This document shows positions 1 through 45,819 of a DNA stretch of 45,819 nt, one piece after another. The notes beneath the pieces were generated by a model. That model was not told where the DNA came from. It saw only the letters and a list, made by a program, of their open reading frames with translations, and ran no database searches. The position numbers and the translations under genes were made by a program. Origin of the DNA: Frankia nepalensis (lineage in GTDB: Bacteria > Actinomycetota > Actinomycetes > Frankiales > Frankiaceae); assembly GCF_016786325.1 (NCBI RefSeq), contig NZ_JADWYU010000108.1:1-45819 (forward strand), in the 5' to 3' direction. The stretch's first letter is position 1. Each line of letters opens with the position of its first letter.

Positions 1-140
1 GCCGGCGCCCCCGGGGGCGGGGGGGCTCCCCCCCCCGCGCACCGGCAGGGCGGCCGCCGGCCGGCCGGCCCGGCCCGGGGCGCCGCGGGCCGGCGGGGCG
101 GCGCCGGCCGCGGGGGGGCCGCCGCGGCCGGGCCGGCGCG
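1..140. repeat. GC-only low-complexity tract at window edge
   Basis: The first 140 bases are almost purely G and C, with homopolymer runs of up to nine C or seven G and many overlapping GCCGGC words. The tract stays open in the frame of the first permease and would encode a Pro/Gly/Ala/Arg-rich stretch. It is either a disordered N-terminal extension of that permease or a poorly resolved end of an assembly; the sequence alone cannot decide. Confidence 0.5.
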
Positions 141-991
141 GGGTTCCTCGTGACGCGCTGGCCCTGCTCGGGGTCGTGCCCTTCCTCGCCTTCACCGTGA
201 TCTTCCTGCTGCTGCCGGTCGGCAACGTGGCCGTCGACGCGTTCCGGGACGGCGACGGGAACTGGACGCTGCACAACATCCGGCTCAGCTTCGAGGGCAT
301 CTACCGGGACGCCTTCGTCACCAGCCTCAAGGTCGCGCTGCTCACCGCGGCGATCGGCGTGGTCTTCGGCACGCTGCTGGCCCAGGCCGTGCTGACGACG
401 AAGCGCAACACCCTGCTGCGCCGAGTGATCACCACCGCGTCCGGGGTGTTCGCGAACTTCGGCGGCGTGCCGCTGGCGTTCGCCTTCATCGCCACGCTCG
501 GCGCGACGGGCCTGGTCACCCGGTGGCTGGACGCGGTCGGGCTCCCCCTCGAGTCGGCCGGGTTCTCGCTGTTCACCTTCAGCGGGATCGTCGTCGTCTA
601 CATCTACTTCCAGGTGCCGCTCATGGTCCTGGTCATCACGCCGGCGCTCGAGGGCCTGCGCCCGCAGTGGCGCGAGGCCGCCGAAGGCCTCGGGGCGTCC
701 ACCTGGGCGTACTGGCGCCATGTCGGCCTGCCCGTGCTCGCGCCGTCGCTGCTCGGGTCGTACCTGCTGCTGTTCGGCAGTTCGTTCGCGGCCTACGCGA
801 CGGCGTGGGCGCTCACGAGCGGAACCGTCCCGCTCGTGCCGATCAAGATCGGGTCGCTCCTGTCCGGCAACGTGATCACCGGCGGCGAGAACCTCGGCAA
901 GGCGCTTGGCTTCGAGATGATCCTGGTGATCGCGGTCGTCGTGGTCGGCTACCTGCTGCTGTCCCGGAGGGCCGCCCGATGGCTGCGGTAG
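2..991 (+). CDS. ABC transporter permease (5'-partial)
   Basis: Membrane subunit of a binding-protein-dependent importer of the polyamine/iron/aminophosphonate class. The frame is open from base 2 and the first in-frame start is GTG 176. The residues just before that GTG (DALALLGVV) already form the start of the first membrane helix, so the gene probably begins outside the window; from GTG 176 it would be 271 aa. About six hydrophobic helices are visible. A cytoplasmic EAA loop (EAAEGLGAS...VGLP), which docks to the ATPase, lies roughly 165-185 residues after GTG 176. The end overlaps the next permease by 13 bp, as expected for co-translated partners. The binding protein is not in the window and probably lies upstream. 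Substrate cannot be assigned. Confidence 0.8.
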   Translation, partial: PAPPGAGGLPPPRTGRAAAGRPARPGAPRAGGAAPAAGGPPRPGRRGVPRDALALLGVVPFLAFTVIFLLLPVGNVAVDAFRDGDGNWTLHNIRLSFEGIYRDAFVTSLKVALLTAAIGVVFGTLLAQAVLTTKRNTLLRRVITTASGVFANFGGVPLAFAFIATLGATGLVTRWLDAVGLPLESAGFSLFTFSGIVVVYIYFQVPLMVLVITPALEGLRPQWREAAEGLGASTWAYWRHVGLPVLAPSLLGSYLLLFGSSFAAYATAWALTSGTVPLVPIKIGSLLSGNVITGGENLGKALGFEMILVIAVVVVGYLLLSRRAARWLR

Positions 992-1878
992 CGGGCACGG
1001 AGGCCGTTCCCGCCGGCCAGGGCCCGGTGACCGGCGAACCGGCGAGGCGGGGACCGGCCGGCGGCCGGCGGCCGCGCGCCGCCGCCGCCGTCCGCTCCAG
1101 TGCCTGGCGGTGGGCCGTGTTGCTCCTCGCGGCGCTCTACTTCCTGCTGCCCATGGCGGCGTCGCTGGAGTTCAGCCTGCGCGACCGGGACGGCGGCTAC
1201 TCGCTGGAGTCCTACCGGGCGATCGTCGACGAGCCGGGGTTCGCCTCGGCGCTGTGGACCTCGGTGAAGCTCGGGCTGATCACGGTCGCGCTCACGATCG
1301 GGCTCCTCGTGCCGACGATGACGCTGGTGCACCTGCGGTTCCCGTGGCTGCGCCGAGTAATCGAGACGATCACCGTGCTGCCGCTGGTGATCCCGCCCGT
1401 CGTGCTCGTCATCGGGGTGCTCGGCGCCTTCGAGGGGGCCCCGAACTGGCTGATCGGGTCGCCGACGATCCTGGCCTTCGAGTACGTGATCCTCGCGATG
1501 CCGTTCGCCTACCGGTCGCTGGACGCCGGGATCGGCGCCATCGACCTGCGCACCCTCGTCGAGGCGTCGAGAAGCCTCGGCGGCGGCTGGGCCACCGAGC
1601 TGTTCCGGGTGGTGCTGCCGAACCTGCGCGGCGCCGTGCTGGGCGCCTGCGTGCTCACCCTGGCGCTGGTGCTCGGCGAGTTCGCGATGGCCAGCCTCCT
1701 GCTGTGGTCGACCTTCCCGACCTGGGTCGTGCAGGTCGCGGGCACCCAGGCCGGCGTGTCCGTCGCGGTGTCCGTGCTGTCCCTTTTCCTGACCTGGGCG
1801 CTGCTGATGCTGCTCATGTTCCTCGGCGACCGGCGTGGCCGGCGCTCGACGTTCCTTGGGGGTGTGCCCGGTGGGTGA
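979..1878 (+). CDS. ABC transporter permease
   Basis: Second membrane subunit of the same importer, resembling PotC-type permeases, 299 aa. ATG 979 is chosen because a CGGAGG ribosome site sits at 965-970 and the start overlaps the end of the upstream permease. After a roughly 35-residue Ala/Arg/Gly-rich cytoplasmic leader come six hydrophobic helices, the first around LLLAALYFLLPMAASLEF. The EAA loop (EASRSLGGGWATELFRVVLP) is clear and contains the invariant Gly. The 3' end overlaps the ATPase gene start. One ATPase with two different permeases is the usual heterodimeric arrangement. The long N-terminal leader is atypical but common in very GC-rich actinobacteria. Confidence 0.88.
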   Translation: MAAVAGTEAVPAGQGPVTGEPARRGPAGGRRPRAAAAVRSSAWRWAVLLLAALYFLLPMAASLEFSLRDRDGGYSLESYRAIVDEPGFASALWTSVKLGLITVALTIGLLVPTMTLVHLRFPWLRRVIETITVLPLVIPPVVLVIGVLGAFEGAPNWLIGSPTILAFEYVILAMPFAYRSLDAGIGAIDLRTLVEASRSLGGGWATELFRVVLPNLRGAVLGACVLTLALVLGEFAMASLLLWSTFPTWVVQVAGTQAGVSVAVSVLSLFLTWALLMLLMFLGDRRGRRSTFLGGVPGG

Positions 1879-3199
1879 GACCACCGCGACGGCGGACCAG
1901 GCGCCCGGCGCGGTCGCCGGTGACGACGGGCGGGCGGGCGCGCGAGCCGCCGACGAGGCCGGCGGCGGCACCGGCGGCGCGCTCGCCGTTCCCGCCGCCG
2001 GCGCCGTCGGGATCGAGCTGCGCGAGCTGCACCGCGCGTACGGCAGGGTCGCCGCGCTCGACGGGCTGTCACTGACGATCGCCCCCGGCGAGCTGGTGGC
2101 GCTGCTCGGGCCGAGCGGCTGCGGCAAGACGACGGCGCTGCGCGCGCTCGCCGGCTTCGAGCGCCCGGACTCCGGGCAGATCCTGGTCGGTGGCATCGAC
2201 ATCACCGGCGTCCCGGCGAACAAACGCGACATGGGAATGGTCTTTCAGGCCTACAGCCTGTTCCCGAACCTCACGGCGCTGGGCAACGTCGCCTTCGGCC
2301 TGCGGCTGCGCGGGCTGGCGGCGCGCCGCAGGCGGGCCCGCGCCGCCGAGCTGCTCGAGCTCGTCGGCCTCGCCGACCGGGCGGGCCAGTACCCGCACCA
2401 GCTCTCCGGGGGCCAGCAGCAACGGGTCGCGCTGGCGCGGGCGCTCGCGATCGAGCCGCGCGTGCTGCTGCTCGACGAGCCGCTGTCCGCGCTGGACGCC
2501 CAGGTGCGGGCGGCGCTGCGCGACGAGATCCGCTCGCTGCAGACCAGGCTCGGCATCACCACGCTGTTCGTGACGCACGACCAGGAGGAGGCGCTCTCGC
2601 TGGCCGACCGGGTCGGCGTGATGCGCGCCGGCCGGCTGGAGCAGATCGCGGCGCCGGAGGTCGTCTACGCCTGGCCGCGGACCGCGTTCGTCGCCGAGTT
2701 CGTCGGCACGGTCAACCGGCTGCCCGGCCGGCTCGACGCCGCGGGCACCGGTTCCGGCGGTGGGACGGTCGAGGTCATCGGCCAGCGGCTGCCCGTGCTG
2801 GAGGTCGGCTCCTCGGACCGGTCCCTCGGCCAGGACGTCGCCGTGCTGGTCCGGCCCGAGGCCGTCCTGCTGGCAGCCCTGGACCCCGCCGGGGGCCCCG
2901 AAGGCCAGCGGGACGGCGCCGCCGCCGCGCCGGGCGTGCCTGGCCGGGTCGTGCAGCGTTCGTTCCGCGGCGCCGTGACCCGAGTCCAGGTCGAGCTGCC
3001 CGGCATCGAACGGGCCGGTGTCGCCGGCACCGGCTCGGCCGAGCTCACCGCCGCCGCGGCGCCGGGCGGGCCCGGTGGAGCTGGCCGGTCGGGCCTGGTC
3101 GTCGCCGACGTCGCCACCGCCCAGGTGGGCGACCTGGCGGTGGGCGCCCAGGTCCTGGTGTCCCTCGCCGACCGCCCCGTGCTCGTGACCGCGCCGTAG
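1871..3199 (+). CDS. ABC transporter ATP-binding protein with TOBE domain
   Basis: ATPase of the importer, about 442 aa. GTG 1871 overlaps the stop of the permease gene and follows a GGGGG ribosome site; GTG 1862 and GTG 1835 are in-frame alternatives. After about 35 low-complexity residues come Walker A (GPSGCGKTT), the Q-loop (MVFQAYSLFPN), the signature LSGGQQQRVALARAL, Walker B (VLLLDEPLSALD) and the switch His (VTHDQEEA). The C-terminal third is a TOBE-type regulatory region interrupted by Gly/Ala/Pro insertions, which makes the protein longer than the usual 350-370 aa. The motif set is PotA/FbpC-like. The ligand is unknown because the binding protein is outside the window. Confidence 0.88.
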   Translation: MGETTATADQAPGAVAGDDGRAGARAADEAGGGTGGALAVPAAGAVGIELRELHRAYGRVAALDGLSLTIAPGELVALLGPSGCGKTTALRALAGFERPDSGQILVGGIDITGVPANKRDMGMVFQAYSLFPNLTALGNVAFGLRLRGLAARRRRARAAELLELVGLADRAGQYPHQLSGGQQQRVALARALAIEPRVLLLDEPLSALDAQVRAALRDEIRSLQTRLGITTLFVTHDQEEALSLADRVGVMRAGRLEQIAAPEVVYAWPRTAFVAEFVGTVNRLPGRLDAAGTGSGGGTVEVIGQRLPVLEVGSSDRSLGQDVAVLVRPEAVLLAALDPAGGPEGQRDGAAAAPGVPGRVVQRSFRGAVTRVQVELPGIERAGVAGTGSAELTAAAAPGGPGGAGRSGLVVADVATAQVGDLAVGAQVLVSLADRPVLVTAP

Positions 3200-3223
3200 G
3201 AGGGCCCCGCTGGCCTGGCCCGG

Positions 3224-5137
3224 TCAGCCGGCGAGGGTGTCGAGGACCTGCTGGCCGTACTTGTTGAGCTTGTTCTCGCCCACTCCGTTGATCGTGGCCA
3301 GGTCGGAAAGGGTGGCGGGTGAGCTGCTGGCGATCTCGCGCAGGGTCGCGTCGTGGAAGATGACGTAGGCGGGGACGCCCTGTTCCTTGGCCGTGGCGGC
3401 GCGCCAGGCGCGCAGCCGCTCGAACAGCGCGGTCGCCTCCGCCGACAGGTCGGCCGCGGCGACGGCGCGCTTCGCCTTGCCGTCGGCCGAGCCACTCCCC
3501 GACCGGGCGGCGGACCTGGCGGGGCGTTCCGGGTCGCGGCGCATCTGGACCCGGCGCGTCCCGCGCAGCACGTCGGCGCTGGTGTCGGTGAGGACGAGCG
3601 TGCCGTGCTCGCCCTCGACGGCCAGCAGCCCCCGCGCGAGCACCTGGCGCACGACGCCGCGCCACTGGGACTCGTTCAGCTCGGTGCCGACCCCGAACAC
3701 CGTCAGCGTCTGGTGCTCGAACTGGGTCACCTTCTGCGTGGCGCGGCCGAGCAGGATGTCGACGAGGTGGCCCGCGCCGAACTTCTGCCGCCGCTCCCGG
3801 GCCAGCCGCAGCACGGCCGACAGCAGCTTCTGCGCGGCGACCGTCCCGTCCCAGGTCTCGGGCGGGGTGAGGCAGGTGTCGCAGTTGCCGCAGGGCGACG
3901 CCCCCTCCTGGCCGAAGTAGGCGAGCAGGCCGACGCGCCGGCACTCGACCGTCTCGCACAGCGCCAGCATCGCGTCGAGGTGGACGCTCTGGCGGCGCCG
4001 GTGTGCCGCGTCGCCGCCAGACGTGTCGATCATCTTGCGCAGCTGGACGACGTCGGACAGGCCGTAGGCGAGCCACGCGGTGGAGGCCAGCCCGTCCCGG
4101 CCGGCGCGGCCGGTCTCCTGGTAGTAGCCCTCCACCGACTTTGGCAGGTCCAGGTGGGCGACGAACCGGACGTCCGGCTTGTCGATACCCATGCCGAACG
4201 CGATCGTCGCGACCATGACCAGGCCGTCCTCGCGCAGGAAGCGGGACTGGTGCTCGGCGCGGACCTGGGCGTCCAGGCCGGCATGGTAGGGCAGGGCGGC
4301 GATCCCGTTCGAGACCAGGAAGTCGGCGGTCTGGTCGACGGAGGAGCGCGACAGGCAGTAGACGATGCCAGCGTCGCCGGCGTGCTCGGCGCGCAGCAGA
4401 TCCAGCAGCTGCCGCTTCGGCTCCTTCTTCGGCACGATCCGGTAGGTGATGTTCGGCCGGTCGAAGTCGGCCACGAAGTGCCGGGCGTCGGCGAGCCCCA
4501 GCCGGTTGGTGATCTCGGTGTGGGTCGCCGGGGTCGCCGTCGCGGTCAGCGCGATCCGGGGGACCTCCGGCCAGCGCTCCCGCAGCGTGGACAGTTCCAG
4601 GTAGTCGGGCCGGAAGTCGTGGCCCCACTGGGCGACGCAGTGCGCCTCGTCGATCGCGAAGAGCGAGATCTTCCCCCGGTCGAGCAGGCTGGCCGTCGCC
4701 GGCAGCCGCAGCCGCTCCGGGGCCAGGTAGAGCAGGTCGAGCTCGCCGGCCAGGAACAGCGCCTCCACGGTCGCGCGCTGGCCGGGGTCCTGGGTCGAGT
4801 TGAGGAAGTCGGCCCGCACGCCGAGCGCGCGCAGGGCGTCGACCTGGTCCTGCATGAGCGCGATCAGCGGGGAGACGACGACTCCCGTGCCGGGGCGGAC
4901 GAGCGCCGGTATCTGGTAACACAGGCTCTTGCCGCCGCCGGTGGGCATCAGCACGAGCGCGTCCCCGCCCCCGACGACGTGCTCGATGATCTCCCGCTGC
5001 CCGTCGCGGAACGACTCGTACCCGAACACCCGCCGCAACGCGTCGCGCGCCGCGCTCGCCGGTTCGTCCGCGTCGGAAGGAGGGCCGCCCGCCGACGAGG
5101 CGGGCGCGTCCGCGAGCTCGGTCAGGGAGATCTCCAC
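3224..5137 (-). CDS. recQ: ATP-dependent DNA helicase RecQ
   Basis: 3'-5' DNA helicase of recombination and repair, about 637 aa from GTG 5137 (reading [10 protein letters not shown]), which has a GGAGGGGG tract 12-20 bases upstream. The frame stays open further upstream to 5428, but that part encodes low-complexity and tandem-repeat sequence and is unlikely to be translated. Helicase motifs are complete: [13 protein letters not shown] (I), [17 protein letters not shown] (II), TATATP (III) and [12 protein letters not shown] (VI). The RQC zinc site is visible (CETVEC followed by CGNCDTC), and a C-terminal HRDC domain ends the protein. It is convergent with the ABC ATPase gene, with only 24 bp between them and no obvious terminator. 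Confidence 0.95.
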
Positions 5138-5176
5138 GCCGTCACTGTAGGAGCCCCCTCCGACATCGTCGCCGGC

Positions 5177-5257
5177 GTGGTCCCGTCTGTGGACGCCGTG
5201 GGCGTGGTCCCGTCTGTGGACGCCGTGGGCGTGGTCCCGTCTGTGGACGCCGTGGCC
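5177..5257. repeat. Three tandem copies of a 27-bp repeat upstream of recQ
   Basis: The unit beginning GTGGTCCCGTCTGTGGACGC occurs at 5177-5203, 5204-5230 and 5231-5257; only the last copy differs, at its end. It lies in the intergenic region between the divergent recQ and DUF5753 regulator genes, about 40 bp upstream of the proposed recQ start. The unit length is a multiple of three and stays open in the recQ frame. Function unknown; it may be a minisatellite or repeated operator. Confidence 0.85.
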
Positions 5258-5389
5258 GGCGGTGATCCGGCCGGCCCCGCCCCCCGGCCGACTCGCGCTG
5301 CCGCCCCGTACCCGGCAGCGAGCGACGGCACCGAGGCGGGGCCGGCGTCGACGGTGGGTGGCGCTGGAGTCGACGGGACCCGCGTGGTA

Positions 5390-5445
5390 CTGATGTATCG
5401 GACCTATATCGTAATTTACATATTGCAAGTTTCGACCTGAGTATG
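5390..5445. promoter_or_regulatory. AT-rich divergent promoter segment with GTAATTTAC dyad
   Basis: About 50 bases around CCTATATCGTAATTTACATA are far richer in A/T than the surrounding DNA. GTAATTTAC at 5411-5419 is a perfect odd palindrome. The segment sits about 70-120 bp upstream of ATG 5512 and more than 250 bp upstream of recQ, so it most likely holds the promoter of the DUF5753 regulator and perhaps its operator. No precise -35/-10 pair can be fixed. Confidence 0.4.
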
Positions 5446-5511
5446 CTGACGATGCTCGGACCGGTCAACTGGGTATGGGTCGTCCGCCGCGGGGAGTGGG
5501 AGGATCTCGTC

Positions 5512-6360
5512 ATGGCGACGAACGCGGTCGTTGCGCGCCGACGGCTCGCGCAAGGGCTGCGGCGATACCGGCAACGAGCCGGCCTGACCATCGAGGACCT
5601 GGCCCGCCATCTGGAGTGCTCGGTCGCGAAGGTCAGCCGGATGGAGACCGGTATCTCCGGTATCCGGGTCCAGGACCTGACGGCGATCGTGAACTGGATC
5701 CAGGTGACCGACGCCGAGCGTCGAGACCTGGAAGAGCTCGTCCGGCGGGCCCGTGGCCGGGAATGGTGGCAGGAGTTCGGTGATCTCGTGCCGGCTGGAG
5801 CCGGCACCTTCTACGGCCTGGAGGACGGCGCGTCGACCATCCGGCTGCATGGCACCTCGCTGGTCCCCGGGCTGTTACAGACCCGTGGCTACGCTGGCGC
5901 GCTTCTCGGCTCGATGAACGGGACCGACCCCGACGTGCACGCGCGGCGGGTGGCGTTGCGGATGCGCCGTGGACGGGTGCTCGAGCGCTCCAGCCCACCA
6001 CGGCTGACAGCGGTGCTGGACCAGGCGGTCCTGTACCGGGAGATCGGCGGCCCGGAGGTGATGGCCGACCAGTGGCGGCATCTTCTGGACCGCGCTGCCG
6101 GCGCCGGGGTGGTGGTCCGGGTCGTGCCGTTCGCCGCGCCGCCCCACCCGGCCGACGGGCTCACCTTCACGATCTTCGATTTCGATCACCCGGACCTCAC
6201 GGCCGTTGTGTACGCCGAGCAGCTCAGCCGGAACACCTTCATCGAGGAACCCCGGGAGGTCGGGGTCTACGAGGCGGCACTGGCCAGGGCGGAAGGCGCC
6301 GCTCTCCCCGCCGACGAGTCCCTCGAGCTGATCGACGCGCGGCTGCGCGCGCTGGGGTGA
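5512..6360 (+). CDS. XRE-family helix-turn-helix regulator with DUF5753 domain
   Basis: DNA-binding regulator of the large actinobacterial HTH plus DUF5753 family, 282 aa. ATG 5512 is preferred over upstream in-frame starts because GGAGG at 5499-5503 lies 8 bases before it and the HTH begins directly after. Residues about 10-65 form the Cro/C1-type HTH (LRRYRQRAGLTIEDLARHLE, then SVAKVSRMETG). The C-terminal 170 residues match the DUF5753 pattern (LVPGLLQTRGYAGALL; a closing RLRALG). Members normally pair with a small DUF397 protein, and here that partner is encoded on the opposite strand, overlapping the 3' end by 94 bp. Such pairs resemble WhiJ/AbaA-orfA-type developmental switches, which is family knowledge rather than something shown here. 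Confidence 0.92.
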   Translation: MATNAVVARRRLAQGLRRYRQRAGLTIEDLARHLECSVAKVSRMETGISGIRVQDLTAIVNWIQVTDAERRDLEELVRRARGREWWQEFGDLVPAGAGTFYGLEDGASTIRLHGTSLVPGLLQTRGYAGALLGSMNGTDPDVHARRVALRMRRGRVLERSSPPRLTAVLDQAVLYREIGGPEVMADQWRHLLDRAAGAGVVVRVVPFAAPPHPADGLTFTIFDFDHPDLTAVVYAEQLSRNTFIEEPREVGVYEAALARAEGAALPADESLELIDARLRALG

Positions 6361-6644
6361 GCGCGCCGCGGTGAGCGGCCGAGCTCGAACTCGCGGTTGT
6401 GCACCCCGAGCAGGAACGTCTCCCACTCCCGGGCGCTGAACCGCAGGACCGGTCCGTGCGGATCCTTCGAGTCGCGGACGGCGATCCCGCGTGGCCCGAT
6501 CGCGACGTCCACGCAGGCGGTGTCGGCGCCGCAGAAGCTGCTGCGCCGCCAGGCCCCGGCGGGCGGCGTGCCCGCGCCCTCCCCGGCGCGGTCCTCGGAG
6601 CCGGAAAAGACGGCGATCTGGGCGGGCACGGTGTGTGGCTTCAT
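6267..6644 (-). CDS. DUF397 domain-containing protein
   Basis: Small partner of the neighbouring DUF5753 regulator, 125 aa. ATG 6644 follows a GAGGAG ribosome site 7 bases upstream on the minus strand. The DUF397 core is clear: WRRSSFCGADTACVDVAIG, GIAVRDSKDPHGPVLRFSA and EWETFLLGVHNREFEL. Family members usually end at this last motif. Here the frame runs on for about 36 Ser/Ala/Arg-rich residues encoded antisense to the last 94 bp of the regulator gene. That tail may be a stop-loss extension. DUF397 genes normally lie downstream and in the same direction as the regulator; this pair is convergent and overlapping. Confidence 0.85.
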   Translation of the reverse strand: MKPHTVPAQIAVFSGSEDRAGEGAGTPPAGAWRRSSFCGADTACVDVAIGPRGIAVRDSKDPHGPVLRFSAREWETFLLGVHNREFELGRSPRRAHPSARSRASISSRDSSAGRAAPSALASAAS

Positions 6645-7251
6645 CCAGGTACTCCTCTCGACCGAATGTCGCGAACGGAAAGCGGCCGCGGCGCCGCTTT
6701 CGACGGACGGTCGCCACGGACGACGGGTGGCGTCGGAGGCCACGTCGCCGGGCGAGGGGGGACGCGGGCCTCCCAGAGACCGGACGGTCGGCTCAGGGGA
6801 GGCCGGCGGGCGCGGCGCGGTGGCGCCCGGAGCTCCCAGGACCGCCCCGCCCCCCACGGGACGGCCCTGAGAGCCCCGACCTGCGCCACTGCCGGGACGC
6901 GGCACCGCTCGGCCATGTGAGGCCGGTGGGGTGCGCGGACGGCGGCTGGCCGCTACCCGAAGCAGACGGATGCCCGGCCGGGCTGGCGGCCGCCGAGGCG
7001 CGTGATGACGCGTAGCCGACCGCGGCGTGGCGGCGTGGGCGGCTCCGGGCGTGGCGGCGTGGCCGGCCGCGCGCTCGCGGCGTGGCCGGCTACGCGCTCG
7101 CGGCGCGGCCAGCCATGGGCATGGCGGGGCGGCTGCCGCCGCATGAGGGGTGTCTCGTCCAGGCGCCTCCAGGCGACGTGCCCGGAGGCTCGCGGCCGCC
7201 AGGCGCACCCGGCCGAGGAACGGCCGGCGCCGGCCTGGGAACAATGGGGAT
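6645..7251. other. Gene-free region with GC-rich short repeats
   Basis: About 600 bp with no ORF that resembles a known protein on either strand. It must contain the promoter of the DUF397 gene. At 7055-7077 and 7078-7100 a 23-bp unit (CGGCGTGGCCGGCCGCGCGC...) is tandemly repeated with two mismatches, followed by a partial third copy to 7110. Variants of GGCGTGGC recur before it. Nothing else is recognised. Confidence 0.5.
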
Positions 7252-8583
7252 GTGTCCCAACCGCTGCGTGTGCCGGCCCTGTCCCTGGTCGTCCTGGTCG
7301 GCGTCGCCGGCAGCGGGAAGTCGACCTTCGCGGCCCGCCACTTCCGCCCGACCCAGGTCGTCTCGTCGGACGGCTGCCGGGCCCTGGTCGCCGACGACCC
7401 GCGTGACCAGTCCGCGACCGGGGCGGCGTTCGAGGTGGCCCATCTGGTCACCCGTCACCGCCTGGCGAACGGTCTGCTGACCGTCCTCGACGCGACCAGC
7501 GTCGAGCCGGCCGCGCGCCGGCCCCTGCTGGAGCTGGCCAGGGAGCATGACGTCCCGGCGGTCGCGATCGTGCTCGACCTGCCGGAGGAGCTCTGCGCCC
7601 GCCGGGCGGCCGAACGGCCGGACCGGGCCGTCGCCGCCGCGGTCGTCCACCGGCAGCACATGGAGCTGCGCGCCGGCCTGCACGGGCTGCGCGCCGAGGG
7701 CTTCGCGGCCGTTCACGTGCTGCGCACCGAGGCGGAGGCCGCGGGCACCGCCGTCGATCTTGTCGGGTCGCCGCTCGACCGGCGCGCGGAACAGGGACCG
7801 TTCGACATCGTCGGCGACGTGCACGGCTGCCTGGACGAGCTCGAGGAGCTGCTCGGGCGCCTCGGCTACGAGATCGCCCGCGACGGCGCCGGCCGGGCGG
7901 TCGGCGCCCACCACCCGACGGGGCGGCGCGCGGTGTTCGTCGGCGACCTCGTCGACCGCGGGCCGGACCCGGCCGGCGTGCTGCGCCTCGCGATGGGGAT
8001 GGTGGCCGCCGGCGACGCGCTGGCGGTCGCCGGCAACCACGAGCACAAGCTGGTGCGGGCGCTGGGCCGGGCTGGCGCCGGCGTCGGGGCCGGCGGCCAG
8101 GCCAAGGTCGGCGGGAACCTGGCGCGCACGCTCGAGCTGCTCGGCGCGGAGCCCGCCGAGTTCCAGGCGGCGGCGTTCGACTTCTGCGCGGGGCTGGCGG
8201 GGCACCTGGTGCTCGACGGCGGCGCCCTCGTCGTCGCGCATGCCGGGTTGAAGGAGGCCTACCACGGCCGGGACTCGGACCGGGCGCTGGCGTTCGCGCT
8301 GTTCGGGGACACCACCGGCGAGCGGGACGAGTACGGGCTGCCGGTCCGGCTGCCGTGGGCCGAGCAGTACCGCGGCCGGGCGACGGTCGTCTACGGCCAC
8401 ACCCCGATGTTCGAGCACCGCTGGGTGAACAACACGCTGTGCGTCGACACCGGCTGCTGCTTCGGCGGCTCGTTGACGGCTCTGCGCTACCCGGAGCGCG
8501 AGCTGGTCAGTGTCCAGGCCCGGCGCGAGCACTACCCGCCTGTCCGCCCGCTGCGCCACGAGCCGGGCGTCGCGGCCTCGTAG
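7252..8583 (+). CDS. Polynucleotide kinase-phosphatase (kinase + metallophosphoesterase, no ligase domain)
   Basis: Predicted nucleic-acid end-processing enzyme of the bacterial Pnkp family, 443 aa from GTG 7252. Residues 1-170 are a P-loop kinase: GVAGSGKST at 17-25, the acceptor-binding SSDGCRAL with D40, and an Arg-rich lid (RRAAERPDR). From 184 comes a calcineurin-type phosphatase: FDIVGDVHGC, FVGDLVDRGPD, AGNHEHK, VVAHAG and VYGHTPMFEH, covering the usual metal ligands. Canonical bacterial Pnkp is about 850 aa and adds an adenylyltransferase (RNA ligase) module, usually next to a Hen1 methyltransferase gene. Both are absent: the ORF stops after the phosphatase and a strong terminator follows. 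It could act in DNA or RNA 3'-phosphate/5'-OH healing. Confidence 0.85.
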   Translation: MSQPLRVPALSLVVLVGVAGSGKSTFAARHFRPTQVVSSDGCRALVADDPRDQSATGAAFEVAHLVTRHRLANGLLTVLDATSVEPAARRPLLELAREHDVPAVAIVLDLPEELCARRAAERPDRAVAAAVVHRQHMELRAGLHGLRAEGFAAVHVLRTEAEAAGTAVDLVGSPLDRRAEQGPFDIVGDVHGCLDELEELLGRLGYEIARDGAGRAVGAHHPTGRRAVFVGDLVDRGPDPAGVLRLAMGMVAAGDALAVAGNHEHKLVRALGRAGAGVGAGGQAKVGGNLARTLELLGAEPAEFQAAAFDFCAGLAGHLVLDGGALVVAHAGLKEAYHGRDSDRALAFALFGDTTGERDEYGLPVRLPWAEQYRGRATVVYGHTPMFEHRWVNNTLCVDTGCCFGGSLTALRYPERELVSVQARREHYPPVRPLRHEPGVAAS

Positions 8584-8614
8584 CGGTCCTTCTCGCGGCC
8601 GCCCGCGCGCGACG

Positions 8615-8642
8615 CGGCCCGGGCCTCGTGAGGCCCGGGCCG
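8615..8642 (+). terminator. Intrinsic terminator-like hairpin after the kinase-phosphatase gene
   Basis: CGGCCCGGGCCT at 8615-8626 and its exact complement at 8631-8642 form a 12-bp perfect stem with a CGTG loop, 32 bp after the stop codon. There is no U-tract, as is common in actinobacteria. Confidence 0.75.
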
Positions 8643-8688
8643 TGCCTGACGGCGTCGGGTCGTGCTGACAGCGCCGCCTCCGCGCGCT

Positions 8689-8722
8689 TCCTGGTGTCTG
8701 TCGACTCCTGGTGTCTGTCGAC
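8689..8722. repeat. 17-bp perfect tandem duplication
   Basis: TCCTGGTGTCTGTCGAC occurs twice back to back (8689-8705, 8706-8722) in the gap between two convergent genes, between the two terminator hairpins. No function is suggested. Confidence 0.85.
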
Positions 8723-8762
8723 TTCCCTTGGTGCCGTATCCAGCAACGTTCGCCCTGCCGCT

Positions 8763-8785
8763 GGCCACCCGTCCCACGGGTGGCC
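8763..8785 (-). terminator. Terminator-like hairpin after aqpZ
   Basis: GGCCACCCGT and ACGGGTGGCC form a perfect 10-bp stem around a CCC loop. It lies about 100 bp beyond the aqpZ stop on the minus strand, in a convergent intergenic region, and could also back up the upstream gene's terminator. Confidence 0.65.
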
Positions 8786-8882
8786 GGGCCCGCTGCGTCA
8801 GCCAGAACGCGAGCCAAAGACCGCGCTATCGCTGACTCTTCGCCGGCGCCGGCCCACGGCGCGGGCGAACCTTCGCTGATGT

Positions 8883-9947
8883 CTAGGGCGTGTCGTGAGG
8901 CCAGTCGCGATCGCGGTCGGCGTCCCGCGCGGAGCCGGGCCGCCGCGAGCCCGGTTCCTGGTCGCGGGCCGGCCACGGGCCTGCCGCGGTGCTCGAGCGA
9001 TCGTTTCCGCCCGTCGCCGGCGCCCCGCGTTCCGTGCCGGCCCGGCCGGTGCCGGCTCGCTCCGCGCCGACCCGCTCGAAGCGCTGCTCGGCGCCGGCGG
9101 GGTATGGCCCGCCGAGCGGCATCCGCATGAGCCGAGCGGTCTCCTGGGCGATCCGCATCTCCGACTCCTGCGGCAGCGCTCGCTCCGCTGTCGACGTCCG
9201 GATCCCGAACTCGGGGCGCAGGACACGGTGGATGACCGCCGCCAGCAGCGCTCCGAGCAGTGGCGCGACGATGAACAACCACAGCTGGCCGAGGGCCCAG
9301 CCGCCGACGAACACCGCCGGCCCGAGGCTGCGCGCCGGGTTCACCGACGTGTTGTCGATCGGGATCGAGATGAGGTGGCAAACAGTCAACACGAGGCCGA
9401 TCGCGAGCCCGGCGAAGCCGACCGGTGCCTCGATGTGGGTCGCTCCGAGGACGGTGAACACCAACAGGCCGGTGAGGACCAGCTCCGACAGGAACGCGCC
9501 GCCCAGCCCGAAGCCGATGGGCGAGTGTGTGCCGTAGCCGTTGGCACCCAGCCCCTGCACCCCGGCCGAATAGCCGAACGGCCCGGCGTCCGCGATCAGC
9601 CAGACCGTCGCGCTCGCCAGGATGGCGCCTACGCACTGGGCTATGACGTAGGCGACTGCGTCCTTTGACCGGATCTTGTTCGCGGCCCACAGCCCGACCG
9701 TCACCGCCGGGTTGACGTGGCACCCCGACACCGGGCCGATCACGTAGACGAGGACGAGCAGCATCAGGCCGAACGCGAGCGCGACGCCGAGCGTCCCCAC
9801 GAAGTCCCCAGCCAGCACGATCGTCCCAACGCCGGCGAGGACCAGAAAGAAGGAGCCGATCCCCTCGGCCACGCACCGTTTGACCAGTGTTTGGTCTCTC
9901 TCGTCGGTTTCCGCCGCCGCGGCGCTTGCCATCACTTTCGTGGCCAT
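8883..9947 (-). CDS. aqpZ: Aquaporin Z family water channel with long C-terminal tail
   Basis: Membrane water channel of the MIP family, 354 aa from ATG 9947, which has an AAGGGGGG ribosome site just upstream. Both pore half-helices are intact: CHVNPAVTVG and NTSVNPARSLGP. The segment HLISIPIDNTSVNPARS supplies the selectivity-filter His and Arg typical of water-specific AqpZ rather than glycerol channels. Six membrane helices fill residues about 30-250, close to the family length of about 230. The extra roughly 100 residues after AVIHRVLRPEFG are hydrophilic, Arg/Gly/Ala-rich and probably disordered and cytoplasmic. The gene stands alone, flanked by a terminator hairpin. Confidence 0.93.
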   Translation of the reverse strand: MATKVMASAAAAETDERDQTLVKRCVAEGIGSFFLVLAGVGTIVLAGDFVGTLGVALAFGLMLLVLVYVIGPVSGCHVNPAVTVGLWAANKIRSKDAVAYVIAQCVGAILASATVWLIADAGPFGYSAGVQGLGANGYGTHSPIGFGLGGAFLSELVLTGLLVFTVLGATHIEAPVGFAGLAIGLVLTVCHLISIPIDNTSVNPARSLGPAVFVGGWALGQLWLFIVAPLLGALLAAVIHRVLRPEFGIRTSTAERALPQESEMRIAQETARLMRMPLGGPYPAGAEQRFERVGAERAGTGRAGTERGAPATGGNDRSSTAAGPWPARDQEPGSRRPGSARDADRDRDWPHDTP

Positions 9948-10341
9948 CCGCGTCCCCCCTTCGAGCTCTCGTGGTCGAGGTCGCGGCACGCGTCCTGGAC
10001 CCGATGTCGGGCGGCACAGCACGCCGCCGTCGCATCCGTCGGCGTCAGTACCCCGGCACGGCCGGACAACCGGTCGTGGGTACGGGGCGTGAGGGGGAAT
10101 GCGCAGCGTCACGGCGGCGCGAGGACGCCGAGACGGGTCGGACCGGGGCGCGCCTGACCGCCGACCGCCGCGTCATTCACCCAACGTGACGGATTTCGCC
10201 GAGAGAACAGCATGACGTTCCCACCTGGAGAGATACCTATGCTCTAGACCAGATGGGGTTGTCCGCCGTCCGTTCCGGGCCGCGGGCCGGGGGCCCCGAC
10301 CAACACGCCCGCGCCGACGGGCCGAGCAGGGAGAGCCGACC
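9948..10341. other. Divergent intergenic region aqpZ / DUF2218 gene
   Basis: About 390 bp without a supportable gene. It must contain promoters for both flanking genes. A less GC-rich stretch near 10205-10250 (GAGAGATACCTATGCTCTAG) is the best promoter candidate for the rightward operon; no confident -35 is seen. Confidence 0.35.
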
Positions 10342-10791
10342 GTGACCAGTGTCCCGAGTGGGCCGGGTTCCTCCGGTCCCGTGAGCCCCAGGTTCACCTC
10401 CCACGCCGACGTCGCCACCGACAAGCCGGCCCGGTACGCCAAGCAGCTCGCCTCGCATCTGGGCCGCCACGCCCAGATCCGCGAGGAGGAGGACGGCGCC
10501 ACCCGCATCGTCCTCGGGAACGGCGGCAGCTGTCTGCTGACCAGCGGCGACGGTGTGCTCACCCTCCTGGCGGAGGCGCCGACGAAGGTCGCCCTCGGCC
10601 AGGTCGAGGACGTGACCGGCCGTCATCTGGAGAGGTTCGGCACCCGCGCCGAGCTGGCCGTCCAGTGGCGGCGCGCTCCCGGTTCGGAGGACTCGGGCGG
10701 CGCACGCGCCCGCGCGGCGGGCCAGGCGGTGCTCGGACGGGCGCGCTCGGCCGCCGCGACCCGGCTCGGCCGGCTTCGCCAGGGGCACTGA
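10342..10791 (+). CDS. DUF2218 domain-containing protein
   Basis: Small cytoplasmic protein of unknown function, 149 aa. GTG 10342 has GGAG 8 bases upstream. Residues about 17-110 carry the DUF2218 pattern: RFTSHADVATDKPARYAKQL, then HLGRHAQIREEEDGATRIVL and LTLLAEAP..LGQVEDVTGRHLERF. The C-terminal 40 residues are Ala/Arg/Gly-rich. In several bacteria this family occurs next to siderophore or metal-related genes, but no such context exists here. Only 2 bp separate it from the receiver-flavoprotein gene downstream, so it is probably in the same transcript as the two-component system. Confidence 0.8.
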   Translation: MTSVPSGPGSSGPVSPRFTSHADVATDKPARYAKQLASHLGRHAQIREEEDGATRIVLGNGGSCLLTSGDGVLTLLAEAPTKVALGQVEDVTGRHLERFGTRAELAVQWRRAPGSEDSGGARARAAGQAVLGRARSAAATRLGRLRQGH

Positions 10792-10793
10792 CC

Positions 10794-12575
10794 ATGACCG
10801 GGCCCGCCTCCACCCCAGCCACCTCGGCCACGCCCGCCGAGCCGGCGGCGCGCGCGGGCAGCCGGCCGGCGATCCTCACGGTCGACGACGACCCGAGCGT
10901 GTCCCGCGCGGTCGCCCGTGACCTGCGCCGCCGGTTCGGCGAGCAGTGCCGGATCGTGCGCGCGGAGTCAGGGCAGCAGGCGCTCGACGCCCTGCGGGAG
11001 ATGAAGCTGCGCGGCGACCACGTCGCGGTTCTGATCGCGGACTACCGGATGCCCCAGCTCGACGGCATCCAGTTCCTCGAGCAGGCGATGGACCTCTATC
11101 CCGGCGCCAAGCGGGTGCTGCTCACCGCCTATGCCGACACCGATGCCGCGATCAACGCCATCAATGTCGTGGATCTCGACCATTACCTGCTCAAGCCGTG
11201 GAACCCGCCGGAGGAGAAGCTCTATCCGGTGATCGATGGGCTGCTGGACGCCTGGAACCGTTCCGAGCACCGGCCGGTCCTGGAGACCAGGGTCATCGGC
11301 GACCGATGGTCCGCCCGGTCATACGACGTCCGCGAGTTCCTGGCCCGCAACCAGGTGCCCTACCGGTGGTATCTGGCCGAAGAGCCGGAGGGTCGGCGCC
11401 TGCTGGCCGCGGCGCTCGCGAACGGCGCGGCCCCCGCGTCGGACGGCGCGTCCCTCGCGTCGGACGGTGCCTCGGCCGAGGCGGTCGGCGTCGGGGTGCT
11501 TCCCGTGGTCGTCACCCCGGACGGGGCGGCGCTCGTCAACCCGACGGACGCCGAGATCGCCGCCGAGGTCGGGCTGAGCACCACCCCGGGCCAGGACTTC
11601 TATGACGTGATCATCATTGGGGGTGGCCCGGCAGGGCTCGGCTCCGCGGTGTACGCCGCCTCGGAGGGGCTGCGCACCGTGCTGATCGAGCGCACCGCCA
11701 CCGGCGGGCAGGCCGGCGCCAGCTCGCGCATCGAGAACTACCTGGGCTTCCCGGACGGCGTGTCCGGGTCGCAGCTCACCGACCGGGCCCGCCGCCAGGC
11801 GGTCAAGTTCTCCGCCGAGGTGATCACGGCCAGGGAGATCGTCGAGCTGCGGGCCGACGGCGGCGCCCGCACCGTCCGGTTCGCCGACGGCGGGGAACTG
11901 TCGGCGCACACCGTGGTGCTGGCCACCGGCGTCTCCTACCGCCAGCTGCCGGCGCCGGGTCTCGAGCCGCTGACCGGGCGCGGGGTGTTCTACGGCTCGG
12001 CGCTCACCGAGGCCGCGGGCTGCGCCGGGGAGGACATCTACATCGTCGGCGGGGCGAACTCGGCGGGGCAGGCGGCGGTCTACCTGTCCCGGCACGCCCG
12101 GTCGGTCACGATGCTGATCCGCGGCCCGTCCCTGACGGCGTCGATGTCGCACTACCTGATCCAGCAGATCGCCGCGATCCCGAACATCACCGTCCGGCCG
12201 TGCACCGAGGTGATCGCGGGGGAGGGCGACGATCACCTGCACAGCCTGATCCTGCGGGACAACGCCGTAGGTACGACGGAGACGGTGCCGGCCAGCCGGC
12301 TGTTCGTCTTCATCGGCGCCGAGCCGCGCACCGACTGGCTCGACGGTGTCGTCGAGCGGGACGCCCACGGCTTCGTGGTCGCCGGCCCTGACCTCGTGGT
12401 TGATGGCCGCCGGCCGCGTGGGTGGACACTTGACCGGGATCCCTACCACCTGGAGACCAGCCTGCCGGGGGTGTTCGTGGCCGGAGACGCGCGGTCGGAG
12501 TCGGTGAAGCGGGTCGCCTCGGCGGTCGGCGAGGGCGCGATGGCCATCGCGCTCGTCCACAGGTTCCTCGCATGA
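10794..12575 (+). CDS. Fused response regulator receiver / thioredoxin-reductase-like flavoprotein
   Basis: 593-aa signalling flavoprotein. Residues about 25-150 are a CheY-like receiver (ILTVDDDPSV; phospho-acceptor D83 in ADYRMPQLDG; LLTAY; LLKPW). Residues about 160-260 form a glutaredoxin/thioredoxin-like module (VPYRWYLAEEPEG, VLPVVVTPDG), interrupted by an Ala/Ser repeat. From about 265 comes a TrxR-type FAD/NAD(P)H domain: DVIIIGGGPAGLGSAVYA, ATGGQAGASSRIENYLGFP, IYIVGGANSAGQAA and a closing GVFVAGDARS. The redox-active CxxC of true thioredoxin reductases is missing: that region reads VFYGSALTEAAGC. It overlaps the kinase gene by ATGA, so phosphorylation by that kinase probably controls the flavoenzyme. 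The electron acceptor is unknown. Confidence 0.9.
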   Translation: MTGPASTPATSATPAEPAARAGSRPAILTVDDDPSVSRAVARDLRRRFGEQCRIVRAESGQQALDALREMKLRGDHVAVLIADYRMPQLDGIQFLEQAMDLYPGAKRVLLTAYADTDAAINAINVVDLDHYLLKPWNPPEEKLYPVIDGLLDAWNRSEHRPVLETRVIGDRWSARSYDVREFLARNQVPYRWYLAEEPEGRRLLAAALANGAAPASDGASLASDGASAEAVGVGVLPVVVTPDGAALVNPTDAEIAAEVGLSTTPGQDFYDVIIIGGGPAGLGSAVYAASEGLRTVLIERTATGGQAGASSRIENYLGFPDGVSGSQLTDRARRQAVKFSAEVITAREIVELRADGGARTVRFADGGELSAHTVVLATGVSYRQLPAPGLEPLTGRGVFYGSALTEAAGCAGEDIYIVGGANSAGQAAVYLSRHARSVTMLIRGPSLTASMSHYLIQQIAAIPNITVRPCTEVIAGEGDDHLHSLILRDNAVGTTETVPASRLFVFIGAEPRTDWLDGVVERDAHGFVVAGPDLVVDGRRPRGWTLDRDPYHLETSLPGVFVAGDARSESVKRVASAVGEGAMAIALVHRFLA

Positions 12576-14119
12576 GCGGGGGAAGCGCGGGCGCGGCGTC
12601 CCAGGGCGCGCCGATGCCCCAGGGCACGTCATCGGTCGCCGAGGGGCTGCCGTGCGACATCGACGAGCTGCGGACGCTGTTCCTGTTCGAGAAGCTCAGC
12701 GACAGCCAGCTCGCCTGGCTGTGCGAGCGGGGCCGGGTCATCGAGGCCGAGCCGGGGATGGTGATCGTCGAGGGCGAGCCGGCGAAGCTGTTCCTCGTCC
12801 TGCTCTCCGGCGAGGTCGCGGTGATCAAGCGGGTCCAGGGCGTCGACGTCGAGATCAGCCGGACCGGTCACCGGGGCGTCTACGGCGGCGCCTGGAACGC
12901 CTACCTGGGCGAGCGGGTCCCGCAGACCTACCCGCAGTCGCTGCGGGCGCTGCGGCCGTCACGGTTCTTCGTGCTCGACGCCGACCAGTTCTCGTTCCTC
13001 ATGCGCGACTGGTTCCCGATGGCGGTGCATCTGCTGGAGGGCCTGTTCTTCGGGCTGCGCAACCTCCAGGAGACCGTCGGGCAGCGCGAACGGCTGCTCG
13101 CCCTCGGCGCGCTGTCGGCGGGCCTGACGCACGAGCTGAACAACCCCGCGGCGGCGGCGGTGCGGGCGACGGCTGGCCTGCGCGAGCGGGTCGCCGGGAT
13201 GCGGCACAAGCTCGGCCTCATCGCTGGTGGCGCGTACGACAAGGGGGCGCTGACCACGCTGATCCGCCTCCAGGAGGAGGCGGCCGAACGGGTCGCCAAG
13301 GCGCCGACGTTGTCCCCGCTGGAGACGAGCGACCGCGAGGACGAACTGAGCGACTGGTTCGACGACCACGGCATCGAGTCCGGCTGGGACGTCGCGCCGG
13401 TGTTCGTTCAGGCGGGGCTAGGCGTCGGCTGGCTCGACCAGGTCGCCGAGCTGGTCGGCGACGAGAACCTGCCCAGCGCCGTGCGCTGGCTCGGCTACAC
13501 CGTCGAGACCGAGCTGCTCATGAACGAGATCGAGGACTCGACGACCCGGGTGTCCACGCTCGTCGGCGCGGCCAAGCAGTACTCCCAGCTCGACCGCGCC
13601 CCGTTCCAGACTGTCGACATTCACGACCTGCTGAAGAGCACCCTCGTCATGCTCGGCCGCAAGATCGGCGACGGTGTACGGGTCGTGAAGGACTTCGACC
13701 GGTCGCTCGCGCCGATCGCGGTCTACGCCGCCGAGCTGAACCAGGTCTGGACGAACCTGATCGACAACGCGGTCTCCGCGATGGGCGGCACCGGCACGCT
13801 GACCATCCGCACCTGGGGCGACGACGAGGCCGTCACGGTCGAGATCGGCGACACCGGTCCCGGCATCCCGGCGGAGATCGTCGGCCGCATCTTCGAGCCG
13901 TTCTTCACCACCAAACCTGTCGGTGAGGGCACCGGCCTCGGCCTGGACATCTCCTGGCGCATCGTCGTCAACAAGCACCACGGCGACCTGCGGGTCGTCA
14001 GCTCCACCCCGGGCGACACCCGCTTCCAGGTCCGCCTCCCGCGCACCCCACCGGCGGACACGACCGACGCCGCTCTGCCCGCCGACACCACGCTGCCCGC
14101 CGACGCGGCCCCGGCCTGA
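12572..14119 (+). CDS. Cyclic nucleotide-binding sensor histidine kinase
   Basis: 515-aa soluble kinase translationally coupled (ATGA) to the receiver-flavoprotein. Residues about 35-160 resemble a cNMP-binding/Crp-type sensor (LFLFEKLSDSQLAWLCERG, GMVIVEGEPAKLFLVLLSGE). The dimerisation/phospho-acceptor segment follows, with H187 in GLTHELNNPAA. The catalytic ATPase domain shows the N box (NLIDNAVSAM), G1 (GDTGPGIP), F box (IFEPFFTTK) and G2 (GTGLGL). No membrane helix is visible. Several residues of the classical cyclic-nucleotide phosphate cassette are not apparent, so the ligand may not be cAMP. The tail is Thr/Asp/Ala repeat-like. This is the obvious partner of the upstream receiver. Confidence 0.9.
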   Translation: MSGGSAGAASQGAPMPQGTSSVAEGLPCDIDELRTLFLFEKLSDSQLAWLCERGRVIEAEPGMVIVEGEPAKLFLVLLSGEVAVIKRVQGVDVEISRTGHRGVYGGAWNAYLGERVPQTYPQSLRALRPSRFFVLDADQFSFLMRDWFPMAVHLLEGLFFGLRNLQETVGQRERLLALGALSAGLTHELNNPAAAAVRATAGLRERVAGMRHKLGLIAGGAYDKGALTTLIRLQEEAAERVAKAPTLSPLETSDREDELSDWFDDHGIESGWDVAPVFVQAGLGVGWLDQVAELVGDENLPSAVRWLGYTVETELLMNEIEDSTTRVSTLVGAAKQYSQLDRAPFQTVDIHDLLKSTLVMLGRKIGDGVRVVKDFDRSLAPIAVYAAELNQVWTNLIDNAVSAMGGTGTLTIRTWGDDEAVTVEIGDTGPGIPAEIVGRIFEPFFTTKPVGEGTGLGLDISWRIVVNKHHGDLRVVSSTPGDTRFQVRLPRTPPADTTDAALPADTTLPADAAPA

Positions 14120-14149
14120 CCGGCCCGCGTCGGCGGCGCGCGGGCGAGA

Positions 14150-14611
14150 TCAGGACGCGCGGGTGAGCAGGACGACGGGGATGTCGCGGTCGGTGCGCTT
14201 CTGGTAGTCGGCGTACGGGGGCCAGACCTCGACCATCCTGGGCCAGAGGCGGGCCTTCTCGTCCGGCGTCGCGACGCGGGCGGTGGCCTCGAAGACGTCC
14301 GCGCCGACCTGGACGGTGACGGCCGGGTCGGCGGTCAGGTTGAGGTACCAGAGCGGGTGCTTCGGGGCGCCGCCGACGGACGCGACGATCACGTAGTCGC
14401 CGCCGTCCTGGCCGTAGATCAGCGCGGTGCGCCTGGGCTGGCCCGAGCGGCGCCCGGTCGTGGTGAGCAGCAGCGTCGGGACGCCCTCGCTGAGCTCGCC
14501 GTTGGGGCCGTACCAGAGGTGCCCGTTCTCGCCGCCGCTGTCGAGATAGCGCTGGGTGTGGTCGGCCACCCAGTTGGTCGGGCTCAGAGACGGTGCCGTT
14601 GACTTGGCCAT
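14150..14611 (-). CDS. Deazaflavin (F420)-dependent nitroreductase family protein
   Basis: 153 aa, split-barrel fold of the Ddn/FDOR family. ATG 14611 (MAKSTAPSLSP) is preferred over the longer frame because upstream sequence is low-complexity. The family core is clear: VPTLLLTTTGRRSGQPRRTA, LIYGQDGGDYVIVASVGG and HPLWYLNLTADPAVTVQVG. The closing VWPPYADYQKRTDRDIPVVL is typical. These proteins use F420H2, or sometimes other cofactors, to reduce quinones or nitroaromatics; the native substrate is unknown. It is convergent with the histidine kinase gene, 30 bp apart, and is one of two F420-linked proteins in the window. Confidence 0.88.
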   Translation of the reverse strand: MAKSTAPSLSPTNWVADHTQRYLDSGGENGHLWYGPNGELSEGVPTLLLTTTGRRSGQPRRTALIYGQDGGDYVIVASVGGAPKHPLWYLNLTADPAVTVQVGADVFEATARVATPDEKARLWPRMVEVWPPYADYQKRTDRDIPVVLLTRAS

Positions 14612-15049
14612 GCGGCCATCCTGCCCCGCGGTCGGAGACCGTGCCGCGTCGCGCCCGTCACGCCGCCCCGTCACGCCGCCCGGTCCGGCGGGCCGGCCGG
14701 CCCGGCGGCCCGGCGGCCCGGCGAGGCCAGACGCCCAGCGGGCCGGTGGGCCGTCGTCTCGTCGGCCGCACCCGGTCATGGCTTGTGGTGTGTTCGGTCC
14801 ATGATCCCAGGGCCTGTGGCGGCGAAAACGCTCTCTTCGGGCGCCAGAACCTATGGCCCGATCCCAGGACCCCGATCCCAGGACATGGTGACGACGCCGA
14901 ACTGGGTGGCAGCACGCTGTGGATCATGAAGCCGGCTGGGGCGGAAGCTCGCCTGGGCGCCGTCGCGAGGCGGTGAGGCGGAGCCGCCGCGAGGTGGTGA
15001 GCCGCCGGACGGCGCACCGGTCGGTGCCTGGCCGGGCGCGCCGGCGGGG
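14612..15049. other. Gene-free region between two minus-strand genes
   Basis: About 440 bp with no convincing ORF. It contains a GGCCCGGC-rich tract near 14690-14730 and short direct repeats of GATCCCAGGAC near 14805-14885. It should hold the promoter of the nitroreductase-like gene and the 3' UTR of the MocR-type gene; neither can be pinned down. Confidence 0.4.
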
Positions 15050-16402
15050 TCAGCCGCGGGCGGCGTCGGCGAGCAGGTCGGCCACGGCGTCGAGGTCGTC
15101 GTCGGGGATGAGGCCGACGGTGACCCGCAGGTGGGCGGCGCCGAGCGGCGCGGCCTCGAACGGGGTGCCCGGGGCGGCGCCCACGCCGCGCGCGGCGAGT
15201 GACACGAGCGCGACCTGCTCGTCGGCGACCTGGATCCACAGGTTGATGCCGTCGCCGGCCTGCGCGCGCACGCCGCGGGCCGCGAGCGCCGCGGTCAGCC
15301 GCTCGCGGCGGCGGGCGTAGGTGGCGCGCGCCGCCGCGAGCGCGTGCTCGGTGTCGTCGTCGTCGAGCAGCTCGGCGAGCACGGCCTGCAGCAGTCGGCT
15401 CGACCAGCCCGGGCCGAGGAGGCGGCGGCTGGCCAGCGCGCCGATCACCGACTCCACCCCACCGACCGCCGCGAGCCGCAGGTCGGGGCCGTGGCTCTTG
15501 GAGAAGCCGCGGATGTGCACGGTCGCCTCCGGCAGGAACGCCCCGACGCTCACCGGCGGCGCCGTGGCCACGTCGCCGGCGTGGTCGTCCTCGATGACGA
15601 CGACGCCGCGCCCGGCGAGCAGCCCGGCGAGCCGCTCGGCGCGGGCGGCCGTCATGCTGACCCCGGTCGGGTTCTGCGCGCGTGGCTGCAGGTAGAGCGC
15701 CACCGGGCCGCCGGGCGCGCCGGCCGGGCCGGCGGCCTCCAGCGCGGCGCGCAGCGCGTCCGGGCGGATTCCCTCGTCGTCGAGCCCGAGGGGCACGACC
15801 TCGGCGCCGACGACCTCCAGCAGGTCCAGCAGGGGCGGGAAGCACGGGTTCTCGACCAGCACCCGGCCGCCGAACCCGACGAGGACCCCGGTCACCCGGT
15901 CGAGCGCGTCCATGGCGCCGTCGACCACGGTCAGCGCGGCCGGCGGGAACGGCCAGCGCGCGCGCAGCGCCTTCTCCAGCGCGGGCAGCACCGGGTCGTC
16001 GAGGTAGCTCGCGGTCAGGCTGCCGGCGGCGGCGACCCGGGCCAGCACCGGGGCGATGTCGGGAAGCAGCGCCGCATCCGGGGTGCCGGTGGAGTAGTCG
16101 TGTGGGAGCCGGCCGGGGCTGCGGGTGATCCGGCGGTAGCGGCGCGGGTCGGCGCTGGCCGGCGGGCCGGCCAGCACGAACGTTCCGGCGCGTCCACGGG
16201 GCGAGATCACGCCGGCGCGGGCCAGGGTGCGCCAGGCCTGGCTGACGGTGGTCGGGCTGATGCCGAGCTCGGTGGCGAGCTCGCGCACGGTCGGCAGCCG
16301 GGTGCCGGCCGGCAGCGTGCCCGCGGAGACCAGCCGGCTGACGGAGCCCGCGATGCCGCGCGCGGAGCGGTCGTCGACCGCCGAGACGATCATGTCGATC
16401 AC
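15050..16402 (-). CDS. MocR-type regulator (GntR HTH + class I aminotransferase domain)
   Basis: Transcription factor of about 450 aa. GTG 16402 is chosen because GGGAGGGAGGGG lies about 7 bases upstream; ATG 16393 is an alternative. The N-terminus is a winged helix of GntR type (SRLVSAGTLPAGTRLPTVRE, then LATELGISPTTVSQAWRTLA). From about residue 95 a fold-type I aminotransferase-like domain follows (YLQPRAQNPTGVSM, VVIEDDHAGDV, HIRGFSKSHGPDLRLA, with the PLP lysine in FSKSHGPD). MocR proteins bind PLP plus an amino compound to control nearby catabolic genes. It is divergent from the pyrimidine catabolic cluster, so it probably regulates that cluster, perhaps sensing beta-alanine. This is inference from position. 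Confidence 0.88.
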   Translation of the reverse strand: MIDMIVSAVDDRSARGIAGSVSRLVSAGTLPAGTRLPTVRELATELGISPTTVSQAWRTLARAGVISPRGRAGTFVLAGPPASADPRRYRRITRSPGRLPHDYSTGTPDAALLPDIAPVLARVAAAGSLTASYLDDPVLPALEKALRARWPFPPAALTVVDGAMDALDRVTGVLVGFGGRVLVENPCFPPLLDLLEVVGAEVVPLGLDDEGIRPDALRAALEAAGPAGAPGGPVALYLQPRAQNPTGVSMTAARAERLAGLLAGRGVVVIEDDHAGDVATAPPVSVGAFLPEATVHIRGFSKSHGPDLRLAAVGGVESVIGALASRRLLGPGWSSRLLQAVLAELLDDDDTEHALAAARATYARRRERLTAALAARGVRAQAGDGINLWIQVADEQVALVSLAARGVGAAPGTPFEAAPLGAAHLRVTVGLIPDDDLDAVADLLADAARG

Positions 16403-16458
16403 GCGGCGGCCCCTCCCTCCCGCAACCTCGCCTGTAACAAGAAGAAACAAAGTGAGAA

Positions 16459-16487
16459 TTGTCCGGACCCGAGTGTGACAGTAGTCT
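16459..16487 (+). promoter_or_regulatory. Candidate promoter of the pyrimidine catabolism operon
   Basis: In the AT-richer middle of the divergent region, TTGTCC (16459-16464) and TAGTCT (16482-16487) are separated by 17 bases, fitting a sigma-70-type -35/-10 pair reading rightward. The start codon of the first operon gene lies about 210 bases downstream. The MocR-type regulator would be expected to bind in this same stretch. Confidence 0.4.
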
Positions 16488-16700
16488 GCGGACACGCCAA
16501 ACCGGCCCGATCCGGCCCCGCCGGCCGGAATCCGCCGATTCGCCGGGCCGGCCGGCCCGGCGTCGGGTCTGGCGGTTTGCGGGCTGGCGTGGCGGCGGGG
16601 TTCGGTGGTCGGTAGTCGCGGCAGGGCCACGACCTGGCCGCCGGATGCCGGGGCGACCGCCCCGGCGGGTGGCCCGGCGCGGGAAGGAGAGCGAACGGCG

Positions 16701-17540
16701 ATGAGCAGGGTGATCCGCGCGGCGCTCGTCCAGGCGAGGTGGACGGGCGACAAGGAATCCATGATCAAGGCGCATGAGGAGTACGCGCGGTCGGCCGCGG
16801 CCCAGGGCGCGAAGGTCATGTGTTTCCAGGAGCTGTTCTACGGCCCGTACTTCTGCCAGGTGCAGGACCCGGAGTACTACGCGTACGCGGAGTCGGTGCC
16901 CGGCCCGACTGTCGAGCGGTTCCAGGCGCTCGCGGCCGAGCTGGGCATGGTGCTGGTGCTGCCGGTCTACGAGCAGGAGCAGCCGGGCGTCCTCTACAAC
17001 ACGGCCGCGGTCGTCGACGCGGACGGGACGTACCTCGGCAAGTACCGCAAGACCCACATCCCGCACGTGAAGGGCTTCTGGGAGAAGTTCTACTTCCGGC
17101 CCGGGAACCTGGGCTACCCGGTGTTCGACACCGCGGTCGGCCGAGTGGGTGTCTACATCTGCTACGACCGGCACTTCCCGGAGGGCTGGCGGGCGCTCGG
17201 GCTGAACGGCGCCGAACTGGTCTTCAACCCGTCGGCGACGTCGCGTGGGCTGTCGAACTACCTGTGGAAGCTGGAGCAGCCGGCCGCCGCCGTCGCGAAC
17301 GAGTACTACATCGGCGCGATCAACCGCGTGGGCATCGAGGACCTCGGCGACGACGACTTCTACGGCACGAGCTACTTCGTCGACCCGGAGGGCAAGTTCG
17401 TAGACGGGACGGGCGACGCGCACGAGCCCGAGCTGATGGTCCGCGACCTGGACATGGACCTGCTGACCGAGGTCCGCAACCGCTGGGCGTTCTACCGCGA
17501 CCGCCGCCCCGACCAGTACGCCGACCTGACCAGGCCCTGA
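16701..17540 (+). CDS. Nitrilase-family beta-ureidopropionase (N-carbamoyl-beta-alanine amidohydrolase)
   Basis: Cytosolic C-N hydrolase, 279 aa; AAGGAGA lies 10 bases before ATG 16701. The catalytic Glu-Lys-Cys triad is visible: E44 in CFQELFYGPYF, K117 in KYRKTHIPH and C154 in GVYICYDRHFPEG. The extended motif with Arg-His-Phe-Pro after the Cys and the overall length fit the beta-ureidopropionase/N-carbamoyl-amidohydrolase branch. It would hydrolyse N-carbamoyl-beta-alanine to beta-alanine, CO2 and ammonia, the third step of reductive uracil degradation. It is the first gene of the cluster with dihydropyrimidinase and the semialdehyde dehydrogenase, which supports the substrate. Another N-carbamoyl amino acid cannot be excluded. 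Confidence 0.88.
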   Translation: MSRVIRAALVQARWTGDKESMIKAHEEYARSAAAQGAKVMCFQELFYGPYFCQVQDPEYYAYAESVPGPTVERFQALAAELGMVLVLPVYEQEQPGVLYNTAAVVDADGTYLGKYRKTHIPHVKGFWEKFYFRPGNLGYPVFDTAVGRVGVYICYDRHFPEGWRALGLNGAELVFNPSATSRGLSNYLWKLEQPAAAVANEYYIGAINRVGIEDLGDDDFYGTSYFVDPEGKFVDGTGDAHEPELMVRDLDMDLLTEVRNRWAFYRDRRPDQYADLTRP

Positions 17541-17875
17541 CGGTTCGTCCCCCCGCCCCGACTCTCCTTGACCCCGCGACGTCAAAAGATCTCGTCACCG
17601 CGCTGGCGCGGAGGCCGGCCCCCGAGCGAAGCGAGGTGGCCCCCACAGGGAGTGACCCAAACGGGACGGCCGATCGCAAGGCAGCCGAGCTGGCGCGGAG
17701 GCGCGCCTCCGCGGAGGCCTCCCTACGAGCGAAGCGAAGTGGTCGGGCCGCAGCGGAGGTCGCCGGAGCGCACGTGAGCGGAGGAGGACGGCGCGCGGAG
17801 GTCCCTTGGGAGCGAAGCGAGCAAGGGGCCGGAGCGCGCCGCCCGGACGGAGCGAACCAGCAAAGAGGAGCCTCG
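17541..17875. repeat. Repeat-rich spacer with three GAGCGAAGCGAG copies and palindromes
   Basis: This 335-bp spacer inside the catabolic cluster holds GAGCGAAGCGAG at 17624-17635, a one-mismatch copy at 17727-17738 and another at 17810-17821. It also has an 18-bp perfect palindrome (GCGGAGGCGCGCCTCCGC, 17695-17712) overlapping GCCTCCGCGGAGGC (17705-17718). Many GCGGAGG words recur. Short open frames here look like repeat by-products. The spacer should form strong RNA structure between the ureidopropionase and dihydropyrimidinase genes. Confidence 0.7.
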
Positions 17876-19288
17876 ATGAAGACGCTGATCACCGGTGGGA
17901 CCGTCGTTGGCCCGCTCGGCGCCACGCCTACGGACGTGCTCGTCGACGGGGAGACGATCGCCGCGCTGTACGCCCCGGGTGTGGCGTCCGCGAGCGGGGT
18001 GGTCGCGGACAAGGTGCTCGACGCGACCGGGAAGTACGTGATCCCGGGCGGGGTGGACGTGCATACCCACATGCAGCTGCCCTTCGGCGGCACGTTCGCC
18101 TCGGACACCTTCGAGACGGGCACGATCGCGGCGGCCTGGGGCGGCACCACCACGATCATCGACTTCGCGGTGCAGCGGGCCGGTGAGGTCGTCCAGGACG
18201 GTCTGGCCGCCTGGCACGCCAAGGCGGACGGGAACTGCGCCATCGACTACGGCTTCCACATGATCGTGGGCGGCGTGGACGACGACGCGCTGAAGGCGAT
18301 GGACTACCTCGTCGAGCATGAGGGGATCACCAGCTTCAAGCTGTTCATGGCGTACCCGGGCGTCTTCTACAGCGACGACGGCCAGATCCTGCGGGCGATG
18401 CAGAAGGCGTCCGACAACGGCGCGCTGATCATGATGCACGCGGAGAACGGCATCGCGATCGATGTGCTCGCCGCGCAGGCGCTCGCCAGGGGCCAGACGG
18501 ACCCGGTCTACCACGGCGTCACCCGGCCGTCGGCGCTCGAGGGCGAGGCGACCCACCGGGCGACCGTGCTCGCCCAGGTCGCCGGCAACACGCCGCTGTA
18601 CTTCGTGCACATGTCCGCGTCCGAGGCGCTGGGCGTCGTGTCGGCGGCCCGGTCCGCTGGGCGCAACGTGTTCGCGGAGACCTGCCCGCAGTACCTCTAC
18701 CTGACCCTGGAGGACCAGCTCGGCGCGCCCGGGTTCGAGGGCGCGAAGTGGGTGGCGTCGCCGCCGCTGCGCCCGCGCGACGAGCCGCACCGCGACGACC
18801 TGTGGCGGGGGCTGCGCACCGACGACCTGGCGGTCGTCTCCACCGACCACTGCCCCTTCTGCTTCAAGGACCAGAAGGAGCTCGGCCGCGGCGACTTCAC
18901 GAAGATCCCGAACGGGATCGGCACGGTCGAGCACCGGGTGGACCTCGTCTACCAGGGCGTCGCCTCGGGCAGGCTGTCGCTTCAGCGCTGGGTCGAGACC
19001 GTCTCGACGACGCCCGCGCGGATGTTCGGCCTTTACCCGCGCAAGGGCATCGTCGCGCCCGGCTCGGACGCGGACATCGTGATCTATGACCCGAACGCGA
19101 CCACGACGATCGGAGTCGCCACCCACCACATGAACCTGGACCATTCCGCCTGGGAGGGCTTCGAGATCGCCGGGAAGGTCGACACGGTGCTCTCTCGCGG
19201 GACTGTCGTCGTCGCCGACGGCGCCTTCCACGGCCGCGCCGGCCACGGGCAGTACCTGCGCCGCGGCCTGACCCAGTACCTGCGCTGA
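17876..19288 (+). CDS. hydA: Dihydropyrimidinase (D-hydantoinase family)
   Basis: Cyclic amidohydrolase, 470 aa; AGAGGAG is 5 bases before ATG 17876. It opens dihydrouracil or dihydrothymine to the N-carbamoyl-beta-amino acid. The binuclear metal site is complete: H63 and H65 (VDVHTHMQ), carboxylated K155 (SFKLFMAYPG), H188 (MMHAENG), H245 (YFVHMSA) and D324 (STDHCPF). The Tyr in MAYPGVFYSDD and the CPFCFKDQK loop are typical of dihydropyrimidinases rather than allantoinases or dihydroorotases. Length is normal for the family. It acts between the unknown reductive step and the ureidopropionase encoded immediately upstream. Confidence 0.93.
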   Translation: MKTLITGGTVVGPLGATPTDVLVDGETIAALYAPGVASASGVVADKVLDATGKYVIPGGVDVHTHMQLPFGGTFASDTFETGTIAAAWGGTTTIIDFAVQRAGEVVQDGLAAWHAKADGNCAIDYGFHMIVGGVDDDALKAMDYLVEHEGITSFKLFMAYPGVFYSDDGQILRAMQKASDNGALIMMHAENGIAIDVLAAQALARGQTDPVYHGVTRPSALEGEATHRATVLAQVAGNTPLYFVHMSASEALGVVSAARSAGRNVFAETCPQYLYLTLEDQLGAPGFEGAKWVASPPLRPRDEPHRDDLWRGLRTDDLAVVSTDHCPFCFKDQKELGRGDFTKIPNGIGTVEHRVDLVYQGVASGRLSLQRWVETVSTTPARMFGLYPRKGIVAPGSDADIVIYDPNATTTIGVATHHMNLDHSAWEGFEIAGKVDTVLSRGTVVVADGAFHGRAGHGQYLRRGLTQYLR

Positions 19289-19441
19289 CCCATCGCCCCT
19301 CGTCGATCCCGCTCACCGCCCGCCACCGGCCCGTCGCCGTGCCCCGTCCATACGCCGCCCGCGCCTCGCCCGTGGCGGCCCGCGGCGGGGTGGCCCGGGA
19401 CACAACCTGTGCGCGGAGGCGACCGAGGAGATACGAAAGGT

Positions 19442-19460
19442 ACTAAGTAAGCGCTCAGTT
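19442..19460. promoter_or_regulatory. Possible operator upstream of mmsA
   Basis: ACTAAGTAAGCGCTCAGTT is an imperfect dyad (ACTnAG...CTnAGT) in a locally AT-richer patch about 55-70 bases before the dehydrogenase start. The pattern resembles TetR-family operators in front of actinobacterial acyl-CoA genes. If real, mmsA may have its own promoter and regulator. Evidence is limited to the sequence pattern. Confidence 0.3.
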
Positions 19461-19513
19461 CGGGCAGCGAGCGCTGGCCAGGGCGGGCGCATTTCGACAG
19501 GGGAGAGGGTGCC

Positions 19514-21004
19514 ATGCGGGACATCGGGCACTGGATCGACGGCAAGGCAGTGGCGGGCAGCTCCGGCCGCTTCGGGCCGGTGTGGAACCCGGCGACCGGC
19601 GAGCAGGCCGCGCAGGTCGCCCTGGCCAGCGTCGAGGAGGTCAACGCGGTCGTCGCCACCGCCAAGGCGGCGTTCCCGGCCTGGCGGGCGACCGGGCTCG
19701 GGCGCCGCGCCGAGGTGCTGTTCCGGTTCCGCGAGCTGCTGGACGCGAACCGCAAGGAGATCGCGGCGCTCGTCACCGCCGAGCACGGCAAGACCATCGA
19801 CGACGCGCTCGGCGAGGTCGCCCGCGGCCTGGAGAACGTCGAGTTCGCCTGCGGCGCGCCGCACCACCTGCGCGGCGGCTTCTCCGAGCAGGTGTCCACC
19901 GGTGTCGACGTGACCGAGATCCGCCAGCCGCTGGGCGTCGTCGCCGGCATCACGCCGTTCAACTTCCCGGCGATGGTCCCGCTGTGGATGCTGGCCAACG
20001 CGCTCGCCTGCGGGAACGCGTTCATCCTCAAGCCGAGCGAGAAGGACCCGTCGGCCTCGCTGCTGCTGGCCGAGCTGCTGACGCGGGCGGGCCTGCCCGA
20101 CGGCGTGTTCAACGTCGTCCACGGCGACAAGGTCGCCGTCGACACGATCCTCACCCACCCGGACATCGCCGCCGTCAGCTTCGTCGGCTCGACCCCGATC
20201 GCGCGCTACGTCTACGAGACCGGCACGGCGGCGGGCAAGCGGGTGCAGGCGCTCGGCGGCGCCAAGAACCACATGGTCGTGCTGCCGGACGCGGACGTCG
20301 CGGCCGCGGCCGACGCCGCCGTGTCGGCTGGCTATGGCTCGGCGGGCGAGCGCTGCATGGCGATCTCGGTGGTGGCGGCGGTCGGCGACGTCGCCGAGCC
20401 GCTGATCGAGGCGATCGCCGAGCGGGTGCGCAAGATCAAGGTCGGCGCGGGCGCCGACCCGGACAGCGAGATGGGCCCGCTGATCAGCCGTGAGCACCGC
20501 GACAAGGTCGCCGGCTACCTGGACGCGGCCACGGCCGACGGCGCCACCGTCGTCATCGACGGCCGCGAGGACCCGGTGACCGCCGGCCCGGGCTTCTTCC
20601 TCGGGCTGAGCCTCGTCGACAACGTGCCGACGACGAGCGCCGCCTACACCGACGAGATCTTCGGCCCGGTGCTGGCGGTCGTCCGCTGCGAGACCTACGC
20701 CGACGCGGTCAGGCTGATCGAGGAGAGCCCGTACGGCAACGGTGTGGCGATCTTCACCCGGGACGGCGGCGCGGCGCGGCGGTTCGCGTTCGAGATCGGA
20801 GTCGGCATGGTCGGCGTCAACGTGCCGATCCCGGTTCCGGTCGCCTACTACAGCTTCGGCGGCTGGAAGGCATCGCTGTTCGGTGACCTGCACATGTACG
20901 GCCCGGAAGGGATCAAGTTCTACACGAGGACCAAGGTCGTCACCACCCGCTGGCCGGACCCGGCGAGCAGCTCGGTGAACCTGGGCTTCCCGCAGACCAG
21001 GTAA
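19514..21004 (+). CDS. mmsA: CoA-acylating (methyl)malonate-semialdehyde dehydrogenase
   Basis: Aldehyde dehydrogenase, 496 aa, ATG 19514 with GGGGAGAGGG upstream. It oxidatively decarboxylates malonate or methylmalonate semialdehyde to acetyl- or propionyl-CoA. Features: ITPFNFPAMVPLWM, ILKPSEKDPSAS, SFVGSTPIARYVYE, catalytic Cys near residue 281 in GSAGERCMAIS, and EIFGPVLAVVR. Conserved Arg positions typical of the CoA-dependent MmsA subfamily are present (GERCMAIS and the C-terminal YYSFGGWKASLFGD). In this cluster it would consume the semialdehyde made from beta-alanine by the aminotransferase encoded downstream. It may alternatively or additionally serve valine or inositol catabolism. 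Confidence 0.92.
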   Translation: MRDIGHWIDGKAVAGSSGRFGPVWNPATGEQAAQVALASVEEVNAVVATAKAAFPAWRATGLGRRAEVLFRFRELLDANRKEIAALVTAEHGKTIDDALGEVARGLENVEFACGAPHHLRGGFSEQVSTGVDVTEIRQPLGVVAGITPFNFPAMVPLWMLANALACGNAFILKPSEKDPSASLLLAELLTRAGLPDGVFNVVHGDKVAVDTILTHPDIAAVSFVGSTPIARYVYETGTAAGKRVQALGGAKNHMVVLPDADVAAAADAAVSAGYGSAGERCMAISVVAAVGDVAEPLIEAIAERVRKIKVGAGADPDSEMGPLISREHRDKVAGYLDAATADGATVVIDGREDPVTAGPGFFLGLSLVDNVPTTSAAYTDEIFGPVLAVVRCETYADAVRLIEESPYGNGVAIFTRDGGAARRFAFEIGVGMVGVNVPIPVPVAYYSFGGWKASLFGDLHMYGPEGIKFYTRTKVVTTRWPDPASSSVNLGFPQTR

Positions 21005-21158
21005 CCCACGGAACACGGCCATCGCTCTGGGCCGGGCGGGCGCCCAGGTGTCCTCGCCCGGTTCAGGGCGGCGGCCGGGACAGCGAGATGAAGATCGAAC
21101 ATCGGCGGCGGGACCCGGGCTCCGGGCCCCGGGACGGCTAGGAGAGGGAGTAAGCCTG

Positions 21159-22211
21159 ATGGAAATCGGCGTCGTGCTGCAGACGAACCCGCCGGCCTCC
21201 CGGGTGGTGGAGCTGGCCCGCCAGGCCGAGACGCTCGGCTTCTCGCATGTCTGGACGTTCGACTCCCACCTGCTGTGGGAGGAGCCGTTCGTCATCTACA
21301 GCCAGATCCTGGCCGCCACCCGCAAGGTGGTCGTCGGCCCGATGGTGACGAACCCGGCGACCCGGGACTGGACGGTGACCGCCTCGCTGTTCGCCACCCT
21401 CAACGAGATGTTCGGCAACCGGACGATCTGTGGCATCGGCCGCGGTGACTCCGCCGTCCGGGTGCTCAACGGCAAGCCGACCACCCTCGCGACCCTGCGG
21501 GAATGCGTCGAGGTCGTCCGTGAGCTGGCCAACGGCCGCGAGGCCGAGGTCAACGGCACCAGGCTGCGCTTCCCGTGGGGCACCGAAAGCCGGCTCGACA
21601 TCTGGATCGCGGGCTACGGCCCCAAGGCGCTCGCGCTCACCGGCGAGGTCGGCGACGGCTTCATCCTGCAGCTCGCCGACCCGGACATCGCCGCGTGGAC
21701 GATCGACGCGGTACGGGCCGCGGCCGCCGCCGCGGGCCGTGACCCGGCGTCGGTGAAGATCTGCGTCGCCGCTCCCGCCTACATCGGCGGCGACGACGAG
21801 GCGTCGCTGGCCCACCAGCGCGAGCAGTGCCGCTGGTTCGGCGGCATGGTCGGCAACCACGTCGCCGACCTCGTGGCCCGCTACGGGGGCGAGGGCTCCG
21901 CCATCCCGCAGGCCCTGACCGACTACATCAAGGGCCGGACCGGCTACGACTACAACGAGCACGGACGGGCTGGCAACACCCACACCACGTTCGTCCCGGA
22001 CGAGATCGTCGACCGGTTCTGCCTGCTCGGTTCGCCCGAGGCGCATGTGCGCCGGCTGACGGAGCTCGCCGCGCTCGGCGTCGACCAGTTCGCGATCTAC
22101 CTGCAGCACGACAACAAGCTCGGCACCCTGGAGGCCTACGGCGAGCGGGTGATCCCGGCGATCGCCGCGCACGTCCAGGCGAAGTCGCCGGCGGAGCCCG
22201 ACCAGGCATGA
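21159..22211 (+). CDS. LLM-class F420-dependent oxidoreductase
   Basis: TIM-barrel luciferase-like flavin/F420 enzyme, 350 aa, with AGGAGAGGG before ATG 21159. Family features include GFSHVWTFDSHLLWEEPFVI, the non-prolyl/prolyl bulge region VGPMVTNPATRDWTVTAS, GRTICGIGRGDS-like text at residues about 88-98, and IWIAGYGPKALALTGEVGDG. As far as I recall, it resembles the actinobacterial subfamily TIGR03842, often found beside dihydropyrimidinase genes. Its ATGA overlap with the transporter genes and position after mmsA place it inside the pyrimidine operon. No dihydropyrimidine dehydrogenase is encoded, so this enzyme is a candidate for uracil reduction with F420H2. That role is inference; an oxygenase role like RutA is an alternative. 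Confidence 0.88.
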   Translation: MEIGVVLQTNPPASRVVELARQAETLGFSHVWTFDSHLLWEEPFVIYSQILAATRKVVVGPMVTNPATRDWTVTASLFATLNEMFGNRTICGIGRGDSAVRVLNGKPTTLATLRECVEVVRELANGREAEVNGTRLRFPWGTESRLDIWIAGYGPKALALTGEVGDGFILQLADPDIAAWTIDAVRAAAAAAGRDPASVKICVAAPAYIGGDDEASLAHQREQCRWFGGMVGNHVADLVARYGGEGSAIPQALTDYIKGRTGYDYNEHGRAGNTHTTFVPDEIVDRFCLLGSPEAHVRRLTELAALGVDQFAIYLQHDNKLGTLEAYGERVIPAIAAHVQAKSPAEPDQA

Positions 22212-23194
22212 TGACCACGGCGTCACCACCCACGGCGTCCCCGCCCGCCGAGCCGCGGACGCGGGTGTCCCGGTCGCGCCCGCCCGGCTGGCGGGGCGGT
22301 GAACGGCTGCGCCGCGGCCTGCTCGCCGTCACGGCCGTCCTCGTGCTCTGCGCGCTGTGGGAGCTTTACAAGGCCATCGGGCCGGCGACGGGCGGCCGGC
22401 TGCTCGGCGTCCCGGTGCTGCCACGCGCGAACGACATCGCGATGCCGCACACCTGGGCGATCCTCGACGAGCTTGGCAAACAGGAGGTGCGGACAGCCGG
22501 CAGCGACACCGTCGGCGCCTCCGTCCTCAAGGCGATGTGGTTCACCATCAAGATCTCGCTGGTGGGCCTGGTCACCGGAATCGTCGTCGGCGTGCTGCTG
22601 GCGGTCGCCATGGCCCGGCTGAAGATCGTCGAGCGCGGCCTGCTGCCGTACGTCGTCATCAGCCAGACCGTGCCGCTGATCGCGCTTGCCCCGCTGGTCG
22701 CTGGCTGGGGTGGAAAGCTGCACCTCGGTGGCCTGGAATGGCAACGCTGGATGTCGGTCTCGCTGATCGCCGCGTACCTCGCGTTCTTCCCGGTGGCGGT
22801 CGGCATGCTGCGCGGCCTGCAGTCGCCGGGGGCGAACGCCCTTGAGCTGATGCGCAGCTACGCCGCCTCCTGGTGGCAGACCTTCCTGCGGCTGCGGCTG
22901 CCGACCTCGGTGCCGTTCCTGCTGCCCGCGCTGCGCCTCGCCGCCGCCTCGGCGGTGATCGGCGCGATCGTCGCCGAGATCTCCACCGGCACCCGCGGTG
23001 GCATCGGTCGCCTCATCGTCGACTACTCCCAGTCCGCCAGCAGCAACTCAAGCCGGCTCTATGACGCGGTGCTCGGCGCGGCCGTCGTCGGGCTGATCTT
23101 CGCGGGCCTGGTCTCGCTCCTCGAGGTGGCGCTGACCTGGCGCCGCGGCCGCGGCGCGGCGCCAGGCGGCACGACACAGAAGGCGGGCTCATGA
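22208..23194 (+). CDS. ABC transporter permease (SsuC/ThiX type)
   Basis: Membrane subunit of an NMT1/SsuABC-type importer, 328 aa. The start overlaps the LLM gene stop (ATGA; ATG 22211 is a close alternative). A roughly 35-residue Pro/Arg-rich cytoplasmic leader precedes the first helix (LLAVTAVLVLCALWELYKAI). The EAA-like loop is around SPGANALELMRSYAASWWQT and the following LRLRLPTSVPFLLPAL. The segment AIVAEISTGTRGGIGRLI is typical of this permease class. It pairs with the second permease two genes downstream to form a heterodimer, unusual for Ssu-type systems, which are often homodimeric. Confidence 0.88.
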   Translation: MMTTASPPTASPPAEPRTRVSRSRPPGWRGGERLRRGLLAVTAVLVLCALWELYKAIGPATGGRLLGVPVLPRANDIAMPHTWAILDELGKQEVRTAGSDTVGASVLKAMWFTIKISLVGLVTGIVVGVLLAVAMARLKIVERGLLPYVVISQTVPLIALAPLVAGWGGKLHLGGLEWQRWMSVSLIAAYLAFFPVAVGMLRGLQSPGANALELMRSYAASWWQTFLRLRLPTSVPFLLPALRLAAASAVIGAIVAEISTGTRGGIGRLIVDYSQSASSNSSRLYDAVLGAAVVGLIFAGLVSLLEVALTWRRGRGAAPGGTTQKAGS

Positions 23195-24096
23195 CGTCGA
23201 CCACACCGCCACCGGTGCCGGCCCTCTCGCCCACGGCGGCCGGGCCAGCGGGCGCGCCGCCGGCGGTCGAGGTGCCGGCGGTCGAGGTGCGCGGGGTCGA
23301 CCAGGTCTTCCCGGTCGCCGGCGGTGGGCAGACGGTGGCGCTGTCCGGCATCGACCTGACCGTCGCGCCCGGCGAGTTCGTCTCGCTGATCGGCCCGTCC
23401 GGCTGCGGCAAGTCCACGCTGCTGCGCGTGGTCGGCGACCTGCTCACGCCGACCCGCGGCGAGGTCCGGGTCTTCGGGCAGGAGGCAGGTGAGGCGCGCC
23501 GCGCCCAGACGTACGGCATCGCCTTCCAGCAGGCCGGGCTGCTCGAGTGGCGCACGGTCGCCGGCAACATCGAGCTGCCGCTGCAGGTCCACGGCGTGAA
23601 GAAGAAGGAGCGCCGTGAGCGGGCCCGCGAACTGCTCGAACTGGTCGGCCTCGCCGACTTCGCCGGCCACTGGCCGGCGCAGTTGTCCGGCGGGATGCAG
23701 CAGCGGGTGGCGATCGCCCGGGCGCTCGCGGAGCGTCCCCGGCTGCTGCTGCTCGACGAGCCGTTCGGCGCGCTCGACGAGATGACCCGGGAGCGGATGC
23801 AGGCCGAGCTGGCCCGGATCCGGCACGAGACGGGGACGACCGTCATCCTGGTCACCCACTCGATCCCCGAGGCGGTGTTCCTGTCCGACCGGGTCGCGGT
23901 GATGTCGCCCCGGCCGGGCCGGATCACCCAGCTCATCGAGGTGGACCTGCCCGGTCGCCTCGGCCCTCCCGGGGAGTCGGGCGACGCGCCCAGCACTGAC
24001 GACGCGCCCAGCGCTGACGATGTCCGTGAGCAGGCCGCCTTCTTCGCCGCGGTCACGGCCGTGCGCGAGGCGCTGCGCGCCGGGGGCCCGACGTGA
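23191..24096 (+). CDS. ABC transporter ATP-binding protein (SsuB/ThiZ type)
   Basis: ATPase of the importer, 301 aa; ATG 23191 overlaps the permease stop. After about 25 Pro/Ala-rich residues come Walker A (GPSGCGKST), the Q-loop (IAFQQAGLLEWRTV), signature (LSGGMQQRVAIARAL), Walker B (LLLLDEPFGALDE) and the switch His (VTHSIPEAVFLSDR). The FGALDEMTRERMQ stretch is typical of nitrate/sulfonate/taurine/pyrimidine-type ATPases. The C-terminus includes a short duplicated DAPSTDDAPSADD segment. It sits between two permease genes with 4-bp overlaps on both sides. Confidence 0.92.
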   Translation: MTSTTPPPVPALSPTAAGPAGAPPAVEVPAVEVRGVDQVFPVAGGGQTVALSGIDLTVAPGEFVSLIGPSGCGKSTLLRVVGDLLTPTRGEVRVFGQEAGEARRAQTYGIAFQQAGLLEWRTVAGNIELPLQVHGVKKKERRERARELLELVGLADFAGHWPAQLSGGMQQRVAIARALAERPRLLLLDEPFGALDEMTRERMQAELARIRHETGTTVILVTHSIPEAVFLSDRVAVMSPRPGRITQLIEVDLPGRLGPPGESGDAPSTDDAPSADDVREQAAFFAAVTAVREALRAGGPT

Positions 24097-25034
24097 GCGC
24101 GCCGGCCGGGCGGCAGGGCGGCCGCGGTGGACAGGTGACGGCGGTCGTCGCGCCGATCGTTCTCGGTGCCGCCGTCGTCGGGCTGTGGGAACTGTTCGTC
24201 AAGGCGAACGACATCAAGCCGTATCTGCTCCCGGCGCCGTCGGCGATTTGGGCGCAGTTCCGCCGCAGCTTCGACCTGATTCTGGACGCCGCCTGGGTGA
24301 CGGGCCTGAACGCGTTGGTCGGCCTGCTGGTGGGCCTGGTCCTCGGCCTCCTGGCGGCGCTGGTCGCGGCCCGCTCGCGCATCGCCGACGGGATGCTCGG
24401 CCCGATCGCGGCCGCGATGAACGCGATCCCGATCATTGCGCTGGCGCCTCTGCTGAACACGATGTTCTCGGCGACATCGTCGGTGCCGCGCCGGATGGTC
24501 GTCGCGATTGTGGTGTTCTTCCCGGTGTTTGTGAACACGGCGCGCGGGCTACGACAGGTCTCCCCGGTGCAACGGGAGCTGATGCGCTCGCTCAACGCCG
24601 GACCGGGGGCCTTCGCCCGGATGGTGCAGCTGCCCGGCGCGCTGCCCTACTTCTTCACCGGGTTCCGGCTGGCATCGTCGCTGGCCATCATCGCGGCCGT
24701 CGTCGCCGAGTACTTCGGCGGCCGGCAGAACGGGCTGGGCTCGCGAATCGCCTCGGCGGCGGCGAGCTCCGGCTACCCCAGGGCATGGGCCTTCGTCATA
24801 GCGGCCTGCCTGATCGGAATTCTGGTGTACCTCGTCGCGGGTCTGCTGGAGTGGCTCGCCACCCCGTGGCGGCGCGCCGGCTCCGCCGCTGGCCGTCGGC
24901 GCCGGCCGCCCGCGGTTCCCGCGCTGGCCGCGGCACCCGCGACGGCACCGGCGATGGCGATGGCACCGGCGACGGGTGTGGCACCGGCGACGGACGACGC
25001 GAGCGCGCCGTGGACGGCGTCACGCGATGGCTAA
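24093..25034 (+). CDS. ABC transporter permease (SsuC/ThiX type)
   Basis: Second membrane subunit of the importer, 313 aa; GTG 24093 overlaps the ATPase gene stop (GTGA). Helices begin at VVAPIVLGAAVVGLWELFV. PYLLPAPSAIWAQF, ERLM-type loop text (SPVQRELMRSLNAGPGAFAR, then VQLPGALPYFFTGFRLA) and AAVVAEYFGG are standard for the family. The last 50 residues are a hydrophilic Ala/Pro/Thr/Met repeat tail (APATAPAMAMAPATG), created by near-repeats of a GCACCGGCGA word in the DNA and probably not functional in transport. Confidence 0.88.
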   Translation: MSAPAGRQGGRGGQVTAVVAPIVLGAAVVGLWELFVKANDIKPYLLPAPSAIWAQFRRSFDLILDAAWVTGLNALVGLLVGLVLGLLAALVAARSRIADGMLGPIAAAMNAIPIIALAPLLNTMFSATSSVPRRMVVAIVVFFPVFVNTARGLRQVSPVQRELMRSLNAGPGAFARMVQLPGALPYFFTGFRLASSLAIIAAVVAEYFGGRQNGLGSRIASAAASSGYPRAWAFVIAACLIGILVYLVAGLLEWLATPWRRAGSAAGRRRRPPAVPALAAAPATAPAMAMAPATGVAPATDDASAPWTASRDG

Positions 25035-25250
25035 CGGCTGAGGGACCGGCCGCGGCGAGAGCGCGGGCCGCGCGGAACCAGCACAGGCGATGCGGCGGGG
25101 CAGGCGGTGAACCGGGCCGCACCGCGGGCGACGAGGCCCGCGACCATCCGGTTCACCGGCGGGCGACGTGGCCCGGGGGACGCGAGGCGAGGCGCGGGCG
25201 GCGTGGCCCGCTGACAACAACTCGGACCGGGATGGGCCGGTAACAGACGC

Positions 25251-25276
25251 GGCCGCGCGACGTGGCCGCGCGACGT
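25251..25276. repeat. 13-bp tandem repeat upstream of the binding-protein gene
   Basis: GGCCGCGCGACGT occurs twice in succession (25251-25263, 25264-25276) within the 294-bp gap between the permease and the lipoprotein gene. Several looser GACGTGGCC and GCGTGGCCC words precede it. The gap is otherwise without recognisable genes and may contain an internal promoter for the abundant binding protein. Confidence 0.6.
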
Positions 25277-25328
25277 GACCATGGCCTCTGCCCAGTCCCG
25301 GCCAGGCACGTGGGCAACGGAGGGGTAC

Positions 25329-26468
25329 ATGAAACGACGGCTGGCGGGCGGGCTCGCCGCGGTGCTGGCGGGCACACTGGTGCTCGCGGCCTGTGGCGAC
25401 GACGACACGACGGGCGAAGGTGGGGGCGGCGCCGCGGCGCTCACCCCGGTCAAGCTGCAGTTGCAGTGGGCCTATCAGGCGCAGTTCGCGGGCTACATCG
25501 CCGCGCGGGACAAGGGCTTCTTCGAGGAGGAGGGCCTCGACGTCGAGCTTCTCGAAGCCGCGGTCGACACGCCTCCGCACCAGGTGCTCGCCGACGGCGG
25601 CGCCGACTTCGCGATCGCCTGGGTGCCGAAGGCGCTGCAGATCCGCGAGTCGGGCGCGGAGATCACGAACATCGCGCAGATCTTCCAGCGGTCCGGCACG
25701 CTGCAGGTCAGCTTCAAGGACAAGGGGATCAACGCCCCGGCCGACCTCGCGGGCAAGAAGGTCGGTAACTGGGGCTTCGGCAACGAGTACGAGCTGTTCG
25801 CGGCGATGACCGAGGCGGGGATCGACCCGTCCAGCGGCGTCACGTTGGTGCAGCAGGACTTCAACATGAACGCGTTGCTGTCCGGTGACATCGATGCCGC
25901 CCAGGCGATGAGCTACAACGAGTACGCCCAGGTACTGGAGGCGGAGAACCCGGCGACCGGCGAGCTCTACAAGCCGGAGGACTTCACCGTCCTGGACTGG
26001 GACGAGGTCGGCACGGCGATGCTCCAGGACTCCATCTGGGCGGACACCGAGAAGTTGGAAGACCCCGCGTACCAGGACACGGCAACCAAGATTATCAAGG
26101 CCTCGATCAAGGGCTGGGTGTACTGCCGCGACAACCCGGAGGAATGCCGGGACCTGGTCGTCGCCGCCGGTTCCAAGCTCGGCGCGAGCCACCAGCTCTG
26201 GCAGATGAACGAGGTCAACCAGCTGATCTGGCCCTCGCCGGACGGCATCGGAACGCTCGACGAGGCGGCCTGGAAGCAGACCGTCGAGATCGCCAAGGCC
26301 ACCAAGAACGCGGACGGCGACACCGTGCTGACGAAGGACCCCGAGGGTCTCGCCTACACGACCGACTACGTCACCAAGGCGCTCGAGGAACTCAGGGGCG
26401 AGGGCGTCGACGTGACCGGCACCAACTACAAGCCGATCACCGTCACCCTTGAGCCGGGTGGCGTCTGA
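25329..26468 (+). CDS. ABC transporter substrate-binding lipoprotein (NMT1/THI5-like)
   Basis: Extracellular ligand-binding component, 379 aa. ATG 25329 is chosen over ATG 25275 because GGAGG at 25319-25323 precedes it and a lipoprotein signal follows immediately: MKRRLAGG, a hydrophobic core and lipobox LAAC with the Cys about 22 residues in. The mature protein has the NMT1/THI5 fold signatures LQLQWAYQAQFAGYIAARDK, GFFEEEGLDVEL and VGNWGFGNEYELFAAM. This family binds pyrimidines, aminopyrimidines or sulfonates. Given the catabolic genes around it, uracil, thymine or a dihydropyrimidine is the likely ligand, by context only. A strong terminator follows. Confidence 0.9.
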   Translation: MKRRLAGGLAAVLAGTLVLAACGDDDTTGEGGGGAAALTPVKLQLQWAYQAQFAGYIAARDKGFFEEEGLDVELLEAAVDTPPHQVLADGGADFAIAWVPKALQIRESGAEITNIAQIFQRSGTLQVSFKDKGINAPADLAGKKVGNWGFGNEYELFAAMTEAGIDPSSGVTLVQQDFNMNALLSGDIDAAQAMSYNEYAQVLEAENPATGELYKPEDFTVLDWDEVGTAMLQDSIWADTEKLEDPAYQDTATKIIKASIKGWVYCRDNPEECRDLVVAAGSKLGASHQLWQMNEVNQLIWPSPDGIGTLDEAAWKQTVEIAKATKNADGDTVLTKDPEGLAYTTDYVTKALEELRGEGVDVTGTNYKPITVTLEPGGV

Positions 26469-26519
26469 CCCAGGCCGTGGCCCGTTGAAAGTGGCCTGAC
26501 GGCCTGACCGATCCGGCTG

Positions 26520-26563
26520 GCCCGTCGCGCGGCGCGTCTTCCCACCCGCGTCGCGCGACGGGC
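26520..26563 (+). terminator. Strong terminator-like hairpin after the binding-protein gene
   Basis: The arms at 26520-26536 and 26547-26563 (GCCCGTCGCGCGGCGCG and its near-complement, one G-T pair) form a 17-bp stem with a 10-nt loop, about 50 bp after the lipoprotein stop. It separates the transporter genes from the aminotransferase, so the latter may have its own promoter or rely on read-through. Confidence 0.75.
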
Positions 26564-26623
26564 CTGTCCGGGGCAGGCCTGGATACGGTGGGAAACCCTG
26601 GCGGCGAGGAGGCAGCGAGTCTC

Positions 26624-27964
26624 ATGGGGACGAACAGCACGGCGTACGACGACGACCGCAGGCATGTTTTCCACTCGTGGTCGGCGCAGGCGACGCTCGC
26701 CCCGCTGGTGGTCAACCGGGCTGAGGGCAGCCACTTCTGGGACTCCAGCGGCAAGCGCTACCTGGATTTCTCCTCGCAGCTGGTGAACGCCAACATCGGT
26801 CACCAGCACCCCCGGGTCGTCGAGGCGATCATCGAGCAGGCCCGCAAGCTCACCACGATCGCCCCGTTCCATGCCAACGAGACCCGCTCGGAGGCGGCCC
26901 GGCTCATCGCGGCGCACGCGCCCGGTGATCTGGACATGGTGTTCTTCACGAACGGCGGCGCCGAGGCGACCGAGAACGCGATCCGCATGGCCCGGCTCAC
27001 CACCGGCCGACACAAGATCCTCACGACCTACCGCTCGTATCATGGCGCCACCGGCGGGTCGATCGTCCTGACCGGCGAGCCGCGCCGTTGGCCGAGCGAG
27101 CCCGGCATTGCCGGCGTCGTGCACTTCCACGGTCCCTACCCGTACCGGTCGGCGTTCTACGCGGACAGCGTCGAGCAGGAGGGCGAGCGGGCGCTCGCGC
27201 ACCTCGCCGACACGATCATGCTGGAAGGCCCGTCAACGATCGCGGCTGTGCTGCTGGAGACCGTCGTCGGCACCAACGGAATCCTTGTGCCGCCGGACGG
27301 CTACCTCGCGGGCGTGCGCGAACTGTGCGACCAGCACGGCATCCTGCTGATCCTCGACGAGGTGATGGCCGGCTTCGGCCGCTGCGGCGAGTGGTTCGCC
27401 GCCGACCACTGGGGCGTCGTCCCCGACCTGATCTGCTTCGCCAAGGGCGTCAACTCGGGCTACGTCCCGCTGGGCGGCGTCATCCTGAGCCCGCAGGTCG
27501 CCGAGACCTTCGCGACCCGTCCCTACCCCGGCGGCCTGACCTACTCCGGCCATCCGCTGGCCTGCGCGGCCGCGGTCGGCTCGATCCGGGCGTTCGAGGA
27601 GGAGGGCATCGTCGAGCACGCCCGGATGCTCGGAACGGACATCATCGGACCCGAACTGGCGAAGCTCGCCGCGAACCACCCGAGCGTCGGGGAGGTCCGC
27701 GGCCTGGGTGTCTTCTGGGCGATCGAGCTGGTCCGCGACCGCGAGACCCGCGCGCCGCTGGTGCCGTTCAACGCCGCGGGCCCCGACGCCGCCCCCATGG
27801 CCGCCATCGCCGCCGCCTGCAAGGAGCGGGGCCTGTGGCCGTTCACCCACTTCAACCGGGTGCACGTCGTCCCGCCGTGCACGATCACCGCCGACGACCT
27901 GCGTGAGGGCCTGGCCATCCTCGACGAGGCCCTGACGGTCGCCGACTCGTTCACGACCGCCTGA
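26624..27964 (+). CDS. Class III PLP aminotransferase (probable beta-alanine:pyruvate type)
   Basis: Fold-type I aminotransferase, 446 aa. ATG 26624 (MGTNSTAYDDD) has GAGGAGG upstream and is preferred to GTG 26588. Motifs: SSGKRYLDFSSQLVNANIGH, FFTNGGAEATENAIRMAR, YRSYHGATGGS, LILDEVMAGFGRCGEWF and the PLP lysine near residue 274 in ICFAKGVNSGYVPLGG. The family moves omega-amino groups. With the surrounding genes, the likely reaction is beta-alanine plus pyruvate or 2-oxoglutarate to malonate semialdehyde, feeding MmsA. Some relatives are taurine:pyruvate aminotransferases, so taurine cannot be excluded. The last codons and stop lie inside a 27-bp duplication. Confidence 0.9.
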   Translation: MGTNSTAYDDDRRHVFHSWSAQATLAPLVVNRAEGSHFWDSSGKRYLDFSSQLVNANIGHQHPRVVEAIIEQARKLTTIAPFHANETRSEAARLIAAHAPGDLDMVFFTNGGAEATENAIRMARLTTGRHKILTTYRSYHGATGGSIVLTGEPRRWPSEPGIAGVVHFHGPYPYRSAFYADSVEQEGERALAHLADTIMLEGPSTIAAVLLETVVGTNGILVPPDGYLAGVRELCDQHGILLILDEVMAGFGRCGEWFAADHWGVVPDLICFAKGVNSGYVPLGGVILSPQVAETFATRPYPGGLTYSGHPLACAAAVGSIRAFEEEGIVEHARMLGTDIIGPELAKLAANHPSVGEVRGLGVFWAIELVRDRETRAPLVPFNAAGPDAAPMAAIAAACKERGLWPFTHFNRVHVVPPCTITADDLREGLAILDEALTVADSFTTA

Positions 27965-27994
27965 ACCGCCGACTCGTTCACGATTGCCTGAACC
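27941..27994. repeat. 27-bp tandem duplication spanning the aminotransferase stop codon
   Basis: GCCGACTCGTTCACGACCGC... at 27941-27967 is repeated at 27968-27994 with two mismatches (CC to TT). The first copy encodes the C-terminal ADSFTTA and stop; the second lies just beyond it. Confidence 0.85.
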
Positions 27995-28410
27995 GTGGCC
28001 ACCGCGGCGCCCACCGGCTCGTTCGGCTGGGGGGCGCCGCAGCGCGGAGCGTGCCCGCTTCCTCGGTCGCTTCCAGCTCGATCTCCAGCCGCCCGGCGCG
28101 CTCCGTGCGCGCTCGGTCCTCGGCCTCCCCGCGCTGACCAGTCCGCTGGCAGACGTCGACGCGGCCGCCGCGTTCGTCCGGCCGCGTCGACGGGACAAGT
28201 CCCGCGCAGGCGATCAGATCAGGGTTGTTGAACCGCGCGTGGTTCCTCGAGGCCGCATGCGACAACCGCGCTTGCGAAGTGCCCTCTCGATCGGGTGGAC
28301 GGAAGCATGGAGAACTCCCATCCTCTCAGCTCGGAGGGCATTTTCGCGTTCAAACCAGGCGCCAGCAAGGCATATGCGACGGCGCATTCCGGCCAGGGGT
28401 GCACGGGTCC
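27995..28410. other. Gene-free region at start of accessory island
   Basis: About 415 bp. Short open frames exist on both strands but none has a ribosome site plus coding-like composition. GC content falls toward the right, where the island with small secreted proteins begins. Confidence 0.4.
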
Positions 28411-28764
28411 TTAGTGCTCCAGTATTCCGGAGGAGTGTGGTGTAATACTCCAGAAATCCGGAGGATTGTAGTGGCCGTAGTAGCCGTCGGCGTAGCCGTC
28501 ATAATACTGGTCATCGCACCCGTGTGCCCCCGCCGAGGGTTCGTAGGGGATATCCCAAAACACTGCCCAAACAGCGTCGGAATAGCCCCAGTCGTAGCAC
28601 GCCCTGTTCTGCGGCACCGGGCTGAGCTGTGTGGCGGCGGGCGCTGTTGGCGCGGCGGTCGCGGCGGTCGCGGCGGTCGCGGCGGCTGGTACTCCGACAC
28701 CCGCGGTGGCCAGAATGGCCGACGCCGCGGCCGCCAGCACGCGATGCTTGGCCGTGGTAGCCAT
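28411..28764 (-). CDS. Small secreted tyrosine-rich protein A
   Basis: 117 aa, not recognised as a known family. ATG 28764 has GGGAG 6 bases upstream. It starts with a typical Sec signal peptide (MATTAKHRVLAAAASAILA, cleavage probably near AAA/ATA around residue 30), followed by an Ala/Thr run caused by a triplicated 9-bp DNA unit. The mature part has two cysteines (RACYDWGY and HGCDDQYYDGYADGYYG), probably one disulfide, and is rich in Tyr, Trp and Asp. A paralogue lies 337 bp upstream on the same strand. Compared with that copy, this one has lost the stop after PDF and runs on for 15 residues. Confidence 0.72.
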   Translation of the reverse strand: MATTAKHRVLAAAASAILATAGVGVPAAATAATAATAAPTAPAATQLSPVPQNRACYDWGYSDAVWAVFWDIPYEPSAGAHGCDDQYYDGYADGYYGHYNPPDFWSITPHSSGILEH

Positions 28765-28906
28765 GAGCTGCTCCCATCCTCTGGTATTAGGAACTCATTC
28801 ATGAAGCAGCCAGGTGCTGGCTGCCGCAGCCGCCGCGGCCCACGGTGGCAGGCGGCTTCCTGGTTCCGGCTGTCGGCTCGAAAAACTCGGCAGGGAGGGG
28901 TTACGG
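28681..28906. repeat. 226-bp direct repeat, copy 1
   Basis: Contains the signal-peptide coding region and about 140 bp of 5' leader of small protein A. It matches 29311-29536 over its full length with only about two differences seen by eye. The leader includes a hairpin (GCAGCCAG/CTGGCTGC, 28806-28824) present in both copies. The identity ends sharply after GGGGTTACGG. Confidence 0.9.
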
Positions 28907-28917
28907 CTGGTGTCGGA

Positions 28918-28950
28918 GAGCCGTGTGTGGGAGAACCACATGCACGGAGC
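28918..28950 (+). ncRNA. Group II intron domain V-like hairpin (possible intron remnant)
   Basis: A 33-nt stem-loop starts with GAGCCGTG and ends with CACGGAGC, with an upper TGTGG/CCACA helix, a GAGAA loop and a two-base bulge (TG) on the 3' side. This matches the layout of bacterial group II intron domain V: AGC triad at the 5' base, 2-nt bulge, short capped upper stem. The triad would face A-G and G-A instead of A-U and G-U pairs, so it is degenerate or a look-alike. No maturase gene is present. It lies directly at the end of repeat copy 1. Confidence 0.35.
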
Positions 28951-29100
28951 GGAAGGGCCGCTGGCGAAGCCAGACCTCGTGGCAGCACAGCGCACACGCG
29001 CTGCCGGGCGGCGACAGTGTCCGACGGAAGCCCGTCGACCCCGTCCCGGCCACAGGCCCTGACCAGCCAGCGGCCTACCTTGCCAAGGGCGCGCGAGTCC

Positions 29101-29394
29101 TTAGAAATCCGGAAGATGTGGTGCCACGCCGTAGTAGCCGTCGGCGTAACCGTCGTAATACTGGTCATCGCACCAGCCCGGCCAGGGGTCGTAGGGGTCA
29201 TCGAACCACGAAGCCCACTGGCCCTCCTCATAGCCCCAGACGTAGCACTCCCTCGACTGCGGCACCGGGCTGATCTGGGTGGTGGCGTGCGCTGTTGGCG
29301 CGGCGATCGCGGCGGCTGGTACTCCGACGCCAGCGGTGGCCAGAATGGCCGACGCCGCGGCCGCCAGCACGCGATGCTTGGCCGTGGTAGCCAT
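29101..29394 (-). CDS. Small secreted tyrosine-rich protein B
   Basis: 97 aa, paralogue of protein A. ATG 29394 and its ribosome site lie in the shared 226-bp repeat. The signal peptide is nearly identical (cleavage around AAA/APTAHA), then a mature peptide of about 60 residues: SRECYVWGYEEGQWASWF, DDPYDPWPGW and CDDQYYDGYADGYYG, ending in LPDF. Two cysteines are conserved with protein A, and the CDDQYYDGYADGYYG block is identical, while the segment between them has diverged strongly. I do not recognise the family. Conserved ends with a variable centre suggest an extracellular peptide or envelope-associated protein under diversifying change. Confidence 0.72.
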   Translation of the reverse strand: MATTAKHRVLAAAASAILATAGVGVPAAAIAAPTAHATTQISPVPQSRECYVWGYEEGQWASWFDDPYDPWPGWCDDQYYDGYADGYYGVAPHLPDF

Positions 29395-29536
29395 GAGCTG
29401 CTCCCATCCTCTGGTATTAGGAACTCATTCATGAAGCAGCCAGGTGCTGGCTGCCGCAGCCGCCGCGGCCCACGGTGGCAGGCGGCTTCCTGGTTCCGGC
29501 TGTCGGCTCGAAAAACTCGGCAGGGAGGGGTTACGG
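29311..29536. repeat. 226-bp direct repeat, copy 2
   Basis: Second copy of the repeat at 28681-28906, covering the signal-peptide codons and 5' leader of small protein B. Near identity over leader as well as coding DNA points to recent duplication or gene conversion, and suggests that the leader matters for expression. Confidence 0.9.
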
Positions 29537-29881
29537 CCCCTGGGGGCAACGGTCGCAGTTCAGGCTACCCGGGGGGTGGACCGCTAACCGGGAAGGAGCA
29601 CCCTTTCGGGGCGTTCAACCTGGGCCTGCCGGAGTTGGTCCGGCAGAGCAAGAGATGTCCACCGACTGGATATTCGCCGGGCCAGAATCGCTGCCCGCGA
29701 GTTGCGTACTGTCCGTCCAGGAGCCGGGCAGGGCGGCTGCCCGTGACCCGGCCGACTTCGGTGTCGACGGACCGCTGGTCGCGCGGCGGGATGTGATGAT
29801 CGGCTGTGGTTTCGGTAACGGAGTGGTCGACAACGGTCCGCGGGTAGGCGACCGTATGACGTGTGGGTCGACTTGTCCGCG
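29537..29881. other. Gene-free spacer after repeat copy 2
   Basis: About 345 bp containing C/G runs (CCCCTGGGGG at its start, CCCGGGGGGTGG near 29570) and no gene that can be supported. It would contain the promoter for small protein B. Confidence 0.35.
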
Positions 29882-30058
29882 ATGCGGGGCGATACCGTGA
29901 CTGAACCGCCGGTGGAGTTGGTGCGGACGTGGGTGGAGCTTCGTGCCGCCGCGAGGCTTGTGGCCGGAACGGAGCACGGCGACCTGGTCTCGGCGGTCGT
30001 GGTCGGCTTGAAGTCGGGGATCCCGGCTGCGGCTGGATATGTGCACGTTCGTCCCTAG
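29882..30058 (+). CDS. Small hypothetical protein
   Basis: 58 aa from ATG 29882 (GTG 29897 or GTG 29861 are alternatives). Codon third positions are mostly G or C and the text looks protein-like (EPPVELVRTWVELRAAARLV, then GDLVSAVVVGLKSG), ending at TAG 30058. No signal peptide, membrane helix or known domain. It is convergent with the ADP-ribosylglycohydrolase gene. Coding status rests on composition only. Confidence 0.35.
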   Translation: MRGDTVTEPPVELVRTWVELRAAARLVAGTEHGDLVSAVVVGLKSGIPAAAGYVHVRP

Positions 30059-30191
30059 GCGGGAGTGAGACCTCGGGATGACTGAGCCTGGATGAACCGA
30101 TCTGATTCTTGGGCCGTTTCGGCGGATCTGTAAATTTTGGTTACCGACAGGAGGGCGACCGCGCAAGGGCGACCTACCGCCAGCGGCTTGT

Positions 30192-31649
30192 CTAGGTCAG
30201 CAGTCGCGCCAGGCGTTTGAGGGCGGCTTGGAAGCCGCTGTTGGAATGGGCGGTCGGGAGCGCTTCGAGAACGGTCGCCAGGGCTTCGTCGTGCGGTACG
30301 CCGCGAAGCATCGCGTAGGCGACGGCGACCGACGGGGTCCGGGAGTGTGCCGCGACGCAGTGCAGGAGCACGGTCTTGCCTTCGTCGCGCAGTTGGGCGA
30401 CCAGACGCGCGGCATCGGTGAGGATGAAGTCGAGGTTCGGGTTCATGGCGGGGTCGGGCTCGTCGAGCAGCCGGAAGGCGACGTGCTCGACGCGCGCGGG
30501 CACCTGCGCGCGCCCGGTGAGGCAGAGACTTACTACCGCGTCGATCTCGTTGGGCAGCGTGTCGAGCGTGGGCGCCCCGGCCAGGTACACGCCCTCGTCG
30601 TGCGGGTGGGGCACGAGCGGCGGATCGCCATACTGCAGCGGGATGTAGTCGATGTGGTCGGCCAGCGGCCATCCGTTCGTACCAGGACCGTTGTTGACGG
30701 TCAGGTAGGCGAGGTGGACGAGATCTTGTCCGCTCCTGCCCGGATAGCCGTGCACGGTTCGGCGCCACTCGGCGGGAACCGCGGACTCACCCCACCGGGC
30801 GCCCAACAGCGCGCCCGCGATGGCGGCGACGGTGTCGGTGTCGTGCCCGATCGAGATCGCGGTCCGGAGCGAGTCGGCGAGGTGGCGGCAGCCGAACCCG
30901 TCCTTCGGGACGGGGGTGTGGACGATGGCTGACCACGCGGCCTGCAGGGCGGCCACGGCCCAGCCGTTCGGCCGGAACCGGCCGGGATCGGACCGCTCGG
31001 CCGCGGCGAGCGCGTCCGCCCAGTAGGCCCAGGCATCGACGTCCAGATAGGAGAGCCCGGCGTGGGCGTCGAACTCGGCCTCCAGAACGGCGTGGCGGAT
31101 CGCGAGGCACCACAGCGCGCAGGCCTCCCGGGCCCGCGGGTCGTAGTGGGTCAGCGCGCTGACCGTCATCGCCGCCTCGACCAGCGCCGCTGGGTCGTCC
31201 AGATGGGCGAGCGCCACGGGCGCGGTTCGGGTCAACGCCCCGTTGCCGGCGGCGCGGCCGGTCCGGATGTACAGGTCGCGCGCGATCGCCGTCATCACCG
31301 CCGCGGTCGGCTCCGTTCCCGCCGCGCTGATCACCCGCCAGGTCTGTTGGCCGATGCCCAGCGGATGCGACTCGTACCACTCCCGGAGCCCGGTCGCGAT
31401 CGCGTCGAGCGCCGCGCCGGTACGCAGGTCCGCGCCCGTCGCGGCGACGTCCGCGACGCACCAGGTCATCGCTGTGTCATCGGTCCACTCCCCGGGTGCC
31501 CCACGTGTGAGGCCGCCACCCACCATGCGAGGTCCCTCAGGCCCGAGTCGGACCAGATCGAACTCATAGGGAGCGCCGAGCGCGTCGCCGACCGCCGCGC
31601 CCAGAAGCACGCCGCAGGCACGGTCGATCTGGGCGACGTCGAGCTTCAT
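30192..31649 (-). CDS. ADP-ribosylglycohydrolase fused to dual-specificity phosphatase
   Basis: 485-aa two-domain enzyme from ATG 31649. Residues 1-310 are a DraG/ARH-type ADP-ribosylglycohydrolase with the Mg-binding motifs GAAVGDALGAPYEF, GEWTDDTAMTW and SIGHDTDTVAAIAGALLGA. Residues about 345-485 are a cysteine phosphatase of the dual-specificity type: the P-loop HCVAAHSRTPSVA carries C431 and R437, with an Asp-containing loop (LLDEPDPAMNPNLD) ahead of it as possible general acid. One protein could thus remove both ADP-ribose and phosphate from its targets. Neighbouring genes give no substrate clue. Alternatively the phosphatase domain may act on ADP-ribose phosphates. Confidence 0.9.
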   Translation of the reverse strand: MKLDVAQIDRACGVLLGAAVGDALGAPYEFDLVRLGPEGPRMVGGGLTRGAPGEWTDDTAMTWCVADVAATGADLRTGAALDAIATGLREWYESHPLGIGQQTWRVISAAGTEPTAAVMTAIARDLYIRTGRAAGNGALTRTAPVALAHLDDPAALVEAAMTVSALTHYDPRAREACALWCLAIRHAVLEAEFDAHAGLSYLDVDAWAYWADALAAAERSDPGRFRPNGWAVAALQAAWSAIVHTPVPKDGFGCRHLADSLRTAISIGHDTDTVAAIAGALLGARWGESAVPAEWRRTVHGYPGRSGQDLVHLAYLTVNNGPGTNGWPLADHIDYIPLQYGDPPLVPHPHDEGVYLAGAPTLDTLPNEIDAVVSLCLTGRAQVPARVEHVAFRLLDEPDPAMNPNLDFILTDAARLVAQLRDEGKTVLLHCVAAHSRTPSVAVAYAMLRGVPHDEALATVLEALPTAHSNSGFQAALKRLARLLT

Positions 31650-31798
31650 CGGGCCACCATCCTCCCGGCTGGATCAGGGTCCGATGATCCCATTCCAAGA
31701 GGTCCGTGCCGTGCCCGGCCGTTCGTGCCGTTGCGCCCGCCGTCGGTCTCACCACGGCGCCCGTACCTGACGCATGACCGGGCGCCGTCCACCGGACG

Positions 31799-31844
31799 CG
31801 CGATCGCCCGCCCCGGCGAGGGAGAACCGGGACGGGCGATCGCG
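31799..31844 (-). terminator. Terminator-like hairpin after the MMPL gene
   Basis: CGCGATCGCCCG (31799-31810) and CGGGCGATCGCG (31833-31844) pair perfectly over 12 bp, with further GC pairing inside. It lies about 20 bp beyond the MMPL stop on the minus strand and before the ADP-ribosylglycohydrolase gene. A second, weaker stem (ACGGCGCCC/GGGCGCCGT) lies at 31754-31788. Confidence 0.7.
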
Positions 31845-31862
31845 TTGGGTTGGCCGGGCGGG

Positions 31863-34115
31863 TCAGTGGCGGCCGGCGGACTTGTCGAGGCGGTGCCGCG
31901 GGACGGCCTGGCCGGGGATGGTGGATCCGTTCGAGCCCGCGCTGGCCGCCTGGGGGACGATCTCCCCCAGTTCCTCGACGGTCGGCTCGACGGACAGGCG
32001 GGGCAGGACGCGGTCGAGCGGGCCGGGGAGCCACCAGTTGGCCTTGCCGAACAGGTGCATCAGAGCCGGGACCAGGACGGCGCGGATCAGGAACGCGTCG
32101 ATCAGGATGGCCATCGCGAGACCCAGGCCGAACATCTTCATGATCCGGTCGTCGCCCAGGATGAACGACGCGAACACCAGGGTCATGATCGCGCCAGCGG
32201 CGGCCACCACCCGGCCGGTCTCGGCCTGGCCGAGGGTGACGGCGAGCCGGTTGTCGCGCCGCGCGCTCCACTCCTCGTGCATGCGGCTGACCAGGAACAC
32301 CTCATAGTCCATGGACAGGCCGAACAACACGGCGAACAGGATCACCGGGAAGAACGCCTCGACCGGGCCGCCGCTGATGCCGAACACGCCGCCGAGCCAG
32401 CCCCACTGGAAGACCGACACGATGACGCCGAACGCGGCGCCGAGCGCCAGCAGGTTCATCAGCGACGCGGTCAGTGGGATCAGCAGGCTGCGGAAGACCG
32501 CCACCAGCAGCAGGAACGCCAGGATCACGACGACGCCGATGAACAGCGGCAGCTTGGCCTGGAGGACGCTGGAGAAGTCCTCACCGGTCGCGGTGGAGCC
32601 GCCGATGTAGACCTCGGTTCCCGATTCGCCGACCACGCTCGGCACGACGTCGTCACGCAGGCGCTCGAGCAGCTTCGACGTCTCGGCGTCCTGCGGGCTG
32701 GTGGTCGGGAACAGTGTGATCGTCATCGCGCCACCGGTCGGGCTCGTCCGGGGCGGAAGTACCGACTCGACGCCGGGAGTGTCGGCCAGGCGCTCGGCCA
32801 GGCGCTCGACCGTCGCCGCGTCCCCCGGCGCGTCGGTGCGCGCGGCGATCAGGAACGGGCCATTGAAACCTGGGCCGAAACCGTCGGCCAGCAGGTCGTA
32901 GCCACGCTTGGAGGTCTTCGTCTCGGCGCCGTTGCCCTGGTCGGACGACCCGAGCCGCAGCGAGAGGAACGGCAGCGCGACGACGACGATCAGCGCGGCG
33001 GCGACGACGGCGAGCGTCTTCGGGCGGCGTTCGATGAGCTTCGCCCAGCGCCACCAGAAGCCGCTCGGGTGCTCCGGCTCGGGGCCGTGCTCGGCGATCC
33101 GGCGCCGTTCGCGGCGGCTGAGCACCTTCTGCCCGTAGAACCCGAGCAGCGCGGGCAGCAGCGTGACGGAGGCGGCCATCGTGAAGGCCACTCCGAGGGC
33201 GGCGGCGACCGCGATGCCGTAGAGGAAGCTGACACCGAGAGCGAACATGCCGAGCAGGGCGATGCAGACCGTGATGCCGGCGAACAGCACCGCGCGTCCG
33301 GAGGTGTTGACCGCGCTGATGGCGGCCTCCTCGACGCTCTTGCCCGCGCGCAGGGCGATCCGGTGCCGGTTGACGATGAACAGTGCGTAGTCGATGCCGA
33401 CGCCGAGCCCGACCAGCATGGTCAGCATCGTGCTGATGTCGGAGATGGTCGTGACGTGCGACAGCAGCGGGATGATGCTGGTGGCGATGCCGAGGGCGAC
33501 CAGGGCGGTGATCAGCGGCAGGGTCATCGCGATCAGCGAGCCGAACGCGACGAACAGGATGATCGCGGCGGCGATGACGCCGATGAGCTCGCTGTAGCTC
33601 TGCTCAGGCTGCTCGGCGAACGAGATGACGTTGCCGGTCGCCTCGACCTGGAGGTTCCCCCCGTCGGCCGCGCGCGCCGTGTCGACGATCCGCTTGATGT
33701 CGTCGGCGGTCAGGTCGGCGATCTGGCCCTCGATGGTGATGGTCGCGAACGCGGTGCGGCCGTCGTCGCTGACCTGCGAGCCGCCGTCCGCGCCGTACGG
33801 GCTGGCGACCTCCGCGACGTGCGGGAGCCCGGCCACCGTGGCGAGCATCTCGGTCGCGTCCGTGCGCAGTTCGGGGTCGGTGAGCGTGCCCGACCTGGCG
33901 TGCAGCACGATCGAGGCGCTCTCACCGGAGGCCGCCGGGAACTCCTCGGCCAGCAGGTCGTAGGCGGCCTGGGAGTCGGTGCCCGGCAGCGAGAACGCGT
34001 CCTTGTAGTCGTCGCCGATGGTGCGTGCGGCGAAGCCCAGGCCGATGAAGGCCACCAGCCAGGCGATCAGTACGGTCCGTCGGTGCCGAAAGCACCAGCG
34101 GGCGAGCGCGGCCAA
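31863..34115 (-). CDS. MMPL-family RND transporter
   Basis: Large membrane exporter of the MmpL type, about 750 aa. TTG 34115 is preferred: GAGGGGG lies 4 bases upstream and the protein then begins LAALARWCFRHRRTVLIAW, the usual family start; GTG 34226 and longer forms lack a ribosome site. Twelve helices are arranged as 1+5+1+5 around two extracellular porter loops. The proton-relay Asp-Tyr pairs of helices 4 and 10 are present (GVGIDYALFIVNRHR and LFGLSMDYEVFLVSRMHEEW). Family members export lipids, siderophores or antibiotics. No biosynthetic cluster is attached, although hopanoid genes lie a few kb away on the other strand. Confidence 0.92.
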   Translation of the reverse strand: MAALARWCFRHRRTVLIAWLVAFIGLGFAARTIGDDYKDAFSLPGTDSQAAYDLLAEEFPAASGESASIVLHARSGTLTDPELRTDATEMLATVAGLPHVAEVASPYGADGGSQVSDDGRTAFATITIEGQIADLTADDIKRIVDTARAADGGNLQVEATGNVISFAEQPEQSYSELIGVIAAAIILFVAFGSLIAMTLPLITALVALGIATSIIPLLSHVTTISDISTMLTMLVGLGVGIDYALFIVNRHRIALRAGKSVEEAAISAVNTSGRAVLFAGITVCIALLGMFALGVSFLYGIAVAAALGVAFTMAASVTLLPALLGFYGQKVLSRRERRRIAEHGPEPEHPSGFWWRWAKLIERRPKTLAVVAAALIVVVALPFLSLRLGSSDQGNGAETKTSKRGYDLLADGFGPGFNGPFLIAARTDAPGDAATVERLAERLADTPGVESVLPPRTSPTGGAMTITLFPTTSPQDAETSKLLERLRDDVVPSVVGESGTEVYIGGSTATGEDFSSVLQAKLPLFIGVVVILAFLLLVAVFRSLLIPLTASLMNLLALGAAFGVIVSVFQWGWLGGVFGISGGPVEAFFPVILFAVLFGLSMDYEVFLVSRMHEEWSARRDNRLAVTLGQAETGRVVAAAGAIMTLVFASFILGDDRIMKMFGLGLAMAILIDAFLIRAVLVPALMHLFGKANWWLPGPLDRVLPRLSVEPTVEELGEIVPQAASAGSNGSTIPGQAVPRHRLDKSAGRH

Positions 34116-34418
34116 GGATCCCCCTCGGGTCGACGTCGGTGTCGGTGCCGTCTCCTCGGCACGCCAGGGGCAACGATTCCCGCCGCCGTTCTCGATCCCG
34201 TTTTGACATCTCGTGACAGAAGTCACCCGCGAGGGGGGAAGCTCTCGTCCCGCCCGAACCTCACCCCACCCGAGTGAGGCCACCCGCGGCTCGTTGTCAC
34301 CCGCCCACCGGTCGACGCGGCCCGGCGGTCCGCGCGATCGCGAAGAGGTGCGCCGCCGTTCGCCATGCCCAGCCGCCCCTGCGCCGGAGCGCCAGGCGGC
34401 CGCGCCAGGCTCTTCACA

Positions 34419-34671
34419 GAACTCTTCCACGATCCCGGCGGGGGGCGGGAACCGGCCCCAGAACTACGGGCCTGACCCGGGACCGGGCCTGGTCGGGGCG
34501 CTCAGCGCCCCGACGGCGGAGCGCCGATGGTCGCGCAGGTGGGCTGTCGGCGGAACTCTTCCATGATCCTGGCCCGGGGCGGGACCGGCCCCAGGTCTTC
34601 GGGTTCGACCTGGGACCGGGCCTGGTCGGGGCGCGCCGCGCCCCGACGGCGGCGCGCCGGCGGTCGCGCCC
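34419..34671. repeat. Tandem imperfect repeat (period 134 bp) with conserved 10-bp hairpin
   Basis: Two copies begin at GAACTCTTCCA (34419 and 34553) and share CGGGA-CCGGCCCCAG, GGGACCGGGCCTGGTCGGGG and GCGCC-GGTCGCGC segments. Each contains the perfect stem GTCGGGGCGC/GCGCCCCGAC; only the three-base loop differs (TCA versus GCC). A conserved stem with changed loop and flanks suggests a structured RNA or REP-like element. It lies upstream of the MMPL gene on the opposite side from its coding sequence. Confidence 0.75.
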
Positions 34672-35383
34672 CCCGCCCTGAGGCCCCCGCCGTACCGCTT
34701 TCGATCATGTTTGTCCTAGACGGTAGGGTTGTGTCCGTGGGGGAGACGATTCCGTGTGCGGGCCGTGACCCCGCGCCTCGCCTGCGTCGCGGCGCTAGCG
34801 ATCAATACGCGCGGGTGGGGAGGCCCTGGCGGGCGTTCTCGGCTGTGAGCGCCGGTCGGGCGTGACAGTCCGGTCTGCGGGGATGTACCCGCCGCGAGTT
34901 GTGGGCAATACGTGTCGCGGCGGAGTTACCTATGGGTCCCGCAAGATGTCTAGGCCATGTCCGCATCATGTCGCCGCTATGTCATTCCAGCGTGATCCGC
35001 AGACGTAAATCGAATGAATAGTGGGCCGGGCGCCGGCAAGATGCGCTCTGGGTAATCGTTCCGTACCCTTCGGTGGACGAGCATTGGCTGCGCCCCACCA
35101 GCGTGGGAGCGTGATGTCATCCATCCGACCATGGACGGGATCGCTGGGGGGCGGTGAAATGATGGAGCTGCCCTTGGCGGGCATGGGGTCAGTGATGACG
35201 TCATGCCTGGGTGTTGCTGGGCGGTTGGGTTCTGCGGGGCATGACCATGCCTCCGTATGCCCGTCAGTCCCGCCACCCGATCCGGGTGGCCCGCGATGCC
35301 CGTCCGGGACCACCCCGGACCCCTGGGCGCCGGCCGGTCCCGTGGGGGTCATGGCAGCTGACGCGACCGGAGGTGTGTGAGGC
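34672..35383. other. Gene-free region upstream of SDR gene, with dyads
   Basis: About 700 bp of lower GC with no supportable gene. It includes CCTAGACGGTAGG near 34715 (short dyad), a 9-bp inverted repeat CCGCCGCGA/TCGCGGCGG at 34889-34897 and 34915-34923 around a 17-nt loop, and the perfect palindrome ATGACGTCAT at 35195-35204. These may be regulator sites or a small RNA; none matches a riboswitch known to me. Confidence 0.45.
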
Positions 35384-36214
35384 GTGAGCACCCGCTCTCG
35401 TCCCGCTGTCCACGACCGGGGTTCCCGGCCGGTGGTCAGCAGGGCCCGGGCCGCCACGTCCGCTCCCTGGCCGCCGCGCACCGCCCTGGTCACCGGCGCG
35501 TCCAGTGGGATCGGCCGGGCCGCCGCGCTGCGGCTCGCCGACCAGGACACCCAGGTGCTGCTGGTCGGGCGGGACGGCGCCGCGCTCGACGAGGTGGCCG
35601 CGGTGGCCGGCGGGCATCGGTTCGCCACCGACCTCGCCGCCGTCGGCTCGGAGAACGCCGTCGCGTCCAGGGCCGCCGAGCTGCTCGGCGACGTCGACCT
35701 GCTGGTCTGCTGCGCCGGCGTCGGCGCCGCCGGCCCGTTCGATGTGATGAACCCGACGCGGCTGCGCAACCTCGTCGCCGTCAACGTGCTGTCGCCGATG
35801 ATGCTGGTCCGCGCGGTCCTGCCCGCGATGCTCGACCGCGGCCGGGGCCGGATCCTGCTGGTCGGCAGCGTCGCCGGCGCGGTCGGCGTGCGCGGCGAGG
35901 TCGCGTACTCCGCGAGCAAGGCGGCGCTGGTCGGTTTCGCCGACGCGCTGCGTTACGAGGTCGCCGGTCGCGGAGTTTCGGTGACTCTCTGCTTACCTGG
36001 CGCGGTGGACACACCCTTCTTCCGTCGACGAGGCGCCCCCTACGTCCGCCGCTGGCCCAAGCCACTGCCCCCCGGCCTGGTCGCTGACCGGATGCTCGCG
36101 GCCTGCGCGCGCGGTGACGCCGAGGTGTGGGTGCCAGGGTGGATGTCCCTGGCCGCGCGCGTGCACGGGCTCTCACCCCCCATCTACCGCCGGCTAGCGG
36201 GCGTGTTCGGATAG
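35384..36214 (+). CDS. Short-chain dehydrogenase/reductase (SDR)
   Basis: NAD(P)-dependent Rossmann oxidoreductase, 276 aa; GTG 35384 with GGAGG 10 bases upstream. The classical SDR set is present: cofactor motif ALVTGASSGIG at about 34-44, CCAGVGAAGPF (NAG equivalent), a Ser in LLVGSVAG, and the active-site Tyr-Lys in AYSASKAALVGF. LPGAVDTPFF follows the catalytic block. An extra 30-residue Arg/Ser/Pro-rich N-terminus precedes the fold. It lies 400 bp before the hopanoid operon in the same direction. A link to hopanoid tailoring is possible but is not shown, and the substrate is unknown. Confidence 0.87.
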   Translation: MSTRSRPAVHDRGSRPVVSRARAATSAPWPPRTALVTGASSGIGRAAALRLADQDTQVLLVGRDGAALDEVAAVAGGHRFATDLAAVGSENAVASRAAELLGDVDLLVCCAGVGAAGPFDVMNPTRLRNLVAVNVLSPMMLVRAVLPAMLDRGRGRILLVGSVAGAVGVRGEVAYSASKAALVGFADALRYEVAGRGVSVTLCLPGAVDTPFFRRRGAPYVRRWPKPLPPGLVADRMLAACARGDAEVWVPGWMSLAARVHGLSPPIYRRLAGVFG

Positions 36215-36615
36215 CGAACCGAGACCTACGACGAGGAGACCATCTGAATCGTCCCTGCCGACCTGCCCCGAGCCGGTAGCACCGAGAGCCGGTAGCACCG
36301 CGCCCGCCAGCGATACCGCCGTTCACGACCCGGCGCGACACGACCCGCCAGATCGACCCAGTCCGTCAGACCGACCGAGACCAGCGCGCAGCCACGCCGA
36401 ACCATCGGCGCCCACCGTGCCAGATCGCCGACCCGCCGGTTCGGCGGAGCCGGCCGGCGGGCACCCGGCCGCGGTCGCGAGCCCAACGACACCAGGAGAA
36501 CGCCGCCGGAGATGCGACCACACAGCTTGATCGCGTCCCCCACGGCCGGCCCGGCGCCCCGCCCGGCCAGCCTGGCCCGCGCCGCGCGTGCAGACCGCCC
36601 CCGAAGGAGAGGCGC
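36215..36615. other. Leader region of the hopanoid operon
   Basis: About 400 bp without a gene; it should contain the operon promoter. A 15-bp unit GAGCCGGTAGCACCG is tandemly repeated at 36270-36284 and 36286-36300. Recurrent GACCGA/CCGTCAGACCG words follow. AAGGAGA at 36604-36610 is the ribosome site of hpnC. No definite -10/-35 pair is visible. Confidence 0.45.
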
Positions 36616-37866
36616 ATGACCACCATCGACGCCCGGACCTCCGGCTCTCGGCCGCGCGATGACGGCGAGCCCGCCGGGGCCAGCGGCGAAACCGCCGTGG
36701 CCGTCGCGCGGCCGCGTCCCGGAGGAGGGCGGGCCGAGCCAGCCGGTGTCACCGACATCGCGACGTCCACCGACGAGGTGCTGCGCGCGGCGCACGGCGA
36801 GAACTTTCCGGTGTCACCCGCCGTGCTGCCAGCCGCGATACGGGAGGACTTCCAGGCCATCTACGGTTTCGCCCGGCTGGTCGACGACATCGGCGACGAG
36901 GCACCCGGCGATCGGCTGGCCCTCCTCGACCAACTGGCCGCCGACCTGGAGCGAATCTGGCTCGATGAGCCCCAGCTGCCCGTGTTCCAGCGACTGGCGC
37001 GCACCGTTCGGGCCCGCGAACTGCCGATGGAGCCGTTCGCGCGGCTGATCGAGGCGAACCGGCTCGACCAGCGGGTGACCCGCTACGCCACGTTCGACGA
37101 CCTGCTGCGCTACTGCACGCTGTCGGCCGACCCGATCGGGCGGATGGTGCTCGGCGTGCTGGGCAAGGCGACCCCCGACCGGGTCATCCTGTCCGACCGC
37201 GTGTGCACCGCGCTGCAGCTCGCCGAGCACCTGCAGGACGTGGCCGAGGACTACGCCAACGGGCGGATCTACCTGCCCCTGGAGGACATGGACACGTTCG
37301 GGGTCACCGAGGCGGACCTCGCCGCGCCGACCGCGTCGCCGGCGCTGCGCAACCTGATGGCCTTCCAGGTCGCGCGCGCCACGACGATCCTCGACCAGGG
37401 CGCGCCGCTGGCCAGCCTGCTCGAGGGCCGGATGCGCCTCGCGATCGCCGGCTTCGTCGGCGGTGGCCGGGCGGCGCTGCACGCGGTCCGACAGGCCGGC
37501 TACGACGTGCTGGGTGGCGCGCCGAAGGCGAGCAAGCAGCGGGTGGCGGCCGCCTCGCTGTGGGTGGCGGCCCGGTCCCACGCCCCGTCGGCGCGAGCCG
37601 CCGCGGCGGCGGCCGGCGGGCTGTCGCCGCTGTGCGAGCAGCCACCGCCCACTCCGGACCCGACCCCGCCCTCATCCACGCCCCCATCCACGCCCCCGTC
37701 CGTGGACACCGGCACCGAGGTGCCAGCGCCGGACGTGGCGGTGGCCACTACCGCGGCGGCGACCGCGGTGGCCACTGGGGCGGCCACCGCGCCGCCCGCC
37801 GGTGCCCGCGACGCGGGCGACGACGTGGCCCGTGCCGGCCAGACCGCCGAGGGGGAGGCCCGATGA
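36616..37866 (+). CDS. hpnC: Squalene/phytoene synthase family HpnC (hydroxysqualene synthase)
   Basis: Prenyl-transferring enzyme, 416 aa; ATG 36616 with AAGGAGA upstream. In the HpnCDE route, HpnC converts presqualene diphosphate to hydroxysqualene. The first aspartate-rich motif (YGFARLVDDIGDEA) and the second (LQDVAEDYANGRIYLP) are visible, as is the HpnC-like start of the fold (HGENFPVSPAVLP). The catalytic domain covers about residues 50-300. A roughly 45-residue leader and a 115-residue C-terminal tail of Pro, Thr and Ala repeats (TPPSSTPPSTPPS) are additional and likely disordered. The stop overlaps hpnD by ATGA. First gene of the hopanoid operon. Confidence 0.93.
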   Translation: MTTIDARTSGSRPRDDGEPAGASGETAVAVARPRPGGGRAEPAGVTDIATSTDEVLRAAHGENFPVSPAVLPAAIREDFQAIYGFARLVDDIGDEAPGDRLALLDQLAADLERIWLDEPQLPVFQRLARTVRARELPMEPFARLIEANRLDQRVTRYATFDDLLRYCTLSADPIGRMVLGVLGKATPDRVILSDRVCTALQLAEHLQDVAEDYANGRIYLPLEDMDTFGVTEADLAAPTASPALRNLMAFQVARATTILDQGAPLASLLEGRMRLAIAGFVGGGRAALHAVRQAGYDVLGGAPKASKQRVAAASLWVAARSHAPSARAAAAAAGGLSPLCEQPPPTPDPTPPSSTPPSTPPSVDTGTEVPAPDVAVATTAAATAVATGAATAPPAGARDAGDDVARAGQTAEGEAR

Positions 37867-38810
37867 CCGCCCCGACCCACCGGCCGACCGTCGCGGAGGC
37901 CTATGCCGCCTGCGAGGAGATCACCAAGCAGGCCGCCAGGAACTTCGCCTGGGGCATCCGGCTGCTGCCAGCCGACCGGCGGGCCGCGCTGTCCGCCGTC
38001 TACGCCTTCTCCCGCCGGCTCGACGACATCGGCGACGGGAACCTGCCCGACGAGCAGAAGATCGAAGGGCTGGCCCAGGCACGCGCGGACATCCGCGGCC
38101 TGGACCCGAACAGCTCCGATCCGGTGATCGTCGCGCTCGCCGACGCCGCGAAGCGGTTCCCGATCCCGCTGGAGGCGTTCATCGAGCTCGCCGACGGCGT
38201 CGAGAGCGACATCGTGCCGAGCACCTACGACACGTTCGACGACATGGTCGGCTACTGCCGGCTGGTCGCCGGCACGATCGGCCGGCTGTCGCTGGGCATC
38301 TTCGGGACCACCGAGGCCGCCGGCCGGAGCGACGCGCCCGCGATCGCCGACGCGCTCGGCGTCGCCCTGCAACAGACCAACATCCTGCGCGACGTGCGCG
38401 AGGACCTGCTGAACGGGCGGGTCTACCTGCCGCAGGCGGAGCTGGCCGCCGCCGGCGTGAAGCTCGCCGTGGACGCGACCGGCCGGCTCGGCGGGCCCGA
38501 GGACGCCCTCCTCGACTACCTGCGCGCCGGCGCGGCCCGGGCCGACGAGTGGTACGAGCGCGGCCTCGTGCTGCTGGACCTGCTCGACCGGCGCAGCGCC
38601 GCCTGCTGCGGCGCGATGGCCGGCATCTACCTGCGGCTCAACCGGCGCATCCGGACGGACCCGACGCCCGTGCTGACCAGGCGGCTGTCGCTGCCGGGCC
38701 GGGAGAAGGCGGTCGTCGCGGCGCGTAACCTCGCGGGCCGCCCGGAGGGCGTCCGGGGCGGTGGCTCGGCCGGTGGCCGGGCTGGTGGTTCCAAGGGCGT
38801 GGCGCGATGA
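37863..38810 (+). CDS. hpnD: Presqualene diphosphate synthase HpnD
   Basis: Head-to-head prenyltransferase, 315 aa, coupled to hpnC by ATGA. It condenses two farnesyl diphosphates to presqualene diphosphate. Both Mg-binding motifs are present: FSRRLDDIGDGN and QTNILRDVREDLLNGRVYLP. ARNFAWGIRLLPADRRAALS and YCRLVAGTIGRLSLGIFG are typical of HpnD. Length is normal for the family except for a Gly/Arg-rich C-terminal 25 residues. It works upstream of HpnC despite being encoded after it. Confidence 0.94.
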   Translation: MTAPTHRPTVAEAYAACEEITKQAARNFAWGIRLLPADRRAALSAVYAFSRRLDDIGDGNLPDEQKIEGLAQARADIRGLDPNSSDPVIVALADAAKRFPIPLEAFIELADGVESDIVPSTYDTFDDMVGYCRLVAGTIGRLSLGIFGTTEAAGRSDAPAIADALGVALQQTNILRDVREDLLNGRVYLPQAELAAAGVKLAVDATGRLGGPEDALLDYLRAGAARADEWYERGLVLLDLLDRRSAACCGAMAGIYLRLNRRIRTDPTPVLTRRLSLPGREKAVVAARNLAGRPEGVRGGGSAGGRAGGSKGVAR

Positions 38811-40576
38811 CGGGCGAGGCTCGCGAGGCCCGGCCGCGGGTGGCGATCGTCGGGGGCGGGCTGGCCGGGCTGTCGGCCGCGCTGCTGGCCGCCGACAGCG
38901 GCGCCGACGTGGTGCTGCTGGAGGCCCGGCCGCGCCTGGGCGGCGCGACCGCGTCGTTCGACCGCAAGGGCCTGTGGGTGGACACCGGCCAGCACGTCTT
39001 CATGCGCTGCTGCACCGCCTACCGCGGGTTCCTCCAGCGGCTCGGCGTGGAGCACCTGACGACGCTGCAGCCCCGGCTCGACGTGGAGGTGCTGCTCGGC
39101 GACCGCCCGGGCCAGCGCGCGCGGCTGCGGCGGACGAAGACCCGGCTGCCCGCCCCGCTGCACCTGGCACCCGCGCTGCTCGGCTACAAGGCGCTGCCGG
39201 TGGGCCAGCGGGCCGCGGCCGCCCTGGCCGCCTTCCAGCTCGGCCGGCTCGACCAGCGCTCGCCGGCGGTGGACGGCGCCTCGTTCGGGAGCTGGCTCGG
39301 CGCGCACCGCCAGGGACCGGTCGCCACCGAGGCGCTGTGGGAACTGCTCACGATCGCCACGCTCAACGCCCCGGCGGCCGAGGCCTCGCTGGGGCTGGCG
39401 GCGAAGGTGGTGCGCACCGGCCTGCTGGAGCGCGCCGACGCGGCCGACCTCGGCTGGGCCGATGTGCCGCTGCAGGAACTGCACGGGGAGGCGGCGGCCA
39501 AGGCGCTCGCCGACGCTGGCGCCGACGTGCGGACGAGTGTGAAGGTCCGCGAGATCACCCGGACCGAGGACGGCTACCGGCTCGTGACCACGACCGGCGG
39601 CACCGGGCGCGGCGACGCTGAGGTGCTCACCGCGGACGCCGTCGTGCTCGCCGTGCCGCCGTCGGCCGCCGCCGCGCTGATGCCGGCGGGCGCGCACCCG
39701 GACCCGGCGAGCCTGGAGGGGCTTGGCGCGTCCCCGATCGTCAACATCCACATGATCTTCGATCGCAAGGTGATCGACGGCCCGTTCCTCGCGGTCACCA
39801 GCTCGCCGATTCAGTGGATCTTCGACCGGACCGACGCGTCGGGGCTCGCCGCCACCGGGAAGGCGCCGGCCGGGGCGCAGTACGTCGCGCTCTCGCAGTC
39901 GGCCGCCGAGCCGTGGGTCGACCGGCCCGCGGGCGAGCTCGGCGCCGAGTTCGTCGCCGAGATGCGCCGCATCCTGCCCGCGGCCCGTGACGCTGAGCTC
40001 ATCGAGGTCTTCGTGACCCGGGAACGCACCGCGACCTTCCGGCAGGCGCCCGGATCGCTCGCGCTTCGCCCGGCGCCCGCGACCGGCCTGCCCGGGTTCG
40101 CCCTGGCCGGCGCGTGGACCGACACGGGCTGGCCGGCGACCATGGAGGGAGCTGTGCGTAGCGGCCTTGCTGCTGCCCGTGAGACGCTGGCCAGCGTGGG
40201 GGTGAACGCAGGGCAACCGGCGACGGCCTCGGGGGGCGCCTCGCGGCGGCTGACGGCCGTCAGCCCGGCGCGCTCCGGCGGGGCGCCGTCCGAGCACCCG
40301 GCACTCCCGGCGCAGGCCGCGCCGGCGCCGGTCACGGCAGCGCCGGTCACGTCAGCGCCGGTCGCATCGGCGTCGGCCACGTCGGCGGCCTCGAACACGT
40401 CAGCACCACTGGCCGACGCGGCGACCTCCCAGCAGACCTCCCAGATCGGCCTCGCCGATCCGGCAGGGACCCCGGGCCTCGCCGATCCGGCAGGCACCGC
40501 GGGCGCGCCAGCCGTGCCGCCCGTGCTACCCAGCCCGACCGCACCGACCACATCGACAGGGAGTAACCCGGCATGA
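38807..40576 (+). CDS. hpnE: Hydroxysqualene dehydroxylase HpnE
   Basis: FAD-dependent amine-oxidase-like enzyme, 589 aa, ATGA-coupled to hpnD. It reduces hydroxysqualene to squalene, the last HpnCDE step. The N-terminal dinucleotide fold (VAIVGGGLAGLSAALLAADS), LEARPRLGGATASF, DTGQHVFMRCCTAYRGFL and the C-terminal FAD motif (GFALAGAWTDTGWPATMEGA) are clear. The enzyme core ends near residue 465. The last 125 residues are Ala/Ser/Thr/Pro repeats, including a doubled GLADPAGT. DNA in this tail shares exact 17- and 20-bp blocks with the 5' end of shc. Confidence 0.93.
   Translation: MTGEAREARPRVAIVGGGLAGLSAALLAADSGADVVLLEARPRLGGATASFDRKGLWVDTGQHVFMRCCTAYRGFLQRLGVEHLTTLQPRLDVEVLLGDRPGQRARLRRTKTRLPAPLHLAPALLGYKALPVGQRAAAALAAFQLGRLDQRSPAVDGASFGSWLGAHRQGPVATEALWELLTIATLNAPAAEASLGLAAKVVRTGLLERADAADLGWADVPLQELHGEAAAKALADAGADVRTSVKVREITRTEDGYRLVTTTGGTGRGDAEVLTADAVVLAVPPSAAAALMPAGAHPDPASLEGLGASPIVNIHMIFDRKVIDGPFLAVTSSPIQWIFDRTDASGLAATGKAPAGAQYVALSQSAAEPWVDRPAGELGAEFVAEMRRILPAARDAELIEVFVTRERTATFRQAPGSLALRPAPATGLPGFALAGAWTDTGWPATMEGAVRSGLAAARETLASVGVNAGQPATASGGASRRLTAVSPARSGGAPSEHPALPAQAAPAPVTAAPVTSAPVASASATSAASNTSAPLADAATSQQTSQIGLADPAGTPGLADPAGTAGAPAVPPVLPSPTAPTTSTGSNPA
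40432..40501. repeat. In-frame 27-bp tandem repeat and blocks shared with shc
   Basis: Units starting GGCCTCGCCGATCCGGCAGG lie at 40448-40474 and 40475-40501. GCAGACCTCCCAGATCG (40432-40448) recurs exactly at 41856-41872, and CGATCCGGCAGGGACCCCGG (40456-40475) recurs exactly at 41910-41929, inside shc. GATCGGC-CTC-GCCGATC within it can form a hairpin. Confidence 0.9.
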
Positions 40577-41589
40577 CCATGACGGTTCCGGAGGCCATCG
40601 AGCGTGGTCGGACGCTGACCGTTCCCGCCCTGCGCGCCACCGTCGCCCGGCTGCACCCCCGGCTGCGGCACGTCGTCGAGTACCACCGCGGCTGGGTGGA
40701 CGCCGACGGCAACCCCCAGGCCGGCGGCGGCGGCAAGCTGGTCCGCCCGGCACTCGCCCTGCTGTCGGCCGAGGCGGCCGGCCAGCCCGCCGAGGTGGGC
40801 CTGCCGGCGGCGGTGGCCGTCGAACTCGTGCACGACTTCTCGCTGCTGCACGACGACCTGATGGACGGCGACACCGAGCGGCGGCACCGGCCGACCGCGT
40901 GGACGGTCTTCGGCGCCGACGGCGCGATCCTCGCCGGCGACGCGCTGCTGGGCCTCGCGACGCAGATCCTGCTCGAGGTCGAGGGGGAGCCGGGCCGGCG
41001 GGCCGCGGCCATCCTCGGCGCGGGCGTGCAGGACCTGGTCCGCGGCCAGGCGGAGGACCTGCTGTTCGAGTCCCGCTCGGACGTGACCGTCGCCGAGACC
41101 CTGCACATGGAGGACGGCAAGACCGGCGCGCTGCTCGCGTGCGCGGCGTCGCTGGGCGCCGTGCTGGCGGACGCTCCGAAGGAGGTCGTCGACGGGCTCG
41201 CCGAGTTCGGCTCCCGCCTTGGCACGGCCTTCCAGCTGATCGACGACCTGCTCGGCATCTGGGGCGACCCGGCGGTCACCGGCAAGCCGGTGCTCTCCGA
41301 CCTGCAGTCGCGCAAGAAGTCGGTGCCGGTGGTCGTCGCCCTGGAGGCCGGCGGGCCCGACGCGGACGAGCTGCGGGAGTTCCTCGTCAGCGAGGGCGAC
41401 CGTCCGGTCGAGGACCTGGAGCGCGTCGCCGCGCTGATCGAGCGCGCCGGCGGCCGCGACTGGACCACGGACGAGGCGGACCGGCAGCTCAAGACGGCCG
41501 GAGCCGTGCTGCGCTCGCTCTCCCTGCCCCCACTGGCCGAGGCGGAGCTGCTCGCCCTCGCGCGATTTGTGACCGAACGCGACTGCTGA
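40573..41589 (+). CDS. Polyprenyl synthetase (farnesyl/geranylgeranyl diphosphate synthase type)
   Basis: Head-to-tail prenyltransferase, 338 aa, ATG overlapping the hpnE stop. It should supply farnesyl diphosphate for HpnD. First aspartate-rich motif: LLHDDLMDGDTERRHRPT (DDLMD). Second motif: FQLIDDLLGIWGDP (DDLLG). The GGKLVRPALALLSAEAAG region and the GKPVLSDLQSRKKSVPVVVAL loop are standard. The short type of spacing in the first motif fits bacterial/actinobacterial enzymes; chain length (C15 or C20) cannot be set from sequence alone, and the operon argues for C15. Repeats flank this gene on both sides. Confidence 0.92.
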   Translation: MTMTVPEAIERGRTLTVPALRATVARLHPRLRHVVEYHRGWVDADGNPQAGGGGKLVRPALALLSAEAAGQPAEVGLPAAVAVELVHDFSLLHDDLMDGDTERRHRPTAWTVFGADGAILAGDALLGLATQILLEVEGEPGRRAAAILGAGVQDLVRGQAEDLLFESRSDVTVAETLHMEDGKTGALLACAASLGAVLADAPKEVVDGLAEFGSRLGTAFQLIDDLLGIWGDPAVTGKPVLSDLQSRKKSVPVVVALEAGGPDADELREFLVSEGDRPVEDLERVAALIERAGGRDWTTDEADRQLKTAGAVLRSLSLPPLAEAELLALARFVTERDC

Positions 41590-41673
41590 GAAGGGTGAGG
41601 CGAGCGCGCCCAGGCTCCCGCCTGAGCGCCGAGCGATCGCGCATCCCCACCCGGACCCGGAGGAGATTCGGCT

Positions 41674-44010
41674 ATGAGCCTGACCTCGGACCCGTCCCCG
41701 GCGACGCCGGCGGCGCAGCCGACGTCTGCCCGGTCGGGGTTCCTCTCGGATCGGCGAGGCCGATCCGAGAGGTCCGCCGTCGCCGGGCCACTGCTGGTGA
41801 CCACCCGCCCAGGCGCGCGTCCCGGCAGGCCCGCGCTGCTGCCCGACCCGGCGGCGCAGACCTCCCAGATCGCGACCTCCCGGATCGCGACCTCCCGGAT
41901 CGACTTCGTCGATCCGGCAGGGACCCCGGTCGTCGATCCGGCTGAGAGACCGAGCCTCGCCGGTCCGGCGGGGCTCGCGGGCCCGCTGGCCACCGCCTCC
42001 GGCCCCGCGGCGGCGAGACTCGCGATGCCCGGCCTGAGCCTGCCGGACCTGGGCCTGCCCGGGCGCGAGACGATCGGCGGCGTGGCGGCCCAGGCCGCCG
42101 CCGCGACGGCGAATGCCCGTGACTATCTCCTCTCCCTGCAGGCCGAGGACGGCTGGTGGAAGGGCGAGCTGGAGACGAACGTCACGATGGACGCCGAGGA
42201 CCTCATGCTTCGCCAGTTCCTCGGCATCCTGACCCCCCAGGTGGCGGCCGAATCCGGCCGTTGGCTCCGGTCGCGCCAACTGCCCGACGGCAGCTGGCCG
42301 ACCTTCTACGGCGGCCCCGGCGACCTGTCGACCACGCTGGAGGCGTACATCGGCCTGCGGCTGGCCGGCGACGAGCCGGACGCCCCGCACATGCTGGCCG
42401 CCGCGTCGTTCGTGCGCGCGGGCGGCGGGCTCGCCGCCACCCGGGTGTTCACCCGGATCTGGATGGCGTTGTTCGGCGAGTGGTCCTGGGACGAGGTCCC
42501 GGTCCTGCCGCCGGAGATCGTGCTGCTGCCGCCGTGGGTCCCGCTCAACGTCTACGACTTCGGCTGCTGGGCCCGCCAGACGGTGGTCGCCCTGACGATC
42601 GTCGGCCACTTCCGGCCGGTCCGGTCGCTCGGCTTCACCATCGACGAGCTCAAGGTGGACGCGCCGCGCCCGCCGCTGGCGCCCCTGGCCAGCTGGACCG
42701 GCGCCTTCCAGCGGCTGGACGCCGTGTTGCGCCGCTACCAGCGCCACCCGGTCCGCACACTGCGTTCCCTGGCGCTGCGCCGCGCGACCGAGTGGGTGGT
42801 CGCCCGGCAGGAGGCCGACGGCGGCTGGGGCGGCATCCAGCCACCGTGGGTCTACTCGATCATGGCCCTGCATCTGATGGGCTACCCGATGAACCACCCG
42901 GTCCTGGTCGCCGCGATGGAAGGCCTGGACGGCTTCGTCATCCGGGAACCGGCCGGGGACGACGGCGACGGCGACGGCGACGGCGACATGGTGCGCCGGC
43001 TGGAGGCGTGCCAGTCGCCGGTGTGGGACACCGCGCTGGCCGTCGTCGCGCTGGCCGACGCCGGCCTCGACGCGCACCACCCGGCGATGCGCAAGGCGGG
43101 CCAGTGGCTCCTGGACGAGGAGGTCACCATCCCGGGCGACTGGCGGGTCCGCCGGCCGAACCTGGAGCCGGGCGGCTGGGCGTTCGAGTTCGCCAACGAC
43201 ATCTACCCCGATGTCGACGACACCGCCGAGGTGGTGCTGGCGATCCAGCGGCTGCTGCACTCCGGGCTCGACGAGGTCGACCCGGCCGCGGCCAGACAGG
43301 CGCGCGGCGCGGTCGAGCGGGCGGTCAACTGGTCGGTCGGGATGCGCTCGTCGAGCGGTGCCTGGGGTGCCTTCGACGCGGACAACGTCCAGAAGCTGGC
43401 GACGAAGATCCCTTTTTGTGACTTCGGCGAGGTGATCGACCCGCCTAGCGCGGACGTCACCGCGCACATGGTCGAGATGCTCGCCGACCTGGGCCGCGCC
43501 GACCACCCGGTCACCCAGCGGGCGGTGCGCTGGCTGCTGGACAACCAGGAGCCGGGCGGCTCCTGGTTCGGCCGGTGGGGCGTCAACCATGTCTACGGCA
43601 CCGGCGCGGTGGTCCCCGCGCTGATCGGCGCCGGCGTGGCCGCCGACCACCCGGCGATCCGGGCGGCGGTGCGCTGGCTGGTCGCCCACCAGCACCCCGA
43701 CGGGGGCTGGGGCGAGGACCTGCGCTCCTACCGGGACGACGCGTGGGTGGGCCGCGGCGAGCCGACCCCCTCGCAGACCGCGTGGGCACTGCTCGCGCTG
43801 CTCGCCGCCGATCCGACCAACGAGGCGGTCGAGACCGGCGTGCGCTGGCTGTGCGCGACGCAGCGGCCGGACGGCGGCTGGGACGAGCCGTACTACACCG
43901 GAACCGGCTTCCCCTGGGACTTCTCCATCAACTATCACCTGTACCGGCTGGTCTTCCCGTTGACGGCACTGGGCCGGTACGTGACCCTCACCGGGCGGTC
44001 CGCGGCATGA
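41674..44010 (+). CDS. shc: Squalene-hopene cyclase with extended N-terminus
   Basis: Class II triterpene cyclase making hopene/hopanol from squalene at the membrane, 778 aa; GGAGGAG precedes ATG 41674. The catalytic DVDD (canonical DxDD) lies at residues 513-516 in NDIYPDVDDTAEVV. Several QW repeats are visible (QAEDGWWKGELE, QLPDGSWPTFYGG, QEADGGWGGIQP, QRPDGGWDEPYYTGTGFPWD). Usual length is about 630; the extra roughly 130 N-terminal residues are repeat-derived and likely disordered. An acidic loop before RRLEACQSPVWDTA is expanded by a GACGGC microsatellite. It is 84 bp after the prenyl synthase gene and ATGA-coupled to the next gene. Confidence 0.97.
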   Translation: MSLTSDPSPATPAAQPTSARSGFLSDRRGRSERSAVAGPLLVTTRPGARPGRPALLPDPAAQTSQIATSRIATSRIDFVDPAGTPVVDPAERPSLAGPAGLAGPLATASGPAAARLAMPGLSLPDLGLPGRETIGGVAAQAAAATANARDYLLSLQAEDGWWKGELETNVTMDAEDLMLRQFLGILTPQVAAESGRWLRSRQLPDGSWPTFYGGPGDLSTTLEAYIGLRLAGDEPDAPHMLAAASFVRAGGGLAATRVFTRIWMALFGEWSWDEVPVLPPEIVLLPPWVPLNVYDFGCWARQTVVALTIVGHFRPVRSLGFTIDELKVDAPRPPLAPLASWTGAFQRLDAVLRRYQRHPVRTLRSLALRRATEWVVARQEADGGWGGIQPPWVYSIMALHLMGYPMNHPVLVAAMEGLDGFVIREPAGDDGDGDGDGDMVRRLEACQSPVWDTALAVVALADAGLDAHHPAMRKAGQWLLDEEVTIPGDWRVRRPNLEPGGWAFEFANDIYPDVDDTAEVVLAIQRLLHSGLDEVDPAAARQARGAVERAVNWSVGMRSSSGAWGAFDADNVQKLATKIPFCDFGEVIDPPSADVTAHMVEMLADLGRADHPVTQRAVRWLLDNQEPGGSWFGRWGVNHVYGTGAVVPALIGAGVAADHPAIRAAVRWLVAHQHPDGGWGEDLRSYRDDAWVGRGEPTPSQTAWALLALLAADPTNEAVETGVRWLCATQRPDGGWDEPYYTGTGFPWDFSINYHLYRLVFPLTALGRYVTLTGRSAA
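41744..41770. repeat. 11-bp inverted repeat inside the shc leader
   Basis: TCTCGGATCGG (41744-41754) and CCGATCCGAGA (41760-41770) form a perfect stem with a CGAGG loop about 70 bases after the shc start codon. It contains, inverted, the GGCCTCGCCGATCC word found twice in the hpnE tail. A 15-bp tandem unit (CGCGACCTCCCGGAT, 41871-41885 and 41886-41900) follows downstream. Confidence 0.85.
42958..42987. repeat. GACGGC microsatellite within shc
   Basis: Four GACGGC units flanked by GAC triplets encode a Gly-Asp run (GDDGDGDGDGDM) in a surface loop of the cyclase. The unit preserves the frame, so length changes would only alter loop length. Confidence 0.9.
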
Positions 44011-45761
44011 GCAGCATCTCTGCATCCGAGAACACCGGCGATCGTCATCCTGGCGGCGCGCGGATGGCGGGGGAACCCGCCCCCGCGCACCCGCCAGCGC
44101 CCGAGGGCGCGGCGTCCGCGGACGCGCGGGCCTCGGCCGGCGCCCCCCGGGCGACGCGCCCGAGCCCCGGCGCCATTCCCCTGATCCCGACGCAGGCGGT
44201 CGGCACCGGGCCGAGCTGGAAGCCCGTCCGGCCGCCTCGGCGTGCCCGGCTCGTCGTCGCCGCGCCGATGCGGGTCGAGGCGATGGCGGCCAGCCGGTCC
44301 GGCCTGCCGCCGGACACGGTCGTGGTCCGCACCGGGATGGGCCCGGAGCGCGCCAGCCGGGCGAACCAGGCGGTGCGCGCGGCCAAGCCGGACGCGGTCG
44401 CGGTGGTCGGCGTCGCCGGCGGCCTCGGCCCTCAGGTCCGGCCGGGCGACGTCATCGTCGCGAGCGAGGTGCGCACCGGCGACGGCACGGTCACCGGCCG
44501 CTGCCCGTCGGCGCCGCTGCTCGCCGGTGAGCTGCGCCGCGCGGGGCTGACGGTGCACGTCGGGCCGGTGGTGTCGGTGCCCCGGCTCGCTGTCGGCACC
44601 GCCCGGGCCGAGCTCGCCGCGACCGGCGCGATCGCCGTCGACATGGAGTCGGCCTACCTGTCGCCGAGCGCCGTCGGCCGGCCGTTCGCCGTGGTGCGGG
44701 TGATCGTGGACACCGCCGCCGAGCCGCTCGGCCGGGTCGACCTGGCCCGCCGCGGCCTCGCCGGGCTGCGCATCCTGCGCCGGGTCGGCGAGCCGCTGGG
44801 TGCCTGGGCGGCGGCGGTCGGCCAGCGCCGGGTGCTGCTCGCGGAGCCGCGGGCCTTCTGCGCCGGCGTCGAGCGGGCCATCGAGGTCGTCGAGCGGGCT
44901 CTGGAGATCCATGGGGCGCCGGTCTACGTCCGCAAGCAGATCGTGCACAACACCCATGTCGTCAACGATCTCGCCGGTCGGGGGGCGGTCTTCGTCGACG
45001 AGCTCGACGAGGTGCCACCCGGCGCGACCGTGGTGTTCTCCGCGCACGGCGTCGCCCAGGCGGTGAGAGAGGACGCGGCTCACCGACACCTTTCAGTGAT
45101 CGACGCGACCTGCCCGCTGGTGGAGAAGGTGCACGCCGAGGCCCGCCGGTTCACCGCCCGCGGCGACACGGTGCTGCTCATCGGCCACGCCGGCCACGAG
45201 GAGGTCGACGGCACCCTCGGCGAGGCGCCCGGGCGGATCACCCTGGTCGAGTCGGCGGACGAGGTCGCCTCGCTCGAGGTGGACGACCCGGAGCGGGTCA
45301 CCTACCTGATGCAGACCACGCTGGCGGTGGACGAGGCGGAGGAGGTCGTCGACGCGCTGCGCGGCCGGTTCCCGACGATCGTCGGGCCCGGCTCGGCCGA
45401 CATCTGCTACGCCACGTCGAACCGGCAGAACGCGGTGCGCCGGGTCGCCGCCGAAGCGGACCTCGTGCTCGTCCTCGGGTCGGAGAACAGCGCCAACTCC
45501 CGCCGGCTCGTCGAGGTCTCCAAGCGGGACGGCGCCGCGTCGCACCTGGTGGAGAGCGTCGACGAGGTCCGGCTGGAGTGGCTGGTGGGCGCCGACACCA
45601 TCGGCGTCTCGGCCGGCGCGTCCGCGCCGCCGAACCTGGTCGAGGCGCTGACGGACGCCCTGGCCGGTCTCGGGGCGACGTCGATCTCGACCCGCTCGAT
45701 CGGAACCGAGTCGATCGCGTTCACCCTGCCCAAGGAGGTCCGCCGCCCCACGGGCGGCTGA
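44007..45761 (+). CDS. Fusion of HpnG-like hopanoid nucleosidase and IspH (HMBPP reductase)
   Basis: 584-aa two-domain protein, ATGA-coupled to shc. After a roughly 75-residue disordered leader, residues about 78-265 form a nucleoside phosphorylase/nucleosidase-type domain (RLVVAAPMRVEAMAAS, VVRTGMGPERAS, VAVVGVAGGLGPQVRPGDVI, AVDMESAYLS) like HpnG, which removes adenine from adenosylhopane. Residues about 273-580 are IspH/LytB, the last enzyme of the MEP pathway, with all three iron-sulfur cysteines: C285 (RAFCAGVERAI), C369 (DATCPLVEKV) and C467 (DICYATSNRQNAV), plus HNTHVVNDL and GHAGHEEVDGT. Cysteine spacing matches E. coli IspH closely. The fusion links isoprenoid precursor supply with hopanoid maturation. 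An hpnH gene would be expected beyond the window. Confidence 0.92.
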   Translation: MSSISASENTGDRHPGGARMAGEPAPAHPPAPEGAASADARASAGAPRATRPSPGAIPLIPTQAVGTGPSWKPVRPPRRARLVVAAPMRVEAMAASRSGLPPDTVVVRTGMGPERASRANQAVRAAKPDAVAVVGVAGGLGPQVRPGDVIVASEVRTGDGTVTGRCPSAPLLAGELRRAGLTVHVGPVVSVPRLAVGTARAELAATGAIAVDMESAYLSPSAVGRPFAVVRVIVDTAAEPLGRVDLARRGLAGLRILRRVGEPLGAWAAAVGQRRVLLAEPRAFCAGVERAIEVVERALEIHGAPVYVRKQIVHNTHVVNDLAGRGAVFVDELDEVPPGATVVFSAHGVAQAVREDAAHRHLSVIDATCPLVEKVHAEARRFTARGDTVLLIGHAGHEEVDGTLGEAPGRITLVESADEVASLEVDDPERVTYLMQTTLAVDEAEEVVDALRGRFPTIVGPGSADICYATSNRQNAVRRVAAEADLVLVLGSENSANSRRLVEVSKRDGAASHLVESVDEVRLEWLVGADTIGVSAGASAPPNLVEALTDALAGLGATSISTRSIGTESIAFTLPKEVRRPTGG

Positions 45762-45819
45762 CAGCTCTCGGACAGCACCCCTCGACCAGCGGCCACCGGG
45801 CGGCGTCACGATCCGCCGC

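Follow-up and report, generated by a model that had tools for sequence, protein, structure and literature searches.

The window, i.e. the whole stretch of 45,819 nt that was analysed, comes from a relative of nitrogen-fixing Frankia. Gene content, gene order and linkage were read directly from it, and the following genes lie at the locus:

15050..16402, minus strand: MocR/GntR-type PLP-domain regulator (PF00392 GntR and PF00155), divergent from the catabolic operon
16701..17540, plus strand: PydC, nitrilase-superfamily protein, probable beta-ureidopropionase (N-carbamoyl-beta-alanine amidohydrolase), assigned purely by homology to solved structures
17876..19288, plus strand: PydB/HydA, dihydropyrimidinase (TIGR02033, 540 bits; cut-off 393)
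19514..21004, plus strand: MmsA, CoA-acylating (methyl)malonate-semialdehyde dehydrogenase (TIGR01722, 718 bits; cut-off 448.5)
21159..22211, plus strand: TIGR03842 LLM enzyme, candidate F420H2-dependent uracil/thymine reductase (588 bits; cut-off 295)
22208..23194, plus strand: ABC importer permease 1 (PF00528), ATGA-coupled to the LLM gene
23191..24096, plus strand: ABC importer ATPase (PF00005)
24093..25034, plus strand: ABC importer permease 2 (PF00528)
25329..26468, plus strand: NMT1/THI5-like substrate-binding protein (PF09084, 2.1e-38, scored on a longer frame from 25275)
26588..27964, plus strand: class III aminotransferase, candidate beta-alanine/beta-aminoisobutyrate transaminase (NF004718, 766 bits; cut-off 472)

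All catabolic genes and the importer that the sequence-only reading had named around a single LLM gene were recovered by profile and structure matches, and the coupling of this gene to the importer is seen as an ATGA overlap with permease 1 at 22208-22211. The HydA gene scores above its cut-off and a probable beta-ureidopropionase gene is present by homology, as expected of a reductive pyrimidine pathway. Among solved structures, HydA matches D-hydantoinases and dihydropyrimidinases (down to 3.4e-147), with D-hydantoinases matching best; true hydantoinases are present among its relatives. The best solved match of PydC is N-carbamoylputrescine amidohydrolase (1.4e-55), and named beta-ureidopropionases match at 9.1e-51 and 1e-50. 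MmsA has a solved relative at 2.8e-185, and the structure nearest to the aminotransferase is taurine:2-oxoglutarate aminotransferase (1.7e-108). The NMT1/THI5-like protein gave weak matches to formylaminopyrimidine-binding protein (5.5e-16) and THI5 (1.5e-7). For the MocR gene, the open frame of 15050-16819 is too long, its start being probably GTG at 16402.

The LLM enzyme is a member of NCBIfam TIGR03842 (587.8 bits over residues 2-335, curated cut-off 295.45) and the sole protein above this cut-off in its own genome, where the runner-up reaches 95.5 bits. In a Foldseek search with its AF2 model (pLDDT 86.1, pTM 0.87), ranks 1-12 were all F420 enzymes, Mer and FGD2, with F420-dependent Mer as the nearest fold and FGD2 next. 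F420 enzymes were also the first profile matches, again with Mer nearest (4.8e-51), and Adf, FGD1 and FGD2 were found among the profile or fold results. Compared with Mer, the model has TM-scores of 0.74-0.78 by query and 0.75-0.85 by target at 21-24% identity, and the stretches VTNP, GIGxGD and GPK are common to both proteins. The LLM enzyme has Val6 where solved Mer has Glu6, the residue mutated there (E6Q), therefore the chemistry of Mer cannot be transferred to it. Asn65, Gln171, Asn233 and His234 are invariant residues of the enzyme. By its predicted fold, the enzyme appears to belong with the F420-dependent luciferase-like hydride transferases. The LLM fold is also common to FMN monooxygenases, and FMN-type folds stand lower among the Foldseek matches (SfnG at rank 13, luciferase also present), which speaks for an FMN-dependent oxidoreductase or RutA-like oxygenase instead of an F420 enzyme. 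The F420 enzymes at the head of both searches argue against this, as do the genomic data below, and we consider such an enzyme very unlikely.

The source assembly is 96.8% complete, with about 3% unseen. Read directly from it, all above cut-off, are genes for FbiC/CofH (a 1069-aa frame), CofD and Fno (NADPH:F420 reductase), and the host is predicted from these to make F420. The PreA model NF006183 had no match above cut-off anywhere in this assembly; hence the lack of a PydA/PreTA-like gene, reported before for the window, extends to the rest of the assembled genome. As a candidate for a hidden PydA, the sole PF01180 protein was rejected, being a 307-aa dihydroorotate dehydrogenase-like frame that is not PreA-like; the 293-aa part scanned falls below every equivalog cut-off. 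This frame adjoins a TerD-like frame. The RutA model TIGR03612 (cut-off 498.3 bits) had no match above cut-off in the assembly, and the window's contig was absent among its 50 matches at E<=0.001; on this ground a RutA-like oxygenase was rejected, and the FMN alternative is further disfavoured. RutA, to which the sequence-only reading had likened the enzyme, proved a poor analogue, since its model does not match and the LLM enzyme lies near Mer.

Co-occurrence of the LLM family with hydA was tabulated in 396 actinobacterial genomes, with scoring confined in each to the four or five top candidates of a first look, and with thresholds of E<=1e-100 for TIGR02033, E<=1e-60 for PreA and E<=1e-105 for CofH/FbiC. 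TIGR03842 was present in 84 genomes with 20 family labels, and TIGR02033 (HydA) in 83 of these (Fisher p = 6e-51, shared ancestry ignored); the remaining one, G194, is in 350 contigs and has no HydA at E<=1e-100. The two genes lie within 20 kb in 72/84 genomes, on the same strand in 68 of those 72, and within 1.5 kb in 38. PreA was found in 0/84 TIGR03842 genomes. These results, i.e. co-occurrence, adjacency and missing PreA, support the earlier proposal that the LLM enzyme would replace PydA as a uracil/thymine reductase using F420H2. Many actinobacteria carry a reductive pyrimidine pathway without a recognised first enzyme, with PreA in 3/396 genomes versus HydA in 128/396. Only one of the three PreA genomes, G196, has PreA beside hydA (1.3 kb away); in G360 hydA is on another contig, and G181 has no HydA match. 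The LLM gene is missing from 45 of the 128 HydA genomes and PreA is missing as well from 43 of these 45, therefore HydA alone predicts neither.

CofH/FbiC was matched in 67/84 LLM genomes. F420-independence, suspected from the 17 others, was countered by CofD in 14 of them, three of which (G387, G206 and G237, no CofH at E<=1e-105) have CofD 7-12 kb from the LLM gene. F420 markers (CofH or CofD) are thus found in 81/84 LLM genomes, which also argues against FMN dependence; the three genomes with no match to either, G115, G224 and G232, are fragmented drafts.

In 80 named relative loci, a HydA match lies near the LLM gene in 74, and in the other six the contig ends within 1.8 kb upstream. No match to PreA/PreT was found in any of the 80. 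A PydC homologue is present in 68, MmsA in 45, the aminotransferase in 46 (some losses being contig ends) and a MocR regulator homologue in 34. By query matches, CofD and/or F420-0 importer-like genes flank the LLM gene in 19 of the 80; F420-gene profile models were run on three further loci. These counts bear on the alternative that the LLM protein is an F420 oxidoreductase for another step of the cluster, e.g. malonate semialdehyde to 3-hydroxypropionate (RutE-like), with the uracil reductase being an unrecognised protein. LLM-fold F420 enzymes often use alcohols or carbonyls, as the matches to Adf, FGD1 and FGD2 recall, and MmsA and the aminotransferase share the locus with the LLM gene. 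However, HydA is by these counts its commonest partner, MmsA has no match within the stretch covered at two loci that contain both LLM and HydA (L047 and L052), and the semialdehyde is already dealt with by MmsA. Together with the exclusivity on plasmids described next, this makes a role at another step improbable.

Leisingera and Paracoccus plasmids carry the gene order cofGHDCE-npdG-LLM, in which the TIGR03842 family member ends the operon. Such linkage to F420 biosynthesis genes, and that to salvage genes above, strengthens the claim that the family uses F420, and is unfavourable to an FMN enzyme. In Leisingera, a divergent operon contains pntAB, an aminotransferase, a Zn hydrolase, hydA and an NCS1 nucleobase symporter. 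On the Paracoccus plasmid no hydA was seen within the 19 kb viewed, and this plasmid is missing from the hydA plasmid records listed (60 of 79). Those 60 contain PreA in 38, LLM in 11, both in 0 and neither in 11; the count refers to plasmid records, and favours a replacement of PreA by the LLM enzyme. In Qingshengfaniella preA adjoins hydA. Of five viewed loci related to the hydA locus of Leisingera, one has preA within the stretch and two have it 9-12 kb away on the record; in the last two, from Sulfitobacter and Aminobacter, neither PreA nor LLM was among the matches listed. Haloarchaeal plasmid LLM genes were rejected as family members, being distant (25-27%) and in other gene contexts.

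Alternatively, the locus could break down another cyclic ureide or uracil-like ring (hydantoin, yanthine), which the LLM enzyme would reduce with F420H2. D-hydantoinases are the best matches of HydA, the NCS1 symporter of Leisingera has matches below cut-off to allantoin permease models as well, and an F420 LLM yanthine reductase was proposed in Chloroflexota uric-acid clusters (PMC12507026). Against this, the set of beta-ureidopropionase-like protein, aminotransferase and MmsA suits beta-alanine/beta-aminoisobutyrate, PreA stands in the place of LLM in relatives, and for the TetR gene after LLM in Leisingera only RutR models match at E<=1e-15 (below cut-off). Hence we regard another ring as an unlikely substrate.

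We consider it highly probable that the locus serves reductive pyrimidine degradation, with the TIGR03842 enzyme as predicted F420H2:uracil/thymine reductase for step one. The enzyme is best explained as a putative non-orthologous replacement of dihydropyrimidine dehydrogenase, and its candidate substrate is uracil, thymine or a related ring, between which the sequence comparisons do not discriminate. From the comparisons we infer this substrate, the direction of the reaction and the cofactor use of the protein. In the proposed pathway, the NMT1-type importer would bring the pyrimidine into the cell, and Fno, encoded away from the locus, would turn NADPH into F420H2. With neither FMN nor Fe-S clusters involved, the LLM enzyme would pass the hydride of F420H2 straight to the ring of uracil or thymine, whose 5,6 double bond would thereby be reduced to give dihydrouracil or dihydrothymine. 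Dihydropyrimidine dehydrogenase places the hydride on C6, and by analogy we infer the same position here. HydA would then open the dihydropyrimidine ring, PydC would yield beta-alanine/beta-aminoisobutyrate with CO2 and ammonia, and the aminotransferase and MmsA would lead to acetyl-CoA or propionyl-CoA.

More broadly, we lean towards TIGR03842 being a widespread family of F420-dependent uracil/thymine reductases, and thus a further pyrimidine route, with F420 metabolism tied to the family in some lineages. On this reading, a Leisingera plasmid module unites the reductase and hydA with Fno, a transhydrogenase and the complete set of F420 biosynthesis genes. Microbacteriaceae/Cellulomonadaceae, of which some probably lack FbiC, would salvage either FO or F420-0 as a deazaflavin precursor through importer genes beside the pyrimidine operon. 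Many actinobacteria and some proteobacteria share the pairing of LLM and HydA genes, and the LLM enzyme is a named candidate for the missing step-one gene, so the gap is now directly testable. In Mycobacterium smegmatis, according to a 2015 study, genes of the reductive uracil pathway had not all been identified (PMC4617892). If correct, F420 would gain a role in ordinary nitrogen catabolism, some bacteria would have a reason to retain or salvage it, and a function would be assigned to TIGR03842, a family of hitherto unknown role; speculatively, the enzyme may act on 5-fluorouracil-type compounds.

Searches of the open-access literature, with subscription papers and preprints outside their scope, found no report of an F420-dependent uracil reductase of pyrimidine breakdown, and the word 'uracil' is absent from the main text of a 2021 F420 review. 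Compared with the PydA/PreTA pathway, the proposed step-one reaction is the same, and so are the steps of HydA, beta-ureidopropionase, the aminotransferase and the semialdehyde dehydrogenase, whereas an unrelated LLM-fold enzyme with F420H2, without Fe-S clusters or FMN, is proposed here. Mer is the closest solved relative by profile and fold, but another substrate is expected and its Glu6 is not conserved. RutA shares the LLM fold and acts on uracil; unlike the candidate, it is an FMN-dependent oxygenase. PydAc of Clostridium chromiireducens is likewise a step-one variant with another electron donor, ferredoxin (PMC7332683); it is still a PydA homologue with FMN and Fe-S clusters, whereas here the protein family itself would be swapped. 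The putative yanthine reductase of Chloroflexota, likened by description and not by family membership, is also presented as an F420 LLM enzyme where other organisms have a YgfK or PydA homologue, but its substrate, if any, would be a purine breakdown product. In mureidomycin biosynthesis, a putative F420/FMN oxidoreductase (NpsU / SSGG-03002) reduces the uracil C5-C6 bond according to genetic evidence (PMC10714638); it differs in having an antibiotic as substrate, no in vitro activity was obtained, and the likeness is again one of description, not of fold family. Finally, the Haloferax luciferase-family gene HVO_A0295A is listed as up 5.6 log2 together with dpyS, amaB2 and mmsA (PMC6801745), and may be an archaeal parallel to the partnership of LLM and pyrimidine genes.

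The LLM gene (21159-22211) belongs to a row of catabolic genes on the + strand, and its stop overlaps the start of the first permease gene at 22208-22211, so the ATGA coupling to the importer described in the sequence-only reading stands.

From 16701 (+): pydC, for a putative beta-ureidopropionase, first of the row
After pydC (+), in order: hydA (dihydropyrimidinase), mmsA, the LLM gene, three importer genes, a substrate-binding protein gene, a class III aminotransferase gene
Divergent from these + strand genes: a MocR-type regulator gene

Just outside the locus and adjoining the MocR gene, a frame at 14150-14779 (-) carries PF04075 (F420H2-dependent quinone reductase domain, 163.6 bits) and is a second F420-type enzyme near the locus. 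Just past the aminotransferase gene, a near-tandem duplication spans 28474-29537, with 254-nt copies at 28654 and 29284 (96%) and further repeats of 139 nt (78%) and 47 nt (96%) at similar spacing (630-654 nt); the longest frame there, 28225-29796, matched none of the NCBIfam or Pfam families. The frame at 30192-31649 (-) has an ADP-ribosylglycohydrolase domain (PF03747), and its C-terminal stretch reads like a dual-specificity phosphatase signature.

It is close to certain that the LLM family is functionally linked to dihydropyrimidinase. In a phylum sample of 396 actinobacterial genomes, with scoring confined to the top four or five first-look candidates in each genome, the LLM family model TIGR03842 (E<=1e-80) was found in 84 genomes with 20 family labels and in none of the 14 control genomes. 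TIGR02033, the model for dihydropyrimidinase, reached E<=1e-100 in 128 of the 396, and PreA of the usual dihydropyrimidine dehydrogenase reached E<=1e-60 in three. The tabulation proposed earlier, of this LLM family with hydA, gave TIGR02033 in 83 of the 84 LLM genomes (Fisher p 6e-51, ancestry not corrected for). The two genes lay within 20 kb in 72 genomes, 68 of these on the same strand and 38 within 1.5 kb; they were farther apart on one contig in two genomes and on separate contigs in nine. PreA at the same threshold was found in 0 of the 84. Counted against the co-occurrence case are the 45 of 128 HydA genomes without LLM, of which 43 also lack PreA; CofH was present in 18 of the 45.

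Among named relatives, the best 80 of at least 594 matching stretches from a scan of genome contigs were taken, with neighbours called by tblastn (E<=1e-20). Partners were HydA (74), PydC (68), importer ATPase (67), permeases (64 and 60), substrate-binding protein (57), aminotransferase (46), MmsA (45) and regulator (34), and in the six loci without HydA (L066, L082, L113, L119, L123, L144) a contig end lies at most 1.8 kb upstream of the LLM gene. Single queries from locus L053, one for PreA and one for a PreT-like frame, had no match in these 80 loci. The closest named relative of the LLM gene among the records listed, from which very close relatives of the window may have been omitted, is Frankia sp. 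AiPs1 (83%).

The assembly holding the window has 10.7 Mb in 398 contigs and is 96.8% complete. The check for PreA elsewhere in it came out as the reading of an LLM enzyme at step one predicts: NF006183, which matched E. coli and Deinobacterium among 14 control genomes, had no match over cut-off. The sole PF01180 protein found, a 307-aa frame (L001, contig C373), scores in its scanned part under all listed equivalog cut-offs and by sequence looks like a dihydroorotate dehydrogenase; as the only PyrD of the genome it would, if so, be unusual. The RutA model gave nothing over cut-off in the genome and nothing on the window contig. CofH/FbiC (within a 1069-aa frame), CofD and NADPH:F420 reductase are all over cut-off.

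The LLM enzyme scored 588 bits against TIGR03842, the runner-up among 53 LLM-like matches in the genome 95.5. With a 16-sequence profile of the family, methanogen Mer was the top match (4.8e-51), followed by FGD2, Adf and FGD1, and the name RutA was absent from the 24 matches at 1e-5. An AF2 model from 46 sequences, 71-83% identical to the window protein (pLDDT 86.1, pTM 0.87), had Mer as its first eight matches (TM by query 0.74-0.78); FGD2 filled ranks 9-12, and SfnG, an FMN-type monooxygenase, came at rank 13. VTNP, GIGxGD and GPK stretches are common to Mer and the LLM enzyme. At the position of Mer Glu6, the residue changed in entry 8qq8, the LLM enzyme has Val6. F420 is very likely the cofactor, and from gene context uracil/thymine is the likely substrate. 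Across 63 aligned rows, not de-duplicated and with Leisingera and Paracoccus included, 62 positions were invariant, among them Asn65, Gln171, Asn233, His234, Tyr263, Asp264 and His268; a role for these residues in binding the ring is conjectural.

CofH/FbiC was found at E<=1e-105 in 67 of the 84 LLM genomes; of the remaining 17, CofD was present in 14 (above cut-off in 13, broken into two pieces in one) but not in the other three. The five LLM genomes of family label f9, probably Microbacteriaceae when judged against named loci, had no CofH match at this threshold, and G237 and G387 had no candidate whatever. In G387, G206 and G237 (loci L065, L060, L064) CofD is encoded 7-12 kb away from the LLM gene, and beside it in L065 and L060 are frames over the TIGR03868 and TIGR03869 cut-offs (putative F420-0 importer). 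By similarity only, the 80 named loci matched the importer binding protein in 14, the permease in 12, CofD in 12 and at least one of these in 19, nearly all, by name, from what we take to be Cellulomonadaceae or Microbacteriaceae, with one Arthrobacter. The putative importer genes and CofD adjoin the pyrimidine operon in L060 and L065 and, among the named loci, for example in L081, L100, L109, L112, L116 and L121. These genes, with the f9 genomes lacking a CofH match, suggest salvage of a deazaflavin precursor. CofD acts on FO, so the compound imported may be FO, perhaps instead of F420-0. In L060 the LLM gene (15487-16503; G206, a single-contig genome) is seemingly frameshifted close to its start.

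PreA as the ordinary first enzyme does occur beside hydA. In G196 it lies 1.3 kb from hydA with an adjoining PreT-like frame, so named from its sequence; the other two PreA genomes are without such adjacency (PreA on another contig in G360, no HydA in G181). Among the 60 listed of 79 hydA plasmid records, PreA was present in 38, LLM in 11, both in none and neither in 11, counted as presence per record and not adjacency. In a second phylum, plasmids of three alphaproteobacteria (Leisingera caerulea, L. aquaemixtae and Paracoccus alcaliphilus) have a TIGR03842 gene after cofG-cofH-cofD-cofC-cofE-npdG (506 bits for the Leisingera protein). On L146 and L156 (Leisingera) and L147 (Paracoccus) this is a complete F420 biosynthesis operon ending in that gene, accompanied by transhydrogenase genes in Leisingera and with formate dehydrogenase genes near it in Paracoccus. 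The divergent Leisingera operon reads pntA-pntB-aminotransferase-Zn hydrolase-hydA-NCS1 symporter-DUF1330, and hydA is also on 10 of 10 listed Leisingera plasmids bearing LLM; no hydA was seen near the LLM gene in the Paracoccus record. The TetR gene after the Leisingera LLM gene matched RutR models alone at E<=1e-15 (194 bits, cut-off 368). Five relatives of the Leisingera hydA locus were viewed: preA is inside the stretch in Qingshengfaniella (grouped there with genes for a PreT-like NAD(P)-binding protein, a RutR-like protein, a Zn hydrolase, HydA and an importer), about 12 kb away in Thalassospira and about 9 kb in Sinorhizobium meliloti, and is not listed for the Sulfitobacter or Aminobacter records.

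Independent data concern possibly comparable enzymes in other organisms. In passages and a table of a Haloferax volcanii study with uracil in the medium, a gene for a luciferase-family oxidoreductase goes up on alanine relative to ammonium along with dpyS, amaB2 and mmsA, all by 5.2-5.7 log2, and uracil reduction is given no gene in these passages; the oxidoreductase is likened here by its luciferase-family description (PMC6801745). According to excerpts of other studies, an F420 LLM enzyme was proposed in place of YgfK/UacX in Chloroflexota uric-acid clusters (PMC12507026), and the mureidomycin uracil ring is reduced, by genetics, by a putative F420/FMN oxidoreductase whose in vitro assays failed (PMC10714638). 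The pathway of the Frankia locus is a variant of the known one, and what is new lies at step one, in enzyme class and cofactor.
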